Below are positions 1-64,000 of a stretch of 64,000 nucleotides of DNA, one piece after another; the first letter of the stretch is position 1; each line of letters begins with the position of its first letter. Origin of the DNA: Atriophallophorus winterbourni (taxonomy: Eukaryota > Platyhelminthes > Trematoda > Plagiorchiida > Microphallidae); NCBI GenBank assembly GCA_013407085.1, contig JACCGJ010004959.1, positions 1 through 64,000 on the forward strand, in the 5' to 3' direction. The notes beneath the pieces are model-generated. The model saw only the letters and a program-made list of their open reading frames with translations, was not told where the DNA came from and ran no database searches. A program made the position numbers and the translations under genes.

Positions 1-2830
1 ATGAAATATGTCCTTCTGCTCGCATTCCACGCAATCAAGCTTCGCTAACAAATTACAAGTTCCAAAAAAACCCACTAATATTTCAACTGTACACATTGGC
101 ACACGAAGCACGTGTAGTCATATTCATAGGATATTACGATTCTTGCAATATCTACGTATCTTGTTTGTTGAATTTGAATTATCGCGAAACAAAACTAAGA
201 GAATGGGACATGTTTTATACGAAACTTGAAAATTTAAATGAATATGATATATTTAAACTTTTGTCGCTTGTCTTTAAAAATATGTTCTCATTTAACATGT
301 CACGAAATATACCCGAAATATGTCAAAATTATGTTTAATCGGAAAAACTAAAAACGGAATGTAAATAAATTGATCATTAGGCCTTTGGGTAATCGATCAA
401 CCGGGTTCCTTTCAACGGTTTTAATAAATATAGAATTATAGAGGGACCACTGGTCAATCACTCAAGACGATTGTGAAAAACCAATGCATAGTGTTGCTTT
501 GATCTCACGTTCACATACACAAGACAGCCAGTTACTGCTTGATTGCCCTTAACATGTGGACACAGTGAGTTTAGGTTAACTAAGTTGTGAAGCATTGGAA
601 ATGTGGTAAACAAAAATAGTATTTTCAGCCAGTGTTAAATTTAGTTCGCACAACTAACTGCGTTGTTCACACACACAAAATTAAACAGATTTTCCTAACC
701 GAGTTCCGTGTGTTGATACACGATAAATGATTTACAATGTACAATACCAATCACGTCCACATTGCATGCGATTCCCAAATTTTACCGATGTGGAGTCGAT
801 TGGATTTGGTTCAGTGAGTTTAGAGATAATGTTAAATTGGTGAAAAAAGGTTAGAAATCAAAGCCAAGGTTAAATATAATTCTTGAAGCGAATCACATTA
901 TTTAATTGGGACATCATACAGGTGTTGCTATCCAATATCTCCGTACGTTCAAAAGCAATTAGTGTATCGCTTCTCTAGTGAGTTTAAAGAATGGAAATAT
1001 GATAGAAAAAATTGTTTCATGACTGGTAGAACCGATGCTTTTCATCCGTTCTTCACGCAGAATATATTATTCTTTTTCCATATGGATCGAAACATTTTGC
1101 CCTCTCATAATATTTGGAAATTGTGATAAAAGGATACATGAAATGTAATATTCACTCCTCTACACTAAAACGACTCACGTTTTATTATTTCCAAATAATC
1201 CCCGCTTTCGAAGGTTTGTGCTGGATCAAGCATCAACAAAATTGATAATTGTGTGGTTGAAGGGGTAAATACTGTGCAATATTCCCCAGAGGCCGTGTTT
1301 ATTTTATACTCAGGAGCCCCGTCACTAGCGCATGGATAATCAGTGTATATGTAAACCGACTTCCCGCTGGAAAGTATCTGTTTGAAAAAATATTACGGTT
1401 TAAAATCAAGTCTAATCACGATTTCCGAATGAATTTCAGATGACTGAAGATTCTCATTTTTGTGAGTAAACAAGATAAATAGAGCGAACGATATTCTTTT
1501 TGGTATAGCACATCAAGCTCTACAATACACGCATGAGAACAGTGAAACGTACACAGTGAATGTGATCGAAAACGAGCATTAGGTGGATATCAATGTCACA
1601 CGATATTGATTAAACTGGTCTGGTCGATGTTGGCCATGGTAATTGGAGATGACGAACCAATCGCCATTGAACGCATAAAATTGGGTTTAACTATATCGAT
1701 GTCTATTGCCTCGGCAACCTCAGAATACCCCAGATAAGTCTTCTTGACACGTTGAGGGTAACCATGCAAACCACAGAGAACGCATACTCAGGCTCTTACT
1801 CGGTGGCCCGTGTCGACCAATTGAACTATTCAACGTTCTGAAACTATTTTCGTGCATATAAATTGGGTGATGTCCTGTTTCCGCATCGATCGGCCAATGT
1901 ATCCCGCACCATACGAGCAAGTTAATTGGTAATAAAAGAGTTTGCCTCTCTTCAAGCAGCTATCTAATCACCTGTTTGTTGTTGAGAAGTATTTGTATTT
2001 TGACACAGGTAAAGCTACTTTATACTATTTGTTTTGGCTTTTGAGTTAGAGATTCGTACTTGAATTGAAGTAGATGATAAAAGGTTTCTTTGGTACTCAT
2101 GTTACTCGCAAATTTATAGGCGTTGCGCGCAAGGGTCTCTCGCTGATGTGTGTGAGCTAAACAGATTTTAAAACAGCGGATGTAAATATAACTATTTATT
2201 GTACTTTCATACCACTTGGAAGGTATAGATGGCAACAAAGAGTGTTCTAAACTTAATCAGGTAGATAGACCAAACTTGCTAGATCCAGATCTCTGATTTT
2301 GTATACTCCAATGAGTAAACAATTTTGGTTTTAACTCGACCTATGAGGTTGTTTTAGTCTTCCGGGTTAAAAGTCGAGCAACTTTCAAAGTCAAGTTACA
2401 CCGGCTTCTATAGAGTACTTCGGTTTAGCTAAAATTCCGATCATGCATATTGATATCATACACGTTGTCGGTGATACTAAAAATCGATTAGTCCTAAAAA
2501 TCCCCCGGTATGGTTTTGGAGTTTGGCATACTACGATTAATATACAGCCGTGTCCATTTGAATGACATGTGCGCTAACACTATGCTTCGATACAGAAACA
2601 TCCTAATAAAGTTGATTTTCATGCTAAAGAAATTGTTTAAAATGATAAAATCAGAATTATTAATGACCTAAGCCAAATGCCCGTACACCCAAAATCGAAA
2701 ATTTGCATTATTTATAAGAAATCGTGGAATAGCTATTAACGGCTTAATCCACATATACCAGGTCATCATTCGGGCACTACAATTACTCAGAAAAGTTCAA
2801 TATTGAAAAAAACTTGCTGTTACGTTTATA
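1..2830. other. Unassigned AT-rich sequence
   Basis: No recognisable gene or element. An open frame on the plus strand (96-338, containing KLREWDMFYTKLENLNEYD) has protein-like composition but no convincing splice sites. The short minus-strand frame at 1720-1920 has no recognisable family. Both are left unassigned. Confidence 0.4.
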
Positions 2831-2837
2831 ACTTTTG

Positions 2838-2912
2838 TTTTCCTCCTCCGGTCGATGTCGACCATAGAATCACCTCACAAGAGCATGTCGATTTCATGTT
2901 TCCCAAGTTTTC
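2838..2912 (-). mobile_element. RTE-like 3' end relic
   Basis: Read on the minus strand, this is the last ~75 bp of the RTE-like family seen at 10.6, 34 and 58-62 kb: the segment after the zinc-finger codons leading to CATGGTCGACATCGACCGGAGG. Only the extreme 3' end is present, as expected for a 5'-truncated insertion. Confidence 0.55.
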
Positions 2913-2959
2913 AAACAACTAATTTGCCCAATTTTGGAAAATATATCCCCGAATTCTAA

Positions 2960-3620
2960 CTTCGTTTACATTTTCACCACTGTTTCAAGTCTCACTAAAC
3001 TGAGCATAGTGTCTCCACTTGATGACGACAAACAGCTAGAAACGAATTGTGGAGGACAAGTGCTGGGGATGTGAGCAACACAATACTTCCGTCATTTTGA
3101 GAACCTTGATCGTTTGACAAAGGATCACACTGTGAATCTATAATTTAACTTTTTAGTCCATCTTACAAACCCTATTTATAAGTGGTATTCAAGTATAACT
3201 TTGTTTACCACTACACAAATGTTTGAAGGCTAACTGAACCCAATATTACTGTCTTAACATGATGACGGCAAACAGCCAGTAACCGGTAGTGGATTGTAAT
3301 TTCGAGGGATGTGAGCAAAACAACACTTCGGTCATCCATAAGCGCCTTGAGTGCTTGACCACGTATCATTATGTGATTCTGTGTTTGAACATCGTGGTTC
3401 GTTGTACGAACCCAATGCAACAGTGGCATTAAATTATAACTTTGTTTACCACTCATCCATTTGTTCAAGGCTCACATAACCCAATCTTAATTTTTTCGCC
3501 GGATGAAGAGAAACAGCCAGAAGCTGGATGTGGTGTGTATTAGTGTGTTTAATGTGAGCCACACTATGCTTTGATATCTCACAACCTCTACAAATGCACA
3601 ACACCTTCTACAAAATATAT
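2960..3620 (+). repeat. Tandem hammerhead repeat array, family B (three units)
   Basis: Three diverged head-to-tail units with a period near 240 bp. Each carries a block that aligns with a type I hammerhead ribozyme: stem I (CTCCAC with GTGGAG), core CTGATGA, stem II (GGC with GCC, loop AAACA), GAAA, a 3-bp stem III (ACC with GGT) and a GUA-type cleavage triplet. Unit 1 (3013-3054) keeps all six stem I pairs but has core base C3 changed to T. Unit 2 (3253-3294) has C3 to A and A13 to T. Unit 3 (about 3495-3535) is more degraded. All three are probably inactive. Shared flanks include TTTACCACT...TTCAAGTCTCACT upstream and GGGATGTGAGCAACACAATACTTCGGTCAT-like sequence downstream. Confidence 0.65.
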
Positions 3621-4190
3621 AGCGGAAAGAGATCAACTTCATCAAACGTTTGAAATATACATTATTCTTTATTGAACTATTTTAAAATCTTAGCTTTACA
3701 AATGTGCAAAAATATTCACTATCAACTTTTTAATATCTTTCAATATATTCAATCAAGAAAATATGTTATATGGATCCTGACATTTCAGCCTAACAGTGCA
3801 TGCAATCCACTCAAGTCTGCCTATTGGTCTACAATGGATTCTTTTCGCTCTGTGACTGTTCCAGATTGCACAGTAAAAAGATTTTACAATTAATTTATTT
3901 AAAAAACATTTATTGGTGCTAAGCCAGGTCAAATGAGTTTACTTATTCAATGAAACCCTTAAATTCATATCTTGTGTGAAATCCAGAAAAAGAAGGATTA
4001 AATTATAAAATATAAAATTTATTACCACAATATGATACAAATAATACAATTAAACTTCATACATTTCTTTAACACTTTGCAAAATAAACACTTGCATTAT
4101 ATTGATTATTCTATGTAAATATTCTTTTGTTAGGCAATAAACCAAGTGCTTTGTCAATCTTCTAAAAATATTAAATTGCAATAATACTTA
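3621..4190. other. Unassigned AT-rich spacer
   Basis: No gene recognised. The 73-codon frame at 3672-3893 has no family resemblance and no splice context. Confidence 0.4.
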
Positions 4191-4194
4191 TTTC

Positions 4195-4250
4195 CATGCA
4201 GCTCCATCACACACACAACACGAACGGTTTCTTGCTGTTTGAACTTATAT
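4195..4250 (-). repeat. Hammerhead repeat fragment, family A
   Basis: The minus strand reads AAACAGCAAGAAACCGTTCGTG followed by TGTGTGATGGAGCTGCATG, which matches the second half of the family A hammerhead (stem II 3' strand, GAAAC, stem III, cleavage site) and its downstream flank. The first half of the core is missing. Confidence 0.5.
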
Positions 4251-4329
4251 TACAATTCGTTTCTAAATTATCTGAATTTGAATATTTACGAAAACTCGAT
4301 TTCTGTACCACACAAATGTAGCTACAACA

Positions 4330-6550
4330 ACCAGATTGTTATTCGGAGTAGAACGAAGAAATGGTTAGCTGTTAAGCGAGAGTCTTGGGTGACTCATAAG
4401 AAGTTTGATACGGAAGCAACTTGGAAGCGATTCTGTAAGATACGGAATCAAGTCACGACTTTTGTAAGAGACGATCGCATGCAATTTCAATGGAACTTGC
4501 TTAAGAGAATGGAGAAGAATCCCAAGCTTCTCTACAAGATGGTCAATGAACCAAACCAGGTGTTTTTTCTGTACCAACACCTAATGGATTGAACCACACT
4601 GCCCAAGATACCGCAGATGCTTTAGCAACGTTTTACTCATTTGTCTTCAATCCCAAGCGTTGTATCCCATATCAAGTTTAACCAAATTCGCCACATTTCG
4701 AATTACTGAGTGAAATGACTATCAACGAATACATGGTTTGGCGGGAAATTTGTCAACTAAACGAAAAGAAGTCGCCAGGCGCAGACAAAATTACCCCCGC
4801 CATACTTCGCAGGTGTCGCGTTGCTTTGACTGCTCCTATCACTCGCATATTCAATCTCAACTTAAATGAAGGAAAAAATACCACGGCAATGAAAAGTTGG
4901 GATAATAACTCCCATTCATAAAGGCGGTAGCCGTTCAGACACAGCAAACTATAGACCGGTAACGTTACTTCCGGTGATCTCTAAATTAATTCAAGGTAAT
5001 TCAAGGTTTTTATTGGTCTAAAGAGCAACAAGCTTAACAACAACCATAGGATGGAAAAATTGAAATTTAAGTGTATAAACAATATAAAAACATAGAATAA
5101 ACAGTATATAAGTGTTCTGGAAACGAATAATGCAATGAAAATTCGTCTAATTTCGTTTTAAAGTCATGCAAGTTAGTGGCGTGAGCAACGGTTGAACGCA
5201 TTGTGACTGCGCGCATAAGAGAACATTTTGAAAACCAAAACATTTGGACCGCAGCACAACACGGTTTTCGAAGAGATCGTTGCTGCTTTTCTAACCTTCT
5301 TACAACGTTCGAGGATAAGACCAAGGCACTTGACGAACGTGAAGCTGTACATGCTTGCTACATCGATATTTCCAAAGCTTTCGATACAGTCAACCATGAC
5401 ATCTTAATCAAAAAGCTCGAGTCTTATGGAATAACGGGAATATTGCTAAATTGGATAAGGGACTATCTTACTGATAGACACGTGTAAGTTCGCGTTGGCA
5501 GCACCCCATCTAGAAAAATAGACGTCACGAGTGGAGTTCGGCAAGGCTCGGTGCTTGGACCTCTTCTATTCTTGGTGTATATGAATGATATAGTAGAGAA
5601 TATTGGATGCAACTTGATACTATTTGCCGATTATATTAAAATATGGAAACGTGTCAGGTCTGTTAATGTCTGTATGGCATTACAATGGGATCTAAGCATC
5701 TTATTTCGTTGGTCCCAGTTAAATAAGTTACAATTCAACCCTGCGAAATGTAAAATGCTGCAGCTTGGAAAATCTCTGCACCACACGTATCAGCTTGGCA
5801 CGCAAGATCTCGTCTGGACCACAGCAGAAAAAGATCTTGGTATCTGGGTTTCGATTAACCTTAAGCCTGGACATCATTGCGGGATGGTGTACAATAAAGC
5901 TTGCCGTATCTTGAGTCTTCTCCAAAGAATATTCCGGATTTTTACGCCCGAAACCCTACCCCGGGTAATTAACACGTCCTGTTGTGGAATATTCCATCCA
6001 AGCCTGGACACCATGTCTGAGGAAGGATATCGAACTACTCGACAGGATTTATCGTCGTGCTACAAAGTTGGTCTCCCGGTACAGAAATTTGCCGTTCACA
6101 GATCCAATGGTAAAAATGAACCTACACGATTTTACCCAACGGCGGATACGTAGTGACCTTATGTTGACCTTCAAAATCCTGCATTCTGTAAACCATCTCC
6201 TTAAACACTTGATAAAGCCCAATGACCTTACACGAACACGTACACATTCAAAGGCTTTAAGCATTCCGCATTCTCGATTGGATATTCGTCGTAATTTTTT
6301 CTCCGTAAGAATTTGTTTCACTTGGAACTATTTGCCTGAAAAAATCACACGATCAGAATCTGTTGAGGTTTTCGCTCCCAAACTCGATGAGTTTATGACG
6401 AACCATGCGGTTTGCGAGTGTCCCTAATGATTTTTGAGATAATTTATATTTTTTATATATTTTTTATATGTTCCATATACCTGTCATCCTATGGTTATTG
6501 TTAAGCTTAATGCTTTTACTACCATACAATTTTCTGAGTTCTGAGTTCTG
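4330..6550 (+). mobile_element. CR1-like non-LTR retrotransposon, RT region, degenerate
   Basis: Broken reading frames encode a CR1-type reverse transcriptase in order: linker (WLAVKRESWVTHKKFDTEATW), KSPGADKITPAIL, QHGFRRDRCCFSNLL, YIDISKAFDTVNHDIL, GVRQGSVLGPLLFLVYMNDI, FADYIKIW, then the C-terminal region (AWTPCLRKDIELLDRIYRRA, WNYLPEKI) and a stop at 6427. The catalytic FADD box reads FADY, so the second aspartate is lost. There are several frameshifts and stops, so it is inactive. The 3' end (6428-6550) finishes in short TTCTGAG repeats, in place of a poly(A) tail. The endonuclease part is missing. A reversed CR1 3' end is nested at 4996-5190. Confidence 0.85.
4996..5190 (-). mobile_element. 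CR1-like 3' end nested inside the RT of another CR1
   Basis: On the minus strand this encodes a CR1 C-terminus (HATNLHDFKTKLDEFSLHY, then stop), the conserved 3' UTR words CATCCTATGGTTGTTGTTAAGC, and a TTGAATTACC repeat tail. Removing it rejoins the host RT reading frame exactly: ISKLIQ on the left continues as VERIVTARIREHFE on the right. It is therefore a 5'-truncated insertion younger than the host copy. Confidence 0.8.
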
Positions 6551-7015
6551 AGGCACTGTACGATCAGGATCCGCATGCGGTTGAAACAGTGGAAGAATTG
6601 TAAACAAGTTGCGATTGTGTGACAATGTTGGGTAAGGCTGGTACGACGAACCTGTTCAATCACATGTGTCCAAACACATGTATAATATGGTTAAACCCAT
6701 AGACATGAACCAAAATGCTTATTTGCATGCATCTCCCTCACACAGCTCACGACCGGTTTCGGGTTGTTTGCACTCATCAGGTATGGACTATACGATTGGG
6801 ATGAACTTGCGCTTGAAACAGTGGAGAAACAATGAGAAAGATTTTCGCTTGCATTCTACTGTTGGATAAAGTTGGAACGAACCACCTGTTTAATCACATG
6901 TGTCCATACACATGTAGATGGGTTTGAAACCAATTATCATGGACTAAATTTCTCTTTTGCATGCACGAAACCCACGGCATTGGTTTGACGAAACATTGAA
7001 AAGCGCAGTGTTTCG
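6551..7015 (-). repeat. Hammerhead repeats, family A (about two tandem units)
   Basis: The minus strand holds a hammerhead core at 6741-6786 with intact CTGATGA and GAAAC, stem III ACC/GGT and cleavage triplet GTC. Stem II (GTGC opposite ACCC) and distal stem I have lost pairs. A second, more decayed unit lies about 220 bp away near 6960-7000 (GTGGGTTTCGTGCATGCAAAAG). Shared flanks include ATGCATGCAAAT, the ACATGTGATTGAACAGG word and CCACTGTTTCAAGCGCATGC. Confidence 0.6.
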
Positions 7016-8011
7016 GCAGGGCCGTGTAATTCGGAGATGCTTCATATTTAGATCAAAACATATGTCGATTCCCGTTCGATAAATTCATTACTCTGAATGC
7101 TTACCCTATTTGACACAACGTTCACGGCTATTTGACTTTTGTTCGCCAAATGTTGTACAAAGATATAATTGAAGCAGTGCCGATTGATAGTTGTCAGCAA
7201 ATGTTCGGTTTCGTTTGCCGGAAAAACTTTACCACAATCATCTGAAAAAGCAAGATCTCATAATTTGTGTTAAAGTGGATCAAGAAAATTTCACGTATAT
7301 ATTTTACTCGTTACCATATGTATCGTAATATGGTATCTTCTATTATCACATGAAATCAGCTTAACATTTCCGCGTTATCAGCCTGCAAACGTTGCAATTT
7401 TATCTTACAGAAGATTTAATGGATTTTGTTCGTTTGCTCACTGCCTGACAGAATTTCTTCGCTCAAGCATTTACCAACAAACGATGACTGATTTGATCTT
7501 ATTTACATTGCGAAGTTAAATTTCCTAAATATCGAAGATTTTTTCCCAAACACTCCAGTGTAGCTCACTCAATTCGATGATTTTTTCGTAACGTTTCATT
7601 GGCTCGTTCCAGATCGACTCGATCAATTAGTATCAGGTAACATCGTGTTGTAAGTGGGAGAATTGTTAATACTAAGATAAATTTATTTCCTATACTTGTT
7701 TATCAATCTCAGTTTTGTGTTTTATCATCAATCGATTATAGACCTGAAATCGAAATGCTATGAGCAATTGATAATCACGTAAACTGTTTTTCTTACTCCA
7801 CAATATTTTTCATTTGGACATATATAATCACTTTAATACAGCAGTACGCATAGAAAAACGAAGTTATTTATTTTGCTTCACAGGTTAATGTGAATTCTGC
7901 TTCTCTATCAAGAGGAAACATTGCAAAACGTCATTAAAATTCAAGTGTAGAAAATTACCTGTCCCACGGTCATTATCCGTCGTCACTAGAAATTAAAGCA
8001 AATTCAAAAAT

Positions 8012-8061
<50 letters not shown>

Positions 8062-8250
8062 TCGTCAAGAGGTAATTGTCTTTCCTTTAATCTTTTAGGT
8101 GATGCACTCAGTTAGTTGAATATTTTTGAAGCAAATTTCAAATGGATTTTTAAGTTATACAACGCAACACTACACATTCCGCAGTCTCGTATGGGCTGTC
8201 ATCGACATTTCAATGAAAGATCAATAATGAAACGGAAGATGCAATCAGTG
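7016..8250. other. Unassigned AT-rich spacer with TA microsatellite
   Basis: No gene recognised. A (TA)n run of about 40 bp lies at 8016-8056. Confidence 0.5.
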
Positions 8251-8254
8251 TTCT

Positions 8255-8945
8255 GATGTATACAAAATGTCCTACCAAAGCTCAGGATTGCTCAGAAGGA
8301 TCTTTGGTCGTTTTTCAAAGCAGATACTCCCACGCATAATTAACACCTATATCAGACCAACAATGGTGTATGCTGTTCAAGCATGGTCCCCATGGTTACA
8401 AAAGGACATGACCTTGCTGCAACGGATATATCACTCCGCTACAAAACTGGTGACCGGGCTATACAACAGGTCATACGAGGAGCGGATTGCAACTCTAAAC
8501 CTCGTTGTCTTTTCGTACCGTCGTCTCAGGGATGACTTGATCCTGCAGTTCAACATTCTGCTGACAGTGGATCACCCACTTGAACACCTGTTTCATCGGT
8601 AAGAAGCACGTGGTAGCAGATCGCAGGGCTACAAGTTAATTATTCCACACTCCAGATCAAATTGTCGAAGGTTTTTCTTTGCTGTCAGAGTTTATTTTAT
8701 ATGGAACTCCCTGCCCTCACATATAATTTGCGCAATAACCCTGAACATGTTCAAGGCAGAACTTGACAAGTATATGTTGACCAAATCCAACCTTGCACCT
8801 GAATACACGCGCTGACTTTCCATATGGATAAAACGTTTGTTTTGTTTTTATGCATTCCCTATATTTTTAATCTGTGGTTACTGTAAAGTTTTTGCTTTTT
8901 GGACCATTAAAACTTTCAATTACTTTGAATTACTTTGAATTTATT
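8255..8945 (+). mobile_element. CR1-like element, 5'-truncated 3' end
   Basis: This encodes the post-RT C-terminal region of a CR1-like protein: LLRRIFGRFSKQILPRIINT, YIRPTMVYAVQAWSPWLQKD, LLQRIYHSATKLVTGL, then after one in-frame stop FFFAVRVYFIWNSLPSHI and MFKAELDKYMLTKSN, with a stop near 8813. The 3' UTR ends in a TTTGAATTAC repeat tail (about 8920-8945), the same kind of tail as in the nested copy at 5 kb. One internal stop (8600) separates the two frames. Only the last ~690 bp survives. Confidence 0.8.
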
Positions 8946-10595
8946 TATTGCAATTATCAATAGTTAAAATCTTTGAAAGTAATGATTGACAAAGTTGGAA
9001 TTGCATATTCATTCAAACGTATCGTTAAATGAATTCTAATTCTCAAAATGTTTCCCAGCTTGATGCAATGTAAGCATATCTTCATTCAATAAATTTTCCT
9101 TAAACTCCACGATGCTCGAATGCGTTTGTCTCCATTGAGAGGACAGATTATTCCTTAAACAACTGTTATGTTTCGTGCTGCGTATGAGAATAAAGTGTAT
9201 ACAAATAAATACGTAACTAACACTACAAGCAAATCGTTATAGTGAAATGTTTGATTGCTTTATTATTTTGTTGCTTATAAAATTTATACTTTTAGTCCTC
9301 TACCAACGCCATATCGAGGTAATTTCTTGATATGTTCACTCACTAAACACTAACATCACAATGAATGGATTAATGCATTAGAACAAACAATCAATGAGAT
9401 AAGTCATTATTCAAGATCAACTTCTTGGTTCAGCGATTTTACATTGTAGTTATCAAAGCTCAAATTCGTATACAGGTTTAATCTGCAGCGTCTTTTGTAG
9501 ACTCGTTCATCGCCTATTGTAATTTGCTAAATGCTAGCATATATATGTTATTCTTCAGAAAAATAGTGTGAATAGAATAGTGTGTTAGATTTATGATCAA
9601 ATTCGGTGAATAGCGAAAATTCATATTAAATTATATCAGAATTCGAAAGAAATTTCACGAACAAATTGCAACTTACATGCGTTAACATCACCCGTATCTG
9701 TAAAAAGTTAACGTTTGTTTTGAAAATGCATAGGTTTTGCATAATAGCAGCAAGCATTTAACGAAATAATAACAAAAGTGGAGGGTTGAATTTGTTGTCA
9801 ACAACTAAAATATGTTCATAGAAAACACTTAAAATAGTTTTTGTTAATTTAACATAACATCATCCAAAATAAGACAAAATAACTTCAAAGGTGTGACTGA
9901 CTTTAGTACACATTATGCATCCCAGATGATAACATTTTATCCCGTGCACACATTCCGTAACCTAGATTACTCAGTCGATAAGTTGTCTATAAAGGAAAGG
10001 TATAATGTCTAATTTACGTGAATTATTATTGATTATTATGTGCTCCTCCTCCTAGATTAGAATCTATTCGCATGTACATTTCCAGCGTCCATTTAAGAAA
10101 CATCACCTCGATATTGTCGACTTTTTAATATTCGCAATTCCTTTTTCGACTTTGCAATAAGAATTATAATAAAAGAACACTCTAAATTTCCGAAGGCCAT
10201 TTGATTTTCTTCCGAATTGCAATAACTTGAAGTAGTGATAGAAAAATGTTATTGTCGTAGTCTCAATTATCCTAGATGTGAATTTGAGTAATTTTTATGT
10301 TTTTTCTCAGGTAACATGAATGTTTCGGTCATTTCATTTTGCAATATGGTAATATGTTTTGAGTAATTTCAGCGTTTATATTAAAAACGGAACCATCAAT
10401 ATTTTGGGTGACTGCATTTTCTACCATGATTAGTCTGTATAAATAATATGTATACTGTTCAACTAAATAATTACAAGGTTAGTTGAAAATATGTTTCGTT
10501 GTATTGAGAGAAAAACCGATCCTACCAATTATCTTGGGTGCAAACACCTAAAATGCGACTTGTGCATGCCATCTCATTCACACGGAATACATCGG
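8946..10595. other. Unassigned AT-rich spacer
   Basis: I see no gene, repeat or recognisable element here. Confidence 0.45.
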
Positions 10596-10599
10596 AAAA

Positions 10600-10950
10600 C
10601 GGAAGGTAAATCAAGCGACCATTGGGAAGACCGCACTTGCGGTACAAAGATGTTTGCAAAAGAGATATGAAAGCTCTTGGCATTGACCCCGCGAGCTGGT
10701 AAGAACTTGCTCTTGCCTGCTCACTTTGGAGGAGCAGATAGAGCTCTTGGCTGCTGAACGCAGATCACGCAGCCGGCGTGTAACTGACGCCCTGCAACAG
10801 AGTTCTGACTATCGTTGCCAGCGCTGCGGGAGAGATTGTTCCTCCCGAATTGGACTGTTTAGTCATTCAAAAAGCTGTAAAACATGAAATTCATGTACAT
10901 CCATGGTCGACATGGACCGACGGAGGCCAACAACAACAACAAATCAAGTC
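10600..10950 (+). mobile_element. RTE-like element 3' end with C2HC zinc finger
   Basis: The frames read YKDVCKRDMKALGIDPAS, then LLAAERRSRSRRV and finally YRCQRCGRDCSSRIGLFSHS before a stop. This is the C-terminal end of the RTE-like protein, with a zinc finger of spacing CX2CX12HX3C. After the stop come CATCCATGGTCGAC and a CAA repeat tail (about 10935-10950). Frameshifts break the part before the finger. Confidence 0.75.
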
Positions 10951-11039
10951 TATCGAGTCAAAAACTGGTCTACTGGCCTGTTAATCCTGCTACAACAAAG
11001 CGGTTTACGCTAGCTGCATTATGTGTACAGAATGTGAAA

Positions 11040-11440
11040 TAGTCCTATTACAAGTTGTCTACTCTATTGTGAGTCAGAATCAGTGATTCGAAATTGGGGC
11101 AGACAACACCTGCAGTACAAATATGTTTACGAAAAAATATGAAAGCGCTTGAACTTCACCTCACGAGCTGGTAAGAACTTGTTCATGACCACTCACTTCT
11201 GAGGCACTGTCTATAAGGTGGTCTGCAAGTTTGACAGAACCAGATACAGCGCTTGGCTGCTGAATGCAGATCACGCCGTCAGCACGCATCTGACGCCGAT
11301 GGGCCAAGTACTGCTTATCGGATTGTTTCACCCGAATCGGACTGTCTAGTCAGAGGAAATACTGTGGAACATGACCAATCACGCGCTTATGGGGTACATC
11401 CATGGTTGACATTGACCGAAGAAGGCCAACAAGATTTTTT
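11040..11440 (+). mobile_element. RTE-like element 3' end, more decayed
   Basis: A second copy of the same 3' end, with several substitutions: ALGLLNADHAVSTHLTPMG in one frame, and the finger region has lost cysteines (TAYRIVSPESDCLVRGNTV). It ends in the same CCATGGTTGACATTGACCGA signature. It lies about 100 bp from the previous copy in the same orientation, so these are two insertions or a duplication. Confidence 0.65.
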
Positions 11441-11600
11441 AATTGATTGCTAAATTCGATTGCTACGAACATAACCTCGAATGCATAGAACTCGCATCAA
11501 TTACATTCGATTGAAAAACATTCTTGTTCTGAAGCACATACATATGGTTCAAACAAATTAATTCAATACGCTTAATGTCAGAAAACAAAGACATGCTTAC

Positions 11601-11766
11601 AAGCTGTTACTACTGAAGTAATGTTCATGTGCAGTGAGGTATCGTTCCTCGTTGCGATAGCGCACAATTCTCTGTTGGCGGATAAATGCATCGTGTTCCG
11701 GTCGACAAAACTGGTCGCGAAAAATCTATCTTTCGAGTGATCAAATATCATGACGTCTCCATTCAT
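11601..11766 (-). CDS. Candidate exon 3 of an unidentified minus-strand host gene
   Basis: An open frame (MNGDVMIFDHSKDRFFATSF, then VDRNTMHLSANRELCAIATR) starts directly after the acceptor ttatttcgttgatag in phase 0. That matches the phase 0 donor of the exon at 12131-12273. The most likely 3' end is the donor GTAAGC at 11600; other GT choices are possible. I do not recognise the protein family. The composition is far from the surrounding intronic sequence, which supports a real exon. Confidence 0.45.
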
Positions 11767-12048
11767 CTATCAACGAAATAAATTGGTTTTCATGAGAATG
11801 GATTCAACCAATCATATGGATTTATGCGTAAATCGAAAAAAATAATGAAAATAAAATGGTATGAATTTGTTATGAGTATAGTGATTCCTCAGATGTTTGT
11901 AAAAATGCCGCTGGTTTAGAATAATGGATGATCGATCAAAGCATAATATGTCTACATGAATGCTCGTTAGTGCAACGATTTCAAATATATGGAACATAAC
12001 TGCTGATTAAATGCTATATGCATGTATGATCAAATAATTATTATTCAA

Positions 12049-12049
<1 letters not shown>

Positions 12050-12081
<32 letters not shown>
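12050..12081. repeat. TA microsatellite in intron
   Basis: A (TA)n tract within the 364-bp intron between two candidate exons. Confidence 0.9.
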
Positions 12082-12083
<2 letters not shown>

Positions 12084-12130
12084 CTTTATATAACAAGTAA
12101 ATATATGAAGTAATATATAAAAGGTATCAC

Positions 12131-12273
12131 CTCGTTGTGATAAACATTTAAATCCAGGGGTTTCGATGATTCCATTAACCATCTGTATGCAGACCACGGT
12201 TCATTGTGATCGAATTCGTTTCCCACGGGAATCGAGTAATTATGATTCGCTACAAGAGTTACATCCTGTACAT
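12131..12273 (-). CDS. Candidate exon 2 of an unidentified minus-strand host gene
   Basis: A strong acceptor (gaattttttcatctttccag) opens a frame reading VQDVTLVANHNYSIPVGNEF then DHNEPWSAYRWLMESSKPLD, ending at the donor GAG|GTGATA. The acceptor needs one preceding base; the exon at 12406-12548 supplies exactly one, giving GAT (Asp). The donor is phase 0 and matches the next exon at 11766. Length 143 nt. The family is not recognised. Confidence 0.5.
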
Positions 12274-12405
12274 CTGGAAAGATGAAAAAATTCATTTATT
12301 TTGTAAACATGATTTCATACCATGGGAATTGTATAAGTGATTACAACGCTGTGAAATTTGTCAATGTATAAACGAAGAAGGCAAGCCATATCAATCATTT
12401 GACAC

Positions 12406-12548
12406 CAAGAAACGGTAAAGTGAAGGACGCAAATTTAACATCAGAAACAATTTCACTGGAAATCCTAAATGAATTCCTGAATCTTAGACTCCTCTGCCCT
12501 ATGTCGACTATGTACACAGAACACATGCATTGTAGGGTTTCACGAACT
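12406..12548 (-). CDS. Candidate exon 1 (of those visible) of an unidentified minus-strand host gene
   Basis: The frame VRETLQCMCSVYIVDIGQRS, then LRFRNSFRISSEIVSDVKFA, runs to the donor CTTG|GTGTCA in phase 1, compatible with the next exon 132 bp downstream. The acceptor is less certain: cgcag at 12549-12550 is proposed, but the frame stays open about 40 bp further upstream. Product unknown. Confidence 0.4.
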
Positions 12549-12599
12549 CTGCGAATTAAATGTTTGATCTCATAGGCTTCTCTCCAAGTTTGCACACAG

Positions 12600-13090
12600 C
12601 CGTTTTAATGTTAATGGTTGCATATCAGAAGATGATGGATATTAATCGGTGATTGTTTTGCTAATATTCTACGCTATTGTTTAGCCTGATTACCCGATTA
12701 TATTCTGAAAATGAATTCATTCCGTGGAATATTTATTCAAGTCAATAAATTCTTCGTTGCAGACGATGGTATTTTTACAGAAACATTATACACTGGTTAA
12801 TCATATATCAAAAACAGCTTGCAAAAAAAATGTTCAATTGAATTTTCCGCTAGAAAACGAAATATGATTGACATTTTTCAATAAAAATGAAATTATTGTT
12901 GAAACATTTATGAAAATTAGGATTTTGGGTTTAGTAAAGAAATTGTCGGTCCAAAAACAGAGAAATCCATCACTTCTAAACGCTCATGTAATGGCCAATC
13001 TTTTGAAAGTATTCAATTCAAATTACCCTACGGAGGCAGTTTCAATTTCACTAAGACAATTCAAACAGATCTACTTCAAGATGTATTGTT
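12600..13090. other. Unassigned spacer
   Basis: No gene recognised. The open frame at 12868-13194 is a chance fusion of intergenic sequence with the RTE tail that begins near 13095. Confidence 0.4.
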
Positions 13091-13094
13091 ACTT

Positions 13095-13255
13095 CGCCGA
13101 TCGACCAAGTACAGCCTATTGCAGCGAGCGTTGCGGGAGAGATTGTTCCTCCCGAATCGGACCGTTTAGTCATTCGGAAAGCTGTGGAGCATGAAAAAAT
13201 CTACGCTTTTAATGAACATCCATGGTCGGTATCGAACGAAGGATGCGGTATGTTC
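13095..13255 (+). mobile_element. RTE-like element, zinc-finger tail only
   Basis: This encodes DRPSTAYCSERCGRDCSSRI followed by GPFSHSESCGA and stop, then the CATGGTCGG...ACGAAGG end. The first cysteine pair of the finger has changed spacing. Only ~160 bp of the element remains. Confidence 0.7.
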
Positions 13256-14070
13256 GACTCCAATTAGTTGCAGTCAGTAATATTCTTATTTATCGAGCCT
13301 CAAAAAATTTGAGTCAATTCCAAGTTTTAATATAAATATAAATAAAATTCATAATAATAATATAATAATTAACAATAATATAAGTAATAATATTAATATC
13401 TCCTAAATCGTATCACATTTCATTTTCGTGATAAACGGTGATGCGGTGAAGTAAGCAAATCTTAGGTCTATTTCTGTACCACTGGTGATAGTAACATCAT
13501 TTGAAGTAAGGTAAAATTACAACGGTTACTTACTCAGACCGAATACCTCAGTATACATCACTAGCGTGAAAGAGAATACTTGAACGAACGCCATTATTTC
13601 GAAATACGTATGCGAATATTTGAAGAATATCCTTACATATATATAGTCACTTCATCCAATCAATTGTCAAAAAAACTCAGGTCAAACTTCCTTTTGTTCT
13701 CTCTTAGCAACTTGGATCTCACGTCGCGCGATAAAGTACGACATCACAAATCACAAAAGGTTTTTGTAAAAATACAATTCAGGTGAATGAACACAATTAT
13801 ACGACATCCACAATGTGAAAACACTAACGTTTTCCATTACCTTTTCGATCGTTCTTATGAAGTGACGGAGCAGATGGTCTTATAATTAGAAAAGTAGACA
13901 TACTCAAATTAGGCTATCAATATGGATATCGATTGCTAAAGAGAAAATCAACTAATCAACGCTTTTCGGAGGACTGTCGTTTATATTTATATTAAAGATT
14001 TAGTAGCACGAATCTTTTTTGTTTAATAAAACATGTCATAGTTGAATTCAAGGAGTAATGGTTTCAAAGA
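13256..14070. other. Unassigned spacer
   Basis: AT-rich, including TAATAATAT simple sequence at 13340-13400. No gene recognised. Confidence 0.45.
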
Positions 14071-14074
14071 GCAA

Positions 14075-14995
14075 AACGGTTTATGCAAACAGATGAAAAC
14101 TTACGAATTATAAGAGCAGCTAGAAATAAGTACCAACAGATTGTAAGATGGTGTGCAAATGACTATTGGACTGCAAATAGCCTTATTATCCATAACGCCC
14201 GGACACTGAAGATTTTCACGGTATGTATGATGGGATCACGCGAGACATTGGTCAAAACAATCTTAAAACGGTTCCCATTAAGTATGTATCTGGTAACCCT
14301 ATTGTCGACAAACTCAGCAGATGGACAGATGGTAGGTGTACTTCCTCTCTATCTACTCTAGTGACAATATGGCTTAACCGTATGTACTTGAAAATGTTGA
14401 GCGGTTGCCAACAATTGAACATATAGATCCTTCCCTACTCCTATTGAAATCAATAGGGCAACCGACCGCTACCGAATTGGAAGGCCCCTGGTGACAAAGA
14501 AATTCCGCCTAAGCTCATAAAATGTTGTAAAACAGCATTATTACAGCCGTTTCACCATTTGCTTCTTCCGTTCTTCCATGAGGTGTGTGTCCCACAAGGC
14601 AGGCCAGAAGCAAAGATCATCACACTATTTAAGAATAAGGGTGATAGATACGACTGCAACAAAAGAGGAATCTCACTTCTGAACGTTGTAGGCAAATTGC
14701 TCGCTAAAGTCTTACCGATCAGGCTACAAGTTTTAGCTGAAAGAATTTACTCCGAATCTCAATGTGGCTTTCGCAAGGGAAGATCAAACGTTGACATGAT
14801 TTTCTCCCTGTGACAACTTCAAGGAAACTGTCGGGAACAACGTATACCATTATACACTGTTTTTATTGATTTAGCGAAGGCATTCAACTACGTTAGCAGT
14901 TAGGGTCTTTCCAAAATGGTCGATCATTTAGTCTGCAGCAAAAGACTGTTCAAACTCATTTCTGGTTCCACTCTAGCACGAAGGGCTTCATTAAT
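14075..14995 (+). mobile_element. RTE-like element, endonuclease-RT linker and N-terminal RT, degenerate
   Basis: Frames encode TDENLRIIRAARNKYQQIVR, CANDYWTANSLII, then VPQGRPEAKIITLFKNKGDR, GISLLNVVGKLLAKVLPIRL and QCGFRKGRSNVDMIFSL. The palm (FIDLAKAFNY) follows in another frame, and the copy breaks off near 14995. Multiple frameshifts. It aligns closely with the better copy at 34.1-35.9 kb. Confidence 0.8.
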
Positions 14996-15044
14996 ATTCT
15001 TACTTATATTGTTGCGAATAATTATGATTTTTTTTATTTTCTCT

Positions 15045-15195
15045 GGATCGCATATATCAGAGAGCTTATAAGCTTGTCATTGGACTCAAAAATATCCGAT
15101 TCGCTGGGCGACTCAGACGACTGGAGCTGAGGACACTTGCACACAGGAGAATGCGAGGTGATCTCATCCTCGCATACAAATACTTACTAGATTTT
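15045..15195 (+). mobile_element. CR1-like fragment
   Basis: A short stretch encodes RIYQRAYKLVIGLKNIRFAG followed by RLRRLELRTLAHRRMRGDLI, the CR1 C-terminal region also seen at 6.1 and 8.4 kb. It directly follows the truncated RTE copy. Confidence 0.65.
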
Positions 15196-15314
15196 CTCAC
15201 CCAGGGTAGCTTTCATTATGTTTTATTTTAATCCTACATGATGAGACACGAAACCTTAAACATTTCGCTATTACGGCAACAAGCTATAAAAGAAATCTGA
15301 TATAAACCATCTTA

Positions 15315-15319
<5 letters not shown>

Positions 15320-15358
<39 letters not shown>
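15320..15358. repeat. TA microsatellite
   Basis: An uninterrupted (TA)n tract of about 38 bp. Confidence 0.9.
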
Positions 15359-15359
<1 letters not shown>

Positions 15360-15360
<1 letters not shown>

Positions 15361-15560
15361 ATTATAGATTTACCCCATCTACTTAAGACAGAACAGGTTA
15401 GTTTTACTAACATAATCCAAAACTGTCATGCAAACGAATATCATGTTAACTATCTACCCACCGTCAAAAGGAATGCAGATCCTGGTCACATTGTCCCTAC
15501 CTAAAGATTGCAAACTTAACGAAACCAGTCATGGATTGTGTGTGAGTGAGATGTTTTCTA
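15360..15560 (+). repeat. Hammerhead repeat unit, family A
   Basis: Contains CCCTACCTAAAGATTGCAAAC then AACGAAACCAGTCATGGATT (about 15502-15545), a decayed family A hammerhead with GAAAC preserved but the CTGATGA box changed to CTAAAGA. Upstream it carries the unit body (AACAGGTTAGT, ACCATC...TCAAAAG). Confidence 0.55.
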
Positions 15561-16025
15561 GATCCCTTTCAGAGTAGACGGTGATTTCAAACAGTTTTGG
15601 TTAGTTAGTAGTTGATGAAGTAGATTTACGATTCATTAGTTTAAATAATAGTGGTTCAAGTCCATGCTGCTGTACAACATTCTCCATTCTTCTATATCGT
15701 GATTTAGCACGTCCCCTATTAGAGTGTGACCCGTTTCCTTTACGTTGGTGCAAACCACACTTAGTCAAGAGAGCGAATGCACACTGTATGCCGGTCGCTT
15801 TCGCTGGTTGAGGGAGGTTTCAACTGCCTTAGATGTAATACCTATTGTTGTCCACTTTGTAACTTTCGCTTTTGAACCTGAAGGTTTTGGCTGAACCTTC
15901 AGATGAGCGGGTGGCTTTGACTCCGTAAGGTTTTGCGGACCAGGAAAGTTTTGGACAGACAGACCTGTAATGGTCTCATTTGTAAACGTGGCGTCTTGAT
16001 GAAAAGAACGCTCTTCACGACTCTC
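15561..16025 (-). other. Insert of unknown origin between hammerhead units; possible protein relic
   Basis: Not part of the hammerhead unit. On the minus strand an open frame (15765-16031) reads SREERSFHQDATFTNETITG, and after a frameshift continues as KGNGSHSNRGRAKSRYRRME then NVVQQHGLEPLLFKLMNRKS. The basic, polar composition could suit a retroelement ORF1, but I do not recognise a family. The inserted block interrupts the repeat array. Confidence 0.25.
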
Positions 16026-16660
16026 AGGCACATTTGCAACATTACAAACCAGTTGTGGGGTGTGTGCGTTGGAAAAGAATTTAAACGAGCTTGTTTATAA
16101 GGATAGGAGATTTAGCCTTATCTACATACTATTGTGCATTTTAATTGTAACAACCGGATCCAAAAATGGCATAGATAAGAATATCATGTCTACCATTCAT
16201 CCATCGTTACAAGTCATGCGGAACGTGGTCATATTTTACTACCTAGTGTGTGCAAGCATGACAAACCGGTTTTGGGGTCTGTGTGTGTGAAGGAAATGCA
16301 TGAAAATGATATTGTTTATAATGATTATAGATTTAACCCCATCTACCTTTTGATGGAACATGTTAGTTGTATCAACATGATACTACACGGGCATACAAAC
16401 GAGAATCATGTCTACCATTCATCAACTGTTACAAACTACGTGGATCTTGGTCATATTGCCCCTACCTTATGAGTGCAAACATCACGAAACAGGTCTGTGT
16501 GATGAAAACGCACGCAACTGAGCTTATTTATTCATGTTTATTGGTTGAAGCCCATCTATATGTGGTTGGGCTCGTGTGATTGAACACGTGGGTCATACTA
16601 ACTTCATCCAACACTGCCATATAAATGCTAATTTAATCGATTGAGTAGATGTTTTGTCAG
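16026..16660 (+). repeat. Tandem hammerhead repeats, family A (about three units)
   Basis: Hammerhead-derived blocks recur near 16030, 16245 and 16465, a period of about 220 bp. Examples are CAAACCAGTTGTGGGGTGTG, then GACAAACCGGTTTTGGGG, then TTATGAGTGCAAACATCACG followed by AAACAGGTCTGTGTG. The third keeps most of the core (TTATGA for CTGATGA; GAAAC). Each is followed by a GCATGxAAATGA-like flank and AACCCCATCTAC words. All are too diverged to be expected to cleave. Confidence 0.6.
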
Positions 16661-17115
16661 GAATGAAAGGTCGGATATTATATGCGTAATGGCATCCGGT
16701 TATGGAATATGTAATTCAATTGATGGCCTACTTATTTTGTAGGATATCGAGCTCATTTCCAAGACAATCATCATGAAACGAAGTTGAACAAGTTTTATGA
16801 GAATTCTCCATTCGACGAGCAAATATCCAAATTCATGTCATAAGATGCTGCAAAATATTTGAGCTGGCATCGAAGTATTTAAATTCTTCACACCGTAAAT
16901 TACCCTTTGATTCAGAATGTCAAACCAGCTGAGGATATTTCTATATACCAGCATTCGACGACGCAGTCTAATTCACATTGGCGATGGCTTAGTCGGCATA
17001 ATAGTTTACAAACTTTGAATTCGTTTCTGTTGAAGCTTCGTGTGAGTAAAAGTTACAGATTGAAATCAATTACAGGTTTCACGCCATGGCTTCATGAAAA
17101 TAGAATTCAAGTATT
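16661..17115. other. Unassigned spacer
   Basis: No gene or repeat recognised. Confidence 0.4.
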
Positions 17116-17119
17116 TAAT

Positions 17120-18350
17120 GATTCAAGGATTTTTGTTTAAATAAGTTAATACTTTACAAAACCACAGGATTACGGTATGAATGAAAATGCTTTAAAAATA
17201 GAATGTTATAAAAGGAATAGAGAATATAAAATGTAAGCATCACGAATGATATTCTTTTGTATGTGTAAGTCCAATTTCGCTTTAAACACTGCCAGGCAAG
17301 GAGAGTCCACCAAATATTGGGATAAGGAATTCCAACGAAATATATCACGTACGACGAAACGATGGCGCCGACAATCAATACGAGAACTTTGGACGTAAAT
17401 GGATAAGGTACGTCCGCCTGTCACATTCCCATCACACACATCAAGCAAGTGTTTTAGTTGACGTTCTTCGATAGGCACAATTCTATAGGTCAGAATAATA
17501 TCGTGCCGTATCGTCCTTTGTGTAAAGTCACATTGACCCAGACGTCGCAATCTTTCGGTGTACGGAACATTGCGAAGACCCAACACTATCTTTCTTACTC
17601 TGTGATAGATTCTATTAAAGAGCAATATCTTTTTGCAGCCAAAATAGCCCAGACCTCTACAGCATACCCCATAATAGGGCGAAGGGAGACATTCATTATA
17701 CTTGGTAACGTTACCAGTGAGAATCTTCGAAATATTCTTAGAAAGATACCCAGAAATCTGTTGGCCTGTCGAAATATATTCTGGCAGTGCACCGCGCTCT
17801 TCAGGTTTCCACTAATCCATATTCCAAGATCTTTTTCAAACGAGCTACATGTCAAATTTTCAGTTCCCAATCGATATATCCAAGAAACATTCATGCCAAC
17901 TTGGAGCATCTTAATTTTCCGTATGCTGAATGTCATATCATTCATGGGCGCCCAATTTGACACGTTGTACAAATCCATTTGCAGTTTCTCACAATCATCC
18001 GCAGAACTGATTTGCGTCCAAATTTTCTTATCAATTGCAAAAAAGACCATTTTGGATTTTGGTGGTAAATCGGTTATGTATATTAGAAAGAGGAGCGATC
18101 CTAGTCCGTATCATTGTGGGACTCCGCTGGTGGTTTTGAACATTTAAAATAGCACTCTGTTTAGTTAAACTTGGGCGTGGCGATCTGACAGGTAGTAGAA
18201 CAACCTTGAGAGGAGCGGTTCACATATTCCTAAACGTATCCGTTTCTGGAGAAGCAAATGGTTATTGACTCTGTCAAAAGCCTCAGGTCAAACTAGGAGT
18301 TGTATAACCGTCCCGCCTATTTCTCGGAGTTTATAAGATCATTCACTATA
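17120..18350 (-). mobile_element. CR1-like retrotransposon, RT palm to C-terminus, degenerate
   Basis: On the minus strand: AFDRVNNHLLLQKRIRLGIC, LFLIYITDLPPKSKMVFFAI (catalytic box FAID instead of FADD), EKDLGIWISGNLKSAVHCQN, SLRPIMGYAVEVWAILAAKR, RVRKIVLGLRNVPYTERLRR, FVVRDIFRWNSLSQYLVDSP, and a C-terminus at about 17206. The CCTGTGGTTTTG 3' UTR word lies near 17165. At least two frameshifts. The loss of the first catalytic aspartate indicates an inactive copy. Confidence 0.8.
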
Positions 18351-18469
18351 GGCATGATTAACCTTTAATTTCTGTTTGACGGATTACTTTTCTACATAAA
18401 TTTATCGCTGCGATTTTCAAGTCTAGCCACCAGTAAAATAACCGTCTCATCTGTCGAATATTAGGATCA

Positions 18470-18800
18470 GTGAGTCAAGCATCAGATAAAGGTTATTAGA
18501 AACAGCCAGAGACTGGTAGTGGAGTGTAATTTCGGGAGATGTGAGCGCACATAAGCGCCTTGAGTTCTTGACCACGAGTCACTATGTGATTATGTGTTTT
18601 GAACATCGTGGTTAGTTGGACGAACCCTAAGCAACAGTGACATTCAAGTATACACTTGTTTACCATTTATCCAATGTTACAAGTCTTACTGAACCTAAGC
18701 TTACTGTCTCCACCTGATGACGGCAAAAAGACAGAAACCGATAGTAGAGTGTAATTTCGGGGATGTGAGCAACACATCAATATGTTAACCTGTTTTAAGC
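18470..18800 (+). repeat. Hammerhead repeats, family B, one copy with an intact core
   Basis: Two units. The second (18708-18749) keeps every core nucleotide of a hammerhead ribozyme: CTGATGA, GAAA, and a UA cleavage dinucleotide (cleavage after A18743). Stem I pairs CTCCAC with GTAGAG (five of six pairs). Stem II pairs GGC with GAC/A around an AAAAA loop and is weakened. The mini stem III pairs ACC with GAT imperfectly. The first unit (about 18495-18520) has lost its 5' half. The flank GTGTAATTTCGGGGATGTGAG is shared with the 3 kb array. Confidence 0.65.
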
Positions 18801-18844
18801 CTATTGAATCTTATACTTAAATTGTTTACTGAGGGTAGACAATA

Positions 18845-19810
18845 AGGATTTGTTTATAGATTTATTTAAAGATTTATTCATAGATGATATGCAGGTAAAA
18901 AGCTATGCTGTACAAGACCCACAAAAATGTACATAGGGTCTGGTGGTAAAAAAATCAAAATATGATTGGATTATTGTCAAACGTGAAAAACATACTTGTC
19001 CATGTGGATATATAGTGATTTCTTGAAAACGTCAACGCTTCCAGATTGTTTCACGTGAGTAGGTAAACTGTTCCACAATTGAACATTGCGAACGAAAAAT
19101 GCATATTTGCGGCATTTCAACCTGCTATGCTGTTGGTAAAGTTTCGATTGGTGACCACGCAGATGTGTTTTATGGGAAAGATGAAACAAACGACTGCAAG
19201 GGTGATTCGTTTGAATACTCAATGTCCAAATGAATATTAGTGCTCCTCGTTTCAGTCTGTATTGAGCCGAATGCTAATTCAATATTTTAAGTCTCATTTC
19301 GTATGGATAATTAGATAGTCCCAGAGCGCGTTTTGTCACTCTGCGCTGTGAAGTTTCCAATAGCTGAATATCATTTTTCAACCAAGGATCCCATGCCGAT
19401 ATAGCATGTTCAACATGAGGACGGATGTACGTTGAAATCAATTTGCAGGCAATATTGGGGTCAAATGTACCTAGGACACTTCTAAGGAGACCCAAGTTGC
19501 CTTCAGCTTTGCAGGCAGCCTGTAAACATTGCATTCAGTTTCCTAAGTCATATTGGATAATCACGCCCAAATCTTTTCGCAGGAGGCGGGTTTAATAACA
19601 GTGCGACCTTGATAATATTCTTTGCTAAACTTGCTGTTGAGAGACAATAGGTTGCATTTCGAAGCATTCAGTGGGATTTCGTTGTCTATGGACCAAGTGT
19701 AAATCATATCGAAAGCCCGTTGCAGGTTCTAAGTGTCGTCGGTGGACTGTATCTTGCGTAAATCTTCACCACACACGTGGTTCCTGACTGTTTCACCGCA
19801 TAAGTAATAT
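18845..19810 (-). mobile_element. CR1-like retrotransposon, 3' portion, degenerate
   Basis: On the minus strand: NLQRAFDMIYTWSIDNEIPL, NASKCNLLSLNSKF, LGLLRSVLGTFDPNIACKLI, STYIRPHVEHAISAWDPWLK, RRVTKRALGLSNYPYEMRLK, CRKYAFFVRNVQLWNSLPTH and FKKSLYIHMDKYVFHV, then stop at 18977. The 3' UTR ends in imperfect TAAATAAATCT repeats at about 18845. Several frameshifts. It differs enough from the 4 kb and 17 kb copies to be another subfamily. Confidence 0.8.
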
Positions 19811-22800
19811 ATTTTATAGCGTTTACCAACCATCAGATATATCAATCCCACTTGATTCAATATTTGACCTCAGAAAACAGTACTTATCGATTGGCGGCCA
19901 TCTCTGATTAGCTGCTATTGTAACAATCTAGTTTTCTAAAGATGAATACTCTGATACAAGCCGATGAAATTTAGTTTCATTTTTGATGGATTATGCATGC
20001 GAATGAGTGTTTTTTCAGTTTCCATTGTTTTTCAATCGTGCAATTAATGACCCCTAGGAATTAAACCTGAGTATTTGAAATGCGCAGCAGTTATTCTGCT
20101 ATGGTAACGCCCTAGTTTTCTGAAGAACAAAAGACCGAATAGTTTTGACCTAACTAATTCTGTTCCAATCATTCGTGCACTCTAGCATTCAAACAATATA
20201 CTTTGAAAATTTTGAATACACCGTTGCCATGGTAACACCCTCGAATAAAGAAACAATAAACTGCTTTATCTAGAACTGCCATTGTTTCTATTCTCTGTGG
20301 TATTTCTTTGTTTCAATGTTGACCTCAAGCAATACACTTCGAATATTTCTAGATCACCGCTGTGTACTTATTAGGTCTCGAACAATTGCACTTTTGGCTT
20401 TTGTTTATTCCGTTGTTCCGGAGTTCACCTCAAAAAATAAGGCTATCAGGATAAGGCGGTGGTTTCCTGAAGAACAATATTGTAATCGAATTAGAATCGA
20501 ATTAGACCTGTCAAAAATAGATTATCACTAATTAAGATTGCAAAACATTACTGATTGGATTACTGGTCCGAATATGATCGTTACACGGCAAACAATATTC
20601 CGCAATATGTAAAACACAATGCTCGACTTTATAGATTTTACAATGCTATTGATTACTAATCTATTATAATTTCCGACAGTGTCACAATAATGGACTTGAA
20701 AACCACCGATAAATTGCGTTAGTATCTCGAAACGGATTTCGTTTCAAACGCTACTGATGCAGAGTATTGTGTTGCTCCATTTCTCTACTAGTGGTTTCGA
20801 ATTGTAGACTTTAATCGGGCGGAGACATCCCGCTTGGTTCCACTGAAGCATAAAACAACGGAAGAATGGTACATTAGATTTTAAACTAGGAAATCACAGC
20901 TACGTATTTTTGGTACAACCAACCACGATGTGGAAATACAGATTCAGCAAGTGATCCCAAGTCGAGTGCTGGGATACTCCAAAGAATCCGTGTATTATTT
21001 ACAACACATTACAACCTAGTGAACTCACGCTTTCTGTCTTCACGGGATGAAAGCAAATGACCTAAAAAATCGTTAGTGAGGATGAGCTAAATAATAAATG
21101 CATAACACGTGCTTTTAACCGATACGTTTGGTCTTTTCGACGCAGATTATCGCTCAAACTTGTTAAAATGTCGCCTTATCCAATTCATTGGAGACAAAAA
21201 TGATGTCAGAAGGAAATGTTGAGATCCCTATACTCTCGCTTGAACATCCCAACGCATCAGTTTCGCACAAGAAAGCGAAGGGAATACAATAAAACGAATA
21301 AAATAAAACGAAATTCACCCCCGCTTTATATGCACCAAATTTTGCGTCACATTTATGTTCACCACGTTTTAATTTTATGCTGTTTATTAGGAATTTTAAA
21401 AGAAAAAAACAATCGTTTTATTATATCTAAGACCATGATTTAGTAGAAAAATATAACATAACTCAAATTTGTTAATAAGATATAAATATCATTTGTTCTG
21501 TGAGCTTAGTTCCGTATCAACCATTGGAAGAACCGAGGTTAGCTGACCACTGGACAAATAAAACACACACAGACAGAATAAAAAATTCATTATACAATTT
21601 AGGCGTGAATGGGGTACCACCAGCGTATAATCATTGGTCAGATTATTCCGCGTATACGTTTGCATAAATTGGGATGTATTTCTGTATGAAATATTTTGTA
21701 AAGTAGGATCATGTCTCCTGTGATTTGCCGATAGTGATGTTGAACAACTTCAGGTGTGCTATGCTTACTTCGTAAATCTTGATTCGAATGCTGAGAACTA
21801 GTTTAATCGTACGTTGATAAATTCATTACATAAGTTCTACATCTATCTTAAGCCATGGAGATTATGACTGCACAAAGTATTCCATGACTGTTCTCAGGTA
21901 TGTATTCATGATCTGAGGGAATATGTTGGGCGAACATTTCCCCAAATACCAGTTTGAGTACATTGAGGACACGTGCCGCATTTGTAATGGTACTGTTGGT
22001 TTAGTTACAAGGCACAATGCTCAAGAAATTCCTCATTAACAAGTAAATTAGATGTTCATAACTGTTACACTGCATACAGAATCAAATTTAAGTAAACGTT
22101 GATCATACCAAAAGGTTATTCGTGGCAAGTGGAAGGTTGTATGGTGTGGTGTATGGTTTGACTTAACTGTTTATTTGAATTTTTTGTGAGATTTGATGTT
22201 TGTAAGAGCGTGGTGCCAATTAACTGATATGTAACTGAGATAAACGGGAAGAAAATGAGGAGCCCTTACTATATCTTCACAACGCTTGATAGAAACTCAA
22301 CTCAATCGTTTCTCAAACAATTAACACACAGATAAATCAAGGCGACCACGGTTTTCAGATACATTAGACTGTGGCAATTGGTGTGTGGACGAGGCAAAAT
22401 GTTGCTGAAAATCCTAACAAAGTTTCACGTTTAAAATGCTCTTAAATGTTCCACTTCAATCCTTCCGGCTTAGAAAACAGGAAAATGACCTGATCGCCTT
22501 CGATTTTGATATCGTGAGTCATCTTCAAAAGATTAATCTGATACGTCGAACTTTCGCAAATTTTAGCATTTAGTTTAATCAATTATGTCCCTGTATGTGA
22601 TCTACGTTTAGACTTATAAAGTTATTTCTTAAGTGCTCCGCGGTCATTATGTGTCAATTTGTTCTTTGTAGATGCTCAGATGTCACAAAACGCGTTGTCC
22701 ATTACAGGATGATACGTGAGACTTTAATGGTTAGTTTGGGACTATTTAACTTGTGGACGCGTAAATTTTAATCTCTCATATACAGGATACGCAAAAAAAT

Positions 22801-23410
22801 TACTGCCACCTAATTATATTATTGTACCAATACTTTATACAGATTGATGGCTTTAATTGGTTCTGTGTACCACACGAAGCTATCGTAATGACAAGATAGA
22901 CAAAAACACTGGTGGAAAAATTGGGCCATCAAAATTTACTCACAAAGATTAATGCCCATTTATTTAAGGCAACTTACAATTACCTTGACCGGACACCATC
23001 AATAGCATCGCCATTCATAATCTATCATTTAAAGAGTCATAGCGAAACTCTTCAAAACGGTTACCTAAGTAAACATAATGGTCTGGCAAAGCTTCTGTAT
23101 AAGGATTGACGTGCTACCGAATCTCTGCAATAAACGGTTGCTCTCAATTCGTGGATTCATGTTAATTAATTAATAGTCGGTGAGCGTCGGTGTAAAACAA
23201 AGGATAATATAAGTAAACGCTGTCAATATGCTTATACGAGTAAACAATTTTTTCCTATGGAACAACTTCTTGTCGTACCCGGTCGCGGTGACTTTGCGCT
23301 TCAGACGTTACCAAGGTGATATTTACTGTGATTAGCGAATAAGCTATTAAGGTAAGATCTTCTATGATGTATGGCTTGAAAAACAATATAATTTTAAAAT
23401 TTCAACTGAA
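19811..23410. other. Repeat-poor unassigned region
   Basis: No transposon recognised. Between 19.85 and 20.50 kb a loose motif (GGTAACxCCCTxGTTTTCTGAAGAACAA-like) recurs near 19920, 20100, 20230 and 20450, at uneven spacing. A short candidate exon (22840-22895, IDGFNWFCVPHEAI, acceptor ctttatacag) is noted but too weak to call. Confidence 0.4.
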
Positions 23411-23413
23411 ATT

Positions 23414-23834
23414 GTTCTAACGTACTTTAATAATAACGGTCCTTTTCCTCTTCGAAGATGTTAAACCAGCAGATACTGTCAATTCAATTTTATTTTCACT
23501 TCCAATGGAATTGACAACTTTCGCCTCTTCATCATCCGTGATAACATCCCAGCCGGGAAATTTCGCGGAAGGACTGATTTTGGAGTACAAATCCTTTGTG
23601 GCTTCGTCAACGGTCAAATTGTTTGGATATGTTCCGTCTCGAGTTACCACGTTACTGCCTGTTTCGTTTCCGCTATCATGGATCCGAAGCTCCATTTGAC
23701 TAACGTCGGATAAAGGAGAATCGGGTTTAGTGGTTGTTTGTGAAGTATGTTTCAATTGAGCGACATTATTTGGGAGATTGCGAATCAAATGTGATCCTCC
23801 AATGCATACCAATGAAAGACGAACACCTATCTGT
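23414..23834 (-). CDS. Candidate terminal exon of an unidentified minus-strand gene
   Basis: The acceptor tttatacttttttacag at 23835 opens a 139-codon frame in phase 0: IGVRLSLVCIGGSHLIRNLP, then polar, Ser/Thr/Asp-rich sequence (TSQTTTKPDSPLSDVSQMEL), FPGWDVITDDEEAKVVNSIG and a basic end SSKRKRTVIIKVR before TAG. AAA|GTACGT just before the stop could be a donor instead, in which case the exon is internal. No AATAAA is obvious within 100 bp. It has no recognisable domain and looks mostly disordered after the first 20 residues. Confidence 0.45.
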
Positions 23835-24132
23835 AAAAAAGTATAAACATGGTACGCATGTAGTAAAGACTGTTTAGAAGACTAATCATACAACACATAC
23901 TTTAATTATTTTATGACAAAAGATGCGGATACCTAAAGCGAATAAACTCATCAACCTGCTTTTTTAATATATGTGTACACATAACTGTTATGTAAAAATA
24001 CTTTGTAAGAAATCTGATATTTTATGTGGAAAATTTGAATTTAAATGTGGAATTGTCATTCAAATCGTTTAAACTAATCAGTTTTGTTTTTATTACCCGC
24101 ATTTGATCATAAAGGCAGTGTTTCGGTTTCAG

Positions 24133-24251
24133 TTGGTGACAGCAAAATTAGGTTTGGTGAATCAATGGACAAATATCGTTTGTGCGACTGCAACAGACAT
24201 TGCTGACTCGTTCACGACTGGTTGGGCATATAACGCTATTCAAATGTTCCG
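24133..24251 (+). CDS. Weak candidate exon, plus strand
   Basis: The acceptor gtttcggtttcag opens LVTAKLGLVNQWTNIVCATA then TDIADSFTTGWAYNAIQMFR, ending at the donor CCG|GTATGA (119 nt, phase 0 to 2). No compatible neighbour was found and the family is unknown. Confidence 0.25.
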
Positions 24252-24399
24252 GTATGAAATAAAATTTAGAATATTACTTACTATAATTCAGTTTTTCGGC
24301 GGTAGCCAAGAGAGTAAAGACAAAAGATACAATGGTGTTTTCCTAGGATTCGAAAATGTGCACTGCAACCAACCTGGAATAAGAGCGAAACGCTAGTCC

Positions 24400-25595
24400 G
24401 ATACGTCTACGTTTTAGTCATTATAGACATTGTGAATATTTCAAAGGTTTTGTTACTCATTAGTAGACACAAACGCTGTAATATAACATTAGTGAATCGT
24501 CCACAGTAAGTACATATTTGCATGATTGTCCTTTAGAAAAACTCTTGCAACAAGATTAGTGTCGCTTTTACTTCTAGAATATGGATATTTAAATCAGAAT
24601 TGACGCCTAAAAACAATAGAACAACGGAATTAATTGAAAGTAGAATTTAAATTTCAGTTGGTTTGACATGGTTCGCTTAATCGCATTTAAATGTGTGGAT
24701 GCCGTAAAACTTAAACAGATTTTCCACATTTACACGCATTTGCACACACCATGTTCGGATAATTCGAGCAGGGTCAGTATGATTTAAAACATTATAGAAA
24801 AGTTAAACCAAATGTGAGCTCGTACCCAACGGTTGTACAAAGGCTGACACGTCCAATGATGATATAAAATTTCAACGCTCAAATGCATGTAGCAGGATGC
24901 ACTCGTTTGAAATAAATTATATACTATGGACCGAAATATCAGATACTGCTATCGGCTGTTGAATGTCGCAAATGCTGCAAATGTCGCTGAAGACCTTCAG
25001 GACAGATCACTCCGTCGACCATGATAACATGGAAGTTATCAGGCATGATGTGTAAGAATTTCACGGAAGACATCATATTGAGGCAGTTGAAATGGCAAAG
25101 TCTGGCAGGAATGTGGACTACAAGGTTGATGCAAACGATAAATATTTACGTGAATGTACCTTGGTATGCACTCTGATTAAACGTGTTAGTAAATCTGCCA
25201 GCGGACGTTGATCACATCTCCGAAGACTTGAAGCGATTACGCAGCACACAGATGGTCTTGATCCCCTCTGTCTATTCAATGTAATCTGGGATTGATCATT
25301 CTAATGTAGTTTATACTTTCAAAAAACTTACAGAGCATCAACCACACATTTACTACACTTATCTGGTCACGTGGTTTGTGCTGCTTATATAACTGAAATA
25401 TTATATTGCGGTCTTAGTGTTTATTTGAGAAACAATTCAAACCATTTCCAAGGTGAAGAAAATTTATTTGTTTTTTCACAGGAATGTGCACAAAATTGCC
25501 GGCATTAAGTTCCTTTGCTTATACCGATTTGTGTTCACGAAAGGAAAATTTTATCTTGTACGAGACGGGAATCGATTAAAAAGTGCTACGCACAT
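24400..25595. other. Unassigned spacer
   Basis: No gene or known repeat recognised. Confidence 0.4.
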
Positions 25596-25599
25596 ACAC

Positions 25600-26440
25600 T
25601 AATCAAAAGCATAAATGGTTCGTCATTGAGGGCTCTTAGTTTGTCGTTTCCCAAGTACAAAGGGAGACATTGCATCTATCAGCATAATGCCGTACAATGC
25701 TGGGCAGCTGTATCTATTATCTGTATACGAAAAGACGTTTGAAGACACCAAAGTAGTCCCAAAAGGAACTGTGCTAGAGATGCTTCTTTTCCTTTTACAC
25801 ATAAACGATTTTACATCAATCATGTCATGAAAAATGGTTCGGATTGTTCAAGATGTTAAGCTTTAGACGTGGATCTGTTTGCCAGCAGGTTGTGAGAAAA
25901 TGCAATGGGATTTGGACACCGAAAAATTTATGCAATTCAATACTAACAAAAGCAAGATGATCAACGTTAACAACAACGTCTCTCGGACATATCAAATGGG
26001 AACTGATAGTTTGGCGGGGAACTCCGTGGTAAAAGACCTTGAAGTAAAAAATTATTGCGATTGCACAGTTTACAGCCAGAAGGTTGATAGACAGATCAGC
26101 AGATATTTGGTGATCTTTTTCAGGTGATTTCGAAGATTCTGATCAGTACCGTTAATAATGAAATGATCGTCAACCTTCATTCAATGAAGCAGTATGCAAT
26201 AGAGCTCTGAACTTCTTGGCTGCACAGAGATACTGCTCTCTTCGAGTATATTTATCACAAAGTGACAAAGTTAGCGATAGGTCTACAAAATGTGGCATAT
26301 AGTGAAATTTTACGACGTATATTACAAGTTATGTCAAAAGTGGCTACCGAAAACAATCCACTAAAACCTTTTCGTGTATTGAGGAAGCAACACGTGGACA
26401 TACCACATCCCGTGTTCATATTCTAAAAGTGCAAAGTGCA
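25600..26440 (+). mobile_element. CR1-like retrotransposon fragment, strongly decayed
   Basis: Recognisable pieces in shifting frames are VPKGTVLEMLLFLLHINDFT (the VPQGSVLGPLLFLLYINDL region), CEKMQWDLDTEKFMQFNTNK, SRTYQMGTDSLAGNSVVKDL and DRQISRYLVIFF. The YADD region has been lost to frameshifts. Orientation is plus. Confidence 0.7.
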
Positions 26441-27155
26441 TTAGAGACGATTTCTACTCACTAGATTATGTATTATATGCAGAACACTACCTCCCGGCCA
26501 ACACAAGAGCATTATACGTCGAAAATACTGACGACGAAGTTCGCGAACTCGTAACATGTCTCGTTTCGGAAGGATTGCAATACAACGCTCCGGGGGACTT
26601 AAGTATGAGAAAATGGACAACAACCTCAGGCGCTATCGAATGATATGCAATTCGTTAAGGTTAGTTGAACAAGCCCTGCGTGAGTTGTACCGGTTGACAC
26701 GAAATCGATTGACCATTCAGATTGGAGTGACAACCAGGAAAGACATGATTCAGCTTAGTGTCGTGGTTATGTAATTTGCTGTAGTCACGTGTGAAATAAA
26801 TGCGTTTGGCCAATTGGCTTCCTCTTATGTTGTGAAACTCGTGGGAGAAAGGATTTTAACATCGAAAAGATTGGCCTCACGCATGAATCAGCACAAAATC
26901 GCTAAGTGTGGGACTGCCGTAGTTTATTTGCATCAAGTATCCTAAAACCTGTGCAAAAATTGTACTAGATTGTAGAACAGAAAACGGCACTTGAACTAAA
27001 TAGTACCGTTGTAGTAAGTCAGAACGCGTATCGAATGTCACATCTCAAGAGATCGGACGAGGCGTGGTTGTAGACAAAATATTTCGAGGGTGCGATTGAC
27101 TGGAAATTCACCATGTAGCTAGCGTGACCACTTAACTTGAACTGATCTTTCAGAA
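26441..27155. other. Unassigned spacer
   Basis: The block 26440-26770 has open frames on both strands (SRFGRIAIQRSGGLKYEKMD on plus) but no recognisable family. The rest shows nothing. Confidence 0.35.
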
Positions 27156-27163
27156 CCACTTAC

Positions 27164-27458
27164 GACGTATAATTTCCAGAGGTTTGTGCTTGTTCCAGGT
27201 GTACAATTCATGTTGTGCACACAACTTTAACAACACCATTCCAAACACGTAGATATCCGCTTGTTGTATTGCTTCGATGTGGTCTCGCACCTCGGGTAGT
27301 TGAATCGCTGAGGTCGCGTTACGTGGTAAGAACCCCCAACGACGATCAATGGACGCGAGAATGGCTTGGACGGATAATCTTTGTACGTGGTGGGACACAC
27401 GGGTGTATCGGATGATTCGGGAAATGTTGTTGTCCTGATGTAATTGAGCGTTTGAGAT
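27164..27458 (-). CDS. Candidate exon with kinase-like fold signature (kinase or receptor guanylyl cyclase kinase-homology domain)
   Basis: A single open frame of 295 nt lies between a good acceptor (ttgttcaaatgttttag) and a perfect donor (C|GTAAGT). Residues about 35-75 read RRWGFLPRNATSAI then HIEAIQQADIYVFGMVLLKL. This fits kinase subdomains VIII-IX, where W-x-x-P-E is followed by a D-x-Y-S-F-G-M motif; in receptor guanylyl cyclases the segment is LLWTAPELL ... GDVYSFGIIL. Here P-E is P-R, so the domain may be catalytically dead, as in guanylyl cyclase kinase-homology domains. No cyclase catalytic domain was found in the window. Entry phase 0, exit phase 1. Confidence 0.45.
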
Positions 27459-27574
27459 CTAAAACATTTGAACAATGTTGAAGATTTATATTGATCAGCC
27501 TACCGTACTTTGTCTCTAATGGAATGAAAGCAGTATTGTTCTAGAATGTAACATTCCTGTAATCTTGTTCTCAC

Positions 27575-27640
27575 TTTTGATAAGTGGGTCCCCTTGTTGA
27601 AAGCGTAAACTGCGTAAGTGAAAAGCGGTTCTTGAAGGAT
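27575..27640 (-). CDS. Candidate upstream exon of the kinase-like gene
   Basis: A 66-nt open frame (ILQEPLFTYAVYAFNKGTHL, then SK) lies between an acceptor with a pyrimidine-rich run (ttcttgtctgagaatgatgtcatgcag) and the donor AAA|GTGAGA, phase 0 at both ends. This agrees with the phase 0 start of the exon 116 bp downstream. The sequence itself has no diagnostic motif. Confidence 0.3.
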
Positions 27641-28063
27641 CTGCATGACATCATTCTCAGACAAGAACAGGAAATTCCAGAAAAAGTGATGACATCAATC
27701 ACACCTCGAAAAAATTAGGTTACGCAAGAATTAGGCGAGAAACGTTGAAATGTCCGCCTGCCTGCAGGACATGATGAACTATTGAAAGTTAGTCAAGGCC
27801 GGTCTAAGAGGTTCGACATGTGGAAGACACGAAACAAAGTCGATTGGTAAATCAGATCGGATCGTTCTTTGAGTGGTCATCTAAACCTTCTTGAAAAAGG
27901 GTTTCCTGATGATCAAAAGAGGCATGAAGTTTATCGCACTAGTGAAATATGCGTCTACCGATTTAATTCGAGATACAATCGCCGATCTGCAGCTTTATGA
28001 ACTTGACAAATTGATTAGTCATTTCGTCCGTTTATTCACGCACTCTACATGAGGTCCTTATAG

Positions 28064-28267
28064 TTTGCAAATTGATCTTATTTGGCCAACATCAATATTG
28101 TGTCCATTATTCGAGGACATGGAAATTCGGGAATCTTTTCGACCCTTATCTTGCCCGCTATCAGGTTAATCAATCGAAAGTTATTCTCGATGTAATTAAG
28201 CTGGATTTAAACAATGAATCTTTACCCAAACAGTGTTTACGTAATGTATTTCGAAAAGAATTATTAT
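28064..28267 (+). CDS. Candidate exon, plus strand, unknown protein
   Basis: A 204-nt open frame (TWKFGNLFDPYLARYQVNQS, KVILDVIKLDLNNESLPKQC, LRNVFRKELL) lies between acceptor gaggtccttatag and the donor TTAT|GTGAGC, phase 1 at both ends. The composition is protein-like. It could belong to the plus-strand gene ending at 41.3 kb, but linking exons were not found because the Penelope-like element intervenes. Confidence 0.3.
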
Positions 28268-28755
28268 GTGAGCAATAGATTGGAAAATGTTTGGAACCGA
28301 TCGTGTATCGACTTTTGGACTGTTTAGCATAAAATGTAGACGGGAAAATAAAAACTTCGGAAACCTATTGATACAGATGCTACACTACGATACACGTCTG
28401 CTCAACCAAGACAGGTATTCAGTAACATAGCATGTTCCATTTTCCATAAGATAGAACACCTGTGTAGCGACAAAAGAGACCGAAAACAGGTGCACCGTGA
28501 AGCGAGTCAAAGGCTCGAAAGTAAATAGTTTTTATTCACCTTATACCTACTAGTTAACTAGATTTTTGTTTTTCTTCAAAAATACCCTTAGCCCCGTTAG
28601 TTATGAACTTTTACGTATGTGGGCAGCTGTGTCAACTGACCTTGACCGTGTTCACATGTATCAGATTGATGTGGATACACACTGTGAGTAAAATGGACCA
28701 CTGATCCTGGTCATTCCCACGAGACGTGACACACTGTAGGTCTACTATAGGCTGT

Positions 28756-28846
28756 TTAGCGGTAAGTTCAAATAAGTGGTGGTGGGTTGACTAGTACTTA
28801 ATCCTGACAATCACCATTGGTCTGACGAAGCTTCGACAAACGTTAG
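28756..28846 (+). repeat. PLE terminal direct repeat, copy 1
   Basis: GGTAAGTTCAAATAAGTGGT and the following GGTGGGTTGACTAGTACTTA match copy 2 at 29541-29580 closely. Both are followed by a short segment ending TTGGTCTGACGA. Copy 1 continues AGCTTCGACAAACGTTAGC, which is reminiscent of a hammerhead core but lacks a proper GAAA. Confidence 0.6.
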
Positions 28847-29535
28847 CAAGTGAACTACAAAGAGTGTTGAAGAAGGGATTGAATTTCTGCATAAGTAAGA
28901 GTTTTATGAAAGCTGAGGATCTTATTCATTGTCATGAAGGGATCACTAAATGCACTCCCCAATGAACAGACAGACGGGGTAAGAAACTGTATCGCTGGTG
29001 TCATCAAGAATCAGGAACAAGGCGATGCAAACCTTGATTCACACGAAATATAAGCACTTTTTACGCTGAAACAAGACGAAAATATAGCCATTACTAAGGC
29101 TCACAAAGGTAAAGTAACGGTAATTTTGAACACAAGCGACTATTTTGACAAGGTTGGGGTACACTTATCCGAGGGCCCTTATGAACGGATAAATAATGGT
29201 AAAATAAAAAAGGCAATGAATAACTGTAAAATGCCAGTCTCTAGGTATTTGCCCAGCGTTAAGTAGAGTTTGGGAAAGGGCTTGTGGTATAGCCTGTATC
29301 CCAAGTCTATTCTAACTCCTCGGTTCTACTGCCTACGCAAAATACATAAAGAGGGCATTCCTGTAAAACCTATCGTCGACGGTATCGGATCACCTGCGTA
29401 CGAGTTAGACATTTGGCTCATTTGTTGAAACCTTTAGTCGGAAATACAGCCTCGTTCATCAATAACGCACATGACTTTGCAGCACGCTTAAAGTCGGTAA
29501 CAATAGATGACGATGAAATAATGGTTAGCTTTTAG

Positions 29536-29625
29536 GGCGCGGTAAGCGTCAATAAATGGTGGTGGGTTGACTATACTTAATCAGTTCCCGTCTGACATCA
29601 CCCTTGGTCTGACGACCGTAGCTTC
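29536..29625 (+). repeat. PLE terminal direct repeat, copy 2
   Basis: Begins GGCGCGGTAAGCGTCAATAA and continues ATGGTGGTGGGTTGACTATA, ending CCCTTGGTCTGACGACC. Same orientation as copy 1, 780 bp away, with an RT segment between them, as expected for a pLTR arrangement. Confidence 0.6.
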
Positions 29626-29759
29626 TGTGTCAGAAGTGAAAATGTTACCCAAATACTACTCTAACCGATTGCACTCAAATTTCCTTGCATTATGAATACA
29701 CGATCGGTCGCAAACTTATTCCATCGATTGCAGAGGGATATTTAATTTTCGGAATTTGT

Positions 29760-30260
29760 GTACTTTTTTGTTTGCTTATTGGTTTCCTAGGGTCGATATC
29801 GACCATGGATGTGCATCACAGTCGCATGGATTTTCATGTTCTACAGCTTAATGAATGACTAAGCAGCCCGATTCGGGAGGATCAATCTCTCCCACCGCTC
29901 TCGCAACGATTAGCATTACTCAGTCAATCGGCGTCAGTTACACCCCGGCGGCGTGACCTACGTTCAGCAGCCAACTTGTTCATCTTCTCCTCCCCAGCTT
30001 GCAGATGACGCTTTACACAATGCCTCCAATGTGTGCCGTCAAGAACAAATTCTTCCCGACTGGCGGTGTCAATGCCAAGAGCTTCCATATCTCTTTTGCA
30101 AACGTCTTTGTACATCAAGTGCAGTCTGCAAAATGGTTGATTTCCTGATTGCAAATCACCATAGAGTATAACTTTCGGAATACGATCATTTTCCGTTCCA
30201 TACACATGACTTAACCCATCGTAGTAGGTTGAACATGCTCTGTAGACCTGCTTTTTCAAT
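29760..30260 (-). mobile_element. RTE-like 3' end inserted in the PLE
   Basis: On the minus strand: YDGLSHVYGTENDRIPKVIL, MYKDVCKRDMEALGIDTASR, HCVKRHLQAGEEKMNKLAAE and RRSRRRGVTDAD, with the zinc-finger codons following in another frame and then the CATGGTCGATATCGACC end near 29790. 5'-truncated. It separates the two halves of the PLE, so it is younger or marks a recombination site. Confidence 0.75.
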
Positions 30261-30674
30261 CACTTCAACAAATCTGCTTACTGTATTTTCGATTGTAATG
30301 TAGACTTAATTATGCCGATGTACTTAGTAAAAGCTATACGTTCAAGTCTTCACATTATGACCACCGCTAGCAATCCAATGATTGGCGATCCCTTTGGGGT
30401 TCCTTTCATTCGTTTATACAAATGATTGTTAAATTTGAAACTCGTCTGCAAATACAACTACAATAACTGAAGTATACTGCAGGAAAGGAATACAAACGAA
30501 TCACATTTTGAACTATAAATGAAAGCACCCGGCCAAGCACAAGCGAAGCAGTGTCCGAACACAGTTTAACGGCGCATAAACACACGGCAGTACCGATGAA
30601 CTCAAGAAAGAAAGAAATATTTATTTAAACACTTCTGGAAGAATGGATACAGAGAGGACTTTATCATTCGCAAC

Positions 30675-31187
30675 ATGGACTCGACAACCCAACCGCATGT
30701 GAACAACACGAACACGGCAAGATTAACACTGCACTATATACAACATATCTCGGAGATTACCGCAAGAATACTACGACCACTCGAAATCAGTTTAGCACAC
30801 AAGCCAACTTCAACACTGAGAAGCCAACTAGTCATGGTCAAGGACACACTGGCTATGGAGGAAAGAAACAATGTCGTGTACAGCATACCGTGTTCCGATT
30901 GTGAGAAATATTATATCGGACAGACTGGAATAAGGATGGAAACAAGGATACATGAACAAAAACCAGCTACACGACGACACGACCACAAATCAGTAATATC
31001 GGCACACATGGATCGAGAAGGTCACGAATTCAATTGGGATAGAATAGAAATCATCGTCACGTTCCTCGAAGCGTGGTATTTGACACCACAGTCAATCAAT
31101 GAACACAGTCAAGTGGATGGGATCTATGGACCAATGAGAACACGCCAACGAGGACATGCAAGGATTCTAGCTAATCACAGTAGATGA
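30675..31187 (+). CDS. GIY-YIG endonuclease domain of the Penelope-like element
   Basis: An open frame of 170 codons. Residues 71-105 carry NVVYSIPCSDCEKYYIGQTG followed by IRMETRIHEQK. Here VVYSIPC-x2-C-x2-YYIGQTG is the PLE version of the GIY-YIG motif, with a CPXC-like cysteine pair, and R/H residues follow at the expected spacing. HKSVISAHMDREGHEFNWDR (near residues 108-127) matches the S-x-x-H-x-x-x-x-x-H region of PLE endonucleases. In PLEs this domain nicks the target for integration. The frame is intact here, although the RT is broken. The N-terminal residues before ~40 are unlikely to be the native start. Confidence 0.85.
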   Translation: MDSTTQPHVNNTNTARLTLHYIQHISEITARILRPLEISLAHKPTSTLRSQLVMVKDTLAMEERNNVVYSIPCSDCEKYYIGQTGIRMETRIHEQKPATRRHDHKSVISAHMDREGHEFNWDRIEIIVTFLEAWYLTPQSINEHSQVDGIYGPMRTRQRGHARILANHSR

Positions 31188-31320
31188 GGTCGAAACGCAG
31201 CAGATAATTTCGAATGATGCCCACCGCCCAGTTGCTTCGAAAGTCGTTTTGCTGAATATGTCATCTAGTTTGATGACGAAACGTCCGCAATAAACGATAC
31301 GATCTCGGAGAACACCTAGG

Positions 31321-32250
31321 AACTACAATTTGGTACCTGAGCTACAAGTGATATCACCAGATGGACAACGTCAGCCGCAACGGAACGATCTGCAATTCGC
31401 CGATTTTAATCGAACGAGCTCAGTTTAGTGAGGGATTGAAAAGAACCGGTATCCACTCAATCGATTGACAACTCAAATCTAAGTAACAGAGGGGAAAGAC
31501 ATGTCGAGGGCTATGCTTTGATGGGAAATAAGCGTTTTATTGTTTGTCCTTTGCATGATGAAGCTTTTGAAATATTAGATGTTCTTCTCGGATTATTGGG
31601 CGAAATTAACTAGCGTGATAAAAGGTTGACCTTTATGATAATTTGTGGCAAAATCGACAATTGGCTCCGAATCTCGGTGGTGATGTTTTCCCTGCTGTAT
31701 CGAGTGTCATGGGGGCTCGTTAAAACTGCGTGATAGACACTGAAACAGGGAACACGAATTGTCCTCCATTCACCCATTTATGATTCGATCTGCTATGATA
31801 TTGAAGGAAACGAAGACCGTGATAGATGGCGCGCATTAGCAGTTTGTGACGGTCAGTCAAACGCTCTCTGGCACGACAAGAGCAAGAAGTGACCTAATTG
31901 GCCAAACATCACATGATGACTGAACAAAAAAGGATAAGCGACCAGATATTCGGCAGCTGAGATGACATGGGATATTTACATAATGAAACGAAAGTCGTCC
32001 CGTAATCCGAAGCAGGTTACAGCGACACGTGACGTGTGAAAACGGTTCTTATTTAACTAACCTGTTTGTGTGATTTAACTCTACATAATAAACGTTCTGC
32101 TCAAAACGTCTTAATTCATCGCTCGCTACAATATGATATAATAATTCTTCGATGCAATTTTCCGTTTATTTACCACCGATTGATGAGATAATGATAATCC
32201 AAAGCGTTTTGTTTAAATCCTTCAAATCTTCTTCTTCTATGTTTCATTTT
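31321..32250. other. Unassigned spacer
   Basis: No gene recognised. The sequence just after the endonuclease (near 31270, TTTGATGACGAAACGTCCGC) is probably the PLE 3' region. Confidence 0.4.
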
Positions 32251-32257
32251 TGCAAAG

Positions 32258-32458
32258 CAAACGCGGCGAGCTGAATGGAAAGTTACGGCACATCGTGGCG
32301 AATGCAAGGCGGAGCTCGACTTACTTGTTTCCTACGGCATGGAGGAACGTGGTTTCATATCGATCAAGGGAAAACCTATTGGCATAAAACCAAGCTGTGT
32401 CGTGAAGCCAATTACGACAAGATGCAGTTTATATTTTACGGCTACTCACAATGAGCAA
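32258..32458 (+). CDS. Exon A of an unidentified plus-strand host gene
   Basis: A very strong acceptor (cttctatgtttcatttttgcaaag) opens QTRRAEWKVTAHRGECKAEL, DLLVSYGMEERGFISIKGKP, IGIKPSCVVKPITTRCSLYF and TATHNEQ. Donors at 32459 (GTGGTA) or 32462 (GTATAT) both leave phase 0, matching exon B. The four spaced cysteines and alternating hydrophobics suggest a beta-rich domain, but no family is recognised. Confidence 0.55.
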
Positions 32459-32764
32459 GTGGTATATCTAACGTGCGTGTGCGATACCCATGCAATGATT
32501 TCTACAAATACTGCAGACAGTTTGTGAATCATGAAGTTGCCTTTTCAATAATACGTCCACGTTATTCTGCGTTGAGATTTATGTTAACCTCTTTAACCGT
32601 CACTTCGTTGTGTGCCTTCCGATGATTAACTGGGCCTTTGAACCTTGACCTAATGAACTTTGACCTTGAAATCTTAAGACATTTCAGTAAATCGGCGTCA
32701 AAAACATTCGAATGAACCACAACATATCCAATTCTACCTCAAGTGTTATCTCTTGTCTTTCCAG

Positions 32765-32833
32765 AAATCACTCCTCAATTATTTGCTTGAACCTGTATTA
32801 AACGATGATTTTGAATATGAACTTGCCGATCTG
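32765..32833 (+). CDS. Exon B of the plus-strand host gene
   Basis: 69 nt between a textbook acceptor (gttatctcttgtctttccag) and a perfect donor (CTG|GTAAGT), phase 0 at both ends. It encodes KSLLNYLLEPVLNDDFEYEL, then ADL, an acidic amphipathic segment. The 306-bp intron from exon A and the in-phase junctions make this one of the clearest exons in the window. Confidence 0.6.
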
Positions 32834-32987
32834 GTAAGTTTTCAAATTTCGCACATTATTTCTGACAAAACCAAAGTGTTTTCGTGTATACTACAACGGG
32901 GTGCAGTGTTAGATTCTTGAACGGGTGAATGTGCATCAATTTTAGAAGAATTGATTCCCGAAAATATCTTAAATGCTAAGTATATGT

Positions 32988-33595
32988 CGTGGTTGTTGGT
33001 CTCCTCCAGTCGATGTCAACAATGGATGTGCGTCACAATTATATGATGTTTTCATGTTCCATAGAATGACTAAACTATCTGATTCAGGAAAAACAATCTG
33101 GCTCGCAGAAATTGACAAACCTCGGTCGATCGGCGTCAGTTGCACGCCAGCAGCGTGATCTGTGTTCAGCAGCAAAGAGCTGTATCTGTTCCTCCACAGC
33201 TCACAGACGACGATTTACACAATGCCTCAAATATGAACGGCCAAGAGCAAGTACTTCCCAGCTCATGTGGTTCATGCCAAAACATTTCATATATTTTTTG
33301 CAAGCATCGTTGTACGGTGCCCAATTGTCTGCCCAATGGTCGATTTCCTGATTGCAACTCACCATAGTGTATATCTTTCGAATTACGATCATTTTCCGTT
33401 CTGTAGACGTGGCCAAGCCAGAGCAGACAGCGCTCTGCTAGTAGGGTGGACATGCTCTGTTGACCAGCTTTTGAAATCACTTCAGCATTAGTCACTTTGT
33501 TTATCCACGATATGTTCAAGATACGACGGATGCTTCGTAAACGGAAAGTAATCAGCCTCCGTTCGTGTCTTGTGTGGGTGGTCTAGGTCCCAACG
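32988..33595 (-). mobile_element. RTE-like 3' part, minus strand
   Basis: Minus strand: ISWINKVTNAEVISKAGQQS, LWLGHVYRTENDRNSKDIHY, GELQSGNRPLGRQLGTVQRC, then frameshifts through the AAERRS-like and DRPRF-like stretches to the CATTGTTGACATCGACTGG end at about 32990. It lies in the last intron of the plus-strand gene, antisense to it. Confidence 0.75.
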
Positions 33596-34094
33596 TTATA
33601 TAATTCAATATGCAGAATCATTTCTGAGTCGAAACCGGCTATTTGTATTCAGGTTCCAGACAATCATCATGAATTGTTCGCTTCATAAATGTAGATACAT
33701 CGTCTGCATTACTAACGAATTGCTGACACAAGATTCAAAATCCACAATTTTCATGATTGATTATATAAACAGACATCAGTCTAATGTGCAGCAAATTATG
33801 CCTGGCGGTTCATGGAATATTTTGGAGCAATTTCTAATCGTCATTTGACATATTTTTGGATATTCTTGTTCCTCTCTACTCGTACAACTCATCAGTCTGC
33901 CGATCGCCTTTCATGCACAGTTTGTACAATCAAACAATTGTCAATCAGTCATATGCAAGTTTGAAAGCACACTTCACGACTCAGCGGATAGGCGGAAATC
34001 AAAAAACAACATTCTGAATTGGTTCACCCAAAAATTCAATCTCGTGCACAAAGGAACTGCTGATCGGGTAATTTTTTGCGATATTATGTTTTTA

Positions 34095-35865
34095 AACTAC
34101 TTACATGCATATGCCACTTTCGGTCCGAAGAAAGCTCGAACGAGCGACTGGTTCGAAGCAAAAGCTTCTGAGATGACTGCTGTGTTGGATGAGATACGGT
34201 CAGCATACTTGAGGTTCAAAGGTATGCCAACCGATGAAAACTTACGACTTTTAAGAGCAGCTAGAAATAAGGTCCAACAGACTGCAAGGCAATGTGCAAA
34301 TGACTATTGGACTGAAATTAGCCTCAATATCCAAAAAGCTGCCATTGGCCCAAAAGAACTTAAAATGGCTCCCATTAAGTCTGTATCTGTTAACCCGATT
34401 GTCGACAAAACTCAAGAGATGGAAAGATAGATAGAGCACTTCTCCTCTCTCTACTCCAGGTTTACGGTTCTACCGCATTCATTTGAAAATGTCGAGCGGT
34501 TGCCGACCATTGAATATCTAGATACCCCTCCTACTCTTGATGAGCTCAATAAGGCAATCGACCGCTTAGCGAATGAAAAGTACCCTGGTGACGACGAAAT
34601 TCTACCTGAGCTCATCAAATGCGGTAGAGCAGCATTATTACAACCTCTTCACCATTTGCTTCTTCTTTGCTGGCAGGAGCGGGGTGTCCCACAAGAGATG
34701 CGAGACACAAAGATCATCACGCTATTTAAGAATAAGGGTGACAGAGGCGACTGCAACAATTACAGAGGAATCTCCCTTCTAAACGTTGTAGGCAAATTGT
34801 TCGCTAAAGTCTAACAGATCCGGTTACAAGTTTTAGCTGAGAGAATCCACTCCGAATCTCAATGTGGCTTCCGCAAGGGAAGATCAACAGTTGACATGAT
34901 CTTCTCCCTGAGACACCTTCAAGAAAAGTGTAGGGAATAGCGTATGCCATTATACGCTGTTTTTATTGATTTAACTAATGCATTCGACTACGTCAGAAGG
35001 GAGGGTCTTTTCAAAATGCTTGATCTGATAGGCTGCCCCCCAAGGAAGCTAAAACTCGTTATTTCTTTCCACTCAGGCATGAAAAGCTCAGTCCATTTTA
35101 ACGGTTGCAGTTCAGAAGCCTCTGAAATTCGCCGAGGATTCAAACATGGGCGTGTTATTGCCCCCACGCTGTTCGGCATTTTTTGATCTGCTGGTGAAGC
35201 ACGTTTTTATGACGAGGACAGAAGGCATATACATACGCACGCGAAATGATGGCAAGCTGTTCAACCTGAGCCGGTTGAGAGCACAAACCAAAGCATGGGG
35301 TGTGTTAATCCGTGACGTGTTGTTTGCCGACGATGCAGCCTTTATTGCTCACTCCCAAGAGCACCTACAGTCGCTAATGGACTGTTTTTCGTCGGCATGC
35401 AAAGACTTTGGGCTAACAATCAGCATGAGCAAGACCAATGTCCTTGGTCAATGGACTGTATCGCCTCCAACCATCACTGTTGGAAACTGTCAGCTTGAAC
35501 CAGTACATATTTTCACATATCTTGGTTTAACCATTATGGCTAACCTCTCGCTAGACACAGAGATTGATAAGCGGATTGGCAGAGCAGCTGTCATTTTGTT
35601 CCGATTGAACTCTCGTGTTTGTGGTAACCGAAAGCTGACTGTAAAGACGAAGATGATGGTGTACAGCGCGTGTGTACTAAATGCTTTACTGTACGGCAGT
35701 GAAACCTGGACCACCCACGCAAGACACGAACGGAAGCTGAATGCTTTCCATATACGAAGCATCCGTCGTATCTTGAACATATCCTGGATGATCAGAGTGA
35801 CTAATGCTAAAGTGATTTCCAAACCTGGTATACAGAGCATGTTCACCCTATTGCGACATTAAGGC
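34095..35865 (+). mobile_element. RTE-like non-LTR retrotransposon, best-preserved RT copy
   Basis: Frames in order: YATFGPKKARTSDWFEAKAS (endonuclease-RT linker), ARNKVQQTARQCANDYWTEI, DELNKAIDRLANEKYPGDDE, VPQEMRDTKIITLFKNKGDR, NNYRGISLLNVVGKLFAKV, QCGFRKGRSTVDMIFSLRHL, FIDLTNAFDYVRREGLFKML, then LFADDAAFIAHSQEHLQSLM with the catalytic FADD intact, KTNVLGQWTVSPPTITVGNC, FTYLGLTIMANLSLDTEIDK and YGSETWTTHARHERKLNAFH, breaking off at IQSMFTLLRH. There are stops at 34814 and 34938 and frameshifts near 35150, so it is inactive. The 3' zinc finger is missing. Confidence 0.9.
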
Positions 35866-35934
35866 CAAAGATCGGCTCCCCCGCGAAACTATGTGGTTCG
35901 TATGCTAGTATCACATCACCCCAAATATCTATTT

Positions 35935-36200
35935 AAAGCAGGTCGCTGTGGCTCACCCGTTAAATTCGTTCCTCATCGGAATTACACCGACTGTACTGAA
36001 ATCCTTTGACCAGCAGCTGCGTGAACCATTAAATGAATTGTTAAGACACGCTCTAACCAAAGGTGTGGTGCCAACAGAAAGGAAGACAGTGGTAATTTCA
36101 CCTATATACATGCAAACTACCGTCCACTTAACTTGCTTCTTGTGATGTCCATATTTCTGGAGCCCATAGTAACGGAGAATACAGTTCACATCTTGGAATA
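35935..36200 (+). mobile_element. CR1-like RT fragment
   Basis: Encodes PTVLKSFDQQLREPLNELLR then HALTKGVVPTERKTVVISPI, followed by VHLTCFL and a stop. This is the fingers region of a CR1 RT (PxVLK...LxxPLxxLxxxSLxxGxVPxxWKxAxVxPIxK). It abuts the truncated RTE copy. Confidence 0.75.
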
Positions 36201-37020
36201 ATAAAATAGACTATCTGCAGTGCAGTGCAATAACACATGTAATTCTTTGTGTTAACTCAGAGTTTTTGCTCAATTATTTGTCAAATGTACTACAGATATT
36301 TCTCGACGTGGTTACATCAGACAAATCATCAACTTCGAGTATCAATAACATATTTATTTAAGAAAGCTACTGCTACCATGTAAATGACAAAGTCAAAATA
36401 GAGGGACTTGACATAACCTTGAATTAGCGATGTGACCCAGAGTCCCCAAAATGTCGGATTAATTTTGATCAATGCTATGTGAATATACAAGTATGATAGA
36501 TTTCGTGATGCAATGACAAATAACTTGACAAATATTCATGTGCACCAATGGATAATTTATGTCATTCTTCAATTGAGCGACTTGTTGCAAGTTACCTTTC
36601 ATTAGTTCGACTTACTAAACAGAGTAATGTTATTTCTCAACCGAGATTACAAGTTAACATGATTCTAAAAATGGAAATCAGTATTACGAGGTTGATTATC
36701 ACAACAGACTCGTTTTGCCACTTGTATTCACCGCTGAATTCTTTGCATTTTTGGTAAAATTTAGGAACTAATCCACCAGCATTTGTGATATTGATCCGTT
36801 AATTTCACAGTCTCAGACATTGATTACATTTGAACCTGAATTTATGATTGTGTATTTAATCGGTTATTTTTTATCGTAAATCTTATGCTACAAAATAGGT
36901 GAGAAGTTGCGCTATCCTCTCCTCTCCGTCTGATATTATATCGTCAAATATTGAAAATAGCTGCTGCCAGGAATCTTAAATATCCGCAGTGACGAAATCT
37001 GATGGTGCAATCAAAGCAAG
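36201..37020. other. Unassigned intronic spacer
   Basis: No gene or known repeat recognised. Confidence 0.4.
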
Positions 37021-37029
37021 AAGTGAACT

Positions 37030-37545
37030 GCATAGATAGCGTGTTTTGGAAATGCATGCAAATGAGCATTTTTGTTCATGGTCATAGGTTTAAACCCTAT
37101 CGACATGAGTGTGGGCTCATGTGATCTAAAAGGTTGGCCATACCAATCTTATCAAAAAGTGGCATACAAACGCACCTTATTTTTTATTCCTACACTGCAA
37201 ATACCGTGAATCACAACAAGCACGCAGACACTCAGCTAGACGCCTCGCTCCCAGGATAGAAAATTTCATTCGAAATTTGGACACTTATTTTGTGCATAAC
37301 AATTTAAGGACACCTGCGTATTGACTCATGGTAAGTATTCAAATTAAAATTACTTGACATTACTTCACGAATATTTACTATGATATGATAATTGTGAAGT
37401 AATATGCTTTTGTAACCATAAATTCTTGAATCTTGAATCTTGATCCTACACACCCTACCTGATTAGTGCAAACAGAACGGAACCTGTCCTGAGGTGTTTG
37501 TATGATGGAAACGCATGCAACTGAGCATTTTGTGGAATGAATCCG
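37030..37545 (+). repeat. Hammerhead repeat, family A, split by a CR1 3' end
   Basis: The left part (37030-37190) has the unit body: ATGCATGCAAATGAGCATTT, CATAGGTTTAAACCC, and the ATGAGTGTGGGCTCATGTGA word. The right part (37443-37540) has CCCTACCTGATTAGTGCAAA then CAGAACGGAACCTGTCCTGA, a hammerhead with G8 changed to T (CTGATTA) and GAAA changed to GGAA. The CR1 insert at about 37190-37442 separates them. Confidence 0.6.
37190..37442 (+). mobile_element. CR1-like 3' end inserted in a hammerhead repeat
   Basis: Encodes RLAPRIENFIRNLDTYFVHN then NLRTPAY and stop, the CR1 C-terminus. It ends TTTTGTAACCATAAATTCTTG followed by AATCTTGAATCTTGA, a short tandem tail. Confidence 0.65.
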
Positions 37546-38585
37546 TTTAGTGGCTGTGATCGTAAGAGCCACCCAGCAATACGTCGAATGGTATCATTCC
37601 AGTTCAAATAACAATTTCTGGGAAACGTTGGAAAACCGATGTCCCCATGATTGAATAGAATAAAGCAAAAGATAAACGAAATGGAATCCGTTTGTAACAA
37701 TAGTTGTGTGAAGACGCTAGTTTGCTACAATCTTTCTCAACAATAAAAACGCATCTGGATTCTTTGGATAAGTAAAACAACATCTGATTTTGTGAATGCA
37801 ATTTTATTTTTAGTGTTCACAATCCCGTGTTTCACATGAAGGTTCGCCAGATTCACGATTGCTGTGATGAAAAATATTCGTTTTTGTGATTAGCTGATAA
37901 AAAATCATTACAAATAAAAGTTAAAAAAACAAAAGTGTACGCTTGGAAGTATAGCGTTGAACAATATGAAATTCCCGTTGAAATATAAACAAATAAATAT
38001 TGTTCTATTATGAATTATTGTTGTTGGATTGCTGCAATCAAATTTAACCATGGTGTACATCACAACCGCATGATTTGTAGTTCAGAAACCGAAATGTTTA
38101 TAGATTATTGAAAAATGAATGAATAATCTTGAAACTATAATGTATTAAGAATACGAAAACAGTGATGAAATGGTTTCAGAAAACCGCTTATGTAAAAAGC
38201 GGAAAGCGGTAATTTTGATGCAACGATTGAAAATTGAACGCATATTCCAATTCTTTGTGGTATGACGTAGCCGAAATATATATTAAATTTAAATGAAAGT
38301 TTTCATGAGTAGGACGTTTAATGTTTGAAAACATTGGCTAACTTTGAATATACCATTCAGGTTAGTAATCGGATAAACCTAATATGTTTTGTGCGCGTAT
38401 TTTATCATTAAATTCAACAAAGATCGGCCTTCCAAATTCATGATATATACACGTCACATCTGCTTAATATGTATTCGCAACACACACACAACAACAACTC
38501 TTCAACTTTAGGTTCATAAACTTTAGATTGCACTCAACATCGTGCAAACCTGCTGTAAGTGAGCCGCGATTTCTTGCTCGTTTCT
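37546..38585. other. Unassigned intronic spacer
   Basis: Contains a short RTE 3' end relic on the minus strand at about 38045-38095 (ACCATGGTGTACATCACAAC reads as its complement). Nothing else is recognisable. Confidence 0.4.
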
Positions 38586-38589
38586 ATCG

Positions 38590-40725
38590 GTATTATTAGT
38601 GTTTCGTGCCAATAAAAACTGTTTATTAGTATTGGGTGACTTCAATGCCAGAGTTGGTGAAGATCACGAGTCTTGGCATAGCTGTCCGGGAAGGTTCGGC
38701 GTCGGTAAAACCAATAAAATTAGACAACGCCTTTTAGAACTGTGTACACAGTTCAGTCTTTGTGTCAGTAACACATTCTTGCAAACAAATCACAACATAA
38801 TGTCACCTGGAAACATCCTTGCATGAAGCATTGGCATCAGACTGATTTTATTCTTGTTGTGCGCACTAAAATAGGTAGCGTTATACTCAAAATATCATAT
38901 CAAAGCACAGCATGAGACACTGAACATTAGCTGGTTTGCGCAAAACTGATGTTACCGCAGACGAGATTTCACCGCGCTAAATTGTATGCTAATCGAAGAA
39001 TAGACGTCACTCGCAAATTAACGTAACTGCGTGATTTGTAAAAGCCTTCACAGCCGTGTTTAACAAAGGACAGTACGGCACTTGAAAATGTTGAGCGGTT
39101 GCCAACCTGCCAAATCTTGATGAGCTTAATTGGGCAATTGACAGCTTAGCGAATGAGAAAGCCCCCGGTGATGACGGAATTCCATTTGAGCTCACCAAAT
39201 GCTGTAGAAGAGCATTATTACAGCCACTTCAACATTTGCTTCTCCACTGCTGGCAGGAGAAGTGTGTCCCACAAGAGATGCAATGCACGAAGTTCATTAC
39301 GCTATTTAAGAATAATTGTGATAGAGGCGAATGCAAGAATCACAGAGGAATGACCTTTCTGAATGTTGTATGCAAATTATTTGCTAAAGTCTAACAGATC
39401 TAGCTGCAAGTTTTAGATGATAGAGTTTTCTTCGAATCACAACGTGGCTTCCGCTGAGAAAGATCAACCGTTGACATGATCTCGTCCCTAAGACAACCTC
39501 AAGAAAAGTGTCGGAAACAGCATATGACGCTTCATGCAGATTTTATTGATTTAACGAAGACATTCGAATACGTCAGCAGGGAGCGTCTTTTCAAAATGCT
39601 GGTTTCGTTCCACTCAGGCATGAATTGGTCAGTCCATTTTAAAGATGAAGTTCAGAAGCGCTTGAAATTCACCGAGGCCTCAGCAAGTGTGTGTTCTTGC
39701 TTTAATGACGAGAATAAAAGTCATTTACCTACGCACGCGAAGTAAAGGCAAGCTTTTCAACCTGAACCGGTTGACAGCACAATCCATGGTCCGCGATGTG
39801 CTGATCCATGATCTGCTGTTTACTGAGGATGCAGCCATTACTTTTCACTCCAAAGAACACCTCCAGTCGCTAATGGACTGTTTTTAGTAGTCATGCAAAG
39901 ACTTTGGATTAACAATCAGCATTAGTAAGAGCAAAGTCCTTGATCAAGGGACTCTATCGACTCCAATCATCGCTTTTGGAAACTGTCAGCTTCAATCAGT
40001 ACCTCATTTCACATATCTTTGTTCAATCATTGCGGATAACCTCTCGCTAGACACGAATATTGATAAGCAGATTAACAGAGCAGTTGTCATTTTGTCCCGA
40101 TTGAACTCTCATGTTTGGGGTAACCGCATGTTGACTGTGAACACAAAGATGATGACATACATTGTGTGCATATTAAAAGCTTTAATGTACGGCAGTGAAA
40201 CCCGGACCACTCATGCAAGAGACAAACTAAAGTTGAATGCTTTCCATATACGAAGCATCATTCATACCTATAAAAATCGTTGATAGACAATTTGACTACT
40301 GCTGAAATGTTTTAAAAGCTGGTCTACAGAGCATGTTCACCATATTGCGATATCTCCGCCTGCGTTAGTTTGGTCAGGTCTACAGAATGGAAAATGGTCG
40401 AGATCGAGATATGAAAGATCTTGGCATTGACCAAACGAGTTGGAAAGAACTTGCCCACATTGGAGGCATTGTGTAAAGCGACGTTTCTAAGCTATGAAAC
40501 AGATAAAGCTTTCGGCAGTTGGACGCAGATCACGCCCCGGTGTGCAACAGATTCCGATCGACCGATTAATGTTTATCGCTACAAGCGCTGCGAGCTAGAT
40601 TAATCCTCTCGAATAGAACTGTTTACTTATTTCGGAAAGCTGTGGAACATGAAAAACATACGACTGTGATGTACATCTATGGTCGACATCGATCTATAGA
40701 GGCCAACATCAAAAACATTTCAAAC
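38590..40725 (+). mobile_element. RTE-like non-LTR retrotransposon, long but heavily decayed copy
   Basis: Starts inside the AP-endonuclease (LLVLGDFNARVGEDHESWHS, FGVGKTNKIRQRLLELCTQF; GDFNARVG is the catalytic GDFN motif). It continues through a deleted linker to the RT (LTKCCRRALLQPLQHLLLHC region, FKMLVSFHSGMNWSVHFKDE, RTRSKGKLFNLNRL). The FADD box reads FTED. The C-terminal region (YGSETRTTHARDKLKLNAFH) follows, and a zinc-finger end (YRYKRCELD) at ~40610 has lost its key cysteines. The end CTATGGTCGACATCGATC lies near 40690. Stops and frameshifts throughout. Confidence 0.85.
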
Positions 40726-41140
40726 ACAATTGGATCTCAAGAGGAACCAAGGATATAATACACCAAATCTCAAAGCAGTATGCTGTTAAACATTCAAGAA
40801 ACTCATGTGTAGCATATCTATTGTATTGCCAACAAGAAAAGTAAGCATTTGGCTTTTTTGATTGGAATCGATATGGTGTTATACTCGTGTCTCATACTCT
40901 GTATGCAAATTGCGAGTGACTAATCATTTTGCTTTTTTACTCAAAATCGTCTTCAGAATATCACACACTATGACCTACATTCAAAACGCTGATTTACGTG
41001 ATTCATCAAAAGAATGACTTCTGAAGATGATCGATATCAGCCAAATCTAATGAAACCGAAGTTTAGTGTTTTTGTGTTCCGGTTCACATGTTTAGAAACG
41101 ATTTGTGTTAGATATTATTTCTCTCAATTGTATTTTTTTC
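40726..41140. other. Unassigned end of intron
   Basis: Nothing recognised apart from the pyrimidine tract leading to the exon at 41147. Confidence 0.45.
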
Positions 41141-41146
41141 ACACAG

Positions 41147-41293
41147 ATTCGTAATTCGCGCTTATTCAAGGCATCTGAATATCGTGATGGACTTCCATTG
41201 TTACTATCATTAAATTGTACGAAACCGAAAGCAGAGATTACTGATGGCACATTATGTAGAAACCTAATGATGGATTATCTAAATCTACTGTGA
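41147..41293 (+). CDS. Exon C, terminal exon of the plus-strand host gene
   Basis: The acceptor caattgtatttttttcacacag opens in phase 0, matching the phase 0 donor of exon B 8.3 kb upstream. It encodes IRNSRLFKASEYRDGLPLLL, SLNCTKPKAEITDGTLCRNL and MMDYLNLL, then TGA at 41291. An AATAAA lies 33 bp after the stop. The family is not recognised. Confidence 0.55.
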   Translation: MRNSRLFKASEYRDGLPLLLSLNCTKPKAEITDGTLCRNLMMDYLNLL

Positions 41294-41325
41294 ATTTAGG
41301 CAATGGAACTTGCCAAATTGCTGTC

Positions 41326-41331
41326 AATAAA
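41326..41331 (+). promoter_or_regulatory. Polyadenylation signal AATAAA
   Basis: A canonical hexamer 33 bp downstream of the TGA of exon C, at a normal distance for a short 3' UTR. Confidence 0.5.
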
Positions 41332-41460
41332 TCATATCTTTGGTTTCTGGTGTGAACCGCTCACAAATATATACTCATCTCTGCAAAACTACATAGGTGT
41401 GCACATTTATTCATAAACACGAATAAAGCCATTTACTTCTTCTGTATAAACGTATATATA

Positions 41461-41546
41461 TTCGATATATCAGAGAAATCTTTTACTTCATGATACGTCA
41501 TACTTCATACTTACTTTATATTCGATATATTAGAGAATTGTTTTAA

Positions 41547-41586
<40 letters not shown>

Positions 41587-41673
41587 GTAGAATATTTCTT
41601 TAATATATCGAATATGAAGTAAGTATGAAGTATGACGTATTATGAAGTAAAAGATTTTTCTGATATATCGAAT
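41461..41673. repeat. Long near-perfect inverted repeat with a TA core
   Basis: The left arm 41461-41549 (TTCGATATATCAGAGAAATC, TTTTACTTCATGATACGTCA, TACTTCATACTTACTTTATA and TTCGATATATTAGAGAA) is mirrored by the right arm 41581-41673 with only a few mismatches, around a (TA)n centre at 41550-41583. Each arm has the word TTCGATATAT twice, 60 bp apart. It lies ~130 bp past the poly(A) signal of the plus-strand gene. No target duplication was identified; it could be a MITE or a stand-alone hairpin. Confidence 0.8.
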
Positions 41674-41679
41674 AGAAAC

Positions 41680-42990
41680 GTAGTTTTAGATGAAGAGTTT
41701 AATGAACATACTTTTAGTTTTTCCAACGCTATATAATATTTACAGTGTGTAGTTAAAAGAAGGGGCGATTCGAAAAGCAATTATTGCAGAAAATATCTTA
41801 TATTTTTATCGTATCTTAACCAAATTTTCTGCAAATAAAATCAATATATCCACACAAATTTTTAGATAAAAGTTAACAAACTGCAGACATAAAGCTACAT
41901 TGAAAGCTTCCCAATGCTGCATCAGAGAGATTTTCTTATATTCTGTTTCTTACAAAATCGATTATATTCATTTTTTAAGTCTCGCTTTCGAATAATATAC
42001 TTTGACACGCTTTATGACGGTCTATCTTTATACTGATTGATACTACATTGTGTATTCCCTTCCGTATACAACACTCGTATTTAAGTTTTACGAATGCTGT
42101 ATACATATCACAATATTATACTATTAATTTCCCGTGTTTCGTATTTGCCGTTTTTGGTTTTGGGATTGATTTTTGAATTATTCATCCGCGCTAATAATAC
42201 GAAAGTCAATCCATTATTATGCTGCACCATCTCATTTATCTGAGTTGAAACTAATCCTATTCTTGATACAAAGATGACTATATTCATTTGAGTCTAATGA
42301 GCTACATTTATAAACATTCTGTATTTTGTGTAGTTTATCAATACAAAGTATTCGAGAACTAAGTTAAAGATTTGAACACAAAAGAAAGTGTAGACAGGTA
42401 TTTCTGAGAGAATAACGCCTATTCGCAACGTGATAATGATGTTTGTTTGAAAGCAAAGGTTCAATGATAATACGGCGAAATCTCTGTGGTAAATTTTGAT
42501 AGAACTAGAAACTTTCCTACCTTCAATCAATTTCGGGAGTTCTGTTAATTAAATAAAATAATGAAATGCTGAGGTCTGATACATTATTCGCTCTTCCATA
42601 AGTGAAAGTCTTATAAATATTGTGGTTGAAATCTCAATAACTTAGCAGCCACATTATCAACCCACTTGAGAAAATGCGATTATGTAACACCAAGATGCTT
42701 GCAACAAGTGCATACACCGAGTAATTCCTTACAACTGGTTTTGACATCGCTGACCGACCAAGTTAAAAAAGATTACCTCTATATATTTTCGAGGATTCAA
42801 TGATTAGAACTCAGATTGACATGAGCTGAGCATCGAAAAGTGAAGAACATTAAGGTGATTAGTTTGTGGCTTTAAGAACGACTTATTACGCAGAAAATAT
42901 TTTGATAGCGCAAAAGACTCCGCAAATCAAACTTCTCATATTATCATTCGATTAAACAAAATTATATTTTTTCAATTGAAGATAAACATA
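41680..42990. other. Unassigned spacer
   Basis: No gene or known repeat recognised. The 78-codon frame at 42294-42530 (minus) has no splice context. Confidence 0.4.
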
Positions 42991-43004
42991 GTGAAACTTC
43001 ACTG

Positions 43005-43740
43005 TTGTATGAGGCTGGCACGAACAACATGTTCAATCATATGTAGATGAGCTGAATCCCATAACCTTGAACAAAAATGTTCATTTGCAAGCATTTCCAT
43101 TTTTCATGATCAGGGGTTCAACAACTATCTACATGTTTTTGGACAAATGTGATTTTAAATGTCGGTCGTACCATCATTATCCAACAGTGGCATATAAGCG
43201 CAACTTGTTCTCCATTCTTTCACTGTTTTAAGCGCATGCGGATCCTGATCCTACTGTCCCTACCTGATTAGTGCAAACGGCACGAAACCGGTCGTGGGGT
43301 GTTTTGTGTGAAAGAGATGCATGCAAATGTGTTTTATATTCATGGTCATAGGTTTTAAACCCAGTCTACATGAGTGGGGGCACGTGTGATTGAACAGGTT
43401 GGTCGTACCAACCTTACCCAACAGTGGCATACAAGCGCAACTTGTTTACCATTCCTCCACTGTTTCAAGCTCATGCGGATCCTGATACTACTTTTCCTAC
43501 TCGATATGTGCATGACCAACATATTCAATCAGATGTGTGCATACACAGACTAATAGGATAAATAAAGCACAAAACCGGTCGTGATCTGTGTGCGATGAAA
43601 ATGCATGCAAATGAACATTTTGAACATGCTATTTCATATTTTTGAAACTAGTTGCATGGGGTTTAGTATCGCTTACAGACATCATGTAGAGACAGTACGA
43701 CCAGCATTCTTATGCCTTGAACCGGTAAACATGGTATATT
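43005..43740 (+). repeat. Tandem hammerhead repeats, family A (about three units)
   Basis: Head-to-tail units of about 230 bp. The clearest ribozyme is at 43258-43299: stem I (CCCTAC with GTGGGG, one G-U), stem II (GTGC with GCAC, four perfect pairs, loop AAACG), GAAA, stem III (ACC with GGT), and a GTC cleavage site after C43293. The only core defect is CTGATTA for CTGATGA (G8 to T), which should abolish cleavage. A third unit (GCACAAAACCGGTCGTG, 43567-43583) keeps the 3' half only. Downstream flanks are ATGCATGCAAATG and CATAGGTTTTAAACCC. Confidence 0.75.
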
Positions 43741-43814
43741 ACTGTCGTATAAGATTGGCTTGAACAAACATTTCAATCACTTCTCCCCAAAAACTTTAAG
43801 CTAGATTGAAGTTT

Positions 43815-43890
43815 GCAGACGTGAACAAATAATTTGATTTCGCATGCATTTTGATCCCACAAATTTCACGACCGGTTTCGTGAAATGGTG
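43815..43890 (-). repeat. Hammerhead repeat fragment, family A
   Basis: The minus strand reads ACGAAACCGGTCGTGAAATT followed by TGTGGGATCAAAATGCATGC, the 3' half of a family A hammerhead plus its flank. It is cut off by the RTE fragment that starts near 43888. Confidence 0.55.
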
Positions 43891-44278
43891 GTGCTGAGTT
43901 GCAATCAGGAAGTTGACCATTGGGCATACCGCACTTACGGTACAAAGACGTTTTCAAAATAGATATGAAAACACTTTGCATTGACCTCGCGAGTTAGTAA
44001 AAACTGCCTGTTGTCCGCTCACATTTGAGGCATTGTGTAAAGTGTCGTATGCAAGCTGTGAACGAGCAGATAGATTTCTTAACTGCAGAAGGCAGGTCAC
44101 GCCACCGACGTGCAACTGAAGTTGATTGACTGAGTTCCGCCTATCTTTGCGAGCCCGGTGGAAGAAATTGTTCCTCCCGAATATAAATGTTTAGTCATTC
44201 AAAAAGCTGTGGAAGATGAAAATAATCATGCGATTGTGATGTACATCCATGGTCGACATCGACTGAAGGAGACCAATT
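43888..44278 (+). mobile_element. RTE-like 3' end
   Basis: Begins LQSGS-like (GTTGCAATCAGGAAGTTGAC), then YKDVFKIDMKTLCIDLAS-like, a disrupted AEGRSRHRRAT-like stretch, a finger with altered cysteines, and the CATCCATGGTCGACATCGAC end at 44247-44266. Immediately 3' of the terminal exon of the micro-exon gene, so it may have truncated that gene's 3' UTR. Confidence 0.7.
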
Positions 44279-44312
44279 CCCTCGGTTCAATATATGTATA
44301 CATTGGAAACAT

Positions 44313-44575
44313 TTAGAACACGATAGACATGAAAGCAGCCAAAACACAGATGGTTAGTAATTCAGCAAGTTGAAAAGAAATTTTGACGTGTTTCAGTATG
44401 TGATTCCATGTCAGATGCGAAATATTACTAAAACTCCGGTCTAAGCGATTCATTGCAAACTTCCTTTCAATACTTATGAAATCTTGTGTGGTCTCAAATA
44501 AATTCAAATACCTCCTCAAATGTGCTGAGTAGATTTGTGAATGAAACCTCATTGTTTTAAACGATTGATGATCAT
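44313..44575 (-). CDS. MEG-like terminal exon with C-terminal hydrophobic helix
   Basis: The acceptor gcatgtttattcag, only 58 bp after exon 21, enters in phase 1 and opens 87 codons: DHQSFKTMRFHSQIYSAHLR, RYLNLFETTQDFISIERKFA, MNRLDRSFSNISHLTWNHIL, then KHVKISFQLAELLTICVLAA and FMSIVF before TAA. The last ~18 residues form a hydrophobic segment compatible with a membrane anchor or GPI-like tail. No AATAAA was seen before the adjacent RTE insertion. Confidence 0.5.
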
Positions 44576-47500
44576 CTGAATAAACATGCACAAACGCAAG
44601 TCGAGTGTGAATATTAATTTCCAATAAACTCACCCTCTTTGACAGTATCGCGAACTATTATGAATAATTTATTTAAAAATAAAGTTTAAAAAAATCGGAT
44701 AAATTACAAATTAGACTAACTACCTAAAATCAATTGTTAAGTGCTGACAGATAATAATGCAGCGGGTTGAGAAGAGAGGCTGGAAATGATAGCTGGCAAA
44801 CGTCTGACCACTGATCACAAAATTCGGGTCCTCGGTACAGAAAATATCTACGTTGCACAGCTAATCGAGATTGCACCTGTTTCATCCCTGAGGTAAACCT
44901 GTTAAATGCTAAACCCTTAACACGAGACAACGCTGATAGGCTTATCACGCATAAGACAACGAACGAAACACATATCCATCTTATCTAAGCAAATCAAGCA
45001 ACCCTAATACGGTCCTGAAGCATGTCTGTCCCGGTTGTCACTTCGATTGGAATTGTCAATCGAGTTCGTGTCCACCGGTACGTTTCAAGCTCTCACCACT
45101 GAGCGCTCATTTGCCCAACCTTGAAGAATCGCCACCGACGTTGTTGCTCAAACCATTCTAAAAAATTCTTCCGAAACACGAATAATTATGGGTTCGCGAT
45201 TGATTTCGTCCATTTATTCGGCGCTTGTTGCTCTTGTGTTGAGCTGGAGAGTGGAGCTCTGCATATCATTAAAAAGCTTGTGACTAGCGCTAATCTCTAA
45301 TGCACTTCGCATTCCCACAATAATACTCCAAATGTAACGTATATTAGATGACTAAATTGTTGCAAAGAAACAAACCAAATGAGATACCAAATGTTCTAAT
45401 ATACGTTTCATTTTCACAATTTTATATTTACCGATGTAGCATAACAATATAATGCTCGGAAATAATTCACATTTTTGCGATATTGAAAAATGGATTGCAA
45501 TAAGTCGCGTTTCATAATAATACGCTAGTTAATCAACACATTTTTGACGTAATTTTAACGCACGTTTTGGCATTGCCGTTCCAGTCGTTTCTGAAATTTT
45601 AATGTAAAATTCAACAATAATTTTCTGAAATTATTTCCAATATTGAGAAGAACTCAACCAAAATTCTTCACTTGTTGTTTCAGAAAAGTTCAGCAATTTA
45701 TTTTCAATTGAATTATCTTCCCGAAATTGCACATGGATGTCTTGTTTGCAAGGTAATTTGTTTGTAAAACAATCCAGAATTGCACATATAAGTGATTGGA
45801 GTGCTTGCGAGTCGTTCTCGCTAATTGCTATCATATTGATTTTGAAAATAGGTGATGATCGTTTTTCCGAAATGTTTTCTGATTTATGGAAGCACACAAG
45901 AATCATAGCTTTTTTCGCATAACTTTAATGAGGGTATTCTGATTTTACACCACATACCCATTCAAATCATTGTCTTTACCACATCATAGCGGAATGCGAT
46001 TGCAATAATGTGAATTCTGCTATTTGCTCGCATGATACAACACTTATAATGGTACTCTATTTTTCTCAGTTATAGTGATAATTTGCATTGAGTAATTATA
46101 TGCTGAGATATCGTAGATTCGGCTTTATTGATTGTAGGCTTGATAATTATGCCAGATTACTAGACTCTGTGTTCCCAAGGCAAGTTGATTATTTCTTATC
46201 ATTCAACCGATTTCAGTTTAGAGATATGTGCAAAGTTGTTCAGTATATTTCATGTGAATTAAAGTAGGATACACAAACATTTTCTAATTTCGAAAGAAAT
46301 GCAAAGTATAGATTAGGCGGAATATTGTGTTGCTTAAAATTCACTCACTGCTATATTTTTCCTCTACTGCATTGGTGTACACTAAAATTGAAGAAAAATT
46401 GATAAATTACGTTTACATACTCATTATCATTTTGAACTATAACTCAAATAAACTAATTGAAAGGGCATGCATTAATATTGTTAAGTCAGGAAGGGTGTTC
46501 TTTAAAATTATAGTGATCTATTCATTCAAAATTAATGATTGACAAATTGAATTACACTGATTAGTTTGTTACGATTGGTTTAAACAAATATTATTATTTC
46601 AATTAATCTGTTGTTCACAAAAATGTGACTTGATGCTGTTCATAAAATGGCTAAAAGTTGCTGAAGTGGAATAATATGAAGATAATTTTTAGACTGGAAT
46701 CAATGCTATTAAGCAGACAACCAGATGCATTCCCGCAACTTTAAAAGATATCAGCTCGGCCTCATCTAAAATATTGTGTCCAAGCGTGGTTCCCTCATTA
46801 CAAGAAGTATATCGTTCGACCTGGAAGCGTACAGCTTTTCAAAATTCGCAGTCATTGATGTAAATCTTAATCTTCACAAAAGGAGTCCCTAGATATTTTC
46901 CCCCTTAATGGTAATCGTTTATGCGGTTACTTATTAAGATAAAGAATTGGTTAAGTGGCTGCTTATTAAACGATTCTTTTACCCGAGCTGGACATATGTT
47001 GTCATTCACTTGAAATTGTTAGAGACATGTCGGCTAGACACTATGAAACATTTTCAGAGCATTAGGGTGGTAAATTTATGGAACAGTCTCCCAGGAAACT
47101 GATATCCTGCAGTCACATCACGATCTTCAAGCAGGTTCTATTATGCAACTGAGGTGAGGTATTTCCTCAAAGCTCCCCTATTTGTAATCCAATGATCGGA
47201 AGATCCCCTTTTCGAGCGTTATTTAGTAAAGAAAGTGAATGCTAGCGTTCGTGTTTTATACACGCGATTGTCAATGGTTTCAAACGGACATGAGAAAAAA
47301 CATTTTGGCAGTGATGGGTGCGTCTATGCAGCTTTGTACACCAAAATAAATTCCATTTGCGTGATTAGCTCGTCAGCAACTTACTGTACTGTGCAAACTG
47401 AGCTGAACGGTCCTCTATTTATGTATTTATTCTCGTCTTAATTGCTGCAGAGATCTAATTCGATTCAGTTCATTATAGTAAAAAAATATTCATTTCCCAG

Positions 47501-48371
47501 TTTAGTTCAACTGCAATTTAGACAATAACAATACTCTAATTGGACATCAAACTACAGAACTTGGAAAATAATAAATTGATTTATAGATAAATATGCTCAT
47601 TGATATAGGTATAAATTGTCTTTTCAAGCCCAGTTCACACTAGAATAAAATGTTTCGGTGTCACAAACGGCATGTACTCAAACTAAAAACCTGATGTACT
47701 CAATGTTAAACATTTTGAAGTCACATCAGTATTTTAATGGATTTCACTGAATAGAAAAACATTCTTGCAAAAATGTTCTTTTTCACTTACGGTTCACGAT
47801 TTTTTTGCCCTCTGTTAAAAGGGAATAGTATTTTGTTTTGCCAAAGAAATAACCTCTTAAAGCTTTGTTACATCGATATCACTAAGTTGAATGGTAAAAA
47901 GCACATTTAACTTAATTTTATTCTATTGAATGACTTGAACAAATACAAGGCCTGTGCCACATTACAAATTTGCACAAACATCAGATTGATTGGTTTCCAT
48001 ATCACAAAATTGCAACCACAGGTACACACTACATTGGAGTCATCTTTTTTCTTTTGATGGGACATTGAGGCTCTGAATTTCTTCTCTGGAGGCAATAACA
48101 TTTTAGTTTAAAACAACAAACACTCAAATGAATGCGGTTGTCAAATGTCAAGTGACCAAATCGAGGAACGTAACCCGCTTCGGATTTATGACTTTGCCCT
48201 GACCTGCACATCATAACCAGTTTTTATCTGTTCAGTTCTCCTAAATGAGAACATTAGTAGTAAACAGAGTTAAGTCACTGGAGGTGATACAATGTTTGCT
48301 TTGAATTCACGGTTCAGCAAGATTGCAAAACTATCCTTTAAATAACTTTCAGGTAATTATTTGAGAAAATG

Positions 48372-48402
<31 letters not shown>

Positions 48403-51400
48403 ACTCACGCAAGGTCAGCTAATTATAAACATTTACAACTAAACTGGTCGATAAAACATTCCCAAGAACCAAGAATTCACTATATCCGTGAGTCACATTT
48501 CACTACGCATATTAAAACTTACATTTAAATTTGTAAAAATACATTTCGAATGTACTGCGTAAGTTTGCATTCTCTAATGAGGTGATTTTTATAGCAAAAA
48601 ACATGTAAGACCGTTAAACATTACCTTCTGCAAAATAGTCTGAATGAAAACATTGATATTTGCATCAGTATGTAAAAAACGGAGCAATATTCATCAACAT
48701 CGCCTAAACAACGATGACCATCTGATCTATTTGGTATTAGCTTACACTGTATCCGAAGGGAAGACCTGACACGGCCGACCATAACAGATGTTGCTGGCTC
48801 CTTCTGAACTGGTCAGGCAAACAAAGCGACTAAAATTAGCCAGTCTAGAGAACAGTTCATAAACGCATAATTGCGATCGGTCAAACGGTGGACCGTAGCC
48901 GCAGTCGTTAAGTCGTGGGACTACAATGGTGAATGTCGGGGGTTCGAATCCCACCCGAAGCGGAGGATATGCATTGCTGATGAGCTCAAATAACTGCGAA
49001 TCTCGAGTCGAATGCTTCCATTATGAATCGTCGTGATCAACTCTCTGAATGTTCCGATGGGCTTGGCACGGATGAGTAGTCACAAATATCAATAAACCAT
49101 TACGAGCATAATCGTTAGTATTTCATGGTCAGCATTACCTACTGAACTAAACATCTTTCAGACCAAGAAGGATCCACATTTTCGAATAAAATCTATAATG
49201 GGGTTTTTTTTGCCGCACTATGTATTTTTTTATATAAGTTTCTACAGACTAGCAAAACATGTGTAATTTGTTTTTAGCAGTTCGTAGACAAAGGACTACT
49301 CTTTTTTTTAGTAGCCAATTCTAGCAACGAACGGAATATATTCTATCATATCAAAAAATGGGAGCTACGAAAATTCCGATGATATAAATCACAAGAATAC
49401 GGGTTTTTCAAGAATTTGTTATGACAGCTCGACTAGCAGGATCAGGGGGAAATATCAGATAGTGTTGTTTGATTTGGAATGCGCTAATGTCGTTTAAAAT
49501 TGCTCAATGATGCGATGACTCGGAGGAAATGGACAAGCCGAAAATGACATGACGAATTTTGTCAAGATGACAACTGGTGCAAGCTGCAATTTGAGGTCTG
49601 TCAAATCGGATGTCTATAGGTGATTTTTTCATTCAGCTTAATCTACTAGCATGAAATGCCTTATGAACTTGTAGATATCCTGGGGGTTTGCTGACAATTA
49701 ATCGTTAGACACTTAATCGTCCACACTTAATCCATAGACACCCAATCACCAGACATTTGATCGCCATACATTTAACCCCTAAGTCACTCCATCCTCAGTC
49801 ACTCAATCTCCAGTATATCAGCATACTTCTTCTTCTGTTTGATATGAACCCCAGCACTTGCTTGAAGAACTGAGACCGTATGCTGTCGGCAATCCTTTCG
49901 CAAACCGTTAAGAAATGTCCACATGGTGGGATGTTGGCAAGAAAAGAGTGACTGTAATGCATTATTCCACGGCACAATCACCAGGCGTAAGTCATCGTCT
50001 GCCTCATAATCTGCTTTCATCACTAGTTCACTTATTATTCGTTGCAGGAAATGACATGTCGAGCAATTCAGCGGTACTCAACTACGGAAAGATTGATGTT
50101 CTTAAAATCAATTGCATATCTCTCCTGCTAAATAAATTCATTCAAACGTATTCTGCATTCTTCGAAATTATCAAACTGGGGATTAAGTGATTCAAAAGGA
50201 ATCAAAGTTGTAATGGTTTGAAAAGCATTTAGCTTAACAATAACCATAGGATGAAGTTATGAGGTATATACAATAAAAAAGAAGAACAGGAAAACTCATG
50301 TAGTGTAAATCGTATCAAAGTTTGGGTTGTTTCTCAAGTGTTTGTCCAAATTAGCTTTAAAAATATCCAGGTTGGCTGAGTGTGTAACAGTGACTGAAGA
50401 TTAAGTGACTTGTCATTAACTTGAGGGTCAAATGTCCGGGGAAAATGTCTGGTGCTTTAGGGTCTAGGGATTAAGTGACAGCGAGTAAGTGTCTGACGAT
50501 TAAGTGACCGTACACCATACTTAGGTGATAAACGAATTGAAATGAATTGTTATGAATGGTGTAAAATGGATCGACGCCAGATCGATTCTCCCGGTGGTGT
50601 TTGCTAACAAAAGTAGTGATGAGAATGACGTAATGGGTATTTATACTATAAGTAAAAGATGAGTAGATAAGAACGGAGTGACTGAGCGCTTATCGCTCAG
50701 AAGACACCGGTCACAATACATCTGACGAAGCTCACTTCTCAGAAGGTGAACTCTACAAAAAATCAGCTCTGATAGATGTACTGCAAACATTACTTTCTTT
50801 TCTACTAATTCCATATTGGCTTCGAATATGTTCAATACAATTATTCAATAAATATGGACAAGATTTTTCAGTTTTTTAATTAGCAATAATAAAACTAATG
50901 TTAATCCTTTTAACCAATCATGAAATATCGGTAAAATCATTTTCATTGAAAACATATCTTTATACTTGGTTCGGATATGACACTAGTAATGCAATTGTAC
51001 TGGTAGCTTGTATTGATACAATCGGCATTCTGGTGTGAAGAATTATTCGAAAAATGTTTTTAAGTTTAGTGCGGTAAAGATGGCTTTCAATTACATATCA
51101 AGAAAAATTAAACGTGAAAAATTTCAGTAAAATTTCAGTAGAATTCCAAATTACCGTTCGATTGCCCGGCTAAAAGGTGTAACATATTTGATTATATCGA
51201 GATATTAATTTAGAATAACGTCCATACACTTAAATGGAAACTTTCATCTAAATAAAGTGGTCAGTAATGAAAATGAAATTAGGATTATAAATTTTTATGG
51301 ATTCGGCTAAAGACGTAAATAATTTATCGAGTGTATCATTGTCACTGACATCCATTTACAGATCATGTCAGGTAGTATATAACGAAACGCACGCTTAACT

Positions 51401-54400
51401 AGCTGAAAGAGAGATATTTCTGTCAAGCACTGAATGGCTGATTGATCGTTGATCAACTCCGTCCACGGTTTTTCGTGTGTGAGAATAATGGAGTTAATTT
51501 CAATTAAATCATTAAATGTGGTTGAGTTGATGCTCATTTTTTCATTACTCCCTGACAATTTAATCGTACGTTAATGCAACACAGCACGTTATGTATTAAT
51601 TATATGAGAACACCGAGGACAGGCCTGAATTATCAAGCTCTATGATAGTCAATTAATATTTTCAAAAAGGATTAAAGATTTTATTAGTTGAACCTTAGCA
51701 ATTAGATCTTATAGTTCCACTCCCAAAATATATCTACGACAATTGGACTCCGGGCTCTATCGTCATCACACAATCTAGTGAAAAGGCATTTTTTGCTTGA
51801 TATCTCTACAATCTGACACCAACGACAGTTTCAAAACTTCAGTGTTTTCATAGAATTGTTTCACTTATTTACTCATTTTCTACGTATACGTCATTAATTC
51901 TAAAGTGAAAATCTATTTCAACGATAGACTTCTTTATCGGTAGCATTTTTACTGCTTCATAAAATCACTTTAATTTACCGATGAGATATTAAGGCACAAT
52001 ATAATTATTAATTAAAGTTCAAATCGAATAGAAATGTACGAAAAAACAATTTTATAAGCGTCCACATTTTTATTGATATCTAACATGCATCGACGATCGG
52101 ATTGGAACGGAAGTATAGGTTACCGCATCATTCATATATTACTGTATCGCTTATTTTAAAACAAGTGATTCATACCTATTCTCGCTTATATGTTAGTGGT
52201 CAATACGGAGTGAACAAAGATATTTCAGGTGCCATAAATTTACCACTGCTTGACATAGCGTAACTTGCTTTTCTTTTTTTATGAACGAAAGACTTACCCG
52301 ATGGACGTCGATGTTTCAAATTCATTGCTATAATTATTACAAATAGAAACGAATTAAAACTAAGGGGTAATATCTAAGCAGTGCTGATAAAATCATGCTG
52401 TGACAACAGGTACATACGTCGGAACTCAATAAATCTGTAAATTCACAAGAGGCTTCTATGACCTTCAAACTAATGTCAAGGGAAATCCACCTTGGTCATT
52501 GATAACCTATTCTTTAGAGGTTTTACCTGAAATTAGGCGGGTCCACATTCACTATATTGGTTGGAAATGGCATGCACAGTTCATAGAGAGTGTGATCAAC
52601 TATCTGTGTGCTCACATCATGCAATGACGTACAAGCATAGTATATAATAAAATTGAATTTATGGTTATCCAAAATGTGTATCAATATACCTACTCAGCAA
52701 CACTGAATATTTATTTCATCAGGTAAACATAATTTTTCTGTCATAAATATTTTGATATGTATTCAAATTGATAGAACATACTCAGGCGCCAACACCGAAA
52801 CCATAATTTTCCGGTCTGTTAATGCCGCTTATATTACATCTCCAGAATTCGATGCAAACTTATCCTTGCATATATAGCACAAACTACTAATTTCTAACCC
52901 ATGGATAACTTAATCCAACATCGAACATTTAGTTACACCCGACGTCATGTATCATATTGAAAATACCACATTCTGAGTGGAACTGTGACAGGTATTTTTA
53001 TTTGATGCGTGCGAGTATTGTTTGGAATTCCCTACCGGCCAATTTGGTAAACTCAGATCGTTTTTCTATATTGAAATCAAAGCTTGACCGCCATACACAG
53101 GATAACTTTGATGTTTATCTCACATATTAACGAGTTACTCCTGTAATGGAGACTGATCCATTTTAATAACTAGTGTATAAATTTACATATGTATACTTAT
53201 ATTTCAACCTTGTGGCTATTTTGAAGTTACATGCTTTTCCAAAAGTACTCCTTGAATATTAATACTCTAAAACAAGCAGGAGTAAAAGATTTTGACGAGT
53301 ATTCAATATAAATTTGAAGAGTTTTCAACCACTGTATAGATTGCAGTGTGACTACTCGGTGATTTAGCTAATATTTACCATCTAAATTCATGCCAGTCTG
53401 GTACAGGTGTTTAGTTCACGATATTTAGCTCTCTATTACCCACGCTGTTTATGCTGTTGTAATCACGTGGACCAGCTTATTATATTTATAATTGTATAAA
53501 TTACATTTATATTTTATTTTTTTTAACAAAATAGCCTCATTCGCATGTATTTCCATCACACATTCACCCCACGACCGGTTTCGTTCTGATAAACTCATCA
53601 AGTAGAGGATTACGGTCAAGATACGAATCACTTGAAACAGTGGAGAAGTGATGAAACATTTCACATTTGTATTTGAAAATGTTTATAACAGATAGCGGAA
53701 TAAATTTCACCATGAAAGCTACTGTTTCCTAAGGCTGCCTTGCTTTGTAAGCCATTATTGGATAAGTTTGGCACGCCCAGCCTGATCAATCAAGTAATGA
53801 AACAGAAATAGACGAGGCAAAACTCATGGCTTGTGCATACGGATTCAGATCATACAGTAACTACCAAAAATTGCCCATAGCATAAAAACGATCGTTGTTC
53901 GTGAAATAGAAATGTAAGCGAATAAGAATTTTTAATTTCAAGTAAGTTCAAGCGCAACCTCATAATGGAAAGCTAGACATTAACCACTAGAATGTAACGG
54001 TTCATTGTAGACACACCTTTTTCTGCAAGCAAACCAGCGCCATCGGTGATCGTACCTTCCAAACGAAATCAAAATTCAATACGAATAAAATCGATTAAAT
54101 GTCAACCTTATGGACGTAAAAATGATTCAAATACAGAATCACAGAGATACCAATCAAGCGCTCGAGGCGCTTATAAATGGCCAAGTGATTGTGTTACTCA
54201 GATCTAACGCATTTGGTTTCAGGTGGAGAATGTGAGCACTACAATACTTCGGTCATTTCTAGCATCCTGAACGCTTGAGAAAGAATCCCACTGTGATTCT
54301 GTATTTGAAAAACATGGTTCGTTATACAATGCCGATTGAACAGTAACTTTCGAATATAACTGCAATGCAGCGTATTTGACATAATCAGATGAAGACAATA

Positions 54401-57400
54401 AGCCCAGATTTAGTGAGACTTGACACAGTGGTAAAGTGATAAAACACCGAAAAATGGGATAGATGGGAGAGAGAACAAAGGTGGTCAAATCTCGAATAAA
54501 AATGTGAGTAAGTCATCAAAACTCGAAACGATTACAATAATAATTAGTCCAAAGAATGAGCACTCGGAGATGGAAATATGAGAATATGCTCAAGTGAAAG
54601 TAAGTTATTTGGTTCGTCTAGTTGAAAATTCAAACACACAATTGAAAACAGTGGTCGCGTAGATGCTTTTTGCCACAAAACATAATAGAAACAGTATATA
54701 TGCACGTATATTATACCAGCATAATCTGTTTTGACTAATAACTCACTATCTTTCGCTTCATTTATTGCTTTGAAAATCAAATGAAAAATATATATTCAAT
54801 GAAACCAAATGGTTATTTAGGCTTTATATAGAAACGGAGGATAAGTGCTGCTTCAACTGATTTTATAATTTATCCTGCCGTAATATTCGACATTACAATA
54901 ATTCAAGCATCGACGATTATTTTGGTAATAATATATTAATAAAAAATTTGGGTAAAACACTTCTATATGATACCAAGTTCAAACAGCACAAAACCTGACG
55001 TGGTGTGTAAGAGATAAAAATGCATGCAAGCCCATCGGTTTAACTCCATGCACGTTTTTGCGCTTAGTGTGATTGAAAATGTTGATCGTGCCAGCCTTAT
55101 CTAATAATGGTTTTCCAGTCCAAAAACTGTTTACCATTATTCCACTGAAGAGAACAGTCAACAAGAAAGCTGTCGTGATCTGTGGGCATGATGGAAATTC
55201 ATGCAACTGAAACGTTTATGTTCAATGTCAATATAAGGTTGTTCTTCTCAAACCTTTCCATCCATCACTAGCAAGAAAAGTTTTAAAAACGTTTACATAT
55301 GCATTACACGTTTGATTACTGGCCCCCATTCCCATCACACATTACAAATAGTTCACTTTTATTAGTTTCAGAAGGCAGCTAGCTTTAATATTTATAGAAG
55401 TGGATAATTGCTACAATAATTCAAATTCAGTGAGATTATAGATCAAACCAAGAGGATGTTTGCAGTATATGAATGAATAAGTGAATTTTTATTGGCATAA
55501 CTCTCACTGATTATCTTTTACCCAGATCCTGCGCGTTATTAACGAAGCTGTTGTGGAGTTTTTTTTTAAATTTCATCTTCATTGAAATATTAATATTTTT
55601 ATTAATATTCTCATAGATTTTTGGTTACTAAACCGAAATTATGTTCAATGTAGGTTTCTTATCGTTAGAATACGTCAAAAATCGAACATTACGTATATTA
55701 TATTATAGTATACAGAATATAATGAATATTTGAATCATTAAAATTATTGAATGAAGCAGGTTCTACCTCAACAACAAATTCTTATTGTCTTCGGTACATT
55801 CAAATCATTGACTTTTATTTTTTCCCTATATTCAAATCGTCCGGGTGAGGCATGACGACGAACTTCCATCGGACTCACTGTGCACTCATCTACGTGTTAT
55901 TTGTTTTGTATTCTTCGTCTCATTTGCCTCTGCAATCCACTTTTACTGTACCTTCACACGTTCACTTTGTTGTTGCAATATAAATACAAACCATGTCCAC
56001 AGCCAAATGCACACACTTGGCACATTGGACTTTGGACATCTTATCAACGTTCCATTCCGGCCTTGTTCTGAATTCCGGCCTGTTGGGTTGAGAACAACGC
56101 ATCGATTGATGTGAACACAACCACTGTCGCCGCTACATCATCCGCTTCATCAGAACAAATAGCCGAACATACATTTCATCGAAACAATAATACATCCCTA
56201 GTTTCAAATGCTTACCTTTATAAAAATCGACCACTTCTGCAAAAAGGACTCAAGTAAAATTGCTTGTTTTCATGGGTTGTTCATGAAATCATTGTAGAGT
56301 ATCACTCACCCGTCGCATATTCTTGAACCAAAGAAGAATTTTCATTATTATATAACAATAGCGAAGTATATATTATTTATCTATTTTATAGATTATTTAA
56401 TTAAGCAAGTTAGTGTTGCTGGAATTGTGTTTTATTTATGATTATTCTTTTCATTATTTTTTGTTGTTTGCTAAATTTCTTTTTCCTTTCCAAAAGACTA
56501 AATAATTCAAATAATTCAAATAATTCAATCTGTCACCTTACAATAAACTCTAATAAACTAATAATTGAAATCATTTTTCAATGTGTACAATAATAAATGA
56601 CGAAATAAATATTTTTACTGCTGATGCGTGTTTCACTCGTTCTTTTAATATGCGTTTGGTTTTATAACAATGAGATACGCCTAAATCTTCGTGGAAATTC
56701 AGAAAGGAATGAATGTTTACTTTACATTTTTAACACTTCGGTGGGATCAGGTGATCCATTTTTCTTTTCATTCAAAGTGAAATAAACCAAAAGCACATGT
56801 TTTTCGATCTTTGTCCGATTCGACAGAAAAGGTATAATATTTAAGTTACATTGCTGTTTTATCTCTGACAATTCCTCACTATTAATAATTGGATTTTATT
56901 ATATCAAAATAGTTATTTGTTTCGGCAAAATCTCAAAGAATTTCACTGGATACATTCATTGATTCAACTGCAGCATCAAAAGACAAATTAATCTACCCAG
57001 TCACGCTTGTACCACATGCAAATATATCCATTTCAATCATCAAATGAAACTAAGGTCCTAGGTCTGAGCTACCTCTACTTACATCATTATATTAAGTGAG
57101 TGATTAGGAATTTCAACAAACGAGTCAAACACATCATTTAAAGAATTGTTCTGTATATATCAGTAATTATTTTTTACTAATCCCTTGATTAATTATCCGT
57201 ACGTAAAAACAGTTGTTCCTGTCATCATCAAACAAACAGAACAAACTTACTGATTTCTTCCTCTGTGAAAGAATAAATGTTTTGCGGTAATTAGTATTTA
57301 TTTTGAAAATAAATAAATAACAATTTTACGTTCGTTCAACTTAAAACTGAACATTTGAACATAGGATTATAATGACGCTCACCTTTACTAGCACGAACAT

Positions 57401-57452
57401 CCGTCGACAAAATTAACAATGCAACGCAGCTAAACAAAATATTCATGCTCAT
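44313..57452 (-). CDS. Micro-exon gene (MEG-like): secreted or membrane-anchored protein from ~22 candidate exons
   Basis: Model, 5' to 3' on the minus strand: signal-peptide exon 57383-57452; micro-exons 57251-57262, 56947-56967, 56310-56321, 56216-56236, 54747-54767, 54017-54022, 52527-52551, 52418-52434, 52298-52327, 52176-52184; exon 51360-51551; micro-exons 51155-51169, 48625-48639, 48523-48554, 48409-48418, 47791-47811; exon 45672-45827; micro-exons 45097-45119, 44877-44898, 44634-44654; terminal exon 44313-44575. Summed coding length 1014 nt (337 residues plus stop), no in-frame stops. Sixteen junctions are phase 1; three pairs (25+17, 32+10, 23+22 nt) shift and then restore phase. Schistosome MEGs have this layout: a signal-peptide exon, many short symmetric exons, and secretion or surface display of variant peptides by exon skipping. 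Seen: splice signals and frame. Inferred: that they form one transcript. Individual weak exons (6 and 9 nt) may be wrong. Confidence 0.5.
44634..44654 (-). CDS. MEG-like exon 21 (21 nt)
   Basis: TTCGCGATACTGTCAAAGAG plus G; long pyrimidine-rich acceptor (tttttttaaactttattttt ... cataatag) and perfect donor G|GTGAGT. Phase 1 to 1; encodes (x)RDTVKE. Strong. Confidence 0.55.
44877..45119 (-). CDS. MEG-like exons 19 and 20 (23 + 22 nt, compensating phases)
   Basis: Exon 19 (45097-45119), acceptor gcgattcttcaag, donor GTG|GTGAGA, phase 1 to 0, encodes WANERSV. Exon 20 (44877-44898), acceptor agcatttaacag, donor ACAG|GTGCAA, phase 0 to 1, encodes VYLRDET. Sum 45 nt. A rival 23-nt candidate for exon 19 exists near 45430-45455. 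Confidence 0.35.
45672..45827 (-). CDS. MEG-like exon 18 (156 nt)
   Basis: Acceptor tttcaaaatcaatatgatag, phase 1, encodes ISENDSQALQSLICAILDCF, TNKLPCKQDIHVQFREDNSI and ENKLLNFSETT, donor CAA|GTGAAG in phase 1. Three cysteines and one N-x-S sequon (NFS). The frame stays open past the donor to a stop at 45631, so it could be a terminal exon in some transcripts. Confidence 0.4.
46720..47165 (+). mobile_element. CR1-like remnant in an intron of the MEG-like gene
   Basis: Faint CR1 C-terminal similarity in mixed frames: YCVQAWFPHYKKYIV and later ARHYETFSEH, GGKFMEQSPRKLISC, SHITIFKQVLLCN (compare WNSLPxxVISAxxIxxFKxxL). Confidence 0.45.
47791..47811 (-). CDS. MEG-like exon 17 (21 nt)
   Basis: AGGGCAAAAAAATCGTGAAC plus C between acceptor actattcccttttaacag and perfect donor GTAAGT. 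Phase 1 to 1; encodes GKKIVN. One of the strongest micro-exons. Confidence 0.55.
48409..48554 (-). CDS. MEG-like exons 15 and 16 (32 + 10 nt, compensating phases)
   Basis: Exon 15 (48523-48554), acceptor caaacttacgcag, donor AAAT|GTAAGT, phase 1 to 0, encodes HSKCIFTNLN. Exon 16 (48409-48418), acceptor taaatgtttataattag, donor GTGAGT, phase 0 to 1, encodes LTL. 104-bp intron between them; together 42 nt. The (TA)n microsatellite at 48372-48400 lies just past exon 16's donor. Confidence 0.45.
48625..48639 (-). CDS. MEG-like exon 14 (15 nt)
   Basis: ACTATTTTGCAGAAG between acceptor atcaatgttttcattcag and donor GTAATG; phase 1 to 1, encodes YFAE. An alternative acceptor inside it (ttgcag) would leave a 3-nt exon, also phase-neutral. 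Confidence 0.45.
48880..49105 (+). mobile_element. tRNA-derived SINE
   Basis: The head (about 48890-48963) has an A-box-like GTAGCCGCAGTCGTTAAG, GTGGGACTACAATGG, and a perfect B box GGTTCGAATCC at 48941-48951, in the order of a class II (Leu/Ser-type) tRNA. The cloverleaf is incomplete and a tRNA-unrelated body follows (GAGCTCAAATAACTGCGAATC onward), so this is a pol III SINE head rather than a working tRNA gene. The end of the body is not defined. Confidence 0.6.
49690..50515 (-). mobile_element. Mutator-like (MULE-type) DN​A transposon remnant with sub-repeated inverted termini
   Basis: The left end (49693-49815) and the reverse complement of the right end (50396-50512) align over ~120 bp, and both are built from degenerate 16-20-bp words such as CACTTAATCGTCAGACA. 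Between them, on the minus strand, a short frame reads PWNNALQSLFSCQHPTMWTF then LNGLRKDCRQHTVSVLQA. This fits the C-terminal part of MULE transposases (EGWHNxL...HPxxWxFLxxL), where W-N/H-N precedes HP-x-x-W. Most of the transposase is gone. A CR1 3' end (50215-50395) is inserted just inside the right terminus. I infer the MULE assignment from motif similarity by eye. Confidence 0.6.
50215..50395 (-). mobile_element. CR1-like 3' end inside the MULE remnant
   Basis: Minus strand: VTHSANLDIFKANLDKHLRN then NPNFDTIYTT and stop, followed by the CATCCTATGGTTATTGTTAAGC 3' UTR word also present in the 4-6.5 kb copies. Confidence 0.75.
51155..51169 (-). CDS. MEG-like exon 13 (15 nt)
   Basis: CCGGGCAATCGAACG between acceptor atatgttacaccttttag and donor GTAATT. 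Phase 1 to 1; encodes (S)GQSN. Confidence 0.45.
51360..51551 (-). CDS. MEG-like exon 12 (192 nt)
   Basis: Acceptor gtacgattaaattgtcag, phase 1, encodes SNEKMSINSTTFNDLIEINS, IILTHEKPWTELINDQSAIQ, CLTEISLFQLVKRAFRYILP and DMI. Contains one N-x-S/T sequon (NST). Donor T|GTAAAT is acceptable, exit phase 1; length is a multiple of three. Could form amphipathic helices; no known domain. Confidence 0.45.
52176..52184 (-). CDS. MEG-like exon 11 (9 nt), weak
   Basis: CGAGAATAG with donor GTATGA; the acceptor (accactaacatataag) lacks a pyrimidine tract but has a CTAAC branch-point-like word. Phase 1 to 1. Confidence 0.25.
   Translation of the reverse strand, partial: RE
52298..52327 (-). CDS. MEG-like exon 10 (30 nt)
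   Basis: Acceptor tttctatttgtaataattatag and perfect donor CGG|GTAAGT. Phase 1 to 1; encodes MNLKHRRPS with a basic run. 90-bp intron from exon 9. Confidence 0.5.
52418..52551 (-). CDS. MEG-like exons 8 and 9 (25 + 17 nt, compensating phases)
   Basis: Exon 8 (52527-52551) runs from acceptor catttccaaccaatatag to donor TTTCAG|GTAAAA, phase 1 to 2, encoding NVDPPNF. Exon 9 (52418-52434) runs from acceptor tcttgtgaatttacag to donor GTATGT, phase 2 to 1, encoding FIEFR. Separated by a 92-bp intron. Together 42 nt, so the pair restores phase 1 and would have to be included or skipped together. Confidence 0.45.
52990..53270 (+). mobile_element. CR1-like 3' end
   Basis: Encodes LMRASIVWNSLPANLVNSDR, FSILKSKLDRHTQDNFDVYL and TY, then stop at 53130. 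The 3' UTR includes CCTTGTGGCTATTTTGAAGT. Lies in an intron of the MEG-like gene. Confidence 0.75.
53525..53830 (-). repeat. Hammerhead repeat, family A, nearly intact ribozyme
   Basis: Minus strand 53567-53607: stem I pairs CTCTAC (after a C) with GTGGGG (six pairs including two G-U), core TTGATGA (only C3 changed), stem II GTT with AAC, GAAA, stem III ACC with GGT, cleavage triplet GTC. It is followed by the ATGCATG-like flank. Among the family A copies here this has the best overall fold, but the C3 change should weaken or kill activity. Confidence 0.65.
54017..54022 (-). CDS. MEG-like exon 7 (6 nt), weak
   Basis: AAAAAG between acceptor ggtttgcttgcag and donor GTGTGT, phase 1 to 1. So short that chance occurrence is likely; the reading frame holds with or without it. 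Confidence 0.2.
54225..54450. repeat. Hammerhead repeat family B fragments in inverted arrangement
   Basis: Plus strand 54225-54370 carries the family B body (GGAGAATGTGAGCACTACAA, TACTTCGGTCAT). The adjacent 54375-54450, read on the minus strand, carries the upstream flank TTACCACTGTGTCAAGTCTC. The ribozyme core lies at the junction and is broken. Confidence 0.5.
54747..54767 (-). CDS. MEG-like exon 6 (21 nt)
   Basis: CAATAAATGAAGCGAAAGAT plus A between acceptor tttttcatttgattttcaaag and donor GTGAGT. Phase 1 to 1; encodes (x)INEAKD. Confidence 0.5.
54965..55230 (+). repeat. Hammerhead repeat fragments, family A
   Basis: Two decayed blocks: AAACAGCACAAAACCTGACG at 54980 and a later GTCAACAAGAAAGCTGTCGT at 55160, both followed by GxxATGCATGCAA-like flanks. 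About 180 bp apart. Confidence 0.5.
55840..56160. other. GC-richer block of unknown origin
   Basis: The open plus-strand frame 55845-56114 (LRVICFVFFVSFASAIHFYC) and CATTCCGGCCTTGTTCTGAA-type sequence differ in base composition from the neighbourhood, suggesting an old insertion. No family recognised. Confidence 0.25.
56216..56236 (-). CDS. MEG-like exon 5 (21 nt)
   Basis: AAGTGGTCGATTTTTATAAA plus G between acceptor cttgagtcctttttgcag and donor AAAG|GTAAGC. Phase 1 to 1; encodes (E)VVDFYK. 73-bp intron from exon 4. One of the strongest micro-exons. Confidence 0.55.
56310..56321 (-). CDS. MEG-like exon 4 (12 nt)
   Basis: AATATGCGACGG between acceptor attcttctttggttcaag and donor GTGAGT. Phase 1 to 1; codons for YAT plus split codons. 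Confidence 0.5.
56947..56967 (-). CDS. MEG-like exon 3 (21 nt)
   Basis: TTGAATCAATGAATGTATCC plus A, acceptor tttgtcttttgatgctgcag, donor GTGAAA (weaker). Phase 1 to 1; codons for ESMNVS. Confidence 0.4.
57251..57262 (-). CDS. MEG-like exon 2 (12 nt)
   Basis: AGGAAGAAATCA between acceptor catttattctttcacag and donor GTAAGT, both near-consensus. Phase 1 on both sides; adds Glu-Glu-Glu-Ile. Intron 1 is only 120 bp. Confidence 0.55.
57383..57452 (-). CDS. MEG-like exon 1: signal peptide
   Basis: ATG at 57452 starts MSMNILFSCVALLILSTDVR then ASK, a typical short signal peptide (Asn/Ser n-region, FSCVALLIL core, A-x-S/A cleavage region), ending at the strong donor AAAG|GTGAGC in phase 1. An in-frame upstream extension exists but the second ATG-rich start is the sensible one for secretion. 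Confidence 0.6.
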
Positions 57453-58334
57453 TTTCACCCGGTTTTCAGAAATTTGATTGCAGTCACCGTGAGTAAGCAG
57501 CTTTAAACAAACTTCATCCACCAATCTGGTTTAGGTTTTTCTCACCAATCCGAAGCGTTTTTATGAAAAAAGACTTCAACTTGACATTAGGTTCAATTTT
57601 ACGAACTTTTTATAACAGACACCTTGAAATTTGCATTTTCCTCATGCTTCCCCTGTTTCACCGCTTTTGGAAAAATTCAACCTGATGACAGAAAAGTCAG
57701 GGACGCGTTACGGTACATGGATATCAAAAACACACATTAGTGTTTTCTAAGGGTCAGTAACCGCTGGCACGGAATCTCTTGTGCTTATGGGATTTACCAT
57801 TACGAATCTCTGAAAGAATCCCACCTATCAATTGTTTTCAAGTAATATTTTGATGAATATGTTGACGACAACCTCCTATTTACAAGCTGTGGTGTGTTCG
57901 TGAAGTGTGTGAGTGCCCTCGAATGTCTACATGTATTCACTTGTGATTCAGTTATTTGAACAACGTGTTAGGTCTGTGGACCCTCTATTATAGTTGCTTC
58001 GTCATCATATTTGTTGAAAGGATATTCGTAAGGAGACTATTTTGGATCCAATTTGGGGAATATGAATTACACAATATTTTGATGATGCTACCATGTATTC
58101 CTTGCGAAATTTATCAATGCAACTTCGTGTATTTAAGTATCTCAGGGCTTTGATTTCGTTTTTCAATATGATATATGATATATGATATTAAAACTGCTCA
58201 AAATCAGAGCGCAAATTAAATCATATTAACAACCTCACTTCATCAATCTCCGTTAAAATTCGAAGAGGCAATATATTTATTGCCATTGGTGCAATGCTCA
58301 ATGAGTGAATCTGATCTAGATAAATACAAATGAA

Positions 58335-58468
58335 GGGTATTTATAGACAAATATTCTTGTTCGCAAACGTTTCCATCGCACACATCATAGGATCGGTTCC
58401 ATTCTGTTGGCACTCATCACGTAGGGTTAGCACGAACATGATTCACATGCATTTAAACAGTGATAACC
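58335..58468 (-). repeat. Hammerhead repeat fragment, family A
   Basis: Minus strand 58384-58430: CCCTACGTGATGAGTGCCAA, CAGAATGGAACCGATCCTAT. The core is GTGATGA for CTGATGA and GGAAC for GAAAC; stem II is mostly lost. It abuts the 5' end of the RTE element. Confidence 0.55.
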
Positions 58469-58469
58469 A

Positions 58470-61400
58470 TGGTTGGCACTGCCCGGGCGGTTTTGGGGAT
58501 AAGCTCCCAATTATAAACATGCTCTAATGGTGCGCGTCTCATATGGCTTCTGACAACCAAGTCCAGCTCCTAGCCTGCACTCGTGATCCAGTGTAATCTG
58601 GCAGTAGATGGGGCATAAGCGGCTGACTGGCGCCTCAATACCAGCATGCTTCAGGCATGTGAAGCTCGTGTGTGCACAAAGGCGGCCCACCTAGGGCAAA
58701 GAAAACCATTACCTCGAGCCTTCAATGCCTCGTGGATACATCTACTCATTAAAAGGTCTTCAGGAATCAACCTCGTGATAATCGTTGTCCAAACGTATGA
58801 GCCTAGATGTTCACTTGGTTCCAGTGGTGCTGTGGGTGGAAGCACTTGTGGCATGATCGAAAACTATTTCGACTTATTGAACTGCCCGAGCGTACATTTC
58901 AGGGCACTAATAGAGAGCAAATTCCATTTCGCTCCTATAAATAATAACATGGCAAGCAGTAAATACCGGTGGAAAGCTATGGATTGACTGGCGTAGAGGT
59001 CAGTGCCTGTGGTTGCTTCCGATGTTGGGAGAGATTTTCACGTCTCATAGGACGGCTACCGCCAGCCTCAGGCTGGGTAGCCCCAGTCATGAAGGTCTCG
59101 TCCCGCCATGGTTTTCTATCATTATAGGGTTCATAGGGGATATGAATAAACCGATAAGCACAATATATTTGTTCACACCAGCAAAACGACAAAAAAACAA
59201 AGGTCAGTTCTGAAACTGATAACCTGGAAAGCCCGGTCCGTGGTCCAAGGATTTCATGACGACGTCTCGAATATTTGAGGCGTAAGAAAATCAGCTATGA
59301 TTAACAATGAACTGAACAGGCTGAAGGTCGACGCGTTTGCCCTGCAAGAGACGTGATTACTAGACCCTAGCATGCCAATAGAAAGAGATTACACATCATT
59401 TGGAAGGAAAGGTGATATGTTGAGCCTCCACTGCATTATAGTTATGTTTGCCTCGCGAGGCAGCCTAATAAAATCAGGAGAAATAAGCAGCAGCTGGAGC
59501 GAACGGATTTGGACTCAAAATCTGAAAGGCATTACGGGTACCATTACGTTGGTCAACGTTTATGCGACAAATCATTCTACGGCGCCTGCTGAAAACGACG
59601 TTTTTTTCATAACCACACAAAAGTCCACAAAAACGTGACAAGGTGAAGTTGTATTTGGTGATTTCAATGCCAGAGTTGCTAAGGAGTACGAGTCTTAGCA
59701 AAACTGTTTTGGAAGGTACAGATTAGGTTAAACCAATGGAAATGGACAACCCCTTGTAGAACTGCGCGCACAGTTCAGTATTTGCGTCAGAAACACATTT
59801 TTGCAGACAAACCACAGCATAAAGTCTCTTGGAAACATCATTGCTCAAAGCAAGGCACCAGCTTGATCATATTGTTCTTAGGCGCACTAATATATGTAGC
59901 GTACTCCTCACCAGATCGTATCAAATAGTAGACTGCGACACTGACCATTCGCTGGTTTGTAGAAAACTATAGTATCCCCTGTCGAGATTATGCCGCCCCA
60001 ATTTGTCTGCTACACCAATGATAGACGTCACTCGCATGTTCGAACCTGATCTAGCTGCGCGCTTTGAAAATGCCTTCACAGTCGAGTTCAACAGAATATC
60101 CCCACTCTAATCGGCTTAAGAAAACTGGGAATAGCTTAAAATCTGCATATGCCACTTTTGGTTTAAAGAATGCTCGAACGAGCGAATGGTTTGAAGCAAA
60201 AGCTTCTGAGATGACTGCGGTGTTGGATAAAGAAACGTTAAGCATTCTTAAATTTCAAAGGTATGCTAACAGATGAAAACAAAAGAGTTCTAAGAGCAGC
60301 TAGAAATAAAGTCTAACAGACTGCAAGACGATGTGGAGATGACTATTGGACTGCAATTAGAATCAGAATCGAAAAGCTACGTATCCTTGAAATTTTCATG
60401 GTACGTATGATGGTATCAAGTGAGCCATTGATCCAAACAAACTTAAAAAGAATCCTATTAAGTCTGAATCTGTGAACCTGATTGTCGACAACACTCAGCA
60501 AATGGAAAGATGGGTAGAGCACTTATCATCTTTTTACTCTAAGGACAGTACGGTTCAACCTCATGTACTTGAAAACGTTAAGCGTTGCAAACCATTGAAC
60601 ATCTAGATACTTCCCCTAATGGTGATGAGCTTAATAGGGCAATCGACCGCTCAGCGAATGGGAAGGCCCCTGGTGACGACGGAATTCCACCTGAGCTCAT
60701 CAAAATATCGAGAATAGCATTATTACAACCTCTTCACCATTTACTTCTCCGGTGCTCTCAGGACGAGTGTGTCCCACAAGAGATGTGAGACACCAAGATC
60801 ATCACGCTATTTAAGAATAAGGGTGATAGAGGCGACTGCAACAATTACAGAAGAATATCCCTTCTAAATGGTGCAGGCAAATTGTTTGCTTCAAACTTAC
60901 AGATCCCACTGAAAGTTTGAGCTGATAGAATTTACTCTAAATCTCAATTTAGCTTCCGCAGGGGAAGATCAATCATTGACATGATCTTCTCCCCGTGTCA
61001 ACTACGAGAAAAGTGTCGGGAACAGCGCATGTCATTAATTTTATTGCTTTTATTGATTCAGCATACTCATTTGAATAAGTTACCAGAGAGTATCTCTTCA
61101 AAATGCTTGATCTGATAGGCAGCACACTAAGAATGCTGTAACTCGCTAATTCGTTCTTTTCAGGAAATAATTTCTCAGTCCATTTTAAGGGTTCTAGTTC
61201 AGAAGCCATGAAAATTCACCGAAGCGTCAAACAACATTGTGCTCATGCTAACAAACTGTTCGGTATTTTCTTTGTTCTGCTTCTGAAGCACGCTTTTAGT
61301 ACAAGAACACAGAACATTTACCTACACACGCGAATTGATGGCAAGCTTTTCAACCTGAACCGGTTAAGAGCACGAAATATGCTAATCTCTTACCTGCTGT

Positions 61401-62310
61401 TTGCGGATGATGTAGCTATTATTTCTCACTCCCAAGAACACCTCAGGTCGCTAATGAACTGTTTTTCGTCGGCATCTATAGACTTTGGGCTAACAAGCAG
61501 TATGAGCAAGACCAAAGTCCTTGGTCAAGGGATTGTATCGCCTCCCATCATCACTGTTGGAAACTCTCAGCTTGAACCAGTACATCATTTCACATATCTT
61601 GGTTCAACCATTGCGGATAACCTCTCGCTAGACACGGAGATTGCTAAGCGGAGTGGCAGATCAGCTGTCATTTTGTCCGGATTGAACTCTCATGTTTGGG
61701 GTAACCACAAGCTGACTGTAAAGACGAAGATGATGGTGTACAGCACTTGCGTACTTACTGCTTTACGCTATGGCAGTGAAACCTGAGCTACCCACGCGGA
61801 GACACGAACGGAAGCTGAAAATTTTCCATCAACGAAGCATCGTCGTATCTTGAACATATCTTGGATGGACAAATTGACGAATGCTGAAGTGGTTTCAAAT
61901 GCTGTTCTACAGAGCATGCTAACCCTACTACAACAGCGCCGCCTGCGGTGGTTTGTCTACGTCTACATAACGGAAAATGGTCGTATTCCAAAATATCTAT
62001 TCTATAGTGAGTTGTAATCAGGAAGTCGATCATTGGACAGACAGCACTTACGGTAGAAAAACATTTGCAAAGGAGATTTAAAAGCTCCTGTCATTGACCC
62101 GGCGAGTTGGGACGAAATGAATCTTGACAGATAACATTGGAGGCGTTATGTAAAATGTCTTCTTCGCGTTCTGTCTATCGTTTCAAGCGCTACAGGAGAG
62201 ATTGTTCCTTCCGAATCGGAATGTTTAGTCACCTGAACACGAAACAATTATGCGATTGTGATATACATCCATGGTCGACATTGACCGAAGGACGCCAACA
62301 GACCACGATT
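58470..62310 (+). mobile_element. RTE-like non-LTR retrotransposon, near full length, degenerate
   Basis: About 3.8 kb. A GC-richer 5' region (58470-59210, including GGCGGTTTTGGGGATAAGCT) precedes the AP-endonuclease (INNELNRLKVDAFALQET, where QET is a catalytic Glu motif; GDFNARV near 59660). The linker (YATFGLKNARTSEWFEAKAS), RT (DELNRAIDRSANGKAPGDDG, VPQEM, FKNKGDRGDCNNYRR, LLFADDVAIISHSQEHLRSL with FADD intact, FTYLGSTIADNLSLDTEIAK, KTKMMVYSTCVLTALRYGSE) and a damaged C-terminal zinc finger (about 62180) follow. It ends CATCCATGGTCGACATTGAC near 62285. There are at least ten frameshifts or stops, so it is inactive. APE-type elements copy by target-primed reverse transcription. Confidence 0.85.
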
Positions 62311-62402
62311 AGCACGTTTATACCAATGTTTCTATTCGAAATACCAAACTTTCGAACCACATATGCTAAAACCTATATAAATGGGGATAAACCCATGTGC
62401 AC

Positions 62403-62404
62403 AT

Positions 62405-62462
<58 letters not shown>
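62403..62462. repeat. TA microsatellite
   Basis: A long (TA)n tract following the RTE element; the nearby AACCATAAATCTTGAATCTTG (about 62513-62535) resembles a CR1 3' tail. Confidence 0.9.
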
Positions 62463-62464
<2 letters not shown>

Positions 62465-62539
62465 TTGTACCAATAGTTCGACTGTATGTTATTGTAGAGT
62501 ATATAGCTTTTTGAACCATAAATCTTGAATCTTGAATAA

Positions 62540-64000
62540 CACGTGAATCGCTTTATTCGAACAGCCATTTCCAATATGTGAAAATCAACCTGCTATTCCA
62601 ATCGCCGTGAATTACATCAGCCGTTAATATCAAGTGAGTAGCCCACCTTGGGGAACCGTTGTGATTTAGATCCATCAATCAACATAACTATCATATTCTT
62701 TCAGCAATCAACTGTTGATTTATTCTGAAATTCAATACGATATTTGCAAAATGGTTCAAAGTAATATCAAGTGTCGGCGTGAGACGACAGTTAGCGCAGC
62801 CGGTCGAGTCATACACCTATATTGATTTTGACTAAACAGTCGCTGCAGCTTTCAAATCACATGTTCCGTCTGCTCATGAAACAGGTAGATACTGTTGACC
62901 TAGTACTCTGAACAGTGACCTTTCATGATTCCGTGCCAACTACGATCGATCTCTTTATATCTGAGGTAAATCGATAAGCGCAAGAAACACTGACTCATTT
63001 GTTCTTATTATCTTACCAGCGATCAGACCGGAATTACAAGATGCTAATTTGGATGAAGTTCAATTGTGCTTAATGTTCTATTTAAATGATCCGCAATTCC
63101 TAGAATATATGTATATAATCATGAGCTTACATTTAAGAAGTTGAACGGTAATTTATAACATTTAAGGCCAAATATGAAAAGCACCAAGATCTTTGATTAA
63201 GATCGAACGTACTTCTCAGCAGCGAATAATTCATACCTGTAGGTCTTCTCCGAATAACGATATTATATTATGACCAATTCTGATATTGCATTGAAATGGA
63301 ACAGGAAGTGCATGGGAACGTTGACTCGGCCAAATGGAACTCCACCAAATGATGCGTCAAGTTCGATAGTTTTAAAATTGTCACTGGTTCTTGAACAATC
63401 AGGCGCTCGAGCAGTTTGAATTCACAGGTAACACAGCAGCGTGTCGTGAATGAGAAACATTGGAGTGACTTCCTCCTTTTTGAATATCAGTATTTATTCC
63501 ACGTTTCTATACGGTTGGAGTAACTCCATTCACCAGTGTTTTATTGAAAAAATATGTAAGTGGTTTATATTTCAGCTATGCACAATGTGCTAATTTCAAC
63601 TGAATTATTCCGTCGTCATGTGATTGAAAATTGGGCAGAGTACGCATTGTGATGTGACATTTATCTCACCCGGGGTAACAGTGTTCGAGTTGGTGTCTCT
63701 CAAAATAAAAATGAAAACAATTGTTGATGCGTTGAAGTTTTCCTATTGCTGAGACTTTCTTAGCGTCTGGTGTTTTTGAGCGTTGATCGCTAGAACAGTT
63801 CAGCAAAAGATGATATGTTCATTCTTCTTGACTACTCAGTTTGTCTATACAGTGCTGAAAATACATCTTTGAATTGGGAAATTGCGAGCATGCTTTCGTC
63901 AGCTGATCAAATATTAACCGACCGCACGCAAAGAAAAGAAGATGTTCGAGGGAGCATTTTGAGAGAGTTTTTATACCCTAATCTGCATGTACATTCATCT
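62540..64000. other. Unassigned right flank
   Basis: No gene, repeat or element recognised. Confidence 0.45.

What the first reader, a model, noticed from the sequence alone, without database searches (positions are those of the whole stretch)
44313..57452. A candidate micro-exon gene with about 22 exons, most of them 6-32 nt, encoding a secreted or anchored modular protein
On the minus strand a signal-peptide exon with a GTGAGC donor is followed by a chain of short open exons bounded by consensus-like acceptors and donors. Several have GTAAGT, GTGAGT or GTAAGC donors (57251, 56310, 56216, 54747, 52298, 48523, 48409, 47791, 44634). Nine or more are multiples of three, in phase 1, with no stop across any junction, and the last micro-exon feeds a terminal exon that starts in phase 1 and ends in a hydrophobic helix. 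Schistosome micro-exon genes have this layout and produce variable secreted peptides at the host interface. I could not recognise the protein, so this may be an undescribed member. Selection by eye for frame inflates the apparent fit; the strong-donor exons are the ones to trust.
Basis: partly seen in the sequence, partly recalled or inferred. Interest (0 to 1): 0.92.

Follow-up and report, generated by a model that had tools for sequence, protein, structure and literature searches.

The report
Likely flatworm-type micro-exon gene
A stretch of animal DNA carries what is very probably a gene built from about ten tiny, swappable exons between a secretion signal and a membrane-seeking tail, like the variable secreted proteins of schistosomes; it looks like a new member of that known class, with fewer exons than first claimed and not yet confirmed by RNA.

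Summary
Scored without regard to frame, the minus strand of 57382-44576 gives 14 non-repeat micro-exon-like acceptor-donor pairs at score 13 or more. Ten are multiples of three and nine of these are open in phase 1. Shuffles average 4.8, 2.4 and 1.9, and none of 2000 reaches any of the three; the plus strand gives 2, 0 and 0. The chain starts with a signal-peptide exon, 57452-57383. It ends in an 86-codon exon with a hydrophobic C-terminus, 44575-44313, matched in none of 300 shuffles. The predicted model meets a published structural definition of micro-exon genes, and none of its 66 possible exon junctions makes a stop, so exons can be skipped freely. No relative was found, there is no RNA evidence, and the organism is not established. 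Best reading: a new, probably membrane-anchored, member of the known micro-exon gene class. Weaker signs of further such genes lie on the same strand.

The parts
57383..57452 (-). first coding exon, 70 nt: signal-peptide-type N terminus (23 codons plus one base, phase 1 out), donor AAAG|GTGAGC
   Evidence: highest donor score (10.8) of the signal-peptide-type exons listed on both strands (5 rows minus, 3 rows plus); 2 of 60 shuffles of the whole minus strand hold one with a donor >=10.7
57251..57262 (-). micro-exon, 12 nt, acceptor ttctttcacag, donor GTAAGT
   Evidence: score 14.7 frame-blind; also found by the plain consensus rule
56310..56321 (-). micro-exon, 12 nt, donor GTGAGT; acceptor has A at -3 (weaker)
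   Evidence: score 15.7 (a4.3 d11.3)
56216..56236 (-). micro-exon, 21 nt, strong at both ends (GTAAGC)
   Evidence: score 17.5, the highest in the region; also found by the plain rule
54747..54767 (-). provisional micro-exon, 21 nt, donor GTGAGT, weak acceptor
   Evidence: a3.1 d6.7, sum 9.8, below the thresholds used; open in phase 1 only
54017..54022 (-). micro-exon, 6 nt
   Evidence: score 16.2
52298..52327 (-). micro-exon, 30 nt, donor GTAAGT
   Evidence: score 15.7; closed in phase 0, open in phases 1 and 2
48625..48639 (-). micro-exon, 15 nt
   Evidence: score 14.2
47791..47811 (-). micro-exon, 21 nt, donor GTAAGT
   Evidence: score 13.9; closed in phase 0; also found by the plain rule
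46349..46381 (-). micro-exon, 33 nt, donor GTGAGT
   Evidence: score 13.1; open in phase 1 only; also found by the plain rule
44634..44654 (-). micro-exon, 21 nt, donor GTGAGT, weak acceptor
   Evidence: score 14.2 (a3.6 d10.7)
44313..44575 (-). terminal coding exon, 263 nt including stop: phase 1 in, 86 whole codons, C-terminal hydrophobic helix ending at the last residue
   Evidence: acceptor 7.2; best 19-residue hydropathy 2.08; 16 of 300 shuffles hold a phase-1 terminal frame of >=86 codons after an acceptor >=7, 0 of 300 with a hydrophobic end as well

Best explanation
A micro-exon gene on the minus strand, 57452 to 44313: one signal-peptide exon, about nine (8 to 10) cassette micro-exons of 6 to 33 nt, each a multiple of three in phase 1, and one terminal exon with a hydrophobic C-terminal helix. 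How it most likely works: the pre-mRNA is spliced with variable inclusion of the micro-exons; since each is 3n, sits in phase 1 and never ends in T, every subset gives an open frame, so one gene can yield a family of small secretory-pathway proteins (up to 174 aa) with a constant leader and constant tail and a variable short middle. The tail, hydrophobic up to the last residue, would hold the product in a membrane (transmembrane or GPI-type signal) or make it stick to membranes. Shown here by sequence statistics: the exon chain, its phase and the freedom from stops. Inferred: splicing, exon skipping, secretion, anchoring, role at a host interface.
For: Frame-blind excess of 3n, phase-1-open micro-exons on the minus strand only, kept with a weight-free rule. 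Signal-peptide exon ends in phase 1. Phase 1 is the only phase in which all ten micro-exons of the model are open, and random placements of exons of these lengths are all open in phase 1 in 27 of 1000. Terminal exon matched in 0 of 300 shuffles. 0 of 66 ordered junctions make a stop. Introns of 58 to 3658 nt. Layout as described for schistosome micro-exon genes: two long flanking exons, signal peptide in the 5' one, central micro-exons under 36 nt, 26 of 33 symmetric in one set (PMC4671649, passages); some are anchored by a transmembrane helix (MEG-14, 29, 32.1, 32.2; same call).
Against: No transcript or relative was seen; the terminal exon has no homologue in the protein collection. The splice weights are recalled, not trained on this genome. 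Five of the 14 frame-blind pairs at score 13 do not fit the chain (48976, 48240, 44898, 50752 are not 3n; 52526 has a stop in phase 1), one of them (48240-48204, 37 nt) with a score of 14.9. The weight-free rule is less decisive (4 and 5 of 1000) and finds only four of the chain's micro-exons. Two predicted introns (58 and 73 nt) are shorter than the 100 nt given as the lower end for S. mansoni in PMC10526429. Absence of T at the exon ends is partly what a donor consensus gives anyway. The conserved motif reported after the signal peptide of S. mansoni MEGs is absent. A repeat begins 36 nt after the stop, so no 3' UTR or poly(A) signal supports the terminal exon. A similar though weaker excess lies elsewhere on the same strand.
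Confidence: 0.78

Rival explanations
1. A real minus-strand gene with some of these micro-exons, but with other ends: the chain runs past 44.3 kb (for example into 42541-42521) and the 44575-44313 frame is not the terminal exon, or the chain belongs to two genes.
For: 42541-42521 is a 21-nt phase-1 pair of score 16.2 outside repeats; a signal-peptide-type exon lies at 42747-42666; no 3' UTR is visible because a repeat begins at 44277.
Against: The 44575 exon is by far the best phase-1 terminal frame of the region and follows a strong donor by 58 nt; 44276-25000 shows no excess of micro-exons overall (2 against 1.50).
Confidence: 0.12
2. Chance: AT-rich intergenic or intronic DNA in which eye and scoring pick splice-like pairs.
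For: No transcript, no homologue; pairs of score 8 to 11 are common in shuffles.
Against: 0 of 2000, 0 of 600 and at most 25 of 1000 shuffles reach the observed counts in three designs (the smaller single values are 4 and 5 of 1000); opposite strand 2/0/0.
Confidence: 0.07
3. A decayed or pseudogenised micro-exon gene: the layout is inherited but no longer expressed, with transposons filling its introns and its 3' flank.
For: Repeats lie within several introns and abut the stop at 36 nt.
Against: No stop in any exon of the model in the common phase and intact GT and AG at all 22 exon borders used; introns of such genes are long and transposons are reported near them (PMC10526429).
Confidence: 0.1

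Closest known systems
Schistosoma membrane-anchored micro-exon genes (MEG-14, MEG-29, MEG-32.1, MEG-32.2)
   Same: Signal peptide in the 5' flanking exon, run of short symmetric exons, membrane anchor (PMC4671649, passages)
   Different: No sequence comparison was possible: none of their sequences was at hand; the predicted hydrophobic helix here reaches the last residue; O-glycosylation was not examined
Schistosoma MEG-8/MEG-9 and MEG-15, with a hydrophobic C-terminal region
   Same: Hydrophobic C terminus, in MEG-8/9 coded by the terminal exon (PMC5825161 and PMC4671649, passages)
   Different: Their terminal exon is phase 2 at its 5' end (PMC5825161); here it is phase 1
Tapeworm micro-exon genes (Hymenolepis microstoma 52, Echinococcus multilocularis 35 in the count of PMC7653826)
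   Same: Structural class defined by runs of 3n exons under 70 nt (PMC7653826 section 9 and passages)
   Different: The H. microstoma cluster's shared leader motif given there does not resemble the leader here by eye; the exon layouts were not compared
VAL-6, a VAL gene with a micro-exon stretch
   Same: Part of the gene is made of very small symmetric exons (PMC4350168, passage)
   Different: The only exons here large enough to hold part of a domain are the first and last; the terminal exon has no Pfam match

Membership tests
Micro-exon gene (definition of PMC7653826) | at least seven exons | tested here: met
   Predicted model has 12 exons, 11 without the provisional 54767-54747; model not confirmed by RNA
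[quoted passage not shown]
   10 of 12 (9 of 11) exons of the predicted model, 6-33 nt
[quoted passage not shown]
   All 10 (9) lie in one run in the predicted model
Schistosome-type MEG (PMC4671649) | two longer flanking exons; signal peptide mostly or wholly in the 5' one | tested here: met
   70-nt first coding exon with a signal-peptide-type N terminus (judged by hydropathy, no SignalP); 263-nt terminal exon
Schistosome-type MEG (PMC4671649) | central micro-exons under 36 nt, mostly symmetric | tested here: met
   Frame-blind selection at score 13: 10 of 14 are 3n, all up to 37 nt
S. mansoni MEG consensus (PMC10526429) | hydrophobic-aromatic motif FL(phi)(phi)F-X6-W soon after the signal peptide | tested here: not met
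   No W in the first exon or in the 10 micro-exons, and split codons start with G, A or C, so none can be TGG. Reported for S. mansoni proteins, not a definition of the class; so not filed under an S. mansoni family
S. mansoni MEG red clade (PMC10526429) | Cys-based motifs (CGGL.., C..H..C, CLY..D) | tested here: not met
   No match within any exon and no Cys in whole codons of the micro-exons
Any MEG | transcripts with variable exon inclusion | not testable with these tools
   No RNA data at hand
Any MEG | flatworm origin | tested here: inconclusive

The most novel reading that the evidence does not exclude
The window holds part of a tandem cluster of micro-exon genes on one strand, of a family without a recognised relative: beside this gene, a second signal-peptide exon (42747-42666) with a 21-nt phase-1 micro-exon (42541-42521), and phase-1 micro-exons at 9697, 7985 and 7241 that belong to one or two further genes.
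Probability: 0.22. Interest if true: 0.55.

Novelty: new member of a known kind. Interest (0 to 1): 0.45.

Why it matters
Micro-exon genes are missed by ordinary gene finders, and PMC7653826 calls their identification across flatworm lineages a priority (section 9). A frame-blind splice-pair count with a shuffle and opposite-strand control, as used here, detects such a gene from DNA alone and also says how many of its exons to believe. If confirmed, the gene offers a membrane-anchored product with a variable middle, and a layout in which exon skipping cannot break the frame.

Tried and rejected
Rejected: the full chain of about 22 exons; exons ending at 48523 and 48409. Candidate pairs at 53065-53036 and 53585-53568 were dropped because they lie in repeats; several of the 3n pairs at 14-16 kb likewise lie in repeats. 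Exon duplication: the neighbourhoods of 14 micro-exons (10 of the model, 4 from elsewhere on the strand) show no similarity except the two (56321, 56236) whose windows overlap. Similarity between the 5' ends of this gene and the second candidate at 42.7 kb: none of note. Led nowhere: Rfam at gathering scores, tRNA scan, Pfam for the terminal exon, the PDB by sequence (best E 0.34), protein search for the terminal exon and for the 154-codon frame at 23417-23881, plasmid records for the retroelement. The protein search of the retroelement served as a control: the collection holds eukaryotes, but no flatworm is named among the few named rows of the 120 listed, so the miss is weak evidence. The source paper for the gene class, PMC2909574, is not held.
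Full report
What was checked. The finding describes a minus-strand chain from 57452 to 44313. I read both halves and scored acceptor-donor pairs 3 to 39 nt apart with recalled, generic splice-site weights, blind to reading frame.

Chance. In 57382-44576 (no masking) 12 separate pairs score 13.5 or more; 10 of 12 are multiples of three and 9 of 12 are 3n and open in phase 1. Block-wise dinucleotide shuffles average 3.56, 1.27 and 0.88 (max 10, 6, 4) and none of 1000 reaches any of the three. With repeats masked (self-similar DNA and translated self-matches), score 13 gives 14, 10 and 9 against 4.83, 2.37 and 1.90, 0 of 2000; score 14 gives 8, 7 and 7 against 2.96, 1.69 and 1.45, with 4, 0 and 0 of 2000. 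In one search the last 207 bases stayed unshuffled, so every shuffle kept one real exon; the bias is against the finding. Lengths at score 13 fall 10, 3, 1 into remainders 0, 1, 2, where shuffles give 1.48, 1.27, 1.22. The opposite strand gives 2, 0, 0. A weight-free consensus rule gives 7, 5, 4 against 2.97, 1.01, 0.70, with 25, 4 and 5 of 1000 shuffles as high; it finds four of the chain's micro-exons.

How many exons. Counting 3n phase-1-open pairs at falling thresholds, the excess over full shuffles is 6.5 at 14, 7.9 at 13, 7.8 at 12, 9.3 at 11, 10.0 at 10, 9.0 at 9 and 9.8 at 8 (at 9 and 8, 2 and 4 of 600 shuffles reach the count). It levels off near nine. The nine that score 13 or more are 57262-57251, 56321-56310, 56236-56216, 54022-54017, 52327-52298, 48639-48625, 47811-47791, 46381-46349 and 44654-44634; about one of these is expected by chance. 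54767-54747 (score 9.8) is provisional. The rest of a 22-exon chain cannot be told from chance, and the exons ending at 48523 and 48409 fail. Pairs that do not fit the chain exist too: 48976-48955, 48240-48204, 44898-44877 and 50752-50736 are not 3n, and 52526-52491 has a stop in phase 1.

Ends. The first exon is a signal-peptide-type exon of 70 nt ending in phase 1; under the criteria the scan lists 5 rows on the minus strand (two share this donor) and 3 on the plus strand, and this one has the highest donor score, 10.8, though not the highest hydropathy; 2 of 60 shuffles of the whole strand hold a donor as good. The terminal exon 44575-44313 has an acceptor of 7.2, 86 whole codons and the most hydrophobic end of the 29 minus-strand phase-1 terminal frames of 50 codons or more; 16 of 300 shuffles hold one as long with such an acceptor, none of 300 with a hydrophobic end too. 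One plus-strand frame of 50 codons comes near in hydrophobicity (2.65 against 2.73). A repeat found in several copies ends at 44276-44277, 36 nt beyond the stop, so nothing can be said of the 3' UTR.

Logic of the layout. In the 12-exon model phase 1 is the only phase in which all ten micro-exons are open; exons of these lengths placed at random in shuffles are all open in phase 1 in 27 of 1000. Exon ends are G (7), A (3) and C (1), never T; none of the 66 ordered pairs of exons makes a stop at the joint. Since stop codons begin with T, a phase-1 exon that does not end in T can be joined to any following exon. Part of this follows from the donor consensus alone. The inference is that skipping is tolerated in every combination and that variable inclusion gives a constant leader, a constant tail and a variable middle of up to 64 residues; the longest product would have 174 residues. 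Splicing itself was not observed.

Comparison. PMC7653826 (section 9 and passages) defines micro-exon genes by at least seven exons, at least half of them 3n and under 70 nt, and a run of at least four such exons; the predicted model meets all three. PMC4671649 (passages) adds long flanking exons, a signal peptide in the 5' one, micro-exons under 36 nt of which 26 of 33 were symmetric in one set, and names four membrane-anchored members. PMC10526429 (outline, section 5 part 1, figure and table text) reports a hydrophobic-aromatic motif after the leader in all S. mansoni MEGs and Cys-based motifs in one clade; neither is present here, and two predicted introns (58 and 73 nt) are below its 100-nt lower figure. 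PMC4413821 (passages) says that some copies share no conserved element at all. So the gene is filed as a member of the structural class, not of any S. mansoni family.

Relatives and organism. The terminal exon found no homologue, no Pfam match and only chance matches in the PDB. The retroelement control found 611 proteins; of the 120 listed, the few with names are turtle, snails and a fish, so the collection holds animals but shows no flatworm. Ten requests to the window's own assembly and four to the structure predictor met a busy machine. GC is 37.5%. That the organism is a blood fluke or any flatworm is plausible and unproven.

Surroundings. Elsewhere on the minus strand, unmasked counts are also raised (6373-19179: 11, 8, 7 at 13.5), in part because of repeats. 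With repeats masked, 25000-6000 still gives 5 against 1.02 at score 13 (1 of 200) and 57453-64000 gives 4 against 0.94 at score 12 (5 of 200), while 44276-25000 gives 2 against 1.50 (84 of 200). Two single pairs are as strong as the best here: 42541-42521 (16.2), just below a signal-peptide-type exon at 42747-42666, and 9697-9677 (16.5). This would fit a cluster of such genes, and it also means that the excess is not wholly confined to the reported region.

Verdict. A real micro-exon gene of known kind, with about nine micro-exons, probably anchored; confidence 0.78.

Noticed in passing
42747-42521 minus strand: Signal-peptide-type exon (82 nt, phase 1 out) followed after 124 nt by a 21-nt phase-1 pair of score 16.2; the acceptor at 42541 also opens an 81-codon frame with a hydrophobic end. 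Possible start of a second micro-exon gene.
   Followed up: partly
25000-6000 minus strand (9697-9677, 7985-7959, 7241-7233, 21061-21029, 23830-23810): Non-repeat phase-1 3n pairs, 5 at score 13 against 1.02 in shuffles, 1 of 200 as high.
   Followed up: partly
63696-63670 and 63043-63017 minus strand: Two 27-nt phase-1 pairs upstream of the gene; 57453-64000 holds 4 at score 12 against 0.94, 5 of 200 as high.
   Followed up: partly
23417-23830 minus strand: Open frame of about 135 codons outside repeats behind a good acceptor; the full 154-codon frame has a weak KH-type Pfam match below cut-off (E 0.009) and no homologue found.
   Followed up: partly
49695-50506: Inverted copies of about 120 nt at 74% identity with inner short repeats in the longest intron of the model; may be a foldback-type element.
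   Followed up: no
34530-35859, 39110-40283, 60615-61935 and 14470-14956: Copies of one reverse-transcriptase element at about 65-86% identity, about 60% identical to proteins named from turtle and snails.
   Followed up: partly
44204-44277: A repeat family found in several copies in the window shares a common end at 44276-44277, 36 nt past the stop of the gene.
   Followed up: no
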